Source: Aurantiochytrium sp. KH105
Taxonomy: Eukaryota > Sar > Bigyra > Thraustochytrida > Thraustochytriidae
DNA: 64,000 nt
NCBI GenBank assembly: GCA_003116975.1
Contig: BGKB01000034.1
Span: 372,001 to 436,000, forward strand
Direction of reading: 5' to 3'
The translations under genes were made by a program, and so were the position numbers. Every line of letters begins with the position of its first letter. The stretch's first letter is position 1. This document shows, piece after piece, positions 1 to 64,000 of the stretch. The notes under the pieces were generated by a model. The model was given only the letters and a program-made list of their open reading frames with translations, made no database searches and was not told the origin of the DNA.

Positions 1-1063
1 TCACGCCTGGCCTGCACATAGACTTTACATGCTGAAACGGCCTTTCTTTGGCCAAATGTTTCCAAAGCTGCGCACTCATGGCTTTGGCTGGCATGGGAAC
101 GTGCAGCGCCTCGCTGCGTAAGTTCCAGCGCTTACATGCACTCACCGGACCGTAGGGAAGACGCTGCTGCCGCAAATGCACGTTCATGCCCTGATCCAAC
201 TGAAATCCCGGCGTTTTTTCCCAGCACGTCGATGTATGAATAAGCCCGATGATCTGCTCAATGCAACTTGAGATTCCTCCCTGCAGAGCCATGGCACGCT
301 CGTGATCGCCCCTTTCTAGCGTTCCCGCCTTCTCGGCCGCAGGGAGGAAGAAAGTTCGAATGAAATCAGTGTGCCTGCGGATCTGCTCACGCAAGAGCCG
401 ATTCTCTTGATCGAGGTCTACATTCCCGGCAAATCGAAGAGTCTCGATTTCTTGCTCAAGCTCGGCAATGCGCTTTAGAAAGAGGTCTTGCTCTTGCTCA
501 AGCGCACTATTTTTCTCTCGAAGACTGTCGACCTCGGCGCGCCTTTTCCGTCGGCTTTTGCGACTTGCTGCAGCATTTCGTGCTTTAAGCGCCTCGGGGG
601 TCCACTTGTTTGCAGTGCCCTTGCTGCTGCTCGACCCTTCGCTTGATGTTCGCGACTTGTGTGATGCCGACATCGAGCCTGTCGCTGGAGATTTCGTGGT
701 CTGCAAAGCTGTAGTACTCTTCTTCGTCCCAGGCGTTGTGTCTTGGCACGGAGGATAGAGCATATCTGTTCCCACGAGCTCCCCTTCGTGCGATGAACCC
801 ACGCTGGCGCCAGTGTCCTTGTGGGCGAGCGTTCCTTGCTCTATGTACGCGTAAGCGGCGTCCACGTCCAGCTCCAGGAACTCCATATCGTGCTCGACAT
901 TGTCTTCAAGCTTAATCTCCAGGTGAAGCTCCTCCTCCAGCTGCTGGCGCCGGTCTTGCTGGTGCTCGTGCTTATCATGATACCTCGTCTCCCTGCCCGA
1001 GGCGCCCGGGTCCGCCCAAGGTCTCTCCGCCGCCGCGTACCCTCCGTACGCGTCGAGGGCCAT
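1..1063 (-). CDS. bZIP transcription factor 1 of the array (3' end beyond window)
   Basis: An open frame runs from ATG at 1063 down to base 1 without a stop, giving about 354 codons in the window; the C-terminus lies outside. The start was chosen because the preceding leader is GC-rich and the peptide becomes protein-like here. Residues 1-80 are acidic (a likely activation region, with an I-K-L-E sumoylation-like motif near 50-53). The basic region is at about 161-176 (RNAAASRKSRRKRR), followed by a leucine zipper and then a helix (ENRLLREQIRRH) and the motif QIIGLIHTSTCW. All of these are shared with the other six bZIP genes on this strand. The residue aligned with GCN4 Ala239 is Ser. The product should bind DNA in the nucleus as a dimer. 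This is the most diverged member of the array. Confidence 0.85.
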   Translation of the reverse strand, partial: MALDAYGGYAAAERPWADPGASGRETRYHDKHEHQQDRRQQLEEELHLEIKLEDNVEHDMEFLELDVDAAYAYIEQGTLAHKDTGASVGSSHEGELVGTDMLYPPCQDTTPGTKKSTTALQTTKSPATGSMSASHKSRTSSEGSSSSKGTANKWTPEALKARNAAASRKSRRKRRAEVDSLREKNSALEQEQDLFLKRIAELEQEIETLRFAGNVDLDQENRLLREQIRRHTDFIRTFFLPAAEKAGTLERGDHERAMALQGGISSCIEQIIGLIHTSTCWEKTPGFQLDQGMNVHLRQQRLPYGPVSACKRWNLRSEALHVPMPAKAMSAQLWKHLAKERPFQHVKSMCRPGV

Positions 1064-2350
1064 CACGGACCCCCGTCCCGCGGCCGCGGCGACGGCGGTC
1101 TCGCGCGGCGACGGCGGCGCCGTGGCGGCAGGGCTCGTTCGCGCTCTTGCTCTTGTTCCTGCTCTTCGCTGATCGCTGTTTGCTCTTTGCTCGCAGACGA
1201 GCGATCGCTCGCTCGATCGATTGGGCACCCGAAGAAAGTCGTAGCCCAAGCTGCTATTCCAAGGTCTGCACGTGCCGCGCCACTGGCTTGCGACTCCCGG
1301 CTGCGGCTAGTACTCTCGCAGCTCTGGCCGGTGCCAGTCCAATCCAGTCCCGTGCAGGCACGCGCACTTCTCGCTCGCCTGAACGCAATAAACGCAAGGG
1401 CAGCTCGAGGCTCTGCGGCCGCGCGGCCGCCGCCGCCGCCGACCGTCGCGGCGCGAGATGGCGCGAAGGCGCTCTCGGAGGGGACTCTTCGGCCGGGAGG
1501 AGATGAGATCGGCGCGGCCTGGAGACATGGCGCATGGCGATGCTAGCCTCGCCTTGCCTCACGAGCTCCTCGGCGCGCGGCAGGAGCGGCACGACGCGCG
1601 GACGTGCGCGGACATGGAGAGGCACGTCTGCGTACAGGCGGAACGCGGTTCCGGGAGCCGCAGAACGGCGAGAGAGGCGGTCGAAAGGGCTCGGCGCGGC
1701 TCGGCTCGGCTCGGCTCGGCACGGGCCTCGCCTCGCCTCGCCTGCCGTGGCAAGCTGGGCACTGCTCCAAGTTAGGCAGAAGCAAGCAAGAAAGACTTCG
1801 GCGACCCGCCCTGCTCTGCCTGCAGACGGCATATTTCCCGCAAAAGTGGGCGCTGCGCGAGGCTTGCAACTGCAACGCCAGCAGCATTTTCTGCAGCACC
1901 AAGGTGTGGCCGTGGGCAGCGAGATGGCCTAGCTTATCACCAGGTTCCAAGTGGACATGCGTCCGCATGGCGCAATACATCAACTGTGGGTCTTGGTCAT
2001 TTCTGGTCACAGATTGGTGCGCAATATATACACTGGCTGATCAACGAACATGAATGCGAGCGAAAAGGCCACCGCCTCTGCGCCGCCGAACGACAATGAA
2101 AACCGCACCAGCAACCATAGTCAGAGGTGCAGGCCACGACCGACGCCCACGCGCATGTACCCAAAAGCTAGTTCGAGGAGGCCTCTTTTGTCGCATTCGG
2201 GACGCCAGACGCGGCTACAGACACGGTTCCAGACCGTCTCTACGGCGTACCTGGCAAGGCCCGTATGGCGAGCATGATACAAGAAAAAGTACTCCATAGG
2301 CCGCGAAAAGGGAGAGAGTAGGGGGATGCGTGCATTTGCAACCATGGCCA

Positions 2351-2420
<70 letters not shown>

Positions 2421-3256
2421 TCAAGTGTCGAGGTCGCTGCCGGTAGCACGAAGCGCAATAAATCTGCTGTGGGGAAAATGCATCTCCGTTTCCGGATGCA
2501 CACACGGGATGCTAAATTGTGGGTCCGGAGAAGAGCCTTTTGGAGGTTCACCCCGCCCGTTTGGTAGCTGCCACTGGTGCGAACACCACTCTTCGACGTC
2601 GAAGCGAAAAGGAGCGGCAGGTGGCTTTCTCTGCTTCCGTTCCAATCGGAACCAGACTTGGAGCGCCGATTTGGCAATTAATGTAAGGCAGAGCATTTCA
2701 CTCCACTTCCATTTTCAAGAAGGTAGACTACGCGTTGCCGTCGTATCGCAGATCTGTTGGTTGGTGCGTACGTAGTACGTCGCCGTGGCAGCTGGAAAAC
2801 CAAAGATGTCTCTTTCAACGGCCGGACATGCTTCCCGTGGCCGGTCTTGCGCTCATAATCATGGCCAGGCGCCGAGACCAGCGCTCCGTGCTGGCGGATT
2901 GGATCATTGACTGGTTGCTTGGCTGGGCAAATGGAATGGTGCCTGCATGTAATGGGCGCCACTTGAGTGAGAGACGGCGAGTTTACATTTCTTTATTGCG
3001 CAAGCAACGCCTTTCCGAACGAACGTTTTTTGGCACGACTCGGCAGCAAGAAAGTTCCCGCGTCATTTTCATCATCAGAGAAAAATCTGTATGCAGTACA
3101 ATCCTGGTCATTGTGCAGCGCCCGTCTAGCAAGCTAACCTATTGCTCTTTCGTCGAGGAAATTTTCAAAATAGGAGTGATCGGAAAGGTCAACGCTTGCA
3201 TTTGCATGCACTGGAAAGCTTGACTTTGCACATGCACCAAGTGCCGATCAATCTAT
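1064..3256. other. Intergenic: GC-rich bZIP-1 leader and gene-free DNA
   Basis: No credible gene was seen. The part next to bZIP-1 (1064-1750) is GC-rich with GGCTC and CCTCG short repeats (about 1688-1745), as in the leaders of the other bZIP genes. Several frames stay open here on both strands, but they have Arg/Ala/Pro-rich, low-complexity translations. From about 1800 to 3256 the composition becomes mixed and holds one tetranucleotide microsatellite; otherwise I see nothing. Confidence 0.6.
2351..2419. repeat. (GCTT)n microsatellite
   Basis: About 17 uninterrupted copies of GCTT. The tetranucleotide leaves several frames open, which explains the poly Leu-Ala-Cys and Lys-Gln-Ala-Ser type translations across it. 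Confidence 0.95.
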
Positions 3257-3282
3257 GTCAAACACTGGCACAAGTTTCTTCT

Positions 3283-3316
3283 CCCCTCCAGATTTTGGCC
3301 TTTCCCTTATCTTGAT
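3283..3316 (-). repeat. Left subterminal repeat of the pogo-like element
   Basis: The core GGCCTTTCCCTTAT preceded by CCCTCCAGATTT is the inverted counterpart of the right-end repeats (for example at 7066-7092, read as reverse complement CCCTCCTGATTTC then GTCCATTCCCTTAT). In this transposon class, repeats of this kind at both ends are usually transposase binding sites. Confidence 0.65.
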
Positions 3317-3610
3317 AAAAAGGGAGCGGCAAGTTCGGCCTCCGCTGGTATAATGAGGAGAGGTGCTGTTCAGGGCTACATGGAGTCTGTTCTCGGCCTC
3401 GCCGTAGATTCATAATCTTGGTCATGAAAACCTGCGAAAGCATTTCCCTGAGGACTAGATTATTTGAATTGTATCGGTTCCTATGCACTCGAGACATCTT
3501 GTAGTACTTTGCGGCAAGCTGCGATCGTCCTTTTTTTCCCAAGGAAATATCAAGCTGAAAATTATTCGAAATTGCAGTGTTCGACAAGCGCCTTACTTTT
3601 ATGTTCAATT

Positions 3611-6600
3611 CTAAGCAGGCACCATATCCACTTCATCTAATTTCTTCAATATTTGAGTTACTCCGAAAATAAAATCGGTCCCATTCGCCTTCAGCATCTG
3701 CACGCACTCCCGCCACATCGGGTGTTTGACCCCCCGAAGATGATCCTTCATGGCCCGCAAAGCATTTTTCGACTGCCCGACCGGTGGCACCTTTTGCTCG
3801 AGGAAATGGCGTAGTCTCTCTTTCGCGTTTAAAACGTCCGAAAACGACACAGCATTCAACGCTTGCCGGGGCCGCTTTGCGCCATCAGAATGATAAGATG
3901 AGTCTGTAGTTGTGTCCGGTAAAAGACGTCTCTTCGGCGCACCGTTGCTCGGAACAGCGACTGGAAGCTGGTTGGAGCTTGTCCGAACGAGCGTCTCAAC
4001 AGCGCGGTCGTCTTCTTCCCGCAAAATCGAACGTGATTCCGAGCTGTAATCGCAATCTTGAGACCGAACTGAGTTCCGTGCAATGCCCAAAGCATCGCGC
4101 TGGGGGTAATGCGCCGTCTCGAAGACTTGTAAGGCCTTGGTGACTGCCCTCCTCTTGTCATTCTCACCGCACGTGTCCAATTCTTGAATTAGATCGTCGT
4201 AGAACCTCAGTTCTGATTCCTTCTTATTTACGAGTATCCGCCATCTGTCCATCAATTCTCTTTCCGTCCCATCTATAAACTGGATGTGCTCAGCAGTAAC
4301 TTGACTCTTCAACAGATTAAGCCGATCTTCCATCGTGTCCCTAAGCATGTCGGCTTTGATCTGCAACACTTTACTTTGTAGCTCAAGATCCTGGATATTC
4401 TTCTGCTGCTCGATTTTAAATGTAAGAACCGCACTTGACAGCTTCCCTTGCAATACAGCCTCGTCCCCTAGCGTGCGCACTCTTGCGAGCTCAGCGCGCA
4501 AATTCGCTTCGATTGAAGCTTTCCCAAGCATGGTGGAATTTCGTTGCGCAATCATCCGCCATCTCATCTCCACTCGCTTCTCTTCAACTTGAGCCATGCT
4601 AGCTGTAGCTTCAAAAGCTGATGCCCGGCCAAGATGCAAACCAGTCAACCGAACAGAATTGCTGGCACCCGATAAGGCCGATCTCGGAGACGACCCGAAG
4701 GAACTAGCATTTGATGAATGGTGCGACCCCGTCTTTGAGCTACTAGGTCCAACAGAAAATATCGGCGGTGGTGTGAAAGCTACGGGAGGGACAGGCGCAG
4801 AGCTCGCCTCAGAAGCAGGAACGGCCGTCTGCGATAGCGCCGTGGCGGGCCCAGCCGTTGATTCATCGGCAGACACAACTGGACTGCCCGAGGCGCCTTC
4901 TCTCGACCCGAACATCATCGTCTGAACCATAACATCTTCGACCGGTGGATTGTCAGATTGAGCTACGGCACGTGCGGCCGGAACCTTGTTACCGTATTCA
5001 TAATCCTGAATGTACTTGTAGAGGCTCGTGCCACCAAGAGGAAGCGTGAGCTCCTCGTTTCGCACGTCGCCAATTGCAATGGTGGGGTTATTCTCATGCA
5101 CTTTCCTTGAGAAAGGCCGGATGCCCGTCGCGCGCAATGCGTCAGCGAGTCTAGCCGGCTTCGACACGATACTAAGCGCTTCCGCGCATGCTTTGATCTG
5201 AGCAAATTGGTCCAAATTGTGATCAATCGCGTCCGGTGCCCCTCTGTCCCTTCTCGCCGCTTCGCCTACTTCTGTTCTCTTCGCCGCTCTGGCTTCTCCT
5301 TTGTTTCTCGCCGCTCTTGCCTTCAGCGGACCAAAAAGATTGACATCGGGCGCTTGACACTGTGACGTGGTGTGAGGCAACCAATAATGCAGATACACGC
5401 CGCGCTTCGCAAGCTCGCTCATTGCATGGTAATCTTGATGGCTAGAATGGCCGTCCATGAAAAGGATGACACGCTTGGACGGATCTGAATCGGCCATATC
5501 TGGATAAACAGGCTTCAGCACTTTGAGTATGTTCTCGAGGAAATTGTCTTTCGTCATTCTCCCGTTTGCGGACCACGCAAGTTCGCACCCGCTGTGAACA
5601 CGTGAGTTGAATTCACCCAGCTGTACAGATGTGCAATGATTGGAAACGATATTCAACATCTTCTCTTGCGTTGCCTTGCGTGGTTGCTTGCTGCTGAGAA
5701 TCCAGAGCGGCGGGACAGTCTCGTTGCACAGGTTTATACCAGCGAGCAGAGTGACGTGCACCTCGTCGTCCCTTTGGACTGCAGTTCGCGCAGGCTGTTT
5801 CTGTGTGACGAGACTCGCCGGAGCGCACCTCTTCGTCGGAAGCCTCCGCGACTGTGACGACCCACGAGATACGACATGCGTTTCGTCGAGTACGAGCACG
5901 CGCTCAGGATAAAGCCATGCAATCTCCCCCCCTGCGTCCTGGTTAGCTTCATCATTAGCGTGAATAGGGTCCCCTACGACGCCAAGCTCTCTAAGTCTAC
6001 ATTTTGTCACATCGTACCACCAGTCGAGGTATACGGTGTGCAAGTTTGATATGCAAGCCGTCGATAAGGTCGAAACCGACACGTTCCGAAGGTCAAATTT
6101 CGCTCCAGAACGCTTGAGCCACGTTTTATACCAGTGCATGCTCATTATCTCAACTCCCCTGCGGTTATCATTGAGCCCTGCTGCTATTCGTCGGACATCT
6201 GTTTGCAAGAGGACTTGACCGCACTTGGCCATCTGAGAGACATGTTTGGCCAGGTCTTCCTCCTGAGCCTTGCCCAGTAATGGACGACCGCCTACCCGCT
6301 CACCGACAGGGCCAGAAAGCCTGCGTTTGATCGATTGCCTTGTGATGGGCATGTTGAATTTATCCTTGAAGTAATTTTCGACTGATGTCAACGACATGAA
6401 CGAACTCAGGACATTGCATAGCTCGTGAGCTTCCAAGGACTTTGCAAATTCCTCCTCTATTTTCTCAGCATTGTCCCAATAAGCAGCTTGTACATCGAAG
6501 CTTTTGAGTTGCGTATCATGGTCGCCAATGTCATTCGCTGTGTCACGGCGCTTGGCGAGCAACGCTTCGCGCTTCGCAGCACGTTTTTTCCGCCATGCTT

Positions 6601-6922
6601 TCACTGCATCCTTCATCGACTTGAGCTGCTGAGCAAGGGTGAACAGCATCGTAGCGAGCTTGATCACGCCCTCCGGCACGACCTTTCCCTTGGCGACCTC
6701 GCCGTGCTCACGCTGCCAGGCAATTAGCGCCGGCAGCACCTGATGAGGTCTGTGACGCTTCACCTCATCGCTGTCCGTCTTGAACCGTACGAAAGGCGCG
6801 CCGCGCTCGTGGTCGACCACAACGCCACTCACCCCGGCCACCACCACTGGCCAACCCACAAGTCCATCGTGGTACGCGCGCTCAAGCTCCTCCAACGCGC
6901 GCGGCGCGTCTTCGCGCTGCAT
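3611..6922 (-). CDS. Pogo-type DDE transposase with long C-terminal coiled-coil region
   Basis: 1,103 residues if translation starts at ATG 6922. An in-frame ATG at 7006 exists but lies inside the subterminal repeats, so I prefer 6922. At about residues 170-280 there is a CENP-B/Tc5-like helix-turn-helix region, ending in the motif MSMHWYKTWLKRSG. The DDE_1 catalytic core follows: first Asp in VLVLDETH (about 346), second in LFMDGHSSH (about 490) and third in PDVNLFGPLK (about 526), so the last two are separated by 35 residues. All three are present. The C-terminal half (about 560-1103) is long and Ser/Pro-rich, then predicted helical; I do not recognise it. Pogo-family transposases cut and paste at TA sites. 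At 1.1 kilo-residues it is about twice the usual family length. Confidence 0.88.
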   Translation of the reverse strand: MQREDAPRALEELERAYHDGLVGWPVVVAGVSGVVVDHERGAPFVRFKTDSDEVKRHRPHQVLPALIAWQREHGEVAKGKVVPEGVIKLATMLFTLAQQLKSMKDAVKAWRKKRAAKREALLAKRRDTANDIGDHDTQLKSFDVQAAYWDNAEKIEEEFAKSLEAHELCNVLSSFMSLTSVENYFKDKFNMPITRQSIKRRLSGPVGERVGGRPLLGKAQEEDLAKHVSQMAKCGQVLLQTDVRRIAAGLNDNRRGVEIMSMHWYKTWLKRSGAKFDLRNVSVSTLSTACISNLHTVYLDWWYDVTKCRLRELGVVGDPIHANDEANQDAGGEIAWLYPERVLVLDETHVVSRGSSQSRRLPTKRCAPASLVTQKQPARTAVQRDDEVHVTLLAGINLCNETVPPLWILSSKQPRKATQEKMLNIVSNHCTSVQLGEFNSRVHSGCELAWSANGRMTKDNFLENILKVLKPVYPDMADSDPSKRVILFMDGHSSHQDYHAMSELAKRGVYLHYWLPHTTSQCQAPDVNLFGPLKARAARNKGEARAAKRTEVGEAARRDRGAPDAIDHNLDQFAQIKACAEALSIVSKPARLADALRATGIRPFSRKVHENNPTIAIGDVRNEELTLPLGGTSLYKYIQDYEYGNKVPAARAVAQSDNPPVEDVMVQTMMFGSREGASGSPVVSADESTAGPATALSQTAVPASEASSAPVPPVAFTPPPIFSVGPSSSKTGSHHSSNASSFGSSPRSALSGASNSVRLTGLHLGRASAFEATASMAQVEEKRVEMRWRMIAQRNSTMLGKASIEANLRAELARVRTLGDEAVLQGKLSSAVLTFKIEQQKNIQDLELQSKVLQIKADMLRDTMEDRLNLLKSQVTAEHIQFIDGTERELMDRWRILVNKKESELRFYDDLIQELDTCGENDKRRAVTKALQVFETAHYPQRDALGIARNSVRSQDCDYSSESRSILREEDDRAVETLVRTSSNQLPVAVPSNGAPKRRLLPDTTTDSSYHSDGAKRPRQALNAVSFSDVLNAKERLRHFLEQKVPPVGQSKNALRAMKDHLRGVKHPMWRECVQMLKANGTDFIFGVTQILKKLDEVDMVPA

Positions 6923-6979
6923 CGTCAGATGATGAGGATTTGCCAGAATCTTGATTGCTGTCAAGACAATTCCCAGATA

Positions 6980-7185
6980 ATAGGGGAAGGGCCGAATTTT
7001 CGACATTCACAGAACAAGGGAATGGCCGAGATCGGGAGGGCCAGCGAAGTACATGTCAAGCTAATAAGGGAATGGACGAAATCAGGAGGGCCCAACACGT
7101 ATCTCAAGCTAATATGGGAATGGACGGAATCAAGAGGGCCAGCGAAGTTGGTCATAAGGGAAAAGTTCGAAATCGAGAGGGAAGA
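6980..7185 (+). repeat. Right subterminal tandem repeats of the pogo-like element
   Basis: Imperfect copies of AAGGGAATGGMCGARATC followed by RGGAGGGCC begin at about 7016, 7066, 7114 and 7156, with a more diverged copy near 6982. Spacings are 50, 48 and 42 bp. The left end carries the same word in inverse orientation once. Confidence 0.75.
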
Positions 7186-7190
7186 ACTCC

Positions 7191-7710
7191 GTAAAGAGCG
7201 GAAAAGTACAACCAACAATGTGTGGGTGCCTCTCACATGTCGAACTCGAGCGGATTTGCGCGATACAAGTAATCTTGTCGCTCGAACGAAAGTTGCGGGA
7301 CGGAGGAAAGCGTGCACCGATTCACACCGCTCGTGAAGAAGGCAAGCTGATCTTATGGAGCAATGCAGCAACAGTTTGGCTCGGCAGTAGAACTGAGATT
7401 GCAAGATACGCAATTGATCTCCGCCACAGAACCTGAATTACGACTCGACGACAAGCAAATCTCGCATCGTGCAAAATAGGTGCTGACCAGCAGTCAATGT
7501 CATATGTTATCTAGTTCTTTTACAGTTCGAGGAGGTCAAGGGCGCGCTGCACTGACGCTTGGCAAGCAAACCCAAAACGGCCGGCCGGCCGGCCGCCTGC
7601 CTGGCCAGCCAGCCAGCCACAGCCACTCTGCCCAGCCAGCAATGGCTTCCACCCTTAGTGAGTGAGCGAGCAAATAGCTGTTTTCATAGGTAGGTTGTGT
7701 CTGTGCTGCC
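7191..7710. other. Intergenic downstream of bZIP-2
   Basis: This is the 3' flank of bZIP-2 next to the transposon end. Only short low-quality frames are seen. A short CCGG-rich patch with GGCCGG and CCAGC repeats lies at 7578-7625. Confidence 0.5.
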
Positions 7711-9273
7711 CTAAGTGGAGGCCTCGGAGCTTCTTGCACCCATTTTTGCAGCAGCTTTCTGTTCTGCCTCGATAATTTGCGAATTAGCGATGTGCTTCTC
7801 AACAACCAAGCATTGATACTCGAGAAAACGCTCCAAGTTGGGGCTCAATCCGTTCTCCTCGTCAGGGTGCATCAGAGATTGCGCATCCATGAGGTGCGAC
7901 ATGTGCCCGAGAGCGGAACTGAAGATGAGCGTCATATGACACCTTGGCGGGTTTTCCTCCAAAGGAGTCACCAACCAGCCCCAAAACATACCGGTGCTAG
8001 GCGGGACATCGCGCGTCTCCGAGCTTGGAATGAGCTGCACCTGGTGTAGAGACTTGGTGATTTCGGCGCTGCTTACCACGTGACATCTCTCCGTACCCTC
8101 GGGCAGACAGTCGTAGGTCGCTCGCAATACAGCGTTATCTTCATTATCGTCCTTTGGCAGAAGGGCACGCGGGACAAGAACCTTGCAAGCACGTGTGGCG
8201 CTGCAGACCATAGAATGCATGAACGTCTCGTTGCCATCTTTTCCCACTTTGACTTCCGAGTAGCGGCTCATAGACAAACGGTCTCCGACGGTTTTCTCGA
8301 GCTCAGGTTGGCCCTCGAAGACCCGATACGACTCGACTTTACGCTTAAAGCCATCGTCCCAGTCGCGCTCATGGATTGCCTTTTTGCTCTCTGGATCGCA
8401 TTCCGATTGCCAAAGTGACTCGGAGAGAAGGTGTGCGGAACTAGGAATGTCGCAAAAGTCGACACGACAGGTCCAACGCTTGACCTCTTCAGGCGGGGCG
8501 TGTTCAGGTAGCAGCTGATGCCGCGGGAACGCAGTGATCCCCGTGGCGGAGTGCAGCGTGTTCAGCGGCGTCCATGTCGCAGAGGTATGCGCGAGACCGA
8601 TGATTTGGCTCAGGTTGTCGTCGATTGAGGTTTCCAGGAGGCGCAAACGTTCCTCCGGGAGCACGTTCGGAGCTTCTGTAGTAGCGCGAATAATCCTTGC
8701 GATCGAGGCCTTGTGTTTCCTGATCTCTGCGCGGAGGAGCTCGTTCTCGCGGGCGATGTCGTTGACGCCGGCGTGTTTGAGTGCGCCGAGCTGGAGCTGA
8801 AGCTCGGCGATGCGCTCCAGATAAACGTCCCGCGCCTCCTCGAGCTCTTCGTTGCGCTTGCGCAGGTTATCGACGGCCGCCTTGCGTTTCCTGCGGCTTC
8901 GGCGGCAGGCTTCCGCGTTGCGCTGCTTGCGGCTGGCATTTTTGCCGGCGGCGCGGGGTGCTCCCGCCTCGTTGCCGCCGTCGTCGCCGCCGCTCCCGCT
9001 GTTGCCGTCGTCGTCGTCGTCGTCGTCGTTGTCCTCGCCGAAGTCGCCGCCGCGCCCGGCCCCTGGGCTCCCGGCCTCGCTGCTCCCGCTGATCTTGCTC
9101 CTGGCATCGCTGCCGCTGCCGCTGCTGTGCGGGTCCTCCATAAATATCGCCGCCAACGCGTCCTTGCCGCGCGCTGCGTCGCCCTTCTGCGCGTACGCGG
9201 CCGCGAGGTACCCGGAGAGCGCGGCCTGGCCCCCGTGCAGGGCCATCATCCCCATCTCCGCCAGCTCCGCCAT
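7711..9273 (-). CDS. bZIP transcription factor 2 of the array
   Basis: 520 residues from ATG 9273 (N-terminus MAELAEMGMM). An in-frame ATG at 9945 would add a 224-residue Arg/Ala/Pro-rich extension that looks like translated leader, so I reject it. An acidic Asp tract lies at about 83-90. The basic region is at about 115-135 (KQRNAEACRRSRRKRK), followed by the zipper (LRKRNEELEEARDVYLERIA), then LLRAEIRKH and QIIGLAHTSATW. Cys replaces the alanine that corresponds to GCN4 Ala239. The C-terminal region (about 210-500) aligns with the other array members but is the most divergent among those complete in the window: the PRAFxC and SPEAEDC motifs of genes 3-5 are only weakly kept. Presumed nuclear dimeric DNA-binding protein. 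Confidence 0.9.
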   Translation of the reverse strand: MAELAEMGMMALHGGQAALSGYLAAAYAQKGDAARGKDALAAIFMEDPHSSGSGSDARSKISGSSEAGSPGAGRGGDFGEDNDDDDDDDGNSGSGGDDGGNEAGAPRAAGKNASRKQRNAEACRRSRRKRKAAVDNLRKRNEELEEARDVYLERIAELQLQLGALKHAGVNDIARENELLRAEIRKHKASIARIIRATTEAPNVLPEERLRLLETSIDDNLSQIIGLAHTSATWTPLNTLHSATGITAFPRHQLLPEHAPPEEVKRWTCRVDFCDIPSSAHLLSESLWQSECDPESKKAIHERDWDDGFKRKVESYRVFEGQPELEKTVGDRLSMSRYSEVKVGKDGNETFMHSMVCSATRACKVLVPRALLPKDDNEDNAVLRATYDCLPEGTERCHVVSSAEITKSLHQVQLIPSSETRDVPPSTGMFWGWLVTPLEENPPRCHMTLIFSSALGHMSHLMDAQSLMHPDEENGLSPNLERFLEYQCLVVEKHIANSQIIEAEQKAAAKMGARSSEAST

Positions 9274-9480
9274 CGCCGCGCCCGCCGCGCGCGCGCCGCG
9301 CGTCCGCGCGAGATCTCGCGCCCTTTTCCGCGCGCCCGCGCGGCCTCCCGCCGCGCCCGGGCCCGCTGCTCTCCGCGCGCAAGGCCGCTCGCGCGCGTGC
9401 TCCTCGCGCAGGCCGATTCTCTTCTGCGCCTTCTCGCTTTCCTTTTTTTTTTTTTCTTTTTTACTTTCCTTCTTTCCTCC

Positions 9481-9541
9481 GCATTCCCCACTTGCGCCGC
9501 CGCCTTTGTCCACTTGCCGCCGCCGCCTTTGTCCACTTCCT
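9481..9541 (-). promoter_or_regulatory. Paired/triple CACTT motif in bZIP-2 leader
   Basis: Three CCACTT words (9488, 9510, 9533 approximately) lie 22 and 23 bp apart, separated by GCCGCC and TTTGT runs. The first sits in GCATTCCCCACTTGCGC, which matches GCATTCTGCACTTGCGC upstream of the RhoGEF gene and the reverse complement of 56523-56539 upstream of the RRM gene. In all three cases the orientation relative to the gene is the same. A regulatory role is inferred, not shown. Confidence 0.4.
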
Positions 9542-10130
9542 ACCCTTAATCGCGGCTTCCGCTTAACCGCGTCGCGCGGCCTGCCTGGGCCTGGCCCCTT
9601 CGCGCCTGCGCGGGGTGAGGGAGCCCGGCGGCGAGGGGAAGGCGCGGCGCGGCGCGGGGCGAGGGCGAGGGCGAGGGCGAGGGCGAGGGCGGCGGCGAGG
9701 AGCGGGCAGGAGCGAGCGAGCGAGCGACGGCGGGAGGGACGGAGCGAGCGAAGGGCCCTCCGCCACACGGGTCCGGCATGCGCCAGGACCTGGCGCGGTG
9801 CACACCTCCCGCAGTTGCGGGCCGCGGGTGTGTGCCTGTGATAAGAGAGGAGAGGCACCGCTGCGGCCGTGCGCGCGAGCACGCTAGGGCGCGAGCACGC
9901 AAGCACGCAAGCACGCAAGCGAGCGATTGCAAGCAGCGCCGGCACAGAGGGTCTTGCGCGGGCGGATTTCGTTTCGTTTCGTTGGGCGTCCCTTCTGTGC
10001 GTGCTGGCGCGGCGGGCTTGCGGTTTGGTTTGGGGCGCGGCAGGTCACGGGCGACTCGCGGGCGGTCTGCGCGCTGAAAAATCGTGCGGATGGACGGATG
10101 AAAAGTGTTGGCGATAGCTGCAGCGGGAAA

Positions 10131-10172
10131 TAGATGGACGGATGGACGGATGGATGGATGGATGGAGGGAGG
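10131..10172. repeat. (GGAT/GGAC)n microsatellite
   Basis: Tandem GATGGACG then GGATGGAT units grading into GGAGGGAGG. Confidence 0.85.
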
Positions 10173-10589
10173 GAGGTGATGTGGGCGGGGGGCCTGTGCT
10201 GGCGGCGCGTGGAAGTGCACCGGGAGGGCCTGGCGTAGAAGCGGGGGCCGCCTGCGCCGTCGTTGGTTGTTTTATTAAGGACGACGACATGCAAATGCAG
10301 AGGTTGGGATGTGCGTCGACGAGCCAAGGAAAGTAGGCCCCTTGTGCAGGTAGATAAGCATCCTCGCTATCTTCCACAAAACTGTCAAAGCAACCGTCGT
10401 CGCTATCTCCGCTTCCGCTCGACTGCTGATCTCTCCTGCCAAAATAGGAGCGATACGCTCGCGCACAAGCATATTCGTCTTTTGCGGAACGGAAAGAAAC
10501 GAGAACTTTCGTCCCCGACCCTGGCTCGACTCGGTCTCAAGCCGCCTCGTCCAGGCGGGCCCCGATCGGCCTTCTGACAGCTCGTCTAG

Positions 10590-10678
10590 CCTCGACTGTG
10601 CCATTCCACGGGTCTCGACCGTGCAACCGGTCTCGACCGTGCCACTGGTCTTGACCAGACAACTGGGCTGGACCAAGC
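10590..10678. repeat. Degenerate 18-19 bp minisatellite
   Basis: About five diverged units of TCTCGACCGTGCMACTGG in tandem; later units read TCTTGACCAGACAACTGG. Confidence 0.7.
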
Positions 10679-11138
10679 TAGGCTACACCAAGCAGCTGAC
10701 CGCGCGTAGTGTAGGCAAAAGACAGTGCGTCAAATCGAACAGAGAATGTATAACAGTGAAGCCAGTTGCTGCTTTTGGAAGGAACGGTGGGTGCAAACCA
10801 CGTCAGATCGGCATTGCAGAGGTTCGCGGGCCAAACGAGAGTCTTCTTGAGACGATCAATAACATCTAAATCGTGGATCTTGCTCCATGCCATGCAAAAA
10901 AAAAAAGCGTGGTCAGAATCATACGGGAGACTCCAGCGTTCCGGTTACGCTTTGGAGATGAGGTTCGCCATTCCTTCGCCCGTTTCTCCGTTCGTCTGTT
11001 CGTCCGCCGGCCCGCCCGCCGATGATACTAACAAAGCTTCGCGTGGACTACCGACAGCCTGTGGCGCCGTTGATCTCGACTGCACCAGTTTCTCATTAAC
11101 GTTCTCGACTTTGGCATGTGCAGCATGTCGTGGACGAT

Positions 11139-12908
11139 TCATCCATTTGTCGCCTCTTCTCGGCTAGCTGCAGCGCAAGTCTCTCGGGCGCGTTGGCGTG
11201 CCTTCTTTACGCTGCCATTCCAAAATAGCTCCGAGCGATGGATGAGATCCTGGCGGAACATGTCTGTAATGGTCCCATCATCGTTGACTGGACAAGCGCT
11301 GCCACCGCGTGAATCGGCATAAAACGTAATCGGCATCGAAGAGACGCTCACGATGTGACATACGTCGCCACACAGGGTAGGGACAATAGCGTTGCCGGAG
11401 ATGACCGAAGATTGCGGCCGACGGTACTCTGGTTCCTCGCCCGCAGCTGGGACAATCTTGGCACGCTCGAGATCCTTGCTCAGCTCTGTAAAGGCGATGA
11501 TTTGACAATCTTCCGCCTCGGGTGAAAGCGCCGCTCGAATCTCCTCCAGCTCTAGCGTTTCAGGTCCTGCGCAAACAAAGGCACGAGGAAACAGCTTGCG
11601 CTGCGAGCGCGTGCTTGCGATCCATGAACGCATTCGATCCGTGTCCGATGTCTCAGATGTCGCTTCACGACCGCTGCCACAATGGCCACGTTGAGCGTCA
11701 CTCGAACTCGAATCCGACTCTGCGAGGCCATTGCCTTCTTCCTCCTCGTCGATTGCGGACTCGTTAATTTCAAATATCTCCAAGTCGTCCATGAGTAGAC
11801 GCAAGGCCTCTGCATAATCGGGTGTCATGAAGCGTTTTACCTCGCACTTGCGCCCGACTTGCTGGAGTCGGTTGTTCTCTGCGGTACGCATCTTTTCCAA
11901 ATCGCCCACCAGCTTCCAGGCTTCATCAGCAAGGTATTTCGGTGCCACGTCAATGTTGTGAATCTCGGCACGAATGTTCAGACGCTTTACTTTGTGAGAG
12001 GGCGCGTTGTGCGGAAGGACCTCGTACGAGAGCTGCATGCGGATGCCCCCGTCCAGCAAGAGAGGCTCAAGACTCCGCCACGATGTCGAGGTATGCATGA
12101 GGCCAATGACCTGGCCCATGCTGCTCTCGATGCCTGTCTTGAGCATACGGACGCGCTCCTCCAGCACCATGCCCGGAGTACCGTCCACGACATTCACGAT
12201 TTCTTCAATGAATGCCCGATGCTTGCGAATCTCCGCCCGTAAAAGTTGATTTTCCTTGTCAATGTCAATGCAGTTTTCGTGCCGCAGCGTGGACACCTCC
12301 ATCTGAAGCTGCGCAATGCGCTCCAGGTACATTTCGCGATTTGCCTCGAGCTCTGCATTGCGCCGTCTCAGATTCTCTACGTCGGCCTTGCGCTTGAGCC
12401 GACTGCGCCGGCACGCCTCCGCGTTCCGGTCGTCTCGCACGCGGGGTCGCCCCGCCGCCTTCGCCGTCGTCGTCACCGACGCTGCTGCGTCTGCTGCTGC
12501 ACAAGAGCTCTTGCCCACGCTGTGCGCCTTGGAGGCCACCGTCCGGGAAGCCCTCGTCCTTGACTTTGGCCCGGGCGCCGTCTCGAGCTCGACGTTCCGA
12601 GCGGCGCCGTCGTCCGCGCCAAAGACCGAGGCCGGGTCCGCGGCGACCGCGTCGACGTCCGCCGCCCCGCGCCGCGCCCGCCAGGGCTCCTCGCCGCGCT
12701 CCAGGCCGAGGTCGGCGCCGCGCGCTCGCCCTCGTCCGTCGCCATCGCCGCCATGCGCGCCGCCGTGCGCCTCCCCGGCCTCGCGCGCGAGCGCGTCGAG
12801 CTCTGCGTCGAGCTCTGCGTCGAGCTCTGCGTCCAGGCCGGCCTCCGCGCCCGCGAAGACGCCCGCGGCTAGCTCGTCCAGCGCGTCCAGCGCGTCCAGC
12901 GCGTCCAT
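11139..12908 (-). CDS. bZIP transcription factor 3 of the array
   Basis: 589 residues from ATG 12908. An in-frame upstream ATG (13196) adds a low-complexity stretch and is rejected. The N-terminus has repeated D-A-L and D-A-E-L acidic units (1-40), likely an activation segment that arose by short tandem duplication (coding repeats at 12800-12905). Basic region at about 161-178 (RNAEACRRSRLKRK), zipper to about 215 with heptads L, L, Y, L, L, then LLRAEIRKH and QVIGLMHTSTSW. C-terminal motifs shared with genes 4 and 5 are PRAFVCAG, SPEAEDCQIIAFTELSKD, LERAKIVP and an SVISGNAIVPT strand-like segment. Closest relatives are the adjacent genes 4 and 5, pointing to local duplication. Confidence 0.92.
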   Translation of the reverse strand: MDALDALDALDELAAGVFAGAEAGLDAELDAELDAELDALAREAGEAHGGAHGGDGDGRGRARGADLGLERGEEPWRARRGAADVDAVAADPASVFGADDGAARNVELETAPGPKSRTRASRTVASKAHSVGKSSCAAADAAASVTTTAKAAGRPRVRDDRNAEACRRSRLKRKADVENLRRRNAELEANREMYLERIAQLQMEVSTLRHENCIDIDKENQLLRAEIRKHRAFIEEIVNVVDGTPGMVLEERVRMLKTGIESSMGQVIGLMHTSTSWRSLEPLLLDGGIRMQLSYEVLPHNAPSHKVKRLNIRAEIHNIDVAPKYLADEAWKLVGDLEKMRTAENNRLQQVGRKCEVKRFMTPDYAEALRLLMDDLEIFEINESAIDEEEEGNGLAESDSSSSDAQRGHCGSGREATSETSDTDRMRSWIASTRSQRKLFPRAFVCAGPETLELEEIRAALSPEAEDCQIIAFTELSKDLERAKIVPAAGEEPEYRRPQSSVISGNAIVPTLCGDVCHIVSVSSMPITFYADSRGGSACPVNDDGTITDMFRQDLIHRSELFWNGSVKKARQRARETCAAASREEATNG

Positions 12909-13933
12909 GGCGCCGCTCTCGCCGCCGTCGTTGCCCTTCTGCTGCGCGTCGACCTCGCGCCGCGGCCGACCATGCCGCCCATCTCGACGCCTTGGAGCCG
13001 CTCTGCAGGCAGGCCTCTCGCGGCGCCGCTCTGCTCCGCTCTGCGACTTCGCGCTGCGACTTCGCGCTGCGCTGCGACTCTGCGCGGCCTCGCAGCCCGA
13101 GTCGTCTCGACTTCTCTGCTCGAGACGCGCGCCCGCTTTGGCCCAAGCTGGGACGACACTCACATCACATACGCACGGTATTGCGCCAAGTGCCACATCG
13201 CGCGAGATGGTTCCTGCGCCTTAGAATAGGAGGGCGCCGCCGTGCCAACAGAGGATGTCGCAAAAATGCACGCCGGACGCAGGATTGCGACAGAGGCTGT
13301 TTGTTTGCTCCTGGCCGGCGGATTCAAAGCTTCGCCCGCGAGAACGAGCGAGGGTGGATGCGATCATCGCGGACCTTGCCTTGGCGTCCGGACTTCTCTG
13401 CTGCCTTCTGCTGCACGACCGAGAAGGCAAGGCCGCGCCAAGGGTCCTGCCTGCGCGGGAGGATGTACGACGTGCGGCAAGCAAAGGTGGAAAGGGTCAC
13501 AAGAATGTAGGTTTGCTGCGGTCGTGCCTTTATTTGCAAGCTATTACCAAAATCGGGGCTGTGGCTACGGCTGCTCCTTGGGAGTCCACGTGTTGCTGCA
13601 GACGCTCCGACAGAGTCTCGAGCCCGGGTTGAGCTTAGCTTTCACGCATCTTGAAAGGCGGATGGCTGGAGTGGGTGGAGGAGTGAGCAGTATACATACC
13701 TGCACTCGAGGCCGGCCAACCGAATTGGTGCCGGCCGTGCCGCAAGTTCCTAATTTAGCTCCAATAACGGAGCGGTATGCGAGCGCATGGCGCGCATCGC
13801 GTGACGTTGATGCTCTGCCGGTGGGTGACTAACAGTAAAGTCAAAGACAGAGGAGAGATTCGTTTGCAGTGACAGTGAGTGCAACGCCATTGCCAATTTT
13901 ACTTATAGGCCTAATCAGAGTAGGTGGGCCAGC
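12909..13933. other. Intergenic between bZIP-4 and bZIP-3
   Basis: The bZIP-3 leader (12909-13200) is GC-rich and contains a 13-bp tandem TGCGACTTCGCGC near 13048-13085. The rest (13200-13933) is mixed-composition 5' flank of bZIP-3 and 3' flank of nothing recognisable. No gene seen. Confidence 0.55.
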
Positions 13934-15679
13934 CTACTTTTCATCAGCGGCAGCTGCAGGGGCAGTGGAGCTCAAGAGGGATTGAGCCCAGTGAGTGAGT
14001 TGTTCTCGCATGGCAAATGAGATACTGCCATCGGCGTCAAACAGAGCCTCAAGGTTGTAGGCGCTGTAGAAAGACTCGAGCGGCGTTGACGAAACGCTCA
14101 CCAAGTGGCACCGATCGCCGTCCTGCGTCGGAACGACCACCGTTCCCGCGACCATCGAGGTCCCGATGCGACGATACTCGGACGTCTCAGCAGCGTCTGG
14201 CACGAACTTGGCGCGCTCAAGGTCCTTGCCAAGCTCGCTATAGGCTACAAGATAGCAATCTTCTGCTTCTGGAGACAACGTCTCGCGGATCTCATCAAGC
14301 ACTTGCTCAGTCTCCAGCCTTGAACAAACAAATGCACGCGGGAATAGCTTCCGCTCCGCCCTTGTACTTGCAATCCAGGAGCGCACTGGGGTCTTGTCCA
14401 TATGTGGCGAAGCTGCCTCGCTTTCCAGTGAACGGCCATCGTTAAGATGCCTGCCTTCGCTCGCAGCTTCCGACGCGCCTTCCTCATCCTGTTCCCCCTG
14501 TTTCTCCTCTCCCTTCGTTGGCTGAGGGTGCTCGGTGACTTCGAATATGACCAAGTCGCCCGCCAAATGGTTCATGGCCTCGGCCAGCTCTGGCGTCGAA
14601 AAGAACTTCATTTCAGTTCTCGTGCCCGTCAGCTCGGCCGTCCGCTGTTCCACAAGGCGGATCGCCTCCAGGTCGCTCACAATTTTCCATGAGCGATGAG
14701 CAACCTCACGTGGGTCAGCAGAAATGTTCAGAATCTCCGCGCGCATGTTGAGACGCTTTGCCTTTTCAGAATCTGCACCAATGGGCAAGACCTGGTACGA
14801 CAATTGCATGTGCGCTCCGTCTCCAAGGTCGATCGCCTCTAAAGCTGTCCATGAAGTTGACGTATGGAGGAGACCAATCGCCTGACCCATGCTACTCTCG
14901 ATGCCCGTCTTGAGCAGACGTACACGTTCCTCGAGCACCATGCCTGGCGTGCCTTCGACAACATCAATAATCTGATCGATAAAGGCCTTGTGCTTGCGAA
15001 TCTCCGCGCGGAGGAGTTGGTTTTCCTTATCAAGGTCGATGCAATTGTCGTGCCTCAGCGCGGAAACCTCCATCTGCAGCTGCGCAATGCGCGCAAGATA
15101 CATTTCCCGCTGCGCTTCGAGCTCGGAGTTGCGGTTCCTCAGATTTTCCAGCTTAGCCTTGCGCTTGAGACGGCTGCGCCTACATGCTTCGGCATTACGA
15201 TCGTCTCGAGGTCGCGATAAGTTCGCATTTTGCGTGTCCGAATTCGAGTCCGCTTTCCCCTCCCTGTCAGGTTTCTGTTGCCGTTCTTTCTCCTTGTGCC
15301 CGAGCGCGTCTACGCTGGAGGTTGCCTTCCCCGACGGCAACAACGACGACGATGATGACGACGATGACGACGGGGATCGTTGCGAGAGTGGCGTCCGTTC
15401 CTCATCAACGATCGATGCTGCACGTGTCTCGGCATTTGCGCCGCCCGCCTCATCGAGGGCGCTTTTCCGGGCGCTGCTTGTGTGCGCGTCGTCGTTCTCG
15501 CCGTCGTCAAGACTGTCCTCATGCAGAGCATGTCGCCGCACCGCTTGGGCGTCGGCACCGAAGAGGTCGTCGGGCGCCCCGGGCGTGAGCAGGTCCGTAT
15601 CGAGTCCCTCGAGATCCTCTGCCGCGAGTGCGAAGACCTCGTCTGAAAGCCAGTCGATGGGGTCGGCAAACTCGGCCAT
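13934..15679 (-). CDS. bZIP transcription factor 4 of the array
   Basis: 581 residues from ATG 15679 (MAEFADPIDWLSDEVFAL). This is an acidic-hydrophobic N-terminus typical of an activation domain. A Ser run lies at about 103-112. Basic region at about 161-178 (RNAEACRRSRLKRKAKLENL), zipper, LLRAEIRKH, then LLKTGIESSMGQAIGLLH and the roughly 350-residue C-terminal domain with PRAFVCSRLE, SPEAEDCYLVAYSELGKD and VAGTVVVPTQDGDRCH. The strand pattern of the last third resembles a START-like fold, but that is a guess. The start codon lies only 286 bp from the stop of bZIP-5, so the two are tightly spaced. Confidence 0.94.
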   Translation of the reverse strand: MAEFADPIDWLSDEVFALAAEDLEGLDTDLLTPGAPDDLFGADAQAVRRHALHEDSLDDGENDDAHTSSARKSALDEAGGANAETRAASIVDEERTPLSQRSPSSSSSSSSSLLPSGKATSSVDALGHKEKERQQKPDREGKADSNSDTQNANLSRPRDDRNAEACRRSRLKRKAKLENLRNRNSELEAQREMYLARIAQLQMEVSALRHDNCIDLDKENQLLRAEIRKHKAFIDQIIDVVEGTPGMVLEERVRLLKTGIESSMGQAIGLLHTSTSWTALEAIDLGDGAHMQLSYQVLPIGADSEKAKRLNMRAEILNISADPREVAHRSWKIVSDLEAIRLVEQRTAELTGTRTEMKFFSTPELAEAMNHLAGDLVIFEVTEHPQPTKGEEKQGEQDEEGASEAASEGRHLNDGRSLESEAASPHMDKTPVRSWIASTRAERKLFPRAFVCSRLETEQVLDEIRETLSPEAEDCYLVAYSELGKDLERAKFVPDAAETSEYRRIGTSMVAGTVVVPTQDGDRCHLVSVSSTPLESFYSAYNLEALFDADGSISFAMREQLTHWAQSLLSSTAPAAAADEK

Positions 15680-15965
15680 CTTGACTTTGGTTTCGGGTCT
15701 GTGTCACAGCCTGAGAGGAAGCGCTCACTTTTCCACATCATCAATGTGGATGAGGCGGATAGGATGAGTCCTTGTGACCGGCAAGCAGGCGGCTCTCGCG
15801 GTATTATTTTCAAGAATGCCAACTAGGCCTAGCAAGGGAAAAGATTGGTCAGAATCATGATGACTGCTGCGGTCTATGTGCAAAACTATGAGTCCTGATG
15901 GTTGCCCTCCGCTTCTACGTTGCAGTACAAAAATGTGATACGTACGAGATTTTTTTCAATCACAA

Positions 15966-17846
15966 TTAAAGGTCTACCGTGTGCTCGGACAGGTGGTCTC
16001 TGCGAAGATTACTTGCTCGTCTGACGCTGTCGTTCCAGAGTGCCTCTGTCTCGAGTTTGATGTCTTCGCGCAAATTCTCCGTGAGCTTTCCGTCGGCAGC
16101 GACGATGACTTCGCATGACCGGAAAACACCCACGGGCAAGGTCACAACGCTAATGATGTGGCCCGCGTTGCCGTTTTGTGTTGGGACGACTACAGTACCA
16201 GAGATGACCGAGGTCTCCGGACGGCGGAACTCAGGAGTTTCATCCGGATCTGGAACCATTTTTGCTCGCTCCAGATCCTTGCTCAGCTCCGTAAAGGCGA
16301 TAATGAAGCAGTCTTCCGCTTCGGGAGACAAGTTCTCCCTTATCCTTTGCACGTACTCACTATCGTTCTCCGTACCGCATGCAAAGGCTCGAGGAAAGAG
16401 CTTGCGCTTCGCACGAGTACTTGCGACCCAGGCACGAAGCGGCGAGTCTTTCTCGTCGTCGACGTGATCCTTGTTCTCCCCCTCCTCGTTTTCGCCTGTG
16501 TGTTCCGGTCCCGCAATGTCTGGCTGCCCTTTTGGGTGTTTTTGTTGTGCCTCCCCAAGCGATGTCTCGGGCGAGTTAATATTCCAGTCGTCTAATGCAG
16601 CCTCGGTAATCTCAAAAATCTCGAGGTCATCCGGAAGCAAACTGCTCGCTTCGCAAAGATCCGGGGTCGAAAAGCGCCGAACATCGGTTCGTATGCCATT
16701 CCGTTGCGCTCTCGTTTCCTCCATTGCACGCATTCTATCCACGTCTACGGCAAGGTCCCATGATGTCTCTGCGAGAATTGCTGGATCAAGTTCGACATTG
16801 TGGACCTCGGTTCGCAAATTGACGCGCTTCACCTCATCAGGCGGGACGCCAAGGGGCAGCAACTGATACGAGATGCGCAAGAGCAAGCCACATTCAAGTG
16901 AAATGGTTTCCAGTGGTGCCCACGAGGTCGACGTGTGAAGGAGACCGACAATTTGACCCATGCCGCTCTCGATGCCTGTTTTGAGCAAGCGCACACGTTC
17001 CTCAAGCATCATACTTGGCGCGTCGTCCACGACATGTATGACGCGCTCAATAAAACTCCGATGCTTGCGAATTTCCGCGCGAAGGAGCTGATTTTCCTTG
17101 TCGAGGTCCACACAGTTGTCGTGGCGCAGGGAAGACACCTCCATCTGTAGCTGCGCAATGCGTTCCAGGTAAGCATCTCTGTCAGCCTCGAGCTCCGCAT
17201 TGCGTTTGCGAAGGTTCTCCGTGTCGGCTTTACGCTTGAGTCTGCTTCGCCGACACGCCTCAGCATTTCGGTCCCCTTTGGCGGTGGGGGTATTCATTAC
17301 GACTCTTCTGTTGCTCTTCGTGTTGCTCTTCGTGCTGCTCTTCGTGCTGCTACTACTGCTGCTCTTCTTGCGGAGGAGATCCGGCAGGGCCATACCGACG
17401 ACACTCTGCTCGTCGTCTTGCTCCTTTTCCGCAGCCTCCTTCTCGTGCTGCTGCAGCTGCTGTGGTTGCGGACGTGCTGGCGTCTCGCACGGGCGTGCTC
17501 GTGCGCCTCCGAAGACCGCGGTGAGCTCTGCCGTTGCCTCGTCGACCATGCTGTCCGCCAGCGCGAGGATGCTTTCCGCTTCCTCGTCCTCGTCGGCCTG
17601 CGTCTGCGTCTGCGTCTGCGCGACTGTTTCGCGGTCCGAGGTCGCGCGCGTTGGGTCTGGCGTCGCGGTCGCCGCCTCAAGGCCGGCCATCTCGTCTCCG
17701 CGACCCCGCCATGGGGCTGCGGCCTCCCCGACAACGTCCTGCCACGCCAGGTCGTCCAGCGCGCGGCTCTCGCCGTGCTCGTGGCCGAAGGAGCCCCCCT
17801 CCGCGGGGCAGTCCGTGAGGAGCGCCGCGAGGTCCTCGTAGCTCAT
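15966..17846 (-). CDS. bZIP transcription factor 5 of the array
   Basis: 626 residues from ATG 17846 (MSYEDLAALLTDCPAEGG). An in-frame ATG at 18206 would add 120 residues coded by repeat-rich leader and is rejected. Polar tracts include Q-T repeats near 78-84 and a Ser/Lys/Thr run near 161-180. Basic region at about 193-210 (RNAEACRRSRLKRKADTENL), zipper, LLRAEIRKH, GQIVGLLHTSTSW, PRAFACGTEN, SPEAEDCFIIAFTELSKD, SVISGTVVVPTQNGN. High similarity to genes 3 and 4 throughout marks a recent tandem expansion. Presumed nuclear DNA-binding dimer. Confidence 0.93.
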   Translation of the reverse strand: MSYEDLAALLTDCPAEGGSFGHEHGESRALDDLAWQDVVGEAAAPWRGRGDEMAGLEAATATPDPTRATSDRETVAQTQTQTQADEDEEAESILALADSMVDEATAELTAVFGGARARPCETPARPQPQQLQQHEKEAAEKEQDDEQSVVGMALPDLLRKKSSSSSSTKSSTKSNTKSNRRVVMNTPTAKGDRNAEACRRSRLKRKADTENLRKRNAELEADRDAYLERIAQLQMEVSSLRHDNCVDLDKENQLLRAEIRKHRSFIERVIHVVDDAPSMMLEERVRLLKTGIESGMGQIVGLLHTSTSWAPLETISLECGLLLRISYQLLPLGVPPDEVKRVNLRTEVHNVELDPAILAETSWDLAVDVDRMRAMEETRAQRNGIRTDVRRFSTPDLCEASSLLPDDLEIFEITEAALDDWNINSPETSLGEAQQKHPKGQPDIAGPEHTGENEEGENKDHVDDEKDSPLRAWVASTRAKRKLFPRAFACGTENDSEYVQRIRENLSPEAEDCFIIAFTELSKDLERAKMVPDPDETPEFRRPETSVISGTVVVPTQNGNAGHIISVVTLPVGVFRSCEVIVAADGKLTENLREDIKLETEALWNDSVRRASNLRRDHLSEHTVDL

Positions 17847-18761
17847 CGCGCTCAAGGGACGTGACTTGTGATGAGGGAATGGGCTTTTGCTCGCACACAG
17901 TATTGGCGGCAGTAGTACTAGCCAGGTAGGCTTTCTCGGGAAAGGCTTTCCGCCCCTTCCTTGTACCCCTGGCGCTGCAGTGGAACTCGTGCAGAACAGA
18001 CCTCTCGGACGATGCGGCGGCGGCAGAAAGGACGGGCCAGCGGCGAATGGTGGGTATACGCGGCGTGCAGTGCGTGAGACGTCTGCCTTCAAGTTGGCGG
18101 GAACACGTCTCTTTCGGCGCCGTGTGATCGATCCTGAGTTGCGGCCGCTTGCGATGCATGCATTGCTTGCAGCCACTTGCGATGCATGCATTGGCATTGC
18201 TCGCAATCAACTTTCATGTGTATGCACTTTTCAATGAATGAATGAACGAATGAATGAATGAATACATGCATGTTTGCATGCATGCATTGCTTGCAGCCAC
18301 ATGCTTTTCTTGCCTTTATTTATCCTCGACTTGGAAACGACTCATCGTTCCCTGGAAATTTTGAGGCAGCGGCGCGCAGAGAAAGACCGAAAGTCTCAAG
18401 ACGAAGAAACGGAGGTGAAGAAGAACATACCCTGCGGGGCTTGGAAGACCCCGCGATCTGAAGTGCGTTTTTAGTCCGAGCTGCAGTGAACTAGTGAATT
18501 AGTAGTTATACACAGAATATTTCTCCGCAATGAAGGTCGCCATGGGGGGTAATTTATTTATATAAAACATGAACCGGTCTTATGGAAAGCGTTGTAGAAG
18601 CGCACTCTGTAAGCCCATGCCACGTGCTAACGATTTGATGACAGTAGGTCCTTTGCAAACGTAGTCTCTATAAATATGGGCCTAGATTCAGGATCCACCT
18701 TGAAAAAGCTTGTTACCGGAACATTACCTTTGCGCAAGTCGGCACTACGCAGCTTGCAAAC
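17847..18761. other. Intergenic upstream of bZIP-5, with small repeats
   Basis: Contains a duplicated word CATGCATTGCTTGCAGCCAC (about 18157-18176 and 18281-18300) and a GAATGAAT microsatellite (about 18232-18264) between the copies. One CCACTTGCG site lies at about 18174, about 325 bp upstream of the bZIP-5 start. A GAAAGACCGAAAG word occurs near 18381. No gene recognised. Confidence 0.55.
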
Positions 18762-19226
18762 TTACACTTGTCTGTCAGCCCCTCCTTTGCTATGAACTTC
18801 GAGACACCTTCCAGACGCGAATTTTGTGACGGTTCTGCTCCCCTCAGCGCATCCATCAGGACGGAATTCGATCGGATCGAACACTGGCCTGTTCGCGTGG
18901 ATAAGTTCCTCGATGCCGTCACGATTGTAAAGAACGCCGCAGACACCACATGCATGGCAATGGTGATTGTTTGGAACAAGGATGTATGAAAGGAACTTGT
19001 TCACGCGATTTGCAACGAGTTCACCCGATGGCGGCTGGATGCACTTGCGGCGCTCCTCAGGCAATTCATCAGCCATGAAGATTCGGTTCAAATTCGCTGT
19101 GAATTTGTCCATTGGAGCCGTCTTATTTTCATCTTGCGAGTTGACCGACTTGTCCATTAGAGCCGTGGCATTGCCGTCACGCGAGTTGCCTAGGCCCCTC
19201 TCTGTTTGCCTACTGTGGCGGAACAT
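18762..19226 (-). CDS. Uncertain ORF, possible gene fragment (about 154 codons)
   Basis: The C-terminal two thirds have balanced composition and a Cys/His cluster (HHCHACGVCGVLYNRDGIEE), unlike the compositional frames elsewhere. I do not recognise a family. The N-terminal part lies in the first copy of a tandem duplication (19133-19608), so the frame may be a remnant of a larger gene that was broken up. Could equally be chance. Confidence 0.2.
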   Translation of the reverse strand: MFRHSRQTERGLGNSRDGNATALMDKSVNSQDENKTAPMDKFTANLNRIFMADELPEERRKCIQPPSGELVANRVNKFLSYILVPNNHHCHACGVCGVLYNRDGIEELIHANRPVFDPIEFRPDGCAEGSRTVTKFASGRCLEVHSKGGADRQV

Positions 19227-19608
19227 GACTCATTTGAGCCCGAGAATTGCAACGCTTTCTGCTCGAATGCCTGCGCCCTCAGCTTGTACACGGCCTCGAT
19301 GGACAGCGGTCCTTTCCAGAACATTTCCGCTTATCCGCCCAACACCAGCACGAACAGCTCTTATTGTTGTCTTGCGAGATGACCGACTTGTCCATTGAAG
19401 CGGTCTCATTGTCGCCTCGCGAGTTGCCCAGGCCCTTCTCCATTTGCCTACTGTGGCGGAACATGACTCGTTTGAGCCCGAGAATTGTAACGCTTTCTGC
19501 TCGAATGCCTGGGCCCTCAGCTTGTACACGGCCTCGATGGACAGCAGTCCTTTCCAGTACATTTCCGCTTATCCGCCCAACACCAGCACGAACAGATTTG
19601 TCCATTTG
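19133..19608. repeat. Tandem duplication, two 238-bp units
   Basis: Unit 1 (19133-19370) and unit 2 (19371-19608) both begin CTTGCGAG and share long identical blocks such as TTTGCCTACTGTGGCGGAAC and CCGCTTATCCGCCCAACACC. Differences are scattered single substitutions. A partial third copy may precede 19133 (AATTTGTCCATTGGAGCCG). Confidence 0.9.
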
Positions 19609-19756
19609 AATGACGCCGACAACACGAGGCACACTGGCACGCTTCACGATAGGTATGTATGCGATCCGTTACATTTACTGCAAGGTCGACTTGGGCATTG
19701 ATCGCGCCGGCACGATTTATCACTCTTGTTGCGCCAGTTTTTGCACTTCAGAAACA

Positions 19757-20135
19757 AGGTCGTCAGAAAACTGGCGAACTGGCGAACTGGCGAGCAAAAC
19801 AAGGTCGTCAGAAAACTGGCGAACTGGCGGGCAGCCTGTACATTGGCCTCCAAAAGGGGTGGCAACTTTTTTGCAAACCAAAGGCAGTCAGAAAACTGGC
19901 GAACTGGCGAGGAGCATATACACTTCCATTTCCATTTCCGACAATCAAAAAGGTGCGAAATCATGACGATCACACAAACTGCGATTGGAGTATACCGATA
20001 TGCTGTTCAAAGGCCCTAACAACACAAAACAAGGTACTAGTTAGAAAACGGGTGAACTGGCAAACTGGCGAGTTGTCTGTAGCTATTTTGATCGCCAGAC
20101 GAGCTTGATCTGAAACGGGTGAACTGGCGAGAAGG
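19757..20135 (+). repeat. Cluster of CTGGCGAA-based repeats
   Basis: The phrase GTCAGAAAACTGGCGAACTG recurs at about 19760, 19806 and 19887. Looser copies GAAAACGGGTGAACTGGC lie at about 20044 and 20113. The inner 9-mer AACTGGCGA is itself tandem. The first two copies also share the preceding AACAAGGTC. Origin unknown; it looks like fragments of one repeated sequence. Confidence 0.8.
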
Positions 20136-20186
20136 CAGCTGGACCTTCTAAAAGATCGGTATACATGGAGCCGCGACCGTTCGGAA

Positions 20187-20233
20187 GAAGTTCGTCCCCC
20201 GAGTAATAAATCAGTGCCCAAAACGCACTTCAG
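20187..20233 (+). repeat. Dispersed 45-bp repeat, copy A
   Basis: GAGTAATAAATC and GTGCCCAAAACGCACTTCAG, with similar preceding AAGTTYGYCCCYC, are found here and again at 29383-29428 in the same orientation, 9.2 kb away. This suggests two fragments of one dispersed element. Confidence 0.75.
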
Positions 20234-21840
20234 ACATGAGCGGGGTCGCATTGCCCGGCGCGCGGTCTGTACCAGCCAGCCCGCCGTGCGCCACAGCACG
20301 CCTCGCCCCGCCTCGCCGCGCAGAGTGACGAGAGGGAGGCTTCTCTGGACGCCTGTTGGATACGTGCGAATACGTGCATTTCTAGCACTCGACTCGACTT
20401 GACGTCGCTTGACGAACGGATAGATGATCATCGTCTTGCGGAGACGCCGCCGCGCAGGCGGGTGGGCAGCCCTGATGCGCGTGCTTGGTGGACGGTGTCG
20501 TAAGCCTGCGGTGCCCATACTCGGGCAGGGGCGCGCTCATCACATTGCTCGGCGCGGAGGCTCGGAGATCAGTGAAGATGCGTGCTGGTGCTGATGGCGC
20601 GAGCAACGAGAGGCGAGGCGCGGGGAGGCCAAGACGCGGCTGTATCGATGGAGATGCGCATTCCGAGATGACCGCCTCGCGCTGCCCGGCGACTTGAGTC
20701 TTGGATTGAACAGCAGCAAGCAAGAAAGAAAGACCACCGCAGCGTCTCGGACGCTGTGAAAAGCGCTTTCGATGCGCGTCGCGTCCGCAGTCATGCTCTC
20801 TGTAACCTTATACTCCGTCAAGCTGATGTTTAGAAGCCGATGCTGGCGGCCAAGCAGAGTTCAGGTCAATGAGTCGATGCGGCCACGACCGCTCGCTTTG
20901 CAATCATGGCGTCAAACGCGCAGCAAGCGAAAGGCCTGCGCACAGCGAGAAAACATAGCAAGGAGGACCGCCGTCATGTGCTGGGTCATGCATACTGTGC
21001 CCTTTGAGGTGTGCGTGCTGGGCCAATGCCACATCGTCAAGCCTGTTGTCGCCCTGCAATGTTGCTCTGCTTTTTTGGCATATTTGAGACAAATCAGTAG
21101 CGCCAAGGCGAAGTAGTTTTTTGCAAAAGGTGTGTAGCAGACGAGCGCCGGCCTCGGTGTCGAATCTGGGATACTGTTCAGGCCAGCACCGAAGTGTCAT
21201 TGAGCCATATCACGCTTACGGGTACGATTAGGCAAGGACACTATTTGCAGCATTTGATGCGATGCAATGAGAGGCAGGATCGCGACAGGGACGGAACTTG
21301 AGGCTGGCCGTGGCTAGATGGGTCAAGTTCAGCCGAAAATTCGAGGCGCTCAGAGCAAATCGCAGTCGGCCCCATTTAGCCTCCGCGCGTCGTATCCAGA
21401 TTTGTATTTTGAGTCATGATGCCGCGGAAATTCTTGCGCGGCTCTTTCATGCCAGACAAAACTTCTTTGCGACCCTATTTATGAAGAAAAGGAAGAAACG
21501 CCGATTTGATGACGAAGCATACTTGACGATGACCACTTGAAAAGTCGGCAGACGAAGGATTGCGTTGCTACTGTTGTCGACTGTTGTCATGGCTAGGTAA
21601 GAGATGTCAGTCTCTCTAACATCCTCGAAACAGTATCAATTGGAAAAGTTTCTCATCAGTACTTGAGGTGCGCTCTCCTTGCAATTAGGTGCGTTCTGCT
21701 TGCAATTTGTGACGCCGCCGCCGCATCTTCTGTAACCATAAAAAAGACCGAGAGGGTAAAAAAGTAAAGCAAAAGTTTATAAGCGAGATATTACTACTGC
21801 GTTGCAGTAAGTGATCACAAGCAGTTAATGTCGGTCGCCC
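20234..21840. other. Intergenic, nothing recognised
   Basis: Mixed-composition DNA with only short frames below 120 codons and no family resemblance. Confidence 0.5.
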
Positions 21841-21845
21841 ACCCA

Positions 21846-21914
21846 CGCAGGCATGGCACACGGTAGCGCAAAGCCGCACCGCACGATTAGGTCCTGGGTT
21901 CGATTCCTTGGACA
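21846..21914 (+). other. tRNA-like relic (SINE head or tRNA pseudogene)
   Basis: A canonical-looking B box, GGTTCGATTCC, sits at 21897-21907. An A-box-like TGGCACACGGTAGCGC lies about 44 bp upstream. A D-arm and most of a T-arm can be drawn, but the anticodon stem does not pair and the acceptor stem has three mismatches, so an active tRNA is unlikely. It overlaps the 3' end of the minus-strand TIR-NACHT-WD40 gene, whose last residues (GIEPRT) are the translation of the B box complement. Confidence 0.45.
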
Positions 21915-24900
21915 TGCAAGATGTGTACCATCCCGCTAGCGTCGCCAATAACGTAAACACTTCCTTGGCGAGCAGTGTCCACGATTGTGTGATCCGTCGT
22001 GAAGCCTATGCCTCCGCTGAGCTTCACACGCGTTCCGTTCTCGGTATTCACCAACGTCTTTGTTCCAGGTGTGATCGTTGCCTCCGCTTCATCCGCGTCG
22101 AGTGCCTCGCCCGTTCGAGCGTTCCAGTAAAGAGTTTCATTGGGTGATTGTGATACGATGGTGTCGCCCTGTATCGCCACGCTCCTGACCCAATCAGAGT
22201 GCCCCTTCAACACGTGCTGTTCCTCGCCCGACGTAGCGTTCCAGATGCGCACCGTGTTGTCATCGGACCCACTTACGATGGTGTCGCCCTGTATCGCCAC
22301 GCTGTTGACCGGATCAGAGTGCCCCTTCAACACGTGCTGCTCCTCGCCCGACCTAGAGTTCCAGATGCGCACCGTGTTGTCATCGGACCCACTGACGATG
22401 GTGTCGCCCTGTATCGCCACGCTCCAGACCGTTCCAGAGTGCCCCTTCAACACGTGCTGCTCCTCGCCCGACGTAGCGTTCCAGATGCGCACCGTGTTGT
22501 CACCGGACCCACTGACGATGGTGTCGCCCTGTATCGCCACGCTGTTGACGTTACCAGAGTGCCCCTTCAACACGTGCTGCTCCTCGCCCGACGTAGCGTT
22601 CCAGATGCGCACCGTGTTGNNNNNNNNNNNNNNNNNNNNNNNNNNNNNNNNNNNNNNNNNNNNNNNNNNNNNNNNNNNNNNNNNNNNNNNNNNNNNNNNN
22701 NNNNNNNNNNNNNNNNNNNNNNNNNNNNNNNNNNNNNNNNNNNNNNNNNNNNNNNNNNNNNNNNNNNNNNNNNNNNNNNNNNNNNNNNNNNNNNNNNNNN
22801 NNNNNNNNNNNNNNNNNNNNNNNNNNNNNNNNNNNNNNNNNNNNNNNNNNNNNNNNNNNCACGTGCTGCTCCTCGCCCGACGTAGCGTTCCAGATGCGCA
22901 CCGTCTTGTCATCGGACCCACTGACGATGGTGTCGCCCTGTATCGCCACGCTCCATACCGTTCCAGAGTGCCCCTTCAACACGTGCTGCTCCTCGCCCGA
23001 CGTAGCGTTCCAGATGCGCACCGTGTTGTCATTGGACCCACTGACGATGGTGTCGCCCTGTATCGCCACGCTCCTGACCCAATCAGAGTGCCCCTTCAAC
23101 ATGTGCTGCTCCTCGCCCGACGTAGCGTTCCAGATGCGCACCGTGTTGTCCGTGGACCCACTGACGATGGTGTCGCCCTGTATCGCCACGCTGTAGACCG
23201 AACCAGAGTGCCCCTTCAACACGTGCAGCAAGGGGTCGCGGGGATGAGCAAGAGTGACGCGAGTGGGCTCCAGCCATGGCTCATCAGGTGTTCGTAGACT
23301 ACGTGCCAGGGGATCGTTCGAGTCGTGACCAAGACGCGCCAGAACTTGCGACGCAAGTTCGTTGGGATCGTAGCTGAGGGCATGCACGGCTTTGCTCAGG
23401 AAGCGCGGCGTATCACTTTCGGGCGCAAAGTAGATACCGAGTTCGACGCAGTCGCGAATGAGGTTTCCGATTGTGGCGCGCCTTTGCGCTTCATCGTCAC
23501 CGACAGAGATGGCGCTCTGTACCCATGCAAAGTCATTCAGGAGCTCGAAAGCCTCAGCGTGCTCGCCGCTCTTGACGAGGTGAAAGACGGCGTGACGGAG
23601 CGAAAAAACGTCGTCCCGCGAGTTGCTGCAGTAGTCGGCCAATTGTTTATGCCCGTGTTTTTTCTTCACGCAGAGCTTTTTTCCGCTCTGCTTCTTATCT
23701 GAAAGCCAGTCTGCCATCCGCTTGTGAATGAGTGCCACACGCCCATCGCCGCCTCGATATAAGAGATTGCTCGCGTCGTCGACAATATCATCCATATCAT
23801 CTTGCTCTAATTGCAGAACTGCGCTTAGTTGCTCGACACTCAGCGGTTCACGAGCAGCTACGATTGGCGCCAGGAGCATCTTGTACGTTTTCTCCCCGCC
23901 AACTTTTTCTTGCAGGCGCTCAAAGTACTCTTTGAACATGCCGCCAAGCCCGTTGGGAATGGCGTCTTTGTGAGAGATGTCTTCCAAGGTCAGCACTCCA
24001 CCTTGTTTCTCCTCGTGCATCCGGTTCAGGGTCTCGGGAAGGAAGCTCGCCCAGAGAAAGAGACCTTCGGATCGCTCGGAAAGAATCTTGGCGCAAGAAC
24101 CAACGTCTTTTTGCTCCACGGTATCTTTCATGTCGAACAGCAAATGCTCGATGTGCTTCTCGATGTCGCGAAAGTTCTCTTCGTCCTTGAGCTCCAGCAC
24201 TTTAGAATCAAGGCTATTGTTGGTGATGCCGCGTTGAATCTCGCCTTCGGGACGTGTGCTCACAACCAAGCTGAGCCATGAGGGCATCACATCCTTCCAC
24301 GTACGAATGATCTTTGTCAAGACATCGTCGCTCTTGCTGCACTCGTCGAGAGCGTCGAGCACGACCACTTGTCGCGTCTGGTCTGGGCCGAGCTTGGTTG
24401 CAGGATTGACGATAATGGTCTTGAAAAGATCCGCCAGCGTCTTTTCGCGAAGACCCTCAAAGCTTACTTGATCGAGTGCTTCAGGGAAATGGGGCACGGT
24501 CAGGCACAGTTGCCAAGCAATGCTTAGAATTGCTTCGGCAGGTGAAGCCGCGGTCCCATCATCGTGTCGAAAGAAATGGTACGCTGCCACCGAGATAGGC
24601 TGGCGATCATTTTGGCTACGGCGCCACAAGCTACGTACACGTGACGACTTTCGGCGCGGCTCGACGCGTTCATCAGCCTTGCTCTTTTTGACATCTTCGT
24701 CAGTTTTCAGAGCGCCTCCACGGTGGCAAAGCTCGGCCATGATGACGCTTTTGCCGACGCCGCCGTCGCCCACAAGAATGAAGACGGCACTCTGTTTCCT
24801 GTTGTACCAGTCGCAAAACTCGTCGATGATCCAGCTTCGCGTGCCGAGGGTAAAGTTTTCCGCCTTGCCCTTGGCCCATGCCTCGGAGCTGCACGGGTTC

Positions 24901-25982
24901 AGGCGAGGATAAATGTCGCGCATCAGAGGGGTGAGGTCAGATGAAGGCTCTGGGGTCGCAATGCGCATGCGAATGGCATTGGCGAGGCATTCGATCGCCT
25001 TGTCCGAAAAACTGCCATCTGAGCGTTCGGAAAGATCCACCGGTGCTTGCCTGGTTAGCGCGAGCTGAAATCGCCCAGTCCACCCAGTTGCGGGCTTGGT
25101 CATGTCCTTTTCCAGCGCGGCGACAACGATGCGATCAAATCGTTTGTTGCCAGCGTGTTGGAATTCCTTGAGGCAGTTGTCTGATCGATCACCATCATTA
25201 ATCTTCTTCATGTACCTTTTGGTTGCGAGAATGAGAGAAACCTTTGATCCCTCGATGCCACGTGACATGCTCTCATCAATGCTTCCTCGCATCTGCTTCT
25301 CATCAAGCCAAACCTTCAATTTGTGCTTCCTTTCGAGCTTCTTCGCAATCTTTTTGACTACATCGTGAATCTCTCCGTTTTCGCCCCATTCGTGAGACAT
25401 AAAGACGTCGAAGGTTTCAAGCTGCTCGCCCAGGGACTTGGCTCGAATCTGGCGGACGAAGGATGACAAGTCGGCCTTTTCCGGATCCCTGTAGTCGAAG
25501 TAAAGCTCGTTGGCCATGTACCAGCTAATTGCACCGCGCCAGGATTTTTGCCAACGCATCGTTTCGTCCACGACAACCGGGACGAGGTCATTTGGCAGCT
25601 CGTCAGCCACGGCCTTAATTAGTGCCTCGTTCTCTTGAAGTGCGGCACTCACCAGAACGGCCGCAACAACTTTCGCGACTTTGGCTTGTTTCAGTGCCTC
25701 AGCAGCTTCGCTCGCGGTGCGCACGGGCACGCTGAGGCGAGGCTGGATTGCGTCGATTAGCTGCTCGGCCAAGGATTCGTCGGCGGGATCGTGTACGACG
25801 AGGACGGCGACGTCGGCGAGCACCTCAGGGGGGTCGAGAAGCGCCTCCGACTGTTCAGACGCGGCAGTATGGAGCTCTGCCTCCGCCTGCGCGGCATCGT
25901 TCACCTCGCGCTCGACGCTTGATCCTTCGTTCCCTTGCCCTCTGCCGAAGACGGCGTAGATGCTTTTTCTCAATCTTTCCAT
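21887..25982 (-). CDS. TIR-NACHT-WD40 STAND receptor (NLR-like), interrupted by assembly gap
   Basis: Starts at ATG 25982 (MERLRKSIYAVFG). Residues about 56-165 form a first TIR-like alpha/beta segment. About 190-300 is a clear TIR domain (FDVFMSHEWGENGE; BB-loop-like MRGSIDESMSRGIEGS), with Glu273 in NCLKEFQ aligned to the NADase glutamate of plant and SARM1 TIRs. A NACHT NTPase follows, with Walker A GDGGVGKS at 405-412, Walker B VVVLDALDE at about 540-548 and a STRPEG sensor. Then come helical repeats, and from about residue 919 near-identical 40-residue WD40 repeats (KGHSxxVxSVAIQGDTIVSG). A 240-base run of N breaks the repeats and reading continues in the correct frame only if the true gap length differs from 240. 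By family, such proteins act as oligomerising sensors in immunity or allorecognition-type cell death; that role is inferred. Confidence 0.88.
22180..23225 (-). repeat. Near-identical 120-bp WD40-coding repeat array
   Basis: Copies repeat exactly every 120 bp. At least three full units lie upstream of the gap in gene order and four downstream, differing almost only at a few codons: the two residues after KGHS, the residue before the next SV (SGSVYSV, SDWVRSV, SGTVWSV, SGNVNSV, SDPVNSV) and GSxDxT. Because 120 is divisible by three, the opposite strand also stays open. Confidence 0.97.
22620..22859. other. Assembly gap (240 N)
   Basis: Lies inside the WD40 array. From the flanking phase, the true missing length should be 71 plus a multiple of 120 bp, which 240 is not, so the run length is a placeholder and the repeat number is unknown. 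Confidence 0.97.
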
Positions 25983-27124
25983 GGTGCAAGTAGCCTCACC
26001 GACCTTTGATTCGACCGCGCGCCCCTTCTCGCGCGCGGTTTTCCCTTCTCGCGCGCGTCTGCCCCGCCCCGAGCGCCGCTCCCCTTGCCCCCGCGACTGC
26101 GCGTCCTCGACCTCGCTCTCCGTTCGCGTGCGGCGAATTGGTTCTGCTGCTCGCTGTTCCTACTAGTACCGAGGCGAGAGGAAATTGTCATTTTCATGAA
26201 AGCTCTAGAATACCCCCTGATACCACCTCTTAACATGCAGAGTGTAAACGACATTCTGCTGCTGGAGGGGGCTAAACGATAATTATTCGCCGCGCGTGCT
26301 GCGCATTTGTTCCGAAGCCCTTCTTCTTTCCATATAAAATCGGGTATGTGTGTGCGCGTGCACAACGCAGCCGCCACTGCCAATGGCGAGCGGCCGTTCT
26401 CCGGCGTGTCCAGCGTGCACACGTCGCGCGAGCCCGTCCGTCCGCAGCCTTTCCCACTCACCGCATCCGCGAGTGGTGGTGGGCCTGAAGGAAAAGGAAA
26501 GCGGGCCGGGCTTGAAAGGGGGGAAGAGGGATGGCATGACAGTGAGTGAAGGACGAAAGTGTGTGCTTGCGGCCAGGCGGTTGCGGACGCTGTCCTGGCT
26601 GCAGCAGCAGCAGGCGGCCGAAAGAGAGTGCCAGCTGTGTCAATCACGTTGAACGGGCAACCGAGCCTGCCAGCGCTTTCACGATGCGGCTGACGCGCCT
26701 ATCAGCCAACCAGCCCAGCCAGATGACGACACTGTATCGACAAACAAACAAACAAACAAACAAACGGTCTGTCGGGAACGGGCGCGCGCCCGCCATCTGC
26801 CCTTGCGCATTTTGTAGGCCCTTTCCCCCTCCGACGCCAATCTTTCTGGTGTGCTCTGCCTGGGGCGGCCGGCCAGATTCTTCTCTTTATGATCTCGGTA
26901 GAAAGCACTAACTGTAAACCCAAAAGGCGTGAAGCAGCCAGTCCAGCTGTGGAAGCAGGCCGAAGACAACTCGCAGAGCAAATTTCCAGCGCACGGCCTG
27001 CTCTGTCCAACAGCCAGGCGTTGTGCGGAAGAAGAGAGAGGCACGAACAGGCCTGCAGAGCGCCCCGCTTGGCGAGCCAGTATCGGTCGAGCGAAGGCGC
27101 AAGTCAACCTGTTTCTGAAGTGCC
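25983..27124. other. Intergenic upstream of the NLR-like gene
   Basis: GC-rich leader (25983-26110), then mixed DNA. Contains a (CAAA)n run (about 26741-26765). No gene recognised. Confidence 0.5.
26741..26765. repeat. (CAAA)n microsatellite
   Basis: Six tandem copies. Confidence 0.9.
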
Positions 27125-27505
27125 ATTCAGCAAGTCGTGCAATTCGGCTTGCAAGTGGCAGCCAGTCATCTGCTCTACTAGCATTCAGTCATTGCAGCAG
27201 TGACCAGCCGGCCTCACCGTCAACCCATTGAGCGAGGCATTGGCACAACACCCAGATTGCAAGTGTTGCTCGACACATTTGCAAGTGCAGAACCGCCCAT
27301 CGCGAGTGCAGAATCCGTGGAACAGCATCTAGTCGGCAAGTGAGTCTGCAACGCTTGCAAGTGTGGTAAGTAGAGCTCGACTTGATGCAAGTGAAGAATT
27401 TAGCCTCGCAAATGCATATTTTGCCGTGTGAACCAGTGCTGAAAACAGTGCGGGGCGCGCATACCTCAGCGATCAAATCTGAGGAGCATACATACCACAG
27501 TGTGA
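27125..27505 (+). repeat. Left long terminal inverted repeat
   Basis: Pairs with 28997-29269. Relative to the right arm it has an extra 22 bp (one TTGCAAGTG unit at about 27266-27287) and an extra 88 bp at 27338-27425. The inner boundary is near GAGGAGCATACATACCACAG. TTGCAAGTG-like words begin at about 27257, 27279, 27300, 27334, 27355 and 27385. Confidence 0.88.
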
Positions 27506-27957
27506 AAGCCAAAGACAGGCAATGTGCAGCGCTTGTACCATAGCAGAGTCAATGGACTTGTGGAGGAGCGTGTGGAGCATTCACACCACAGCAGCAGGGA
27601 GAGCACCGAAAGCAGGCTGTGGAGCGTGCGTTCAACAGCACGAAGGCCAGCATGGGAACAGGTATAGTATGGAGAGCCGCGACAGCAACAAAGCCTAAGG
27701 GTTGAAAGCAGGTTTTAAGGCATGCGCATACCACAGCAATAACAACAGAGTAAACAACAGAGTGGTTGCGAATGCTCCGCAGTTTGACTTCAGTGCAAGT
27801 TCGCGGCACGGGGTGATGCGGGCGCTCTCGACAATAGCTAGTGTCAGTCGTAGTCGAGCGATGTGGCTTGCAAATGCAGAATTAGCTTTGCCAGTCATTT
27901 GCCCCACTGGCAGCTAGCCATTGGACACAAGCACCAGATTTTCAAGCGCCGAGTCCA

Positions 27958-29068
27958 TTAAGCAAAAAAGTGCGCACTGAAGTCTTGCAAGTCCTGCGCG
28001 CGATCTGCAGCCGTTGCCTTGGTGGTAGCGTTCTTGAACCGGACCAGGCGAACGTCCCCGCTGTCACTCGTTACAAAGCTAAAGGCCAGGTCATCCGGTA
28101 CGTCCACGCGGAGGGCGACACCTAGTCCATGCACCGCAATGAGAGTCTCGCACGCCTTGTCCACCACGGCCTCTGGGTACTTGCTAGGATTGTCCTCGTA
28201 GAGATGCCACAAATCACGCCCCTCGAAGGTGGTTGCGACAATAAAGTCGGAAAAAAGGTGGACACCTCCATAAAGGAACCACGGCACATGCTTCGACCCC
28301 TAGAGAGGCCGAAGAGCCTCGTACACCTCAATTTCATTCGGGAACGCGCGATGAAGCCTCATTTCTTCCGCCTCTGTTCCATCGTTCGAGTCTTCGTATG
28401 GATCGAGTTCCGAGTTCCGGTGTCTTCACGGCGATCATTTGGTCCAGCCCGCCGGTGTTCACGACCAAAATGTACCCAAAATTGTCTTCGCTCTCCGAAA
28501 GCTGATCCCTCACCCCACCGTAGGACGGAAAGTCCGCTTGAGAGAGAGGGAGAAGGTTGTCGCGAAGAATGGCCTGGGGAGAAGGAGGCGTGGGAGCAGC
28601 TGTATCGTCAGACCCATCGGTTGCCACGCTGTCGATTTGTCCTGACGAGACCTGGCTCCCGCCAACAGCGCCAGTGCCAGCGGCTCGGGGAAGTGGAGGA
28701 TCCTGCCGCGCATTCGCGTGTGCGGCGTACACTTGCTCGTAAACCTGCTTCCATGCAGGGCCCATCGAGTTGAGCCCGTCAACCTGGCCCAACGAAGAAA
28801 GGAATTCATCGCTTACTTCCAGTTGACATCTCTTTGAAAGCTTGAGGAGCAACCTAAAATAGGCGAACTTTGGATTGTCTCTTGTGCCGTGGCCTGTGCA
28901 CTCGTAGCCACGAGTAATGTTCAGGTCGTTGTTCGCGTCCAGCTTGAGAAACCAGGTGATGTTACCCGTGCTTAGAACCCCATGCTTGCAGAAAGTTCGC
29001 ACTGCGGTATGTATGCTCCTCAGATTTGCTATCGCTGAGATATGCACGCCCCGCACTGTTATCAGCAC
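27958..29068 (-). pseudogene. Broken kinase-fold-like gene inside the inverted-repeat element
   Basis: Two open stretches (28334-29068, about 244 codons, and 27958-28287, about 109 codons) carry kinase-like features: an AVK-type lysine motif in the first, and WFLYGGVHLF, a hinge-like EGRDLW, a catalytic-loop-like LIAVHGLGV and a final acidic/DF-like segment in the second. This order resembles the kinase-like proteins common in fungi and in oomycete Crinkler C-termini. The gene looks broken, with at least two breaks, and is treated as a fossil. Its 5' end begins within the right inverted repeat. Confidence 0.5.
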
Positions 29069-29269
29069 TGGTTCACACGCCGACTAGATGCTGTTCCAGG
29101 GATTTTGCACTTGCGATGGGCGGTTCTGCACTTGCAACCTGGGTGTTGTGTCAATGCCTCGCTCAATGGGTTGACGATGAGGCCGGCTGGTCACTGCTGT
29201 ACTGACTGGATGCTAGTAGAGCAAATGACTGGCTGCCACTTGCAAGCCGAATTGCTCGACTTGCTGAAT
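28997..29269 (-). repeat. Right long terminal inverted repeat
   Basis: Reverse complement of most of 27125-27505, with about 90 percent or better identity by eye outside the two indels. Carries TGCACTTGCG at 29106-29115 and TGCACTTGCA at 29127-29136, 21 bp apart. Confidence 0.88.
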
Positions 29270-29780
29270 AGCTATTGTACACACTTGGAAAAGGAAAACA
29301 GCCCTATTTGACAAGCGATTGAACGGAAAGTTCGTGGAGACGCGCCCGTGCGGAAGACGCCGCAAGTGTCCAAATTCCGCGCAAGTTTGCCCCTCGAGTA
29401 ATAAATCGTGCCCAAAACGCACTTCAGAAAAAGCAATAAACCAAACAATTGCTATGATTTTTGACGTATAAAAAGGAGATTGACTCGTGCTTAACTGTAA
29501 GTCAATCAATTGTTTGACTTAGGTCACCCTTTTCTTGTGTCTGTCTCTCATGCTGCAGACGTCGGTCCACCTTAAGACCTGGTTCGCTGGGTCCCCTGAC
29601 ACGCAGCGATTACGTTTGCAATGCCCCTTCAAGTAAGGTGGTTTGCTCGTGAATTTGGGTGATTCGTGATCCTCAGTATGGCACCTAACCACCAAACCGG
29701 CACGCGGAGGCAAAGAGCGAACGTTGTTGCGGTGCACGTGAGAAGGGTGCGGCACAGAGGTCGCGCATGGTGAGGTCCCT
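29270..29780. other. Spacer between inverted-repeat element and piggyBac-like gene
   Basis: Contains copy B of the dispersed 45-bp repeat (29383-29428) and probably the left end of the piggyBac-like element. Candidate TTAA sites are at 29491 and 29571, but I could not match terminal inverted repeats to the right side. Confidence 0.45.
29383..29428 (+). repeat. Dispersed 45-bp repeat, copy B
   Basis: Second copy of the sequence at 20187-20233 (GAGTAATAAATCGTGCCCAA and ACGCACTTCAGA); one base shorter. Confidence 0.75.
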
Positions 29781-32700
29781 ATGTCTGATGCCTCACGTCA
29801 TCAGCCTGGCCACCAGCCTGGCCACAACGTGAGCAGTACGACCGAGAGGCAACCTGATCATCGTCCGAGACACAATGAGCCAGGTCTCACGGTGAGCGCC
29901 GCAAGCACAACTTTGGGCGCACGAGTTAAACAGTGCAGTGCATGCCACAAGTTTGGTCACCGACGGGTTACGAGCAGGGACTGCGATTTTTATCAGCCTA
30001 GGTCTCGAAACGCAAGCTCGTCGCATGGTACCTTGCAAGATCCTGGTCGCTCGGCGCTGCAAAGCAGCTTTCAGAGTAGCTCAAGTGCAACAGCCAGGAG
30101 CACTTCGACAAATGATTTTTCGACGCGTGCCCCATGCTCGTCCCAGAACAGCTCGCAAAGTGACTTTTCCCTTGCTTCGCAAAGTGCCTCACAGAGCAAC
30201 TCGAGCGAGAAGGGCGGAAACACAAGATCGCCTTCTGGGCAAAGCTCTGCTCGTTCCAAGGCATTTCATGCAACGTGGCAAAAACTCAGCACATTGGATC
30301 CGGAGCTCTTGTCTCGCGAAGAAGCCAGCGAGGTTTGTGGCATCAATGCAGGTGCTCGACAGCACGTCGAAAGTGTCGTCGTCAAAACCCGAGCCATGCT
30401 GGAACGGGAGTGTAGAATCCCCGCAACCGAGTGTGATCTTTTTCTGGCTCTTCTCGGCCATGATTCCATCGATATGCTGCGCCGTGCGATGACCTGTAGC
30501 ATGAAGCGTGACGACAAGGAAAAACAAGTGAAAGAGTGGGAGTTTTACTCATTTCTTGCGCAAATACTTTGGGCCACCGGCGCTTCGAAGATGAGCAAGG
30601 AGCACGCTTTTCATTGGCTGACGTTGCTCATGGAAGCGAAGACGGAATATGGCCGCGGCGCCATTTTGACACTCTCCCGATTTAATTTTCTCCAGAAGCA
30701 CCTTCGTGGATTCCAAGACGAAGGAGATGCGACCAGGGCCGGTCATCAAGATGTGTCAGACATGGCTAGGCAGATGCATCCTCTTGAAAAGACCATTGCC
30801 GATCCGACTTTGAAGTTGTTCGCCGACAAGTATCTCCGCGTCACTATCGATGATCGCAATTGTGGCACGGTCTCCGCAAGCAACCCCGTGAACACTTGCA
30901 GGCCGAGAAAGCGGCATCAAAACGGGGCTGGCTCCGGCGCAAGCGCCGATGCAGTGTTTCGCGTGAAGCTCTTCTCCATTCTCTATGACAGGAGCTACAA
31001 TCAAGTGACTGTGCTCACAAAGATTCTCGAAACGATCAAGGAAAAAATAGGCGGTGATGTTGCTGGCATCGAGGTTTGCTTAGATCGGGGTTATCCGTCT
31101 CCTGCTCTATACGAGCTCTGTGCAAAGCTTGGGTACTCTCTGATTGTGGTGAACGATACCGAGAAACAACAAGGTTGCCCATTTCTTTCAGCAACTGCAG
31201 CGCGAGAGCGAATGTCGAAATATGCAAGCCGTGGTTGGTCTATGGATGGTGCCATGGTGAACATCAGCAGTCAATTCGTGATTGATGACAAGCCAACGCT
31301 TGGCGGCCAAATTTTCGCGGCGAAGAAAAGTCTTACTTCCACAGCTAAAGGCAGGAAAGTGACAGCCTATGCGTATGCAGTTCGCGAATTTGGCAACGCA
31401 AAGCACACTCACATTCATCGTTTTGTGACAATCTTGCCAGCGGAGATGATGCAGCGATTTCGCAACGGATTCGTTTTTGAGACCTATGGCCGTTTACGGC
31501 GTGATGATGCGGCCCAAGTTCTCTTTTATCCTGAGCCAGAGGCGCAATCGTTAGGAAAAGATTTTCTCGACAGCCCTCGATTTCAAGATGCGAGCGCCGG
31601 GTCTATCGATACTGACTTTGGCGGTCTTGAAAGTGAGGAAGAAGAAGAGGAAGAAGAGGAAGAAGAGGAAGAAGAGGAAGAAGAGGAAGAGGTTGAACGT
31701 AGAGTTGTGGCTGACTCCGCCCAGGGCAATGATTCTTTCGTCGAGTCGGACCTTTATAGCGACGAAGACAGCACCTTTGCGAGAGACAACTCTGTCGTCG
31801 ACCTTGGAGATGAAGAACTGAACGAGTGTGCGCGCGATGCTCTCGACAAAATACGCGATGCGGAAAGGCTAACCCGCACTGAAGTCGAACCATTTGTCTC
31901 TGCTTGTGTGAATCCACTGACGGCAGGGCAGCGATGTGCTGATTGGTTCATCTTCAGAATGCTCATGATTACGGGAACAACCGCGCACGACATTGCCAAG
32001 GAATCCAGAGCTTGCAGGCCTTATCTTTTCGAGGATCCAGCTCGCGCCAAAGCGGTTGCAGACCTGTCCTCGTCTACCTTGAGCGAAACGCTGTGCAAAA
32101 GCTGGTTTCATGTGAAACGTGGAAACGAAAGCCAGCGGAAGTGCGCTTTATTGCTCGGCACCCTCAATGAGACCGGCATCGTTGCTCAGCTCCGCAAAAT
32201 GACTTTTGTGGATGCTGTCTTCGATATTGGTCTCGTACAGAAGAAGGGAAGACCTGGTCTTGGCGTGAGCGCGGATGGCATCATTATAATACGGCCCCCA
32301 AATTCGTTGTCCCATGCTGAGCGAGTCGTCGCCCCCTTGGAGATCAAGACAAAGATAGCGAGCCGAACATTGAATGAGTCATCGCACCTGGGTCGAAAAT
32401 ACGGAATCTACGTGCATTGCATCGTAGGCTCTCCGGCATGGTTCGATCTGGTCCCGACGGAGCACCGTGGACAGCTCCTTCACCAAGCAAGTGTCTTCGA
32501 TGTTCCATTTGGAGTGTATTGCGTCGGAAGCACCCGGAAAATTATGCATGTGGTGCTTATTCAGTACCCAGCGCATGTTCGAGCTAACTGGCTTTCTGCT
32601 TTCGAGGATGTTGAGCGCAGATTCCTAAACTGGGCTTACGTTGATTCTTCAGGTTCTGAAGCTCCATCAATTCCAGAGTACTACACCAGCGGTCATCGAG

Positions 32701-33494
32701 AGGTATTGCAGTCCCGTTTGCCGCTTTGGCGCGTTTATCATGCGCGTCGAAAAGACAAAGGTATATTCATGCCTGTCAGGCTGACGCGCTCTCTTGTTCA
32801 GTTCTACTACAGTGCTTCCAAACAGGGAGTGGACGGGCTTGACGACTACGCTGAGCACTTCGACAGTCGCACACTGAAAGTCCACTGGGAACAAAAAATA
32901 ACTCTCGGGCTCATTACTGACGTGTTTATCAATTCACTGGTTGTCTGGCGCATGTGCAAGGTGTATGACCCCTCCATGTGGGTTGACTTGCGAAAATTTC
33001 TCACATTGTGTTCGCGAAGAGTTCGTCTGACCGACTTCCTCGAAAAGGTTGTCTTTGGTCTTCTCGCACACGCTGAGAAATTGAAATCTCGCGACATGGC
33101 GGTGCCGGAGCCTGACGTGGGAGCTTTGACGACGGCCTCATGCATTCAAAACGCTTCCAGAGGATATTGTTTATCCCAAGAAGAACACGAGCAGCTCCGA
33201 CTTCCAAATGGAAAACGTGGGATCATCGGGTTAGCTAACACGACAGCGCTCAAGCGTCTACGTCTCTCGAGCAACATTCATAATCATGAGAGTACCAAGA
33301 CAGCTCCAAATTGTGTTGTCTGTGGCAAAGGAGCCCGCACCCGTTGTACCTTTTGTAATGTCGTTCTGCATCGTCAGCTCCGCCATTCTGTCAATCAGGC
33401 TGTATCATGCTGGGACCAGTGGCACAGGAATCAATTCGTGGAGCGTAGAGATTATCAAAAGAAGAGTGGCCCAAGAAGCAACTCATCAGACTAA
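29781..33494 (+). CDS. PiggyBac-like transposase with inserted YqaJ-like PD-(D/E)XK nuclease domain
   Basis: 1,237 residues, uninterrupted. Residues 51-70 form a zinc-knuckle-like CSACHKFGH motif, followed by a Ser/Gln-rich linker to about 160. DDE_Tnp_1_7-like catalytic parts: VTIDDRNCG (Asp about 356), VCLDRGYPSPALYEL (Asp about 434) and YYSASKQGVDGLDDY (Asp about 1018), the last followed by a DVFINSLVVWRM helix as in piggyBac. Between the second and third aspartates lie about 580 residues. They include a Glu-only run (about 618-638, coded by GAAGAG repeats at 31635-31690) and a segment with QRCADWFIFRMLMITGTTA, GVSADG (about 829-834), PLEIK (about 853-857) and HRGQLLHQASVF, the layout of YqaJ-type exonucleases. 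The C-terminus (about 1179-1216) is a piggyBac-type Cys-rich finger, CVVCGKGARTRCTFC then SCWDQWH. A TTAA at 33511 may mark the right end. Cut-and-paste at TTAA is expected of the family. Confidence 0.75.
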   Translation: MSDASRHQPGHQPGHNVSSTTERQPDHRPRHNEPGLTVSAASTTLGARVKQCSACHKFGHRRVTSRDCDFYQPRSRNASSSHGTLQDPGRSALQSSFQSSSSATARSTSTNDFSTRAPCSSQNSSQSDFSLASQSASQSNSSEKGGNTRSPSGQSSARSKAFHATWQKLSTLDPELLSREEASEVCGINAGARQHVESVVVKTRAMLERECRIPATECDLFLALLGHDSIDMLRRAMTCSMKRDDKEKQVKEWEFYSFLAQILWATGASKMSKEHAFHWLTLLMEAKTEYGRGAILTLSRFNFLQKHLRGFQDEGDATRAGHQDVSDMARQMHPLEKTIADPTLKLFADKYLRVTIDDRNCGTVSASNPVNTCRPRKRHQNGAGSGASADAVFRVKLFSILYDRSYNQVTVLTKILETIKEKIGGDVAGIEVCLDRGYPSPALYELCAKLGYSLIVVNDTEKQQGCPFLSATAARERMSKYASRGWSMDGAMVNISSQFVIDDKPTLGGQIFAAKKSLTSTAKGRKVTAYAYAVREFGNAKHTHIHRFVTILPAEMMQRFRNGFVFETYGRLRRDDAAQVLFYPEPEAQSLGKDFLDSPRFQDASAGSIDTDFGGLESEEEEEEEEEEEEEEEEEEEVERRVVADSAQGNDSFVESDLYSDEDSTFARDNSVVDLGDEELNECARDALDKIRDAERLTRTEVEPFVSACVNPLTAGQRCADWFIFRMLMITGTTAHDIAKESRACRPYLFEDPARAKAVADLSSSTLSETLCKSWFHVKRGNESQRKCALLLGTLNETGIVAQLRKMTFVDAVFDIGLVQKKGRPGLGVSADGIIIIRPPNSLSHAERVVAPLEIKTKIASRTLNESSHLGRKYGIYVHCIVGSPAWFDLVPTEHRGQLLHQASVFDVPFGVYCVGSTRKIMHVVLIQYPAHVRANWLSAFEDVERRFLNWAYVDSSGSEAPSIPEYYTSGHREVLQSRLPLWRVYHARRKDKGIFMPVRLTRSLVQFYYSASKQGVDGLDDYAEHFDSRTLKVHWEQKITLGLITDVFINSLVVWRMCKVYDPSMWVDLRKFLTLCSRRVRLTDFLEKVVFGLLAHAEKLKSRDMAVPEPDVGALTTASCIQNASRGYCLSQEEHEQLRLPNGKRGIIGLANTTALKRLRLSSNIHNHESTKTAPNCVVCGKGARTRCTFCNVVLHRQLRHSVNQAVSCWDQWHRNQFVERRDYQKKSGPRSNSSD

Positions 33495-33616
33495 AAGAGT
33501 ATAAAAAGTTTTAACCGGATTCTCTCCGAGTTGTCCAATTTAGGTCGTTTCTTCATTCTTTACCCCCAAAAATTATTTCCAGAAAATCATCGGGATATCG
33601 TCAGGCATCACACCTT

Positions 33617-35080
33617 TTACCACTTTGCAGGGAGCTCGTCCTGAGGACGATCGATTAGTTTTGCGAAAGAAATGACGAGCCTGGCATAGCTGACCATGTC
33701 ATCTTTGATGACCTGGCCAATCCCATTATTCGCATCGTAAAAGCTGTCAATGGACGATATCGCTCGAAAGTAGCCAACGGGATTGGAAAAGACGTCGACA
33801 AAGTGGCAGCGAGGATTTCCATCCGCGTCCGGAGTCCCCGGAATAAAGACGTTCCCCACGGTCACCGAGGGCGTCCGAGCTGTGGTCAGCAACTCCAAGT
33901 GCTCCTTGGTAAAGAAACCTGCCCGCTCAAACGTTTTTGTAATATCTGCAAAACTGGTAATGGGTAGTGGAATGAGCCCGGTCGAGGGAATCTGAGGTTC
34001 AGACTGTGCGTCTGTTCCTCCGGCCAATGTTGGGAGAATATCACGCGGATCCAGCATGCGGTGCTCGAAAGTGAAACCGAGTAATGAAATAAGTGAGACA
34101 ATGGTTTCTCCCGTACTCATGCGCGATCGGTCCTCGGAGTACTGGTAGCATTTGAGTCGAGCATCAAGATATTCGGAGCACTCACTCAATTTGGGCGCGT
34201 CAAAGTGTACAAAGGCACGCTTGACCCGGTCTGGCGCCTCGTGTGCAATCTTGTTCCGCCATATAATGGGAATGGAAGCCCAGAACTTGTCCGCGAGCTT
34301 GTTTGCATCCCCGGGGATATTGTGGATCTCAATGCGGACGTTGAAGCGTTTTGTGTGTTCAGGCGCGGCGCCGATTGGAAGCATCTGGAATCTAAAGCGG
34401 AGATCCAAGCCATCCCCGAGCGGCACGACAGGGCCTTCGGTCCAAGAAGGGGACGAATGGAGGAGGCCTGCAGCATCGTTCACGCACTTGTTCGTGTACC
34501 CTCTCAGCTCCCTTACGCGTTCTTCGTGCAGGACTGGTGGCGACGACGTGGTGGCATCGACGATGTTTTGAATTAATTTCTTGTACTGTGCGATTTCGTT
34601 GCGCAGGAGCTCGTTCTCCCGGGAGATGTCGGGTTTGTGCACTTCGTTGGCCGAAAGCAGCTTGATCTGCAGCTCTGCGATGCGCTCGAGGAAAATGTGG
34701 CGCTGGTCTTCCAGCTCTCGGTTTCTGCGTCGCAGGCCCTCGAGCGTGGCTTTGCGCTTCTCGCGGCTGCGCTTGCAGGCGATGGCATTTTTGCTCATGG
34801 TGGCCCTGAGAGCATCGTCCTTTTTCCCCTCCTCGTTGAGACCTTTCTGCTGCCAGTCCCGGCTCTCGTCGGCCTCGACGTCCTCGCGCCGAGGTCGTTT
34901 TTTGCGGGCCGCCTCGTCCCTCTCGAAGCCGGCGAGTTCCGCGTCGAGGTGCTGCAGGTCGGCGCACCCGGACTGCTGCTGCTCCTTGAGCGCTGCGATC
35001 CTCGCCTCGAGGTCCTCCAGGATCCACCGGCCGCCCTCGGGCTCCTGCTTCACGCGCTCGGCCGCCTGCGCCGCCTCCAT
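33617..35080 (-). CDS. bZIP transcription factor 6 of the array
   Basis: 487 residues from ATG 35080 (MEAAQAAERVKQEPEGG). The in-frame ATG at 35380 adds an Arg/Pro/Ala leader translation and is rejected. A V-K-Q-E sumoylation-type motif lies at 10-13, a coiled segment at 20-55 and an RKKRPRRE nuclear localisation-like cluster at 59-66. Basic region at about 96-113 (KNAIACKRSREKRK), again with Cys at the Ala239-equivalent position, then zipper, ENELLRNEIAQYKK, and AAGLLHSSPSW in place of IGLxHTSTxW. The C-terminal domain keeps the family layout but is clearly diverged from genes 3-5. It lies 123 bp from the end of the piggyBac-like gene. Confidence 0.9.
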   Translation of the reverse strand: MEAAQAAERVKQEPEGGRWILEDLEARIAALKEQQQSGCADLQHLDAELAGFERDEAARKKRPRREDVEADESRDWQQKGLNEEGKKDDALRATMSKNAIACKRSREKRKATLEGLRRRNRELEDQRHIFLERIAELQIKLLSANEVHKPDISRENELLRNEIAQYKKLIQNIVDATTSSPPVLHEERVRELRGYTNKCVNDAAGLLHSSPSWTEGPVVPLGDGLDLRFRFQMLPIGAAPEHTKRFNVRIEIHNIPGDANKLADKFWASIPIIWRNKIAHEAPDRVKRAFVHFDAPKLSECSEYLDARLKCYQYSEDRSRMSTGETIVSLISLLGFTFEHRMLDPRDILPTLAGGTDAQSEPQIPSTGLIPLPITSFADITKTFERAGFFTKEHLELLTTARTPSVTVGNVFIPGTPDADGNPRCHFVDVFSNPVGYFRAISSIDSFYDANNGIGQVIKDDMVSYARLVISFAKLIDRPQDELPAKW

Positions 35081-35337
35081 GCCTGCTCTCCTCGCCGCGC
35101 CCGCCCGCGTCCCACTCGGCTCCCGCCGCGGCCTCCGCGCACGCCGCGGCACTGCGCGGCCCGGCCCGGCGCGGCCCGGCTCGGCTGGCCCGGCTGGCTC
35201 GGCCTGCCCGCTCGGCTTTGCTTGCGTCGCGTTTCCGCGCCGGGCCATGCCTGGCTTCGTAACGATCGCGCGACTGCGACCGGGCCTGGCGCGAAGCAAA
35301 GCGGCATGGAAGCAAGCAAGCCAGCAAGCAATTCGCG

Positions 35338-35397
35338 CACGCAAAAGCACGATCCCAAAAACGCAGGCACGCAAAAGCACGATCCCAAAAACGCAAG
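35338..35397. repeat. Two tandem 30-bp units in bZIP-6 leader
   Basis: CACGCAAAAGCACGATCCCA plus AAAACGCAGG, then the same with the last bases AAG. Only one or two differences, so a recent duplication. Confidence 0.93.
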
Positions 35398-35935
35398 CAC
35401 AGGCAAGAGCAGGAAAGCACGTCGCGAAAGCTCGCAGCGGAGAGCACGGCTCGCGGAGACCGGCCTGGCCGCGCGGGCGGGCGGGGGCGGGGCACAGGAT
35501 ACATAGTTGCGGTTAGAGGTGTCTGTCAGGTTCTTTCTGGAGCGAGGCGGCGGCGCCAGCTCCGAGGCGAAGGAAAGGAGCGCGGAGGTGAGGGAGACCA
35601 ACTGGCTGTGCGCAAGGTGAGGCAGACGAAGAAAAGAAAAGCTGGCTGCTCTGCTGCTGGGAGCGGAGGCAGAGAAGCCGAGTGAGCGTCTTGGTAGCGC
35701 GAGCGTGGATTGTGTATGTGTGTGTGTGTGGCTGCGAGCTGCTGTGGCTTGCTTGGCTGGCTGGTTGGCTGCTGGGAGGGATGAATGGGCTGTGCTGCAA
35801 CGCGCTAATGGCGGGACTTGTTGTTGGTAAAGAAAAAAAAAAAGGCGAGGGGGAACGAGACGGACGCGGTGACTGACAGCCACTAGGCCAGTCGAGCGTG
35901 CCGACCCGGCTAGCCTGTCGTGCTTGCTTTGCTTT

Positions 35936-35970
35936 GTTTGCTTGTTTGTTTGTTTGTTTGTTTGTTTGTA
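35936..35970. repeat. (TTTG)n microsatellite
   Basis: About eight tandem copies with one CTTG interruption. Confidence 0.9.
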
Positions 35971-36046
35971 GATGTCATTACTGTTGTCACCATTGCTTGC
36001 AGTTGTTTCTGCTGCCTCGCCAACGCGCCAATGGGAAGTCGGTCAA

Positions 36047-37759
36047 TCAGGTGGAAGGAAGCGAAATGGGCGTGCTGGTCGACTTCTCATCGTCCGTGCC
36101 CGCGACCGAGTTTGTGTGCGTGGCCATGCAGGATTCCCATAGGTGCTCCGTGTCAGAGACCATCGCGCTCAGGAAGGCGTCCGCGAGCTCGTTGTCTTTT
36201 GTGATCGCGTGCTCAGTGGAGCGAATACCGGAAAAGTATCCCACTGGCATAGAGATGACGCTGATGCAGTGGCAGCGCGGCGCGCCCGAGCCCGGGTCCG
36301 GCGAACTCGGAAGGATCACGTATCCATGAATCAAAGAGGTGTCCATGAGGCGCGTGTCCGAGGTGGTCTCGCTTGCGTCCATGAGCTGCGCTTTGATAAG
36401 CTGCTTGGTGAACTCGCTCGTGGCGATGATCGAGCACGAAGCGACGCCGTCCGCCACCGACTCGCGAATCTCGGCGCGACTCTCGTGAGCAGCCGAAGCG
36501 CCATCGCCCGTGCAAAAAAACGCGTGTGGAGATAGCGTTCGTTCAGCATACGTTCGGGCAAAAAGCGCGCGCACCGTCTCAAAGGTGTTGTCCTCCCTCT
36601 CGTGCTTTTCGTAATACGACTCGACGTCGAGTTCCTCGTCGAGCATCTCGAGAGCCCTGGCAAACTCGTCAGACACGAAACGCTCGACGCCGCGCTCGAT
36701 GCCATCCCGTTTCGTTCGGTAATCTTTGAGCTGCCTTGAGCCGAGATGTGTTCGATTAAGCTCCCACATAGCCTTGCCCATCTCCTGTGCATCGAGCTCA
36801 AAGTTGTACGCCTCGAGGCGCAAGCCGAGGCGCTTGATTTCCTCCCGACGCGCACCTTCGGGGAGAAAGTGGTACTGTATGCGCATCTGATGTCGTGCAG
36901 TTTCGGGGACGAAAGAGTGTTCTGGCCAATTCGTGGATGTGTGAACGAGGCCAATGACTTGCGCCAGACTACTGTCAATGCCTGACTTGAGGAGACGAAC
37001 GCGCTCCTCGAGAAGCATTTGTGGGGCCTCCCGCGTCGCGCGCACAATGCTGGACACGAACATTTTGTGTTTGCGGATCTCGGCCCGCAAAAGCTCGTTT
37101 TCGCGCGCAATATCGATGCTGCCTGCGTGGCGAAGCGTGGACACCTCGAGCTGAAGCTCGGCAATGCGTTCCAAAAAGAGGTCCCGGTCCTGCTCGAGCT
37201 CCTCGTTGCGCTCGCGTAGACGCTCCATGTCGGCCTTGCGCTTCAGACGCGACCTTCGCGAAGCTTCGGCATTTGTGTTCCGTCGTCGCACCTTGGAATC
37301 TGCGGCCTCGCTGTCGCCAGAATCGTGGCCCTGGCCCTGGCCCTGGCCCAACTTGCAGGTCGCACGAGACTTTGCCTTGCTGCGAGAGGGCTTCTTGCTG
37401 GAGACGGAAGAGGCCGTGCAGGAGGCGCCATCGTACTGGCACGAGGACTCGTTGTCGCCCGAGGATACGCTCTGCAGGCCGTCGCCGAACGCGTCGCACT
37501 CCTCGGCCGTCGCGAGCGCGATCCCTCCGGCGTTGTCCCCATTGACCGCCGCGAGGCCGTCTCGGATCGTGGGCGGGCCCCAGCGCGCTGCGCCGCCGCC
37601 CGGCCCGGGCACGGCCTCCTGCTTGACGCCGGCCATGCGCAGCCCGGCGCCGCCGACGACGTCCTCGTCCAGCAGGTCCTTGAGCTCCGAGAGCACCCCG
37701 TCGTCCTGGTCCTCGCCGTAGAAGTAGTCCGAGCTCGCGACGGCGCCGCTGGTCTTCAT
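36047..37759 (-). CDS. bZIP transcription factor 7 of the array
   Basis: 570 residues from ATG 37759 (MKTSGAVASSDYFYGEDQDD). The in-frame ATG at 38350 is rejected because the extra 197 residues are leader-like. An acidic N-terminus is followed by V-K-Q-E at about 45-48 (same sumoylation-type motif as gene 6) and a Gly-Gln repeat near 138-144. Basic region at about 161-178 (NTNAEASRRSRLKRKADMERL) with Ser at the Ala239-equivalent position. Zipper, LLRAEIRKHKM, QVIGLVHTSTNW, and a C-terminal domain with SPHAFFC, VASCSIIATSEFTKQL and SLIHGYVILPSS. Last member of the array; the next gene in the same orientation is an unrelated RhoGEF. Confidence 0.92.
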   Translation of the reverse strand: MKTSGAVASSDYFYGEDQDDGVLSELKDLLDEDVVGGAGLRMAGVKQEAVPGPGGGAARWGPPTIRDGLAAVNGDNAGGIALATAEECDAFGDGLQSVSSGDNESSCQYDGASCTASSVSSKKPSRSKAKSRATCKLGQGQGQGHDSGDSEAADSKVRRRNTNAEASRRSRLKRKADMERLRERNEELEQDRDLFLERIAELQLEVSTLRHAGSIDIARENELLRAEIRKHKMFVSSIVRATREAPQMLLEERVRLLKSGIDSSLAQVIGLVHTSTNWPEHSFVPETARHQMRIQYHFLPEGARREEIKRLGLRLEAYNFELDAQEMGKAMWELNRTHLGSRQLKDYRTKRDGIERGVERFVSDEFARALEMLDEELDVESYYEKHEREDNTFETVRALFARTYAERTLSPHAFFCTGDGASAAHESRAEIRESVADGVASCSIIATSEFTKQLIKAQLMDASETTSDTRLMDTSLIHGYVILPSSPDPGSGAPRCHCISVISMPVGYFSGIRSTEHAITKDNELADAFLSAMVSDTEHLWESCMATHTNSVAGTDDEKSTSTPISLPST

Positions 37760-38970
37760 GGCATCAATCCCGCACGCGCGCGCACGCAAATCCTCGCGCC
37801 TCGCCGCGCCTCGCCGCGCGCGCCGCGCGCGCCGGGGTGCCGGACGCGAGGCGGCTCGAGTCCTGGCCTCGCGCGCAGGCCCGAAAAATGCCGCCAAATC
37901 CGGCGCCCGGCCGGTGCAGACCGCGCCAGGGCGCGCGCGGGAGGGCGCGCGCGGGGGGCAGGCGGGCAGGCAGGCAGGCAGCCAGCCAGCCAGGGAGGGA
38001 CAGGCGCGCCGCGCGCAGGGACGCACGCCGCGCGCAGGACACGCCGCGCCGCCGCCGCCGACTCTTCCCTGTTCTGCCTTTGCTTCTTGTTGGCCTCGCT
38101 CGCTCGCTCTGCTTCTCCGCCTTCTCCGCCCGCGCCGCAGAAGACTGCGCAACCCTTTTGGGCGCAACCCTTTTCGGGGTTTTACTCTTTCGAGGACGGC
38201 GAGCGCACCCCCGTCCCGGAAGAGACGAGACCTCTTGGGAGCTGGACAGGAGAAAGGGAAATGGAGTGAAGGAATGAGGGAAAGAGGCATCACATTGTGG
38301 ACTTGGAGGGGGTGTGAGAGAGAGGCAGAAGAGAAACGAGGTTTTGCCACTCAAGTGTCGAAAGCACGCGCGCCTTTACACGTGCCGGTTGTACATATGC
38401 ACGCGACGACACGTAATCTGTAGACGCCGAGAGACGTAGGCAACAAGTGTGGAGAGCAGCTGCAGGTATGGAAACCGAGACAAATGTCGATTCGTACAAT
38501 GGGAGAGTATGATACATTACAGGCGGACTTGGAGCTGAAAGCTAACAAGTATCTTGAGCTGAACAGCTTTCCCTCATCGGTAACGACTTGACAGATCGAT
38601 CATCACCCTCAATTCTCTTTCCTCCCTACTATTTGTGTTAATCTCATCTTACATTGAATCTGAGCTCAAGCAAGAGACGCAAGAGAGACGCAAACGCGCC
38701 ATAGCCATGACTAGCTTCGTATGGCGTGACTCTTTAGTGTGCTAAAAGCAGCTGAGATCTGTTTGTCGCTGTCGACCACGTCGACGAGTTCCTCAAGCAC
38801 GACGTCACCTATCTCGATGGTACGTACTAAAACAAAGATCAATGAATTATGGTTATGATGAGAATGGGGAATCGCAAAGGAGCGACAAAAAAGAAAAAAC
38901 AAAGAGAGAGAAAGGAATGAAAGAAGCGAAAAAGAGAAGCTCGGGCGGATAGGTCTAGTGATCAAATGAG
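37760..38970. other. Intergenic: bZIP-7 leader and RhoGEF 3' flank
   Basis: The GC-rich leader (37760-38270) has GGCAGGCAGG and CCAGCCAGCC repeats near 37960-37995. AT-richer DNA follows to 38970 and is probably the 3' flank of the RhoGEF. No gene. Confidence 0.55.
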
Positions 38971-41904
38971 TTAGTCAGTGCCCTTCTCGACTCGAGCACG
39001 CAGCGCGCCATTGGACTTCTTCGCCCAGTTGCGTCGTTCTTTGCGCGCGCCGTGCTCGACCTTGCCACGAGCAGTGACCTGGGCACGGGCGTTGAGCTCG
39101 TTCAAAGTCGATTTGAGGAGATCGTAAGCCTCCTGCATGTACTCTTCGTCGCCAAAGATGAACATGTAGCGGTTGATCTCAGTCCGGAGCTTGCCCGTGC
39201 CCGATGAAGACATGGTCGACTTTCCATCCATGTCCATGACCCGCTCCTTGGCGGTGAGGACAAACTGAAACTCGGGCTGCCTGTCCGAGCCACCAGTCGT
39301 CACCTCGCTCAGCTGGCAACGTTCGAGATCGAACTGGTGCGTCACCTTGAGGTTTCGGTTGCGTCGCGTCAATGTCTTGCGAGTCCCCTTGCCGGTTTCG
39401 TCGCCCGCGCCAAAGATGGAGGAGATGAACCGCGAAATCGAGCGTCCCACGGTACCTTCCTCGGTTGTCGCAGTCGCCATGGAGTCGTGACGCCTCACCG
39501 AGCCCCGAGCGAGCGAGCGATGGCGCGTTAGCGTGCCCGAGGAGGTGTCCTTGGCAATGATGAGCAGGTCGTTAAAGATGAACAGTGAACGCGGATGTGC
39601 CTTTGTTGATTCAAAGGGCGTACCCTTGAATAACACCAAAATTTCTTCGACAAAACGACGCGAGGGCTTGACAAGGTCCGGGACCTGAGCCTCGCCACCG
39701 AGATCGCGATAGACGTTCATGAACTCCTCAAATTGCTTGCTTTCGCCCACTTGGTTGTTGACGGACGAGGCGATGCGTTCAACCTCGGCGGCGGTACGCT
39801 CAAGGTCGCTGAGGTCCGACACGCAGGTCGAGGCATGCTTGATGAGCTCGTGAAAGAGGAGCGGGTACTTGCAGATGCGCTGCACCGGCTTGATGAGCAA
39901 ACTCGAGAGCGAGAGCGTGCGCTTCGAAGGATCAGGCTCGTCCATTTGGGCGCGTTCGATGCCCTTGATAAAATCGTCCACACCCATCTTGGTGCTGCGC
40001 AAAAGCAAGAGGCGGTCCACAGCATGAGTGTATTGATGGCAGAACTCGGAGTACAGCTTGAAAAAGGGCATGACGCTTCGGAACGAGGCGGAAAAGGCCC
40101 CAATCACCTCGGCCAGCGGAGGGGTCTTGCCCCCGGCAGTGATTTCGCTCAGCTTCATCTCCAAAATGCGGAGCAGCTCTACATTGACGAACATGAGCGT
40201 CTCCACATTAAGGAAGATGCCCTTGAGGTCATCCTGCGAGACAAGCGGCTGCAGGTCTTTCGAGTACGAGCGGCAGGTGCTACGGAGGCCGTGCTCGCAC
40301 ATGACGCTTCCGCCTTCGATATCGCGGCACTTCGTCTTGACGCCCTCATTCCGCAGTGGCAGCACGTAGATGGACATGAGGCACTCGAGATCGTGCACGT
40401 AAGTAAGCTCGGTGCGGAAAATCTCGTCCAAGACACTTGCGGACGCTCGCCCGTCGCCGCGCGAGGCGAGCTCACTCGAGTCGCGCAGGTTCGCAAGAAT
40501 ATCCTGCATTTCCGAGCCACGGGCCAGCACCCGACTTGTCTTGGCAAGGATCTTTTCCAGTTCCTTTGCCTTGGCGTGGCTTGACGCAGAAGTCTCGCCG
40601 CCCTTGCTCACGGGCGTGCGCGCCGCAGCGAGCTTGGAGTTCTGTTTGAGCAGCTCGTCTGTGCGTGCCGCAAAGCGTTCGAAGCGAAGGCGCACGGGCC
40701 GTTCGTACTCTTTGAGCTTCCGCAAGACGTCCTGCCAGTGATCATCGAGGCCGACCACCTCGTCGTTGATTGCGCTCACTCGATCAGAAATGAGGACGCC
40801 GGCCATTTCGGCAAAGCCGCCGTCGGCAAGCGCGCCGACGATGACGCCGAGCCCAGGCGCGCTGCCAATGCTCAGACCCATGGGTCCCTCGCCGAACTCA
40901 ACCTCGAAAGAGCTAGTGTTCGGATCATCGCCCGGGACTGTGCCGTGAGTAAGGACGACGTTGTACCTCTGCTCGAGATCAGAGAGCTGGAGACCGCCCA
41001 CACTGTCTCCCCCGACGCTTGTGCCGCCGCGCGAGACAAAGGATCCGGTCCGGGAGAGTCCGGAAGCTCCCTTTCCGTCTTCTGGGGCCGGCGATGCTTG
41101 CGAGACGGACTTTTCGAGCGTCGTGCGTCGCGATCGGTTGGTCGCCCACTTGCGGTGACGCCCTCCACCCGTTGTGGCGGACCCGACGGATTGGGCCGAC
41201 ATGCTCGACTTGCGTCCGAGGGAGAGTCGTTTGAGGCCGGTGACACGCCGAGCGCCCGTCGTCGCAGTGGATCCGTCGCCGGCGCCATCTTCGGTGTCAC
41301 CCTCGTTGAAATCCTCCTCGTCTTCTTCGGCGACTGCGTTGAGGAAATTCTCGTGCATTTCGATGGCAAGCTCTTCCGTAGGGAACCAGAGTTCCATCTT
41401 GGCAATCTTGGTCATGATCTTCATGGTTCCATTTCGCTTGGTGGGGTTGACCACAACGCGGTGCACATGGGTAATCTGGATGCCAGTAAAGCCCTCGTCA
41501 TTGGTGCCCACCTCGCGCACCTTGCAGTTGTGCAGATCGAGATAGTGCAGGAGCTTGTATTTGCCCTTGAAGCGGGTGAGGGTGCCCTTCTTGATCTCGA
41601 TGGTGCCCTTTGTAGAGTCCTTTTTGTCGAGCGTGCCGGTGCGCTTCTGTCGCGCGGACTTGCTTTTCATATTTGTGTTGAGCGCGACGAGGAGGACGTC
41701 GTTCGTCAGGTAGCACTTTGCCTCGTCAGCGACGGCGGTGGCAAAGGGCGCCTCTTTGAGGAGCACCTCGTAGGCGCCTAAACATCTTCTATAAGGGTTC
41801 ACGAGGTCCTCGAGCTCTGGCTCTGCCTCTCCTCCGAGCTCCTCGTACACCTCGAGCAGGTGTTCGAGGCCCACGAGGTCTGCGAGGCTGCTTTCGAGCG
41901 TCAT
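38971..41904 (-). CDS. Rho guanine-nucleotide exchange factor, PH-PDZ-DH-PH
   Basis: 977 residues from ATG 41904 (MTLESSLADLVGLEHLL). Residues about 30-195 form a PH-like domain. A basic Ser/Thr-rich linker follows. A PDZ domain lies at about 332-410 (FGEGPMGLSIGSAPGLGVIV in place of the usual GLGF loop). The DH domain spans about 487-740, with VLDEIFRTELTYVHDLECLM at its start and LLIKPVQRICKYPLLFHELI in the conserved CR3 helix that contacts the GTPase. A C-terminal PH domain spans about 755-945. The stretch LGGEAEPELEDLVNPYRR near residue 23 closely resembles LGGEAQVPDLVKPSRR just after the DH domain, so the first PH looks like a duplicate of the DH-linked one. Expected to activate a Rho/Rac-type GTPase at membranes. 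Confidence 0.92.
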   Translation of the reverse strand: MTLESSLADLVGLEHLLEVYEELGGEAEPELEDLVNPYRRCLGAYEVLLKEAPFATAVADEAKCYLTNDVLLVALNTNMKSKSARQKRTGTLDKKDSTKGTIEIKKGTLTRFKGKYKLLHYLDLHNCKVREVGTNDEGFTGIQITHVHRVVVNPTKRNGTMKIMTKIAKMELWFPTEELAIEMHENFLNAVAEEDEEDFNEGDTEDGAGDGSTATTGARRVTGLKRLSLGRKSSMSAQSVGSATTGGGRHRKWATNRSRRTTLEKSVSQASPAPEDGKGASGLSRTGSFVSRGGTSVGGDSVGGLQLSDLEQRYNVVLTHGTVPGDDPNTSSFEVEFGEGPMGLSIGSAPGLGVIVGALADGGFAEMAGVLISDRVSAINDEVVGLDDHWQDVLRKLKEYERPVRLRFERFAARTDELLKQNSKLAAARTPVSKGGETSASSHAKAKELEKILAKTSRVLARGSEMQDILANLRDSSELASRGDGRASASVLDEIFRTELTYVHDLECLMSIYVLPLRNEGVKTKCRDIEGGSVMCEHGLRSTCRSYSKDLQPLVSQDDLKGIFLNVETLMFVNVELLRILEMKLSEITAGGKTPPLAEVIGAFSASFRSVMPFFKLYSEFCHQYTHAVDRLLLLRSTKMGVDDFIKGIERAQMDEPDPSKRTLSLSSLLIKPVQRICKYPLLFHELIKHASTCVSDLSDLERTAAEVERIASSVNNQVGESKQFEEFMNVYRDLGGEAQVPDLVKPSRRFVEEILVLFKGTPFESTKAHPRSLFIFNDLLIIAKDTSSGTLTRHRSLARGSVRRHDSMATATTEEGTVGRSISRFISSIFGAGDETGKGTRKTLTRRNRNLKVTHQFDLERCQLSEVTTGGSDRQPEFQFVLTAKERVMDMDGKSTMSSSGTGKLRTEINRYMFIFGDEEYMQEAYDLLKSTLNELNARAQVTARGKVEHGARKERRNWAKKSNGALRARVEKGTD

Positions 41905-43440
41905 CTTCCCCCCTCCTCCGCTCTCGACCGAGCTCCTTCGTCCCCGCGCTGCGCCCTTTTCCCGCTCTGCTCTGCTCAGCTCAGCTCAGCTCTGCTCTGC
42001 GGCCACGCGCGAAGCACGCCCGCTCGCCGGAGCTCTCGCGCACGCGCACGCGCGGGTAGTACCTCCTAAATGTCTCTCTGTCTGTACCGCTCGCGCGCCT
42101 CGCGGCCCCCTTGGGCGCCGCTGCCGACGCGGCTCCTCCGTCCGCGACCGCCTGCTTCGCTGCCGCTCCTGCGCGGGCGAGCGGGTTTGCGGCGCGCCTC
42201 GAGCTCGCTCTGCCCGATGGATCGAGCGATCGAGCGAGCGAGCGAGAGAGCGATTGATTGCTCGCTTTGGTTTGCTTTGCTTTCGCCTTCGACTTGCTTG
42301 CTTGCTGGCTTGCTTTGATTGCTCTGGCTGTTTGTTGCCTTGCTTTCTCCCTTTCTCTCCCGTTTGCTGCACTTGCGCGCGGCCGCATTCTGCACTTGCG
42401 CTTTCTCTTTCGGCCGGCGCGGTCCGCTTTACGCGGCGCGTGCACGAATCCTAGCGCGCACTAGCCGACTCCTACGCTGCACACGTGCAGCGATTCGACT
42501 TGTAGGAAAGAAAGTGAATGAAAGAATGATGGGCGAGGAAATAAAAGCAGGAAAGAAAGTGGCAGGCAGGAGAGGGTGTGCGAAGCTCGTAGACCACTTG
42601 CAACCGGCCCGAGCTCGCAAATGAGCTTGGTAGTATACGGTCAATACTCGCGGCGTCCACGAAAGCCAGGCGACGATGCACTCGGAAGCGAGCAGCGCAT
42701 TGTATGTATGATATGATGTGTGCGCAGGAGCGCAGGAGAGAGGGGGTGCGTGTTGCGTGTTGGAGAGGACAAGGATTTCTCCGCCCTACGCCAGAAGAGA
42801 CTTTTCCAAGCGTCCCGGTTGTGTGCGTCATCAGAAAGTTTGGCTCGTGACAAGGATCGTGTGGCGGGCCGCAAAAGGTGACAAGGATGAGGGGGAAACT
42901 TGGTCTTTTCTGGCAGGCTGGGTGGGTGGTCGACCTGACCTTCTGAAAATGGATCAAGAGACATTGCAATACGGAGCTCACGACGTCAAGCATCAAGCTA
43001 ATTGCGATCGAATAAGAGTCCGGACTCCTTGCGATCGCTCGCCAGACTCTTCGAACGAAAGGAAAGAGTAATTTCCTCATCACATCAGTGGAACATGAGG
43101 AGCATGCATGCATGGATATCAACAACAACAAAAATATGATCTGCGCTGTTTACAGGATTGATGAAGGATCTTTTGGCTAGGTTTTGGAGTCTTTCTCAAA
43201 GCACTCTCTTTGTAATGTGAATGTGATGTAATGTGATGCGATCCGGTCCGATCCGCCGAACGAGGGCTAAAAGGTTCGTCGTAGCCGAGATAGAGTATTT
43301 CATGTGCATGCCGTCCTCGCTTCACGGGCCTCGTTCGTCTCTCGTTCTCTTGTTCTTCTTCTTCTTCTTTTGGCAAAAAGGGTAAACAGAAAGCAAGGAC
43401 GCGGGCGGGTTGTTTCTTATAAATTTCGTCCGAGGGCGCT
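41905..43440. other. Intergenic: RhoGEF leader and MYB 3' flank
   Basis: GC-rich leader with GAGC/GATC-type short repeats (42220-42260) and a paired CACTTGCG motif. 42600-43440 is mixed DNA next to the MYB 3' end, with a TTCTTC run near 43350. No gene. Confidence 0.55.
42368..42402 (-). promoter_or_regulatory. Paired TGCACTTGCG motif upstream of the RhoGEF gene
   Basis: TGCACTTGCG at 42368-42377 and 42391-42400, start-to-start 23 bp. The second lies in GCATTCTGCACTTGCGC, shared with the RRM and bZIP-2 upstream regions. About 465-500 bp before the start codon. Function not known. Confidence 0.4.
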
Positions 43441-45387
43441 TCAGTGCTGAGAGACCTCGTCCGGGACAGATGTGGATAGACGTGCGACAAAGTCAGCGTC
43501 CATGGGCGAAAAGGGCTGCGCAATGCCAGGCGAGGCCAATGGGGAAAAGCCGACCTTGTGCAAGGGCGTGAAGGCTCCAAAATCGTCAAAGTTGAAATCC
43601 GGGATCGAGGTGTCGATCCCTGGGGGGCGACGGGTTGACAAGGGACGCGTAAAGCCTTGCTTCGAGCTGAGCGCCGACCTGGGCGTGGAGGAAGGCATTT
43701 CCGCAGCTCGAATGATGGAGCGGCGCGCAGCCGGCGAGAGCTGGTCCACGGGTGCTGCATTGGCCTCAGCGACGCGCGGATTCGACGCGGAGGACGTCGA
43801 GACATCGTGTGCGGAGAAGGCAAAGGCGTTGGCCCTCTTGGACGAGGCAGAGGCAGCGGCAGCCGCTTTGGGAGTTGCGCCGATGCGAGAGGCCTTTGTG
43901 AAATGCGAGGGCGGGACGCCACTGTAGCTGACGCCCACAGTGAGGTCTGAGTCTGCGGAGGATGCAGGCTGGGCGTCTTGGTCCGCGACAGGCTCGGAGG
44001 CCGCCGGATCTGCGGCCGGGACCGAGGTCGAGACGGGAGGCGGGACCATGCAAGGCCGCTTGCGCTTCTTTTCGATGTCCATGGCCTCGAGCACGGGCCC
44101 TCCGGGGCTCTGGGCGCTGTCATCCTGGCCCTTGCGCATGGCTTGGATCTCTGCGCTCACGCGCGGCGACCACGGGTCAGTAAGAGGAATGCGTTCTCCG
44201 TAGGGCAGGCAGTCTTCGAGCGTGGGAATAAGGTTTTCGAGCTCGGCGAGACTGCCGTAGTCCGAGGACCGGTGGCTACGCGACGAGTGGGCAAAGCCGT
44301 CGGCGGCGGGCGAGGCGAGGGCGCGCGGGCTGTAGGACGAGATGCCGGGAAAGACGGTGCCCATGGCTGCGACGCCGCTACCGGCATGGCCAGATGCGGA
44401 TCCTCCTGAGCCGGTGCCGCATCCGGGTGCGGTCATGTCAAAGTCGGCATCGTAAAATTGGCTACTTGGGCCGAGGCCCATGTCAAAGTATGCGGGCGAG
44501 TGGGGGAAGAGCGAGCTGGTCATGCTGAGGGGCGCCGCAGGGTGTCCATCGTCGGCGAGATTGGAGGTGTTGATCTGGAGCATCTTTTTGGGCTTGAGTT
44601 TTGTGTTTGGGGACGCGGTGGGCTTGCTCTGGCCTGGCTGCGCAGCGTTAATTGTGGGCGTCACAGGCGGGAGGTGATCGTAGCGGCGGGAGTTTTGCGC
44701 GTTCGCCCGTTTTGACGAATTCTTGTGCGGCACGTGTTGCTGGTGCTGCTGGTGTGCGTTGTTGTTGTTGTTGTTGTTGTTGTGTTGGTTCGGGTACGAT
44801 GCGAGAGAGCCTGTGCCGCGGGTACGAGATCCTTGCGCTGACTGGCGCTTGCTGTACGAGGACGAGGACATTGCGTTGCTGGCGTAGACCTGCTGCGGAT
44901 GTAAATGATTGGGCATGTCGGAGGGTGTTTGTGAGTTGCTTGTCTTTTTGCTTGGGGGGATGCGATGATGGCTTTTCGGCAGCGGACTTACCTTTTTCTT
45001 GTTGTAGCTGGCCTGCGCGGCAGCAGGGACGTGTCGACCGGTGTTGCCGGCCTGCTCGATGCGGCGACGGATGCTGGAGTTCCAGTGGTTTTTGATGGAG
45101 TTGTCGGTGCGGCCGGGCAGGAGCTTGGAGATTTCTGCCCAGCGGTTGCCGAGACGCTTGTGTGCGTCAATGATGATTTGGTCCTCCTCCTCTGTCCAGG
45201 GTGTCTTCTTGATGGTCGGGTTGAGGTGGTTGTGCCAGCGCTCGCGGCACTGTTTGCCGATGCGGCCGGGCAGGTGGTTGGCGATGACGGACCATTTCTT
45301 GGCGCCGTGGATCTTGACGAGCTCAACGACCTTGTCATCCTCCTCCTTGCGCCAGGGTCCCTTGACCATGCGGTCGTCGGCGCCCAT
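43441..45387 (-). CDS. R2R3-MYB transcription factor, probably with one intron
   Basis: 648 residues as an open frame from ATG 45387 ([18 protein letters not shown]). Repeat R2 (about 8-58) has tryptophans in [16 protein letters not shown] and RERWHNHL. R3 (about 60-110) has [16 protein letters not shown] and NHWNSSIRR. These contact DNA and the spacing is canonical for plant and protist R2R3/c-MYB proteins. The rest is low complexity, with an Asn run (about 207-215) coded by a GTT-type repeat at 44760-44781 and Ser/Pro-rich tracts. A GT-AG intron of 99 or 102 bp in phase 0 appears to remove residues 133-165/166, giving about 614 residues. Presumed nuclear regulator of cell cycle or differentiation genes. 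Confidence 0.93.
44893..44991 (-). other. Probable in-frame intron in the MYB gene
   Basis: On the coding strand the donor GTAAGT starts at 44991 exactly between codons 132 and 133. The acceptor CCGCAG ends at 44893 (99 bp), or CAGCAG ends at 44890 (102 bp). Both keep the frame. It lies just after the R3 repeat, where MYB genes often tolerate insertions. All other genes here look intronless. Confidence 0.6.
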
Positions 45388-48146
45388 GGTGGCGGCCGGG
45401 TTGGGCCTCGCTGTCTTCGCGCGACGGGCCCGAATTTTCGGGCGAGGAAGCGGGCGCTTGGGAGAGAAGGAGAAGGCCGCGAGACCGTCTGTTTGTCTGT
45501 CTCGCTGTCAGTCTGCCTGTATGCGTACACGTCCGGCGCGGGCTGCTGCTGCTGCTGCTGCTGCTGCGACGGCTCGGAGCCCGCCCACGATGGTCGATTC
45601 GCTTTTGATCAACCGATGGTTAGTCAGCCCAGCGCGCGCTCTGCAGACGTCGGCGTTGCGTCTTCGGCGGCCGGCCTCGTCTGCGTCCGCGTCCGTGTCC
45701 GTGTCCGCGTCCACGCTCGGCTTGGCTCGGCGCGGCTCGCTCGGCTTCGGACGGCGCGGCGCGACGCGATGCGTTGCGTCGGGGCTGCGTGTCTCGTCCC
45801 CTGATTCGAATTTGGTGGAACGCGAGAGAGGGAGAGGAGGGCGCGAAAGAAGAAGAAAGCGGCCGCAGGAAAGGGGAGAAGCAGGAGGAGGGCGTGAAAG
45901 ACGCGCATGCAGCGCAGCCTCGCGGGGGAGAAAAGAAAAGAAAAGATAAGAAAAGAAAGAAGAAGCAGTGAAAGGGGCAGGAGGAACGTGAAAGGAACTC
46001 GAAAAAAAGGGAAGGGAAGAAAAGGAGTAGAGGAAGGAAGGGAGGGAGGGAGGGAGGAGGAAAAAGTCGCAGCGCAGGCGCCAACTTTGTTCAAGATTTC
46101 GAGCGAGCGAGCGATCGCGCGGACGAGCCGACGGCCGCGGAGAGAGATGCTGCGGACGGACGCGCGGCGCCGAGGGAGCAGCGAGCGGCCAGCGAAAAGC
46201 CGCCGCCCTGCGGTTCCTGGCGGCCGCGGTCGCGGATGAAACAAGGGCAAAAATCACTCCGATGATGACAGACACGCAATGAAATAAAAAGAAAAAGAAA
46301 AAGAAACAAAGGGAAAAAAAAAAAGCGAGGTCGGGCCGGCCTCGTGGCGGGTCTTTCGTGGAGCACTGCGGGCCGCAGCGACACTGCGGGGCCGCAGCCA
46401 GCCAGCCAGGAAGGCTGAGGTAGGTAGGGAGGCATAGCAGTAGGTATAGGGCAAGGGAGGGAGGGAGGGCCTATTGCGCACGTTTCGCACCCCTGGGTAC
46501 TAGTATTCATGGCCGGCTGCATTTTCACGTAGCACAGGACCGCATCGCATCGCATCGTAGTGGCCGGCTTCCGCAGGCGGCGTCGTGCCGCGTCGCCGCG
46601 GCTTTCACACGTTCATGCGCAGCCGTACTCCTCCGTACGTACCTGCCTCGGCGCTGCGCATGCACGCTCGCACTTCCCTTTTTCATGAAATATTCAAGGC
46701 AGGGCCGGGGGGGGGCCGCAGTGACCCGCAGCGCAGGGGCACGCGCGGCCCGCTTTGAAAACGCGACAGGAGCCCGAGGCCCAGCGCGCAAGGCTGCCGC
46801 CGGGAGGGCGCGAGGCTCCGGCGCAGGTCGCGCGGGCTGCTGCAGACTGTGAGGCGAGGTGGCGGCCCGACGCAGCCGCGCGCGGCAGAGACTCGCGCGC
46901 CCTGCGCGGTCCTGCCCTTCGCTGCCCTGCCGCTCTCCCGCGACGAGGAGGCCGGAGCGCGTGGTGTTGTGGCGAGGGCACCCATGAGCTGTAGAGGCTG
47001 TGGGTCTCTGTGGGCCAAGGTGCGGGCAGGATCCGCGGTTCGCATCGCGCCCAAGGACCGTAGCAAGGAGGGAAGGAAGGAAGGAAGGAAGGAAGGAGAG
47101 AAAGTAAGAAGGCAAGAGATTCGGGCTCGGACTGACTGACTCGTGACTCTACTAGCGCGCCGGAGCGGCGGCCGAACCGCGGCCCCAGCGAGGCGGGAGG
47201 CGGCCGCATGTCGCCCCGCTCGCCGGCCCCAGCCTTTGCCTCCGCCGGAGTGCGTGCGTGCGAGCGAGCGAGCGAGTGAGCGTGTGTGCGAGCGTGCGTG
47301 CGTGCGACTGGCATGCTAGTATACAAAGGTGCGCCGGGGGAGGAGGGGGAGGAGGAGAAGGAGGCGGGCGGCGCCTGAAAGACCTGCTGAAAGACCCGCG
47401 TCTTTCCGCCCGCAGTGGCGGCGACCTCAGGCGCGCGGCGCAGGTGCACTCGGACGGACGCGGGGCGTCATCTCCGGGCAGCCTCGCTCGGCGGCGGGCG
47501 TGGCGCGGTGTAGCCGGGCCACGGCGGGCCCGCAGCTCAGGTGCGGCTGCGGGCTCGCTCGCGGCCAATAAGCTCGCTTTTCTTTCCTCCCTTCTTCTCT
47601 CCCCGGCCTCGCCGCCAGCACAGCCCTGCAGGCGGCCGCCCCTCGGCCCCGCTCTCCTGGCCGGCCCTCGGGGCGCTTGCGAGCTGCACCTGGCCGGCTG
47701 GTCGCACCGCACCGCGTCGCACCGCATGGTGCCGCCTTCGTCGCGGCCAATGGGACGGCCGGATATGCCTCTCTCCCTGCCTGGAAAGGAGTGTCGAGTG
47801 GAGCCGGGAGAGAGTGCGCGCAAGCCAGCGTCGTAGCGTGGCGGCCCGCGAAAGACCCGAAAGACGCGCCAGCCATTCATCCATCCAGCCATCCGTCCAG
47901 CCAGTCTCTGCCTGTCAGCCAGCCAACCGGCCGGCGCTGCTTCTCCGTGGCCTTCCTTGCTTGCTCGCTCGCTAGCTTGCGTGTTTCATCCGCGTGCGGC
48001 CTTTGCTTCCTCCCCGCGTGTCGCGCCGCCTTCCTGCCTGCCTGGCTCTGCCTGCGTGCCCATGCATGCATCCACCCATTCCATGCCCATCCATTCCTCC
48101 CTCAAAATCGCCCGCCGCCGCTCGCCCACCCTTCTCCGCCATGAGT

Positions 48147-48181
<35 letters not shown>

Positions 48182-48219
48182 ACAGACTGACAGACTGACA
48201 GACTGACTGTCAGACAGGC
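48147..48219. repeat. (CTGC)n followed by (GACT/GACA)n
   Basis: About eight CTGC units, then CAGACTGA units ending in GTCAGACAGGC, which can fold back on the CTGCCTGAC part. Confidence 0.85.
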
Positions 48220-48360
48220 ACGAGGCGTCATGCGCCAGCGGGGCAGCTCCGGCCGCGCCTCGGTCCAGACGCTCGCTCGCTCGCTGGTCGGCCAGTCCAT
48301 CTGTCGCCGCAGGGCCTCGCCGGTCGGCCGGGCGCCCGAAGATCGAGCTGATCGCGTTGA

Positions 48361-48470
48361 CCGACAGATCGATCGATCGATCAATCGATCGACCTCTCAT
48401 CAGGGAATCGATCGATCGATCTCAGAATCGATTCCATTACATTTCTCAGGATCGATCGATCGATCTCGCG
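48361..48470. repeat. Three palindromic (GATC)n clusters
   Basis: ATCGATCGATCGAT-type blocks at about 48366-48391, 48407-48421 and 48452-48468, with AATCGATT between. A further small block lies at 48783-48793. Confidence 0.85.
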
Positions 48471-48799
48471 CCTGCTGCTGCGTTGGGCGCCGGCGCTGCG
48501 AAAGACCCGAAAGACCGCCCGGTCCGGAAGCCAGCACGCGTGCGGGGACCCTTCGTTCTCTCTCTCTCTCTCTCTCCCCACTGCGCCATGCACGCCCGTG
48601 TCGCACTTCATGATGGCAGCACGCGGCAGCGGGCACGCACGCATTACATGCATCCATCCCTCCCTCCATCTCCTTCTCTCGTTCCCTCCCTCCCTCCCTT
48701 CCTCCCTCCCTCGCCCCGCCGCGCCGCGATCCAGAAGGAAGGGAGGGAGGAGAGGAGGGAGGAAGGAGGGGGAGAAGGAATCTATCGATCGATCTTGCG

Positions 48800-48800
<1 letters not shown>

Positions 48801-48832
<32 letters not shown>
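48801..48832. repeat. (GGCT)n microsatellite
   Basis: Eight tandem copies. Confidence 0.92.
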
Positions 48833-48833
<1 letters not shown>

Positions 48834-48957
48834 AAGGAAAGAACAGCAGCCCCGGCCGCGATGCGCTGCCGCTGCGAACCCTCTGCAGCGCGGGGGAGAC
48901 GCAGCGGCGGGGGGGGAAGGCGCAGCGAGGATCGCCGAGCGAGGGCGCCTCACCCCT

Positions 48958-49013
48958 GGCAGCGCAGGCGCAGCGCAGGCGCAGCGCAGCGCAGCGCAGC
49001 GCAGCGCAGCGCA
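48958..49013. repeat. (GCAGC)n pentanucleotide repeat
   Basis: GCGCAGGCGCA units grading into seven or more tandem CGCAG units. Confidence 0.9.
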
Positions 49014-50728
49014 GCTGGGGCCGGGAAGGCCGCTCTCCCGGTTCCTCGCGCTGTCTGAGCAGCGTAGCGTCAGCCGGCGCTGGCGGGAGAGAGCGAATAG
49101 AGCAAGCCGGAGGGCGCGTCTTTCGGGTCTTTCATGCAGCGCGGTGCGGCCGCCAGGCCCACTCACTCACATGTCACTTGATTGATGAAAACTTTCCATG
49201 CGGAGGGCGACGACGCGGCGAGGCGAGGCGTGGCGACGCGAAGGCCTGGCGGGCCCGGCCAAGATCTCGCTCTCGTCTCGCGCGGCCGACGCGGCCTTAG
49301 CGCGGGACGCGGGAGGTACGGCCGGAGCGAGCGACGAAGAGGAGCTGCAGCACAGCACAGCAGAGCACAGCAGAGCAGCGCAGAGCAGAGCAGAGCAGTG
49401 CGGCGGCGGCGGTGGTGGGGCGACTGCGACTTCGGCTGCGACTCGATTGGCCGCGCCGCGTCTTTCACGCGCGCCTTCCCTGCTTCGGAGGCGGAGGCCC
49501 CCGCAGCCGAGCGCACCCCCCCCCCCCCCTCTCCTCACCCTTGCCGCTTACCCCTGCCACGTTTTGCGATGCTTGTTCTGCCTCACTGTCAGGCTGCGGG
49601 ACGCTGAAAGACACCCGGCCAGCTAGCCGCCAGGCCGCCCTCCCTCACTGACGTAATAGAGTGAGTGAGTGGGTGAGTGAGTGAAAGACACCCTGCTCTT
49701 GAGCCCATCAGCACCGAGCGGCCCGAGCGCGCAATTATGGCAAGACAAATGAGCTCCTCCGACGTCAAGTTCGAGTTCTTGGCCGCGCCGACGTGCGAAC
49801 AGCAAGCATCGACTTGGCTTCATTCAACTTGGCTTCATTCAAGTTAGCTTCATTCACAGTCAGTCTAATTGGCTTCGATGCTAGCTAGCTAGAGCTACAG
49901 TAAGCGGACGTGTGCGCAACGCAAAATGGCACCAGCTGGGACGACGGACGCATAGGTGTCGCGTCCCATCCCAGCACCTGGTTGAATACTCCGACGCGGC
50001 GCGCCACCGCTGCGCTCGCGGCGCGGTCCCGAGCGAGCATAGTCACGGTTGGCCATTGCAGGGCATGAAAGGTCGTCGCGCAGGACCGCGCCGCGTGAAC
50101 GGTCGCGAGCCGCGCCGATAACAGAGCTTAGTGGCTTGGGTCCGTGCTGCTGCTGATCGCACCAGCTGCAGCCGATAACAACGGCTCTGGCCATCAAAGT
50201 CTTCAAAGCTGCGCAGACTCGCATCGTCCATGTGCACCATGCGATATCGCAGTGCAAGTGCATCCCCGTGCATGCCTAGAACTAATCACTATCAGCAGCA
50301 GCAGCAATCAGTTCCGGCAGAGGCTGGAAATTTCCCAATCGTGACAAACATGGACGCATGGCGACAATCGCAAGTCAGCGTACTTGCCCAGGCTCCCCGC
50401 GCTGCCTAACTGCAGCTGCAGATGAACTAACAGTAAGCTGATCTCTTGGCTGCTCCTTCGCGTCCAGAGAAGCCAGCAACAGCAACTGCGATTGTCATTG
50501 CAACGGCAACCGTTCCGAGCCTCGCACACAAGCGACAGCGGGCCAACGTGACCAACCGAAGACCATTTCTGCTAAAGAGGCCCAAATCGCCCGGCCACAG
50601 CCAGCCGAGTCCGTAACGGCAATATCCGCACCAATGAAGGATGGCAAGAGGAGACACAGCTGCCAGCGAATTCACTGGAAAACAGAGAATGGGCCTGCAC
50701 GATGGCAGACCATTAATGGCACGCAACA

Positions 50729-53158
50729 ATGGGCGCAGACCATGACGACAACCTCGCACGAGCAGAATCGCTCGACTGGCAAACCGACTACAACGCGCTC
50801 GTGCTGCAACAACGCGTCAGAGAGGAGCTCGAGAAGAAACGTCGCTACGACGAACTTCAACTGAAAGAGAAAGCGCGGCTCGAACAGCAACGCAAAGCCA
50901 CGCTCGCTCGCGAACTTGCGCGCATACGCAACCGGTTCCGCAAAGCAAAGTCCGCTCACGCCGGCGGACCCACCCTAGTGTACTCCAGTTTTCACCCCTT
51001 TGGCCATACTCTCGAACTCTTGCGGGTCAGCAAACTCGACGCAGTCCTCTCGCTCGGAAGCCACGGTTTTCTCGGCGTTTGGAAGGAAGCAGCGCTCCCT
51101 ACACAGCCCGCGCGAGCGCTTCCTGCGCCAACACTCGTCGACTATGCCGACGCCACGCGGGAAACCTTTGCTGGCGACTTGGAGCACGTCATCGCTGCCG
51201 CCTGCTTCATCATTGATCCCGTTTCCGAAGAGATTCCTTCTTCTGTCGCCAGCATCATTGACGAACTCGAGGAGGATCGCCAGCGACAGCGCGAAGAAGC
51301 CAAAGCCGCCGCGGATAAACTTGCCGCGACACACTCCGATTCCACATCATCCTCGGCGTCAGCGTCAAGGGCATCGGCTGTTGCTACGCAAAATGACATC
51401 GACTCAACAAACGATGAAAATGGCGCAGAGAAACCTACACACAAACAGTCCCCTGAGAAAACCAAAGGTAAAGTCAAAGGCAAGCGCAATCATGACAAAG
51501 GAAGAGAACCAAACGGCCAACAACAAGATGATGAAGCTAAAAATGCAGATCAAAAAGATCGGCAACGTGGAAGAGGCAAAGATGTCGCCACGCTTAGGGG
51601 CAGCGGCGGCGGCAGCGGTGGCAGAGGAGGAGGAGGAGGAGGAGGAGGAGGAGGAGGGCCAGACGCTGACGACGTCAAGCCCACACGCGTCCTCACCTTT
51701 TCCATGACGCCCACCGGACGTGGCTTTCTCACTGTGTGCTACATTGGCGCCAAACCGCACCTAACAGCCGATCCAGAAACCCTCACCGAAGACGACATGC
51801 AGAGTTTTCGCGAGGCAGCCGCTCTCTTCGGAAAAGACCCCGCCGCAGCGATCCGTAACATGCGGGTCAACCTCGAAGACGAGGGCGTGCGCTGGATTCA
51901 CTCTGTGGACACTCTCCTGGACAGGCCCATGGCACGCCACGCCTTCTCCGCAGTCTCGTACGCAGCTGCATCCTCGTGTCTCGTGGGTTGCGCACAAAAC
52001 ACCGTGCGCGGATTTGATGTGCGCCTGCGCTGTCTTTGGACATGCCAGCTCGATACGCTCCTCCAGCCGCCGCGAGATAAGACGCGCGACACAGTCAGTT
52101 TGCTCTTTGACGACGCCAAGTCCTTGTCGTCTGCCGCAGCCGCGCCTGCAGGTCGCGCCAGCCTCTCGACCCAAGCTCGTGTCGAGGAACGTGACAGCGC
52201 GGCCAGTTCCGACGAGAAAATCTCGTGCATGGTCCCTCTCGACCCGGTCGGAAGAGCCTTTCTCTTTGGACTCGCTAATGGCCAGCTCGTCCTGCTCGAA
52301 ACCTTGCGCGAGGCTCCTCCCCAGGTTATTCGCGGCCCAAGCACTTCACGTCTCGTTCCTCAAGCCACATCAAGCCGAAGGAGCCACGCCATCGAAGCAT
52401 TTCCCAGTACTGATGCCGGTGCTCATCTCGGGGCTGCCGAGAGCCTGTCCTCGCATCCACTCCGGAGCATGGCCAGCATGTCTCTGAAAAGGCCCACTGC
52501 TACCAATAGTGCTGTCACTTCACTCGCGCGATCTTGGTTTGATGCCGTGTCAGCGCGCGCGAAAAAGGCTCGGAACAGAGACGGAGCAGCCACAGTCTTT
52601 AGCAAGTCCAGCGTCAACTACGGGAGTTCTACGGATCTCGGGCCCGCAGACTCCATGGCGTCCATTGGGATCCTGGGATCCTTTGCGGGTGAGGCCGCCG
52701 AAAACAGCGACGGTGTGGGGCGTCTCGTCACCTCGCCTCAGGGGGCCAAACTGATGGTCCTCGCCAAGTTCGATCAAGCCATCACTTGCATTCTTCCTCT
52801 CAACGAGCACGCTATCGCGGTGGGCTTTGATGACGGGAGCCTTGCTCAGGTTTTGTCTGACGCGCGCCACGACGAAGGCACAATCTTCATTCCTGACACA
52901 GGGGCTTCGTCTGTGCGTGCTCTCGCCTATGTCGCGGACCGTGAGCGCATTATTTCTTGCGATGAAGAGGGCACTCTTCGCGTGTTCGCCAGTGGGCGTC
53001 TCGAAGGGCTCACACGGACTGCTAGTATCTTGAAACCTCGCTGCCTTTACAGCCCATCCCCGGATCGCAACCTTTGCTTGCTTGGAGCGCATCAGCGGTT
53101 CTCGCTTCTCGCCCAGGACAGCTTTACGGCGTGGCGTCTGGCAGAAATTCCAAAGTAA
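50729..53158 (+). CDS. Conserved-looking protein with divergent beta-propeller features, function unknown
   Basis: 809 residues from ATG 50729 (MGADHDDNLARAESLDWQTD). Residues about 25-75 are a charged coiled coil (VREELEKKRRYDELQLKEKA). About 190-310 is low complexity, with Ser, Lys and Gln/Asp stretches and a Gly run coded by GGAGGA repeats at 51625-51657. The rest contains short WD-like or propeller-like strands: DAVLSLGSHGFLGVWKE, SSCLVGCAQNTVRGFDVR, AFLFGLANGQLVLLE, HAIAVGFDDGSLAQVL, ERIISCDEEGTLRVFASG. I do not recognise a named family; a scaffold role is possible by fold only. The frame is fully open and ends at 53158. Confidence 0.7.
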   Translation: MGADHDDNLARAESLDWQTDYNALVLQQRVREELEKKRRYDELQLKEKARLEQQRKATLARELARIRNRFRKAKSAHAGGPTLVYSSFHPFGHTLELLRVSKLDAVLSLGSHGFLGVWKEAALPTQPARALPAPTLVDYADATRETFAGDLEHVIAAACFIIDPVSEEIPSSVASIIDELEEDRQRQREEAKAAADKLAATHSDSTSSSASASRASAVATQNDIDSTNDENGAEKPTHKQSPEKTKGKVKGKRNHDKGREPNGQQQDDEAKNADQKDRQRGRGKDVATLRGSGGGSGGRGGGGGGGGGGGPDADDVKPTRVLTFSMTPTGRGFLTVCYIGAKPHLTADPETLTEDDMQSFREAAALFGKDPAAAIRNMRVNLEDEGVRWIHSVDTLLDRPMARHAFSAVSYAAASSCLVGCAQNTVRGFDVRLRCLWTCQLDTLLQPPRDKTRDTVSLLFDDAKSLSSAAAAPAGRASLSTQARVEERDSAASSDEKISCMVPLDPVGRAFLFGLANGQLVLLETLREAPPQVIRGPSTSRLVPQATSSRRSHAIEAFPSTDAGAHLGAAESLSSHPLRSMASMSLKRPTATNSAVTSLARSWFDAVSARAKKARNRDGAATVFSKSSVNYGSSTDLGPADSMASIGILGSFAGEAAENSDGVGRLVTSPQGAKLMVLAKFDQAITCILPLNEHAIAVGFDDGSLAQVLSDARHDEGTIFIPDTGASSVRALAYVADRERIISCDEEGTLRVFASGRLEGLTRTASILKPRCLYSPSPDRNLCLLGAHQRFSLLAQDSFTAWRLAEIPK

Positions 53159-53644
53159 AGAGATGGTTGGTTGCCTATCCGGTTGCCTGACTTAATTGAC
53201 TTGTGCAGACGAACTCTAATCTGTTCCGGCAAGCTTCACGTCTGCGATTAGGCCAAAGTATATCTCTTTTCTCTCTGAAAAATAACACATGTAACAAAGA
53301 AAACTCCTGTTGAAAAGACTACGAAGGGCTGCAGCCTTCTCAAATTTGGCTATCGCGGGCTTTTTAATCTCGTCATTGTTTGCAATTCATTGGATGTAAA
53401 ATTTCTTTTTTCCAAGGTCCAATCAAGCTACGTTATAAACTTTGGTCAGACTCGCTGTCAACATGATCACGATGGTTCGGAATAGAATGCACTCCTGCTA
53501 CCCTCTCGACATCCATAGAGCATTCTCTCCGCGCATGTAATAGTGATAGTACAACGAAACTACGGAAACCTACGGAAACCTAATAAATCACCAAGAAGCC
53601 AAGCAAGAAAGCGCTGACACAATTTCTACAGTTTGCGCACAGTG
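53159..53644. other. Convergent 3' flank
   Basis: AT-rich spacer between two convergent genes (50729 plus strand, 53645 minus strand), with nothing else seen. The duplicated phrase ACTACGGAAACCTACGGAAACC lies near 53560-53580. Confidence 0.55.
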
Positions 53645-54502
53645 CTAAAACTGGCGCATCCAGCGCATGAGGGCTTCGTATACGTAAAAGGTGACTGCGC
53701 TCACCGGAAAAGCTCGCACCAAAAGCGGACCTGCTCCCTTGTACAAGCCCTGAACACCATCCTTTTCCAAAGTCACGCGCAGACATTGCATCGTGCTCGT
53801 GTATTGACGCTCTTGCAGCGGGCGGAGACAATCCGTCTGAATGCGCGTCTTGATCACGTCGATGGGAATGACCGGGAACCAGCAGAGAACGCCAGCAAGG
53901 CCGCCCGAAATGAGCTCTGCTGGCGTGCGCGCAAGCCCAAACTTGTGCTGCGCTATTTCCTTGGACTCTGTGTACACCACAAAGTAGAGACCGGACGCCG
54001 GCGAGTCGCGAATGACCGTGATGCCAAAGCCGCGATACAGCGCAGGAATGCCACCGGCAGCCCAGCGCTGGCGCACGATGCGGCGCATCCCACCCAAACT
54101 CGAATGTTGGCTGTCGACCTGTAGGTTGCACTTGATGAGCTCGAGAGGCGTCGTGACGAGCGTGCTAAAGGCTCCGCCCATGGTTCCGGCGATAAAGACA
54201 TCCCGTAGCCTCGCATCGGCAGTGCCCGTCGCCAGCGAGTGCCCGCTCAAGGCCTGCAAAGTGTAGTTGTAGCCTGCAAAGCTCAACGACGTGTATGCAA
54301 CTTGGCCGAGGACCGGTGACATGATGCCTTTAAAGAGGCCGGCGACGCCCTCGCCGCGCAAAGTTGCGGCCATCACCGCGCCGACCGAGTGTCGACCCTG
54401 CGCGCTCTGAAGACGGACCTTGAGCGTGTCAAGCGGGTGACCCACCACGATGCCGACGCCGCCGGCGATGGACCCAGCCGTGAGGTCCTGTACGAGCTCC
54501 AT
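53645..54502 (-). CDS. Mitochondrial carrier family protein (SLC25)
   Basis: 285 residues from ATG 54502, the usual family length. Three repeats each carry the signature P-x-[DE]-x-x-[KR]: HPLDTLKVRLQ (22-32), TPLELIKCNLQ (118-128) and IPIDVIKTRIQ (212-222), each followed by the second-helix G-x-x-x-L-[FY]-[KR]-G motif (GLFKGIMSP, ALYRGFGIT, GLYKGAGPL). RDSPASGLYFVVYTES in repeat two resembles the contact region of carnitine/acylcarnitine and ornithine/basic amino acid carriers, so I would place it in that subgroup, with the substrate undetermined. Expected in the inner mitochondrial membrane with six transmembrane helices. Confidence 0.93.
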   Translation of the reverse strand: MELVQDLTAGSIAGGVGIVVGHPLDTLKVRLQSAQGRHSVGAVMAATLRGEGVAGLFKGIMSPVLGQVAYTSLSFAGYNYTLQALSGHSLATGTADARLRDVFIAGTMGGAFSTLVTTPLELIKCNLQVDSQHSSLGGMRRIVRQRWAAGGIPALYRGFGITVIRDSPASGLYFVVYTESKEIAQHKFGLARTPAELISGGLAGVLCWFPVIPIDVIKTRIQTDCLRPLQERQYTSTMQCLRVTLEKDGVQGLYKGAGPLLVRAFPVSAVTFYVYEALMRWMRQF

Positions 54503-55477
54503 CCTGCTCGTTGCTCCTGTGCAAGGTCGCTTGCGCTGCGCTGGCCGTCGCGACCAGCGCCACGCTTGCGAGCCCGCGTCTGTGTCGCCTCACGGAGCAG
54601 CACGCAGCCCAAATACAGAGGCAGCCTGCCAGTCTGCCAAACGGCTGGAGACGTCATCACAAACACAGAAAAGTGCGCACGCGTGGAATACCGTCATTTG
54701 CGTTAGTTTCTTGCGGCACGCCCGCCATGAACTTGCGAGCACCTTTGCTCGCTATGCAAAAGGTACACGCATTCGATCGTGGCGAGAAGAGATGCTCGGG
54801 CACACGAAAGAAGAAGAAGAAGATGAACAAGAACATGATGATTATGATGAAGAAGCACAAGCTCACGGTCCCCTCGCTCGCTTCCTTGCGAAAAACGCAC
54901 ATCATATCACATCAAATCACACTACGAACACGAGCGACAATTCTGGTTTCGACCGGGAGCGAGCCTTTCCATGGACCTGCCGATAGAAAGATTCTGCCAC
55001 TGGCTGTTTTGCTGCAGACATGCGGTCTGATCGATTTACATTTTGTTTTCTTCCTTTTGAGAGCTGTCGTCTCTACCCCGGTTGGTTGGTCGGTCGATCG
55101 GTCGGTCGGTCGGTCGGCGACCACTGGCGGTGCAGTGCAGGTTATTCGACAACCTGTTACGTACTACCGGTTCGTTGCATCTTGCTCGTTCATTGCCTCT
55201 TGCTCGATTACATCATCTTCTTGCAGGCCACACACACGCTCACTTGTTCTTCTTTTGGCTCCACTATGATTCACCGAGTCGATCGCACGCTGCCTTTTGG
55301 GCTGCAAGGTGTGCACGGCCGACAGGACAGGCTGATTGACCACCGTCACGACGCCTTTATCATTTTTAGGCTTTTGACGATCGGCAGTTGACTGATTGGT
55401 TGGCTGGGCGTATGGCGTGGAAGCCTTGCCGCAATGCGGTGACTGTCAATTAATCAGCTACAGCCAGCAGCTTCTAA

Positions 55478-55501
55478 TGCTGCTGCTGCTGCTGCTGCTG
55501 C
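55478..55501. repeat. (TGC)n trinucleotide repeat
   Basis: Eight tandem copies in noncoding DNA. Confidence 0.92.
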
Positions 55502-56478
55502 TAAACACAGGTCCCCGAGATCAACAACACACAGCAACCAAGCGACCCCACCCCGCACCTGCTAGTGTCCTATTCTGGCTGATGAGGACCCTGGAGTCCA
55601 CTGTCTCCGTCTCCTCTGTGCCTGACCTCTGACTGTTGTAGGAGCTCACATCATCATCATCCAATCGCGCACGACTTTCCATCTCTCTGAGAGGATTCGA
55701 TTGCAGTGCTTGTGGCGGCCGCACCGCCTACCAGGAATATTCGCGCGGCAGTGGCGGCTCTGCGGCGGGAGGTCGTCGACTCGCCAGCGACTGCGACAGC
55801 GACCACCGATCTCGATCCCAGCCGTTGCCTCCGCTTCAAGCATGAAGAAGCGCGTCTCTCGCGGTCTCGGGAGGCCGGCATGCACGTCCAGGGCGGCGGA
55901 GAGGACGGTGTCCTTCTCCCGCCGCGGGGGGCGCCGCTCCTCGCGGCAGGCCGGCCAGCCATGGATGGCATCGTCGGCGTCCATTCTGCAGCCCTGCGCT
56001 GCGCTGCGCAGGCTCTCCGCCGCCCTATTAGCCCCTGTCTGAGTCAGGGTCCGTAAAAAGTGGCCCTCGCGCCTTTTTGGCCCAGGCGCGGCCCTCGGGC
56101 GGCTTCCAGCGGGCGCCCTGGAGCGGCCGCCTCGCGGGAGACCGCGGCGCCCGGGCCCCCGCCCCGCGCGCGGCCTTCCCCGCGGGTCTCTTCCCGCCCG
56201 CGGCGCCGCCCGGGCTCGCGCAGGGCGGCCGGCCGAGCTCGGGCGCGGCGCGGGACTCACGGTCGCGAGGCCGGCTGGCTGGCCCCGGGTCCGGTGCGCG
56301 CCCCCCGGGGCGGGCGGGCCCGCTGTTACCGCGCGGGGCCGCGGTGGGACGCGCGGTTTGCGCGACTTGCGCGGGCGGGGGGCGCACTTGCAGCGGCGCG
56401 GATACTCGTGTTGCGGCGCGCGGCGCAGCCTCGGTTTTCCGGCCGGCGGCGGGAAGCCGGGCGGGGGCGGCGCATGGC

Positions 56479-56559
56479 ATAGCGCACTTGCGGGGCGCGC
56501 ATAGCCGACTTGCGGACGCGGCGCGCGCAAGTGCGGAATGCGCGGCGCAAGTGCGCTAT
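56479..56559. promoter_or_regulatory. 81-bp imperfect inverted repeat built from CACTTGC motifs
   Basis: The left arm (56479-56516) reads ATAGCGCACTTGCGG and then GACTTGCGG. The right arm (56523-56559) is its inverse, with CGCAAGTGCGGAATGC and GCGCAAGTGCGCTAT. The centre is about 6 bp. Within each arm the two motif copies are about 20-22 bp apart. Two more CRACTTGC sites lie just outside (about 56363 and 56386). About 0.9 kb before the RRM start. Confidence 0.6.
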
Positions 56560-56621
56560 GGCGGCGACCCATTCCGGCTGCGATTCCATCCATACTGGGA
56601 AAAGAGAGGGCGCGAAAGAAG

Positions 56622-56623
<2 letters not shown>

Positions 56624-56659
<36 letters not shown>

Positions 56660-56661
56660 AA
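56624..56661. repeat. (GAAA)n microsatellite
   Basis: About nine tandem copies. Confidence 0.92.
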
Positions 56662-56863
56662 CCAAGCAAGCAGGAAAGCAGGAAAAGCAAACACGCAGAG
56701 CCGCCCCGTGCAGCGCCGACGCGGGAGCGCAGCGCGGGCCGGGAGAGGCCGGCAGACCGCCGCCGCGCAGCCAGCGTCTCGGGCGCGCAGACGCGGAGGC
56801 AGCGAGGCATCGCAGACGCCCGGGCAGCCAGACGTACGTCCATCCAGACGACATCCAGGCGAC

Positions 56864-56890
56864 ATTCATCCATCCATCCATCCATCCATC
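56864..56890. repeat. (CATC)n microsatellite
   Basis: About six tandem CATC copies starting near 56866. Confidence 0.85.
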
Positions 56891-57440
56891 TCATCTCGCG
56901 CGGTCGTCGCGGAGCCGAGGCGGCGCGCGGCGCGGCGCGCGGGCGGGCAGGCAGGCCAGGCCGTGGCGCGCGCGAGCAGCAGCGGCGGCGCGAGGGCCCG
57001 GCGCCGAGGCGCGAGCCCCGGCAAGCGAGGCGCCGCAGAGGCAGTTTTTCCCGCGCCAAGGCCAGCCGCCGAGCCGCGAAGCGCCGCGCGCGAAGCGCGA
57101 GCGCGCGAGGCCGCGCGGCAGGGCGCCGCGCCCGACGGAGTCCGGGCGCGCGCTCGCGCCGCCCCCCTCCCCCCCTCGCCTCCTCGCGCCGCTCGAAGAA
57201 GCGGCCGGGGCCGAGGCGGACGGGCCTGCGAGCGAGCGAGCGAGCGAGCGGGCTGTAGCTGCTGAGCTCGGGGCCAGATACTGTGACAACCCAGGCGAGA
57301 CCAGACTGCCGAGGAGCGCGCGAGCGAGCGCTTGCGGAGCGACTTTAGGCTCGAGGAAGAGACACGGCATCTGTGTGTGTGTGTTTGTGCGTCGTTCGTG
57401 AAGATCGCGAGCGAGGAAAAGGAAAAAGGTGTCCGTGCGC

Positions 57441-59489
57441 ATGGCGACGAGCAACGGCGCGACGGAGGCAGAGCACCAGAGCCCGCCTTCGTCGCCGAGG
57501 TCAGCGCCGCTGGAGAGGATCGTGGGCGACGACCTGGGCGTGCTGGAAATGGCCGCACGCGCGCGCGACGACCAAATGAGCGACGACTTTGGCGTGCTCA
57601 AGCTCATCGACGAGTCACAGGATATTAACAACGTCGCAACCGGCTCGCCCGAAGAAGTTCGCACGGCGCTCTCGACCCCCCTCATGTCGGGTGGCGCTGC
57701 AGAAGGCGAGGCCAAGGGCGGCGACGACGAACGGCACTCCACATCGGTGGTGCACAGCGGCTTTGCCGACCTTGACCCCGTGGGATCCTCGCGGAGCGTC
57801 AGCGGCTCCCCCGTATCCTCGGTCAACTGGGACGCGCCTCTCACCGGCGGCAGCGTCAACTCGATGCTCCACGAAGTCACTTCGCCGCTTGGTTTTAGCA
57901 ACCCGTTTTCACCCGAAGAAATTCCCAAAGGCCCACGCGGAGGCGCCGAGGCGCGCAAATCTCGCCGCTGGACCGTCAACGTCCCGTCCCTGTCCCATTT
58001 TGGAGAGGGGGGCGTCGGCACCGAAGGGGGCCAGGAGAACATTTTCAGCAACATTCATCTCCCACCCGTAGGAGAAACCGGGGCCTCCCTTGGAGACCAG
58101 GACGCTAACGCCCGGCTGCCGCAGGCAGGCGCGGGTTCGGGCTTGACGGGATACAACCCTTCCGTGCTCGCCTTTCTCGATCCAGAGACGCAGCTGGAGC
58201 TCAACGACCTCGTTCTCGAGGAGGCGCGTCTTCGTAACCAGCTGCATGCGATCTTAGAACGCAAGCGCGATCTTCTCGAGGCTGCTGGTGTGCAGGCCAA
58301 CGGCGCGGACGTCTTGGGTCCTCCGCCGCCGCCGCCGCCGGATCTCAGCCCTCCTTCGAGCCCGAGCCCCGGCCCGCTCGCGGGCAACCACGCGCCGCGG
58401 CAAGTCCCTCCTCGCGCTCAACAGCAGCAGCAGCAGCAGCAGCAGCAAACAATGCGCCGCTTCTCGGCCTACGACGCAAGTCCTGCGGGCTGGGCACCGC
58501 CGCCGGGCCATTTCGCACAGGGCGCAGGCTCGCCCGCTTCGCTTCGCAAATCCAACAGCGACGAGTCCTCGACGGTTGCGAGCAATGCGGGGGGCGAGGA
58601 TAATTTCCCCGTGCCTACCTTGCAGTCTGCCCCCGTGAACGGGTCCTCTTGGGATGGCGGCCGTTCGCGACGGCACACCGTGGGAGGCAACCCTCCTGCG
58701 GGCGCGCCGGGCATGCCGTACTCTGGTTTCTACGCTGGTGGCTTCGACCCTGCAAGCTTGCCCGGGGGCGCGAACGGCAACTACAACAGCAATTTCTACC
58801 CTTCGCCACACGCCATGGCTCTTTTGCAACATCAGCAGCAGCAGCAACAACAACAACAACAGGCCTCGGACTCGTTCTTTTACCAGCAGCAGGCGTCAAG
58901 CCCCAGTCCGGGCCACCGCTCGCACCAGACCTCGGCACGCATGGGTTCTCCTCTGCAGGCTGCCTCGCCGAGCCAGGGCATGGACGCCAAGAACCAGCAG
59001 CTTCGCTCCTCGTCGAGCGCGTCGAACAGCTCCATTTCTCGGCCCAACGCCCCGTCCTCGCCTCCTCCATCGCTACAAGGCCAGCAACAGCAGGGTCAGC
59101 AACAGCAGCGCCAGCCCGGGGCGCATTCGCACCCGCACCCGCATGGCGGGCAGCCTGGAAATGGCCTTCCGTCCGCTTCGAAGCAGGCCACGGGTCCTCC
59201 CGGTGCCAACATTTTCGTGTTCAACTTCCCACGCAGCTTCGAGGACAAGGATCTCGAAGCTGCCTTTGCACCCTTTGGGAACATTCTGTCTGCAACAGTG
59301 TTTATCGACAAGGTCACGGGCAAGTCCAAGTGTTTCGGCTTTGTCTCGTACGATGTGGTGGAAAGCGCCCAGCAGGCTATCGCCACGATGAACGGCGCCG
59401 CTCTCGGCGGCAAGGTCGTCAAGGTCCAAATCAAGCGCGAGCGCAGCGCTCGCAATGACAATCCGCAAGACCACTCCATGGGCTCCTAA
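57441..59489 (+). CDS. Single-RRM, polyQ RNA-binding protein of CELF/Whi3 type
   Basis: 682 residues from ATG 57441 (context GCGCATGGCG); the four upstream codons start with GTG and are ignored. The N-terminal 580 residues are disordered, with Pro runs, poly-Gln tracts (CAG/CAA repeats near 58420-58448 and 58832-58862) and three basophilic phosphorylation-like sites (SRRWTV, MRRFSA, SRRHTV). The single RRM lies at about residues 588-662: RNP2 IFVFNF, RNP1 KCFGFVSY, plus NGAALGGKVVKVQIKR. Its sequence is closest to the third RRM of CELF/Bruno proteins, and the layout (C-terminal RRM after polyQ) is that of fungal Whi3. By family it would bind mRNA in cytoplasmic granules and may condense through polyQ; this is inferred. 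Confidence 0.9.
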   Translation: MATSNGATEAEHQSPPSSPRSAPLERIVGDDLGVLEMAARARDDQMSDDFGVLKLIDESQDINNVATGSPEEVRTALSTPLMSGGAAEGEAKGGDDERHSTSVVHSGFADLDPVGSSRSVSGSPVSSVNWDAPLTGGSVNSMLHEVTSPLGFSNPFSPEEIPKGPRGGAEARKSRRWTVNVPSLSHFGEGGVGTEGGQENIFSNIHLPPVGETGASLGDQDANARLPQAGAGSGLTGYNPSVLAFLDPETQLELNDLVLEEARLRNQLHAILERKRDLLEAAGVQANGADVLGPPPPPPPDLSPPSSPSPGPLAGNHAPRQVPPRAQQQQQQQQQQTMRRFSAYDASPAGWAPPPGHFAQGAGSPASLRKSNSDESSTVASNAGGEDNFPVPTLQSAPVNGSSWDGGRSRRHTVGGNPPAGAPGMPYSGFYAGGFDPASLPGGANGNYNSNFYPSPHAMALLQHQQQQQQQQQQASDSFFYQQQASSPSPGHRSHQTSARMGSPLQAASPSQGMDAKNQQLRSSSSASNSSISRPNAPSSPPPSLQGQQQQGQQQQRQPGAHSHPHPHGGQPGNGLPSASKQATGPPGANIFVFNFPRSFEDKDLEAAFAPFGNILSATVFIDKVTGKSKCFGFVSYDVVESAQQAIATMNGAALGGKVVKVQIKRERSARNDNPQDHSMGS

Positions 59490-60254
59490 TGATACCAGGT
59501 GCGCAAGCGGCAAAGGCCGGACCAGGCGAGGCAAGGATCAAGGGAGAAAAAGTCTTGGAGGGACGGCATACCGCGAGAGGCGGCGTGTGTCCCTTTGCTT
59601 TCCCCCTCTCACTTTGTCTGCAATTCTCCCTCTCTCTCTTTTTCTCTTTTTCCTCACGACTATTTGACTGAACATGGAGTCATCCTGGAGAGAGAGAGTA
59701 AGAGAGAGAGCGTGAAAATCGTTTGTTTATTCAGCCATCCGTCTATTCATCTCATTTTCTTCCCGCACCGTCTGCCCTTTGCGGGCGGTGGTGCAAGGCA
59801 ACGTGTCTTTATGTGTATGCCATGCACGTCCGGAGCTGATAATGAGGCCAGAGGGCGCGATGGGGCCGAGATTCGTCCTTTCTCCTCGCCCCTTGCCTTT
59901 TCTGTACCTGCATCTCGTTATCCTCTGCTCCCGTTCAAGTTTTCGACAAACCCCACCCCCCTACTTACCTACCTTATGATCAACCTTGTGTCTGCTTCCG
60001 ATCGAACTATCAATCAATCTATTCCCTTCGCTGACCGTAACCTTTTTCCAAATATTTCATCCTTTTGTGCTGCTTACTAGTCCTTGCGAACGAGAGATAC
60101 GCATAGAAAGAGAGAGAGAGAAATGGTCCAAACTCGATTAGCAGTCATTCAGGCAGGCAGGCAGGCTAATCAAATGGCTGAGTGCCCTCGTTGTCTTGTG
60201 CTGCTGTGAAAAAATCAGCACAAACGAGCAAAGCTGCGCTTCCATCGAGACTTC
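59490..60254. other. Convergent 3' flank
   Basis: Spacer between the RRM (+) and thioredoxin reductase (-) genes. Pyrimidine-rich tracts (59625-59655), GAGAGA runs (59690-59712, 60107-60121) and a CAGG run near 60152-60163. No gene. Confidence 0.55.
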
Positions 60255-62318
60255 TTATGCAGACTCTTCGCAAGCCTCGGTCGGATCAACGCCAAGCTTT
60301 GCTTCCCTCTCACGTTGAGTTTCCTCCATGATCTCACGAAGCATCTCCTCCTCGAGCGCTTGGCGCTCGTCCTTGATACCATGCTCCAGGAGCCATCGTT
60401 CCGCATCGAGAGCTGCCATGGCTCCCGTGCCGGCTGATGTGATGGCCTGACGGTAGACTGCGTCAGCAACATCACCAGCCGCGAAGACACCTTGCACCGA
60501 GGTGCGCGTCGAAGGCCCCGGCACCTCAAGATATCCCTGGTCATTCATCGTGAGCTGACCGCGGAATGGCCATGTGTTGGGCGTGTGGCCAATCGCGACA
60601 AAGGCGCCGCTCACAGAAAGCGTCATCTCCTCGCCAGAGTCGGTCTTGCGCAGCTTGACCGCCGTGAGGAGCTCAATGTCCTCCGTCGTGTCAGCGCCCT
60701 GCGCGTTCATGTGCGGGTCCTTGTCGGCCTCCTCCGGTGTCTCCGTGTGGCCGATAAAGTCTACGATTGTAGTGTTCCAGAGAACCTCAATCTTGGGATG
60801 CTCCATGACGCGTTGCGCGAGAATGAGCGACGCCTTGCTAAAGGTGTCTCGTCGGTGCACGATCGTCACCTTGGAGCACATGGTCGCCAAGTGCAGTGCC
60901 TCCTCCATGGCAGTGTCGCCACCACCGACCACCACAACCTCTTGATCACGATACAAGTAGCCATCGCACGTAGCACACGCCGACACGCCGCCACCCTTGA
61001 ACTTTTCCTCTGACTCGAGGCCGAGCCACTTGGACGCGGCGCCTGTTGCTACCACAACAGTGTGCGTCGAAATGCTGGACGAGTTCAAGCGCAGTACGTG
61101 GGGCTGGCCCGTCGTGGCGCTGAGCTCCACGCCGGAGACCATTTCGTCGCTAAAGACCGCACCGTAGCGCGCTGCCTGCTTTTGCATCTCGTACACTACG
61201 GCCGGTCCAGTAATGTCGATCGCGAGGCCTGGATAGTTTTCCACGAGCACACCCTTGCCGCAGAGCTGGCCATCATTCGGCGGACCGACCACGACAGGCC
61301 GCAGACCGGCTCGCGCAGCGTATACGGCAGCACTAAGACCCGCGGGGCCGGCACCGATGATGACCACGCGTTCCGCAAGACCATCCGGGTCCGGCGTGTA
61401 CATGTTGAATGTTGGCGTATCTTCGCCGTCATCTTCTTCGTCCTCGTCCTCGCTGCCATTCTCTTCCATTTGCGCCTCGAGTTCGGCCTTGCGCTTCTCG
61501 AGCTCGGCCTCAAGGGCATCCATGCTGGCAAGATGGAGGTTCGGCTTGAGCGGCTCGTCTTTGGCTCGTCGTGACGAAGTCGACGATGCCGGCGGGGGCG
61601 TCGTTTGCTGTTGCTGCTGCTGCTTTGCGCCCTGTTTCGGGTCCTCGGCGCTTTGCGGCGCGTCCGGGTCGTAGCGCAGCGTAGTCTCCGGGGCGACGCC
61701 GTACTTTTTCTTGAGCGCCTTGGCCAAGTTGCGGTGGCCCTTGCCGCCCTCTTCGCCGCCGGCCTTCTTCATGACCTTGTCGAGATTCTCGTCGGTTGCT
61801 TTGTCGGGAGCGTGTTCCTTGTAAAAGCTTTCTAGTGCCTCGCGCGTGATTTTCACGTTGTTTGCCTTGAAGTCGCTTGCGAGTCGGCTGGCCCACGCTT
61901 GCAGCTGCTGCAGGTCGCCTCCGGAAAACTGGTGCTGCTTCTTGCCGTTTTGGTAGAACTGAAACGTTGGCATGCTCCGAATCCGCTGCTGCGAGCTCGT
62001 CTCACGGTTCCCGTTCACGTCAACTTTGGCAAAGACAACCTTGTCGCGGTACTGCTTGGCCAGGTTCTTGTAATGCGGCGCGATTTGCCTGCACGGCCCG
62101 CACCCATCGCTGTAGTAGTCGATGATGACGCCCAGTCCCGTCACATCGCGATGGTAGTTGAGCAGCCGCGTGAATTCCTTTTGCGTCCGCAAGTTGCGCA
62201 CCAGCGGTCGAGCTCCTGTCGCGCCGAGGACCGCGGTCGTCAGCGTCAGGACAGCCACGAAAGCCCTCGCGAGGGCGCCTTTCGACGCGTACGAGGCGGA
62301 GGTGGTGGTCGTCGCCAT
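60255..62318 (-). CDS. Secretory thioredoxin-thioredoxin reductase fusion (Trx-NTR order)
   Basis: 687 residues from ATG 62318; the in-frame ATG at 62834 adds Arg/Ala-rich leader translation. Residues 13-36 form a hydrophobic signal-like segment (ALARAFVAVLTLTTAVLG). The thioredoxin domain (about 45-155) has active site CGPC at 73-76 and cis-proline SMPTF at 116-119. A linker with poly-Gln, a charged helix and an acidic run reaches about 310. A low-molecular-weight NADPH-thioredoxin reductase follows: FAD motif IGAGPAG at 321-327, NADPH motif VVGGGDTA at about 463-470, redox site CATC at 448-451 and FAD motif GVFAAGDVAD near 617-626. Both redox centres look intact, so one chain could pass electrons from NADPH to the CGPC site. 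No KDEL-type signal (C-terminus EESA). Confidence 0.92.
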   Translation of the reverse strand: MATTTTSASYASKGALARAFVAVLTLTTAVLGATGARPLVRNLRTQKEFTRLLNYHRDVTGLGVIIDYYSDGCGPCRQIAPHYKNLAKQYRDKVVFAKVDVNGNRETSSQQRIRSMPTFQFYQNGKKQHQFSGGDLQQLQAWASRLASDFKANNVKITREALESFYKEHAPDKATDENLDKVMKKAGGEEGGKGHRNLAKALKKKYGVAPETTLRYDPDAPQSAEDPKQGAKQQQQQQTTPPPASSTSSRRAKDEPLKPNLHLASMDALEAELEKRKAELEAQMEENGSEDEDEEDDGEDTPTFNMYTPDPDGLAERVVIIGAGPAGLSAAVYAARAGLRPVVVGPPNDGQLCGKGVLVENYPGLAIDITGPAVVYEMQKQAARYGAVFSDEMVSGVELSATTGQPHVLRLNSSSISTHTVVVATGAASKWLGLESEEKFKGGGVSACATCDGYLYRDQEVVVVGGGDTAMEEALHLATMCSKVTIVHRRDTFSKASLILAQRVMEHPKIEVLWNTTIVDFIGHTETPEEADKDPHMNAQGADTTEDIELLTAVKLRKTDSGEEMTLSVSGAFVAIGHTPNTWPFRGQLTMNDQGYLEVPGPSTRTSVQGVFAAGDVADAVYRQAITSAGTGAMAALDAERWLLEHGIKDERQALEEEMLREIMEETQREREAKLGVDPTEACEESA

Positions 62319-64000
62319 GGTTTGTCTCGTCACGCGACTCTCCCCCGCTCTCCCTCGATCACGAAAGGGGTCTCGCTCCCTTCGGAAACGGAGGTCTTCT
62401 CGCGCGACGCGCGCCGCACGCACCCCGCCCCGCTCGCCCAGCGCGTCAGCCGTCTCCGGCGCGGAGACCTCGCCCGACCTCCCGAGCCGCTCGCGCGCCA
62501 AGCGGTTCTGCGCCACGCTGTTCGTTCGACTCGACGTTGGCGCCGCCCCGAAGAGACCTATCGCGCTTAGGTCCCTTTCTCCCTTCCGAGCCCCTGCGCA
62601 ACGCACTTTCGGGCGAGCGCTCTCCCGGCCATCGCGGACGCAGGCCCGAGCGCAGAGCGAGCGGCGCAGACCGGCGCAGACGTCTCTGTGCGCGCGCGCG
62701 GCGGCCGGCAGACGAGCGACCTTGTCCTCGTCGAGGTCCGCCGCCGAGTTTTTTGCGGAGGCGAAACGAGCCAGCAAGATCCGGCGAGCCATCTCTGGCA
62801 TCTCGTCGCATCTCATCTCGTCACACCTCATCATATCTCATCTCATCTCATCTCATCTCTGCGGCTCTTCGAGCTGGCTGGCCTCGGGAGAACGAACACG
62901 CCGCTCGCCCGCTCGATCGTCCGCGCGTCCGTGACGACAGACGCGGAGACCGAGGCCCTCTGGCACGCGCGCGGGCGAGGGATGCGAGCCCGATAAAGGT
63001 CGCGCGCCGCGCTCGGTCGGGTCTGGCTGGCTGGCCAGGCGGCGATGCCGCGGCAGCTCGAGCCTGGCGCCGCCTCGCAGCTGCAGCTGCAGCTCGCTCG
63101 CTCGCTCGCTCGCGCCGTGCGCCCGTGCCGCGCGGCAGCGGGCGCGAGCGTCGGGGAGCACGGGCCTCCATCTTGGATCAGAATCTTTCGCCCTGCATCG
63201 TGCGTCGAAAAGCCTCCGGACACCATGCGTCTGTCCGTCTGAGCGTCTGGTCTGTGCATGTCTGACATGGCATGTCGAGCGTGTCGGCTGCCGAAGCTAC
63301 CAGGTTGTTCGTACACGAGCCCGTGGCGAGCGCCCGAGGTCGCGCCAAGGTCGGCTCGCGTGCTCGCTCGGCGGCTGGCTCGCTTGGTCGGCGCCTCGCC
63401 TCGCCGCGGTCCCTCCCGAGGAGCACGTTTCTTCTCTTACTCATGTTACTCTTCCATTTCACTTCGCACACAGCGCATCTTTCCCCCATTTCCCTTCGTC
63501 GAGCCTCCGCCAGCTCGTCCCCGCCTTCCCGGACGCGCGGGACAGGAGCAACACTTGAGGGGCCGCGCCGCGCCAAAAGCGCGATCACGGAGCCGGATGC
63601 GGTGTCCGCAGCAGCGCAGGAGCGCGGGCGGGCGGTGGTCGCTTGCTCGCGAGGGCGGGCCTCTTGCCCCGGCCACTTGCGGGCCCGGCTCGGCCAGTGT
63701 GCGCCTCTGAGACCTCTTCTCTTCGTCTCGGGATGGCCGGCGTGGCGATGCTGGGCGGGCGGGCGACAGTGCAAGCAAACCCGAAAACTGCGGCGGGGAC
63801 CCACATACGATACATACCTCCACGTCGGCCGGGCGAGCGAGCGAGCGAGCGAGCGAGCGAGCGAAGCAAAGTCGGAACGCGGGGAGGAGGAGAGGGCGGC
63901 GACACCGGGAGAGAGCTCGTAGGCAGGCAGGTGGACGGACGGCAAGACCCTCAGGAACTTGACGACGACAACGACGACGACGACGGCCAGCTTGCGAGGA
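62319..64000. other. Right-edge GC-rich region, no accepted gene
   Basis: Leader of the thioredoxin reductase gene with (TCTCA)n near 62820-62860, GCTC/GAGC repeats (63093-63115, 63832-63865) and a GAC/ACG run at the right edge. Open frames exist on both strands but are Arg/Ala/Ser-rich and mutually overlapping. A gene starting just beyond 64000 cannot be excluded. Confidence 0.5.

Follow-up and report, generated by a model that had tools for sequence, protein, structure and literature searches.

Whether a single gene can encode a transposase whose catalytic core is interrupted by an exonuclease, and what such an enzyme would do at the ends of a transposon, are the questions raised by a long open reading frame (ORF) of Aurantiochytrium sp. 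KH105. The window, i.e. the whole stretch analyzed, comprises 64,000 nucleotides (contig BGKB01000034.1, positions 372,001-436,000 of the forward strand); all coordinates are relative to it and all features described lie on its + strand. The ORF (29781-33494) extends from ATG to TAA without internal stops and encodes 1237 amino acids, in agreement with the open frame of 1,237 codons reported by an earlier sequence-only reading, which had proposed a piggyBac-like transposase with a YqaJ-like nuclease inside. A possible core promoter, TATAAAA (29467-29473), was found upstream by string search. The N-terminal region carries a CCHC zinc-knuckle-like motif (C52, C55, H60, C68; 29928-29990), with all four residues present in 15 of 17 family members and a weak match to Pfam zf-CCHC_6 in a fragment scan (E 0.35), followed by a Ser-rich stretch. 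The N-terminal half of the transposase core (30306-31580) contains the first putative catalytic aspartates, D357/D358, in VTIDD (residues 354-358), and the second, D435 (codon 31083-31085), while the third, D1018 (codon 32832-32834), lies in the C-terminal half (32760-33170), which aligned to piggyBat residues 402-461 around D413. D435 and D1018 correspond to the CLDRGY and GVDGLDD aspartates of that reading, and the 583 residues between them to its estimate of about 580. The Glu run and the YqaJ-type motif order that it had placed between these aspartates were also located in the ORF. The Glu run begins at residue 619, in an acidic linker (31635-31697) that lies over a 9-bp tandem repeat and varies in length from member to member. 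The nuclease domain, delimited by sequence profiles (residues 699-960; 31875-32660), presents W722 and R726 followed by ITGTT at 730, GTLNE with E797, SADG with D832, EIK (E854 and K856), and QLLHQ (Q898/Q902). The protein ends in a Cys/His-rich finger (residues 1178-1215; domain at 33258-33425). The YqaJ/RecE-type domain is placed between the second and third aspartates, apparently downstream of the usual insertion domain, and the protein is very probably a piggyBac-related transposase with an exonuclease domain inserted in its catalytic core.

In the 76-Mb assembly containing the window, 17 long ORFs shared this layout and could all be aligned; four copies with broken frames (L030, L031, L032, and L036) and two C-terminal pieces (L037 and L038) were not counted among them. 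The column spacing between the second and third aspartates ranged from 461 to 629 residues. The DDD set was complete in eight members, including the window (D357/D358, D435, D1018), and incomplete in nine, whereas E797, D832, E854, K856, and Q898 were all kept in six, the window again included. Both sets were complete in four (the window, L018, L028, and L033), so that some copies have putatively complete active sites; since the nuclease residues are complete in few members, the ORF can persist without them. The seven Cys/His positions of the C-terminal finger (C1178, C1181, C1189, C1192, H1197, C1210, H1215) were invariant in all 17. Trees of the transposase part and of the nuclease part revealed an identical split of 6 against 11 members, supported at 100/100, which makes a single ancient fusion likely. 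Relatives of the family were found neither in viral contigs, by pattern searches with tblastn confirmation at E 1e-3, nor in prokaryote genome contigs, by pattern searches; the literature yielded no published equivalent, eukaryotic protein databases lying outside the scope of this search.

All single-sequence matches of the window protein were weak, and the case for both of its parts is built on family profiles. For example, this protein alone matched DDE_Tnp_1_7 with an E of 0.0012 and 18.7 bits, under the cut-off of 22.4, and five of the 17 full-length members matched the same model at E up to 1. In a genome scan, the C184, C85, and C65 copies were above its cut-off. Profiles of the family (A3-A5) were built on 13 of the 17 members, leaving out the degenerate L022, L023, L025, and L026. 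In the scan of the N-terminal half with an E limit of 1, seven of these 13 members matched DDE_Tnp_1_7 (best 4.9e-5), while DDE_Tnp_1 was matched by five (best 4e-7). Moreover, family profiles matched piggyBac transposases on either side of the split, with piggyBat reaching 3.6e-4 at best; the C-terminal half matched Trichoplusia ni piggyBac (6x67) weakly (E 6.5), and the C-terminal finger aligned to that of piggyBat, three MYND-finger chains being also weak matches (E 3.4-4.9). Several libraries together with profile-profile comparison thus support the earlier assignment of the flanking parts and of the finger to piggyBac.

The identity of the inserted segment was approached in the same manner. 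The window protein did not match YqaJ in the whole-protein scan, and as a fragment it reached E 0.047 and 14.4 bits, under the cut-off of 22; among full-length proteins, three of 17 matched (best 0.002). By means of the nuclease domains of the 13 profile members, PHROG 434 (RecE-like) was matched by 11 at E up to 1 (best 4.9e-8), phrog_149 by nine (best 1.1e-4), and Pfam YqaJ by five (best 6.7e-5), L018 exceeding the Pfam cut-off with 22.6 bits. Four second-clade domains were also scanned apart (L027, L028, L033, and L035), and none of them matched Pfam YqaJ at E up to 1. For profile-profile comparison, at least 80 viral YqaJ loci were available, of which 49 were examined, 42 non-redundant ORFs kept, and 34 hand-chosen for alignment. 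Against these 34 proteins, the family nuclease reached 89.2% in hhalign (E 2.2e-6 for one comparison), collinear over 183 columns, whereas the flanking parts A4 and A5 reached 0.1%; the score of 49.2 exceeded the maximum of 34.4 obtained over 100 column shuffles. The window domain alone gave 7.0% over 113 columns with EIK left unaligned, and in a MAFFT alignment of this domain with 28 viral YqaJ sequences the SADG and EIK motifs were shifted out of register. A comparison of the nuclease alignment with PDB chains gave no match up to E 10, and the AlphaFold2 single-sequence model of residues 699-980 (pLDDT 35) was too poor for use. In tblastn searches of phages, two nuclease-domain queries were matchless and three gave matches at E 0.5 to 8; H1, from these searches, was without annotation. 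When the whole genome was scanned with PHROG 434 at E 0.01, the transposon copies were absent from the list, which contained just a stand-alone gene pair. At the level of the family, the inserted segment is supported by sequence as a predicted YqaJ/RecE-type PD-(D/E)XK exonuclease, in agreement with the earlier reading, the matches of the window protein by itself being weak. As to its origin, a host stand-alone YqaJ gene as recent donor was unsupported, its 116-aa fragment, which lacks the first motifs, having an hhalign probability of 1.2% to the transposon domain.

The mobility of the family was revealed by deletion derivatives found on six contigs, four of them of about 1.7 kb, one truncated, and one smaller; three of the four showed 99-100% identity to the query, the C103 copy. 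These derivatives demonstrate, at the level of sequence comparison, that the family was mobile in the past. From the window sequence alone, neither convincing terminal repeats nor convincing TTAA-bounded ends could be identified around the ORF. The right terminal repeat AAAATCATCGGG (33583-33598), followed by ATAT, ends in CGGGATAT (33591-33598), as do five of the six derivatives. Partner empty sites presented a single ATAT at three of the six loci examined (L012, L015, and L017, the flank of L015 lying within repeated sequence with 21 matches) and a single ATCT at L013, those of L014 and L018 (two of six) being not clean. In addition, all 256 four-base duplications were scanned over 21 loci together with exact repeat pairs of at least 8 bp. 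There were 23 such pairs in 17 loci, and ATAT alone reached three loci (L018, L028, and L032), beside CCC-ended repeats of 8, 12, and 13 bp, respectively. These begin CCCGAT, CCCCAT, and CCCTAT, so that CCC is common to them and CCCT is present only in L032; in piggyBac elements, as defined in PMC2872659, the terminal repeats measure 12-19 bp and bear a CC[C/T]T terminal motif. A looser scan also returned candidates other than ATAT, at L020 (GCCG) and in the pair L033/L034 (TGGG). TTAA duplications were absent from the scan of all 4-mers over the 21 loci, and the TTAA flanks that the earlier reading had proposed to look for at other copies were not found, ATAT being present instead. It is highly probable, as judged from these sites, that the family inserts at ATAT with a 4-bp target duplication and CCC-ended terminal repeats. 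Both the mobility and the ATAT insertion are new findings of this analysis, and the family was filed as a piggyBac-related lineage rather than as canonical piggyBac because it lacks the TTAA duplication.

The window copy itself (29428-33598) retains the right end and lacks the left terminal repeat: its DNA match to the partner copy on C65 begins at 29428, while the deletion derivatives match it from 29451 and carry extra left-end sequence absent there. It looks fixed in place and maintained by selection, and may have been retained as a host-level gene. That it is a domesticated host gene rather than an active element's transposase comes close to an even chance. The missing left repeat and the match to the partner beginning at the same truncated end point in this direction, as does the right flank with a bZIP-type gene, common to the window copy and C65; the left flanks are not shared, and a common origin of the two loci is therefore supported only in part. 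Moreover, dN/dS between the window and L010 was 0.276, the window copy and its partner had no stops where neutral change was expected to give about 12, and the C65 copy carries D435N. The catalytically incomplete PiggyMac-like paralogs of ciliates, under purifying selection according to PMC9942806, provide an analogue. However, all catalytic residues and the right terminal repeat are kept in the window copy, its relatives were mobile, and the selection may predate immobilization.

The best overall explanation, held with slightly better than even confidence, is that of a transposon transposase with a core-embedded nuclease, ATAT insertion, and resection of the donor ends. Cutting and joining by the DDD core would take place at ATAT in the manner of piggyBac at TTAA, with a 4-nt overhang and a hairpinned transposon end. 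About 40 residues lie between the end of the nuclease and the downstream segment aligned to piggyBat 402, and in piggyBat the hairpin that touches the transposon tip is formed by residues 382-399, a contact reported from a complex called catalytically incompetent by its authors (PMC11707139). The nuclease, near this tip-touching loop, would therefore meet the flanking donor DNA. Trimming of the donor break after excision, in line with the end processing or repair bias suggested by the earlier reading, is the favoured but tentative assignment of its role: the nuclease would resect the 5′ strands of the flanking donor DNA once the element is excised, steering the break to homology-copied repair that would restore the element at the donor site and raise its copy number, bypassing the precise rejoining usual for piggyBac. 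A doubtful extension is a clade of eukaryotic transposons that would excise at ATAT, resect donor ends at once, and force homology-directed repair recreating the donor copy, some copies being later kept by the host.

A passenger role for the nuclease domain, in DNA binding or architecture and with dispensable catalysis, is rather unlikely. The five nuclease residues are kept in only six of the 17 members, and L022/L023 and L025/L026, devoid of the nuclease residues and of the DDD set, still had dN/dS near 0.23. On the other hand, the window, L018, L028, and L033, representing both deep clades, keep all five, and among the four parts for which the window/L010 dN/dS was measured, the nuclease had the lowest value, 0.21.

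In Tn7, the PD-(D/E)XK nuclease TnsA works with the DDE transposase TnsB. A comparable role here, in which the nuclease would cut the non-transferred strand at the element ends and replace the piggyBac hairpin step, is improbable. The fusion of a PD-(D/E)XK-type domain with a DDE/D transposase, at a position that may face the transposon tip, would suit it, and 4-bp duplications are compatible. Nevertheless, the domain matched exonucleases (YqaJ, RecE), its Pfam and PHROG scans listed no TnsA family, and the ordinary piggyBac hairpin route would be expected to give CCC ends and a palindromic 4-bp target centred on TA. Finally, an assembly artefact or chance open frame, which the weak single-sequence matches might suggest, is ruled out by the family of 17 long ORFs with parts in one order and trees with a common deep split.

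Excision by piggyBac transposases is usually precise (PMC2872659) and leaves a donor site for simple rejoining. If the donor-resection reading is true, a strand-resecting nuclease between two of the three catalytic aspartates would be a direct and testable link from transposition to the choice of repair route, and a cut-and-paste transposon would become effectively copy-making.

Among known systems, the YqaJ/RecE-type exonucleases of phages and viruses (PF09588, PHROG 434) share the W..R..T, G..E, SxDG, E-x-K, and Q-helix motifs in the same order, whereas the domain of this family is embedded in a transposase, with wider SADG-EIK spacing and an extra segment ahead of the Q helix. In Tn7, a PD-(D/E)XK nuclease likewise works with a DDE transposase, but TnsA differs in being an endonuclease that does not interrupt the catalytic core. 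Teratorn, the medaka piggyBac-herpesvirus fusion, joins a piggyBac element to other genes, but it is a 180-kb element with most of a herpesvirus, and the cited portion of PMC5601938 mentions no intra-transposase nuclease. The domesticated PiggyMac and PiggyMac-like proteins of ciliates are several paralogs of piggyBac origin that evolve under purifying selection, the majority being DDD-incomplete, and an embedded nuclease is not mentioned for them in the cited portion of PMC9942806. ISL2EU, of the PHIS superfamily, is a eukaryotic DNA transposon with AT target duplication, in which a THAP/HTH/DDE transposase is accompanied by a YqaJ-domain protein encoded in its own ORF; the function of this YqaJ protein was described as unknown in 2015 (PMC4482050). 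The present family falls outside that group, with one ORF, a piggyBac-type core, and ATAT; donor-end resection, if true, would suggest a function for the ISL2EU YqaJ proteins. The family resembles piggyBac and piggyBat in the N-terminal core match, the GVD third-aspartate segment, the C-terminal Cys/His domain, the 4-bp target duplication, and ends that begin CCC. In contrast to piggyBat, with catalytic D309 and D413 placed 104 residues apart (PMC11707139), this family has about 360-525 extra residues, including the nuclease, between the corresponding aspartates, and its ATAT target, where piggyBac uses TTAA, offers a natural comparison for TTAA recognition by piggyBac-type enzymes.

The window (C34:372001-436000) was found to carry a single ORF of 1237 residues (29781-33494), confirming the open frame of 1,237 codons reported by the sequence-only reading, and its putative second and third catalytic aspartates, which that reading had placed about 580 residues apart, were separated by 583 residues (D435-D1018). 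From the N-terminus, this protein presented a CCHC motif, a Ser-rich stretch and a transposase N-half (D357/D358, D435), followed by a Glu run, a YqaJ-like segment, a GVD segment (D1018) and a Cys/His finger. A protein search of the window's assembly (76.0 Mb, 367 contigs), whose size and gene style, together with its bZIP-type genes, point to a eukaryote, returned at least 45 matches, and the DNA around all of them was retrieved as 29 stretches, the source of the long ORFs. The full layout was observed in 17 open frames of 1,115-1,362 codons, including the window copy, with the lengths of the others mostly measured stop to stop. These could be aligned end to end, with the columns of the second and third aspartates 461-629 residues apart, and their identity to the window protein was 94% for its partner on contig C65 and 46-47%, 34% or 22-25% for the others. 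The trees built separately for the transposase parts and the nuclease, with some inner forks open and long branches flagged, both divided the 17 rows into identical groups of 6 and 11 (100/100). Since the two trees share this split, the fusion is likely old and its parts inherited together. In the related proteins L022 and L023, the finger region was tandemly duplicated. The same genome also harbored a piggyBac ORF pair with an uninterrupted DDE_Tnp_1_7 domain (C193/C261, E about 1e-28) and two pairs with only an N-terminal match to it (C95/C278 and C80/C11).

The YqaJ-type arrangement of motifs proposed between the second and third aspartates was supported by profiles of the 13 members remaining after exclusion of the degenerate L022, L023, L025 and L026. 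At E up to 1, a RecE-like PHROG matched 11 of the 13 (best 4.9e-8), another exonuclease PHROG nine (best 1.1e-4) and Pfam YqaJ five (best 6.7e-5); the L018 domain was above the Pfam YqaJ cut-off, and those of L027, L028, L033 and L035 gave no Pfam YqaJ match. Moreover, the comparison by hhalign of the family nuclease profile with an alignment of 34 viral YqaJ proteins gave 89.2% (E 2.2e-6) over 183 columns in order, aligning the motifs W..R..T, G..E, SxDG, EIK and Q, versus 0.1% for the flanking parts and 0.76% for a reversed profile; its score of 49.2 compared with a maximum of 34.4 among 100 column-shuffled versions. For the window domain alone, the matches were weak (7.0% by hhalign; Pfam YqaJ E 0.047; RecE-like PHROG E 0.0035). 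The family nuclease profile had no match in the PDB, and none of the transposon copies appeared when the genome was scanned with PHROG 434. The SgrT family also matched eight of the 13 members (best E 0.0059), and these hits, short at ~20-35 residues where shown, were taken as chance. A stand-alone YqaJ/RecE-like gene pair was located elsewhere (C11:464384-464926 and C50:135031-135573, E about 1e-32), a 116-aa fragment of which had up to about 50% identity to phage recombination proteins.

Family profiles likewise upheld the assignment of the flanking parts, including the C-terminal finger, to piggyBac. DDE_Tnp_1_7, under the cut-off against the window protein alone (E 0.0012), matched seven of the 13 N-halves at E up to 1 (best 4.9e-5), and DDE_Tnp_1 five (best 4e-7). 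In the PDB, the C-half profile matched piggyBat (9c0f, E 3.6e-4) over two separate segments, one surrounding D413 and the other covering the C-terminal finger, in addition to weak matches to T. ni piggyBac (E 6.5) and to three MYND-finger chains (E 3.4-4.9); the N-half profile gave one chance-like match (E 0.18 over 25 residues). Seven positions of the Cys/His finger were invariant in all 17 members.

Evidence of mobility came from four deletion derivatives of 1,713-1,735 bp, three of them (C21, C256, C195) 99-100% identical to the fourth, C103, that served as query. All four shared with a truncated one on C35 the internal junction 30364/32898 (window coordinates); C192 carried a smaller derivative. 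Their left ends read ATAT-CCCGATAATT and their right ends, in all five having one, AATCATCGGG-ATAT. For L018 and for five of the six derivatives, the left flank matched a second place in the assembly; with C256, this place was one of 21 matches within repeated sequence. A single ATAT stood at the empty sites of L012, L015 and L017, and a single ATCT at that of L013; the partner sites of L014 and L018 were diverged and not interpretable. At 21 loci, each of the 256 4-mers was tried as the duplication beside exact repeats of 8 bp or more; 17 of them yielded repeat pairs, 23 in total, and ATAT was the only one found at three loci: L018 (8 bp, CCCGATGA), L028 (12 bp, CCCCATCCTTTT) and L032 (13 bp, CCCTATCTCAGAG). 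Every other 4-mer stayed within 10 bp and two loci, and TTAA, whose flanks the sequence-only reading had proposed to seek at other copies, gave none. Under less strict criteria (one mismatch in 10 bp, with a CC start), GCCG in L020 and TGGG in the L033/L034 pair were candidates as well. Because L018 and L028 belong to different deep clades, targeting of ATAT probably characterizes the lineage as a whole.

The putative DDD triad was complete in 8/17 members and the five nuclease residues in 6/17, both sets being intact in four (window, L018, L028, L033). Several losses were single-residue changes in otherwise open frames, such as D435N in the C65 partner; L022, L023, L025 and L026 lacked most residues of both sets. 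Similarly incomplete active sites are described, in the available part of PMC9942806, for ciliate piggyBac paralogs, most of which have incomplete triads and are under purifying selection.

The window copy has its right terminal repeat (33583-33598) and lacks the left one. Its DNA match to C65 ran from 29428 through the right flank to 35967, including a bZIP-type gene, with a dN/dS of 0.276 overall and 0.210 over the nuclease. About 12 stops would be expected from mutation at the dS rate without selection, and none of 2000 simulated neutral runs (0/2000) was free of stops. Given the missing left repeat, this dN/dS and the frames without stops, this copy is probably fixed in place and under constraint, possibly serving the host. 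Among pairs sharing both flanks, dN/dS was 0.235 (L022/L023), 0.461 (L021/L024), 0.483 (L033/L034) and 0.227 (L025/L026); the last, with open frames and most transposase and nuclease active-site residues gone, is a candidate domesticated protein. The dS of these four pairs was 0.076-0.094. At the loci examined, flanks and genes often came in pairs of roughly 85-97% DNA identity, reminiscent of a genome that is hybrid or highly heterozygous.

Around the window copy, a 47-bp stretch recurred at 91% (20188-20234 and 29383-29428), and the latter occurrence ends at the start of the element body. Inverted repeat arms (27122-27506 and 28996-29272, 84-92%) just left of the element, a similar piece of which is present in L032, are probably another element. 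Two neighboring bZIP-type genes (33617-35380 and 36047-38350, both on the minus strand) had DNA similarity to 8711-8922, 11952-12437, 14723-15208 and 16917-17273, which suggests a larger local array. The region 21000-27100, with 126 matches in the assembly, is a high-copy repeat and includes 120-bp tandem repeats, whose translation appears WD40-like.

Regarding mechanism, the DDD core would excise and insert the element as in piggyBac, in which, according to the available part of PMC11707139, the TTAA hairpin is formed on the transposon ends. In the piggyBat complex of the same source, which is pre-synaptic and catalytically incompetent, the transposon tip is touched by hairpin 382-399, closely following the insertion domain. 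About 40 residues separate the end of the nuclease from the segment aligned with piggyBat 402, placing the nuclease near the position of this hairpin; a YqaJ-type enzyme there could meet the flanking donor end, and resection of that end would favor homology-copied repair. As rivals to this reading, the nuclease might make a TnsA-like strand cut, or its domain might have a purely structural role.

In open-licence full text, no piggyBac-YqaJ fusion was found, and the available parts of PMC7826175, PMC13289751 and PMC11403445, in which both words are present, describe none. The closest described case, in the accessible part of PMC4482050, is ISL2EU, which carries YqaJ of unknown function on a separate ORF. 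Within the literature covered, the parts appear known and their arrangement new, and the ATAT target site may be new as well. The piggyBac target in the available part of PMC2872659 is TTAA; both TTAA and ATAT are 4-bp palindromes centered on TA.
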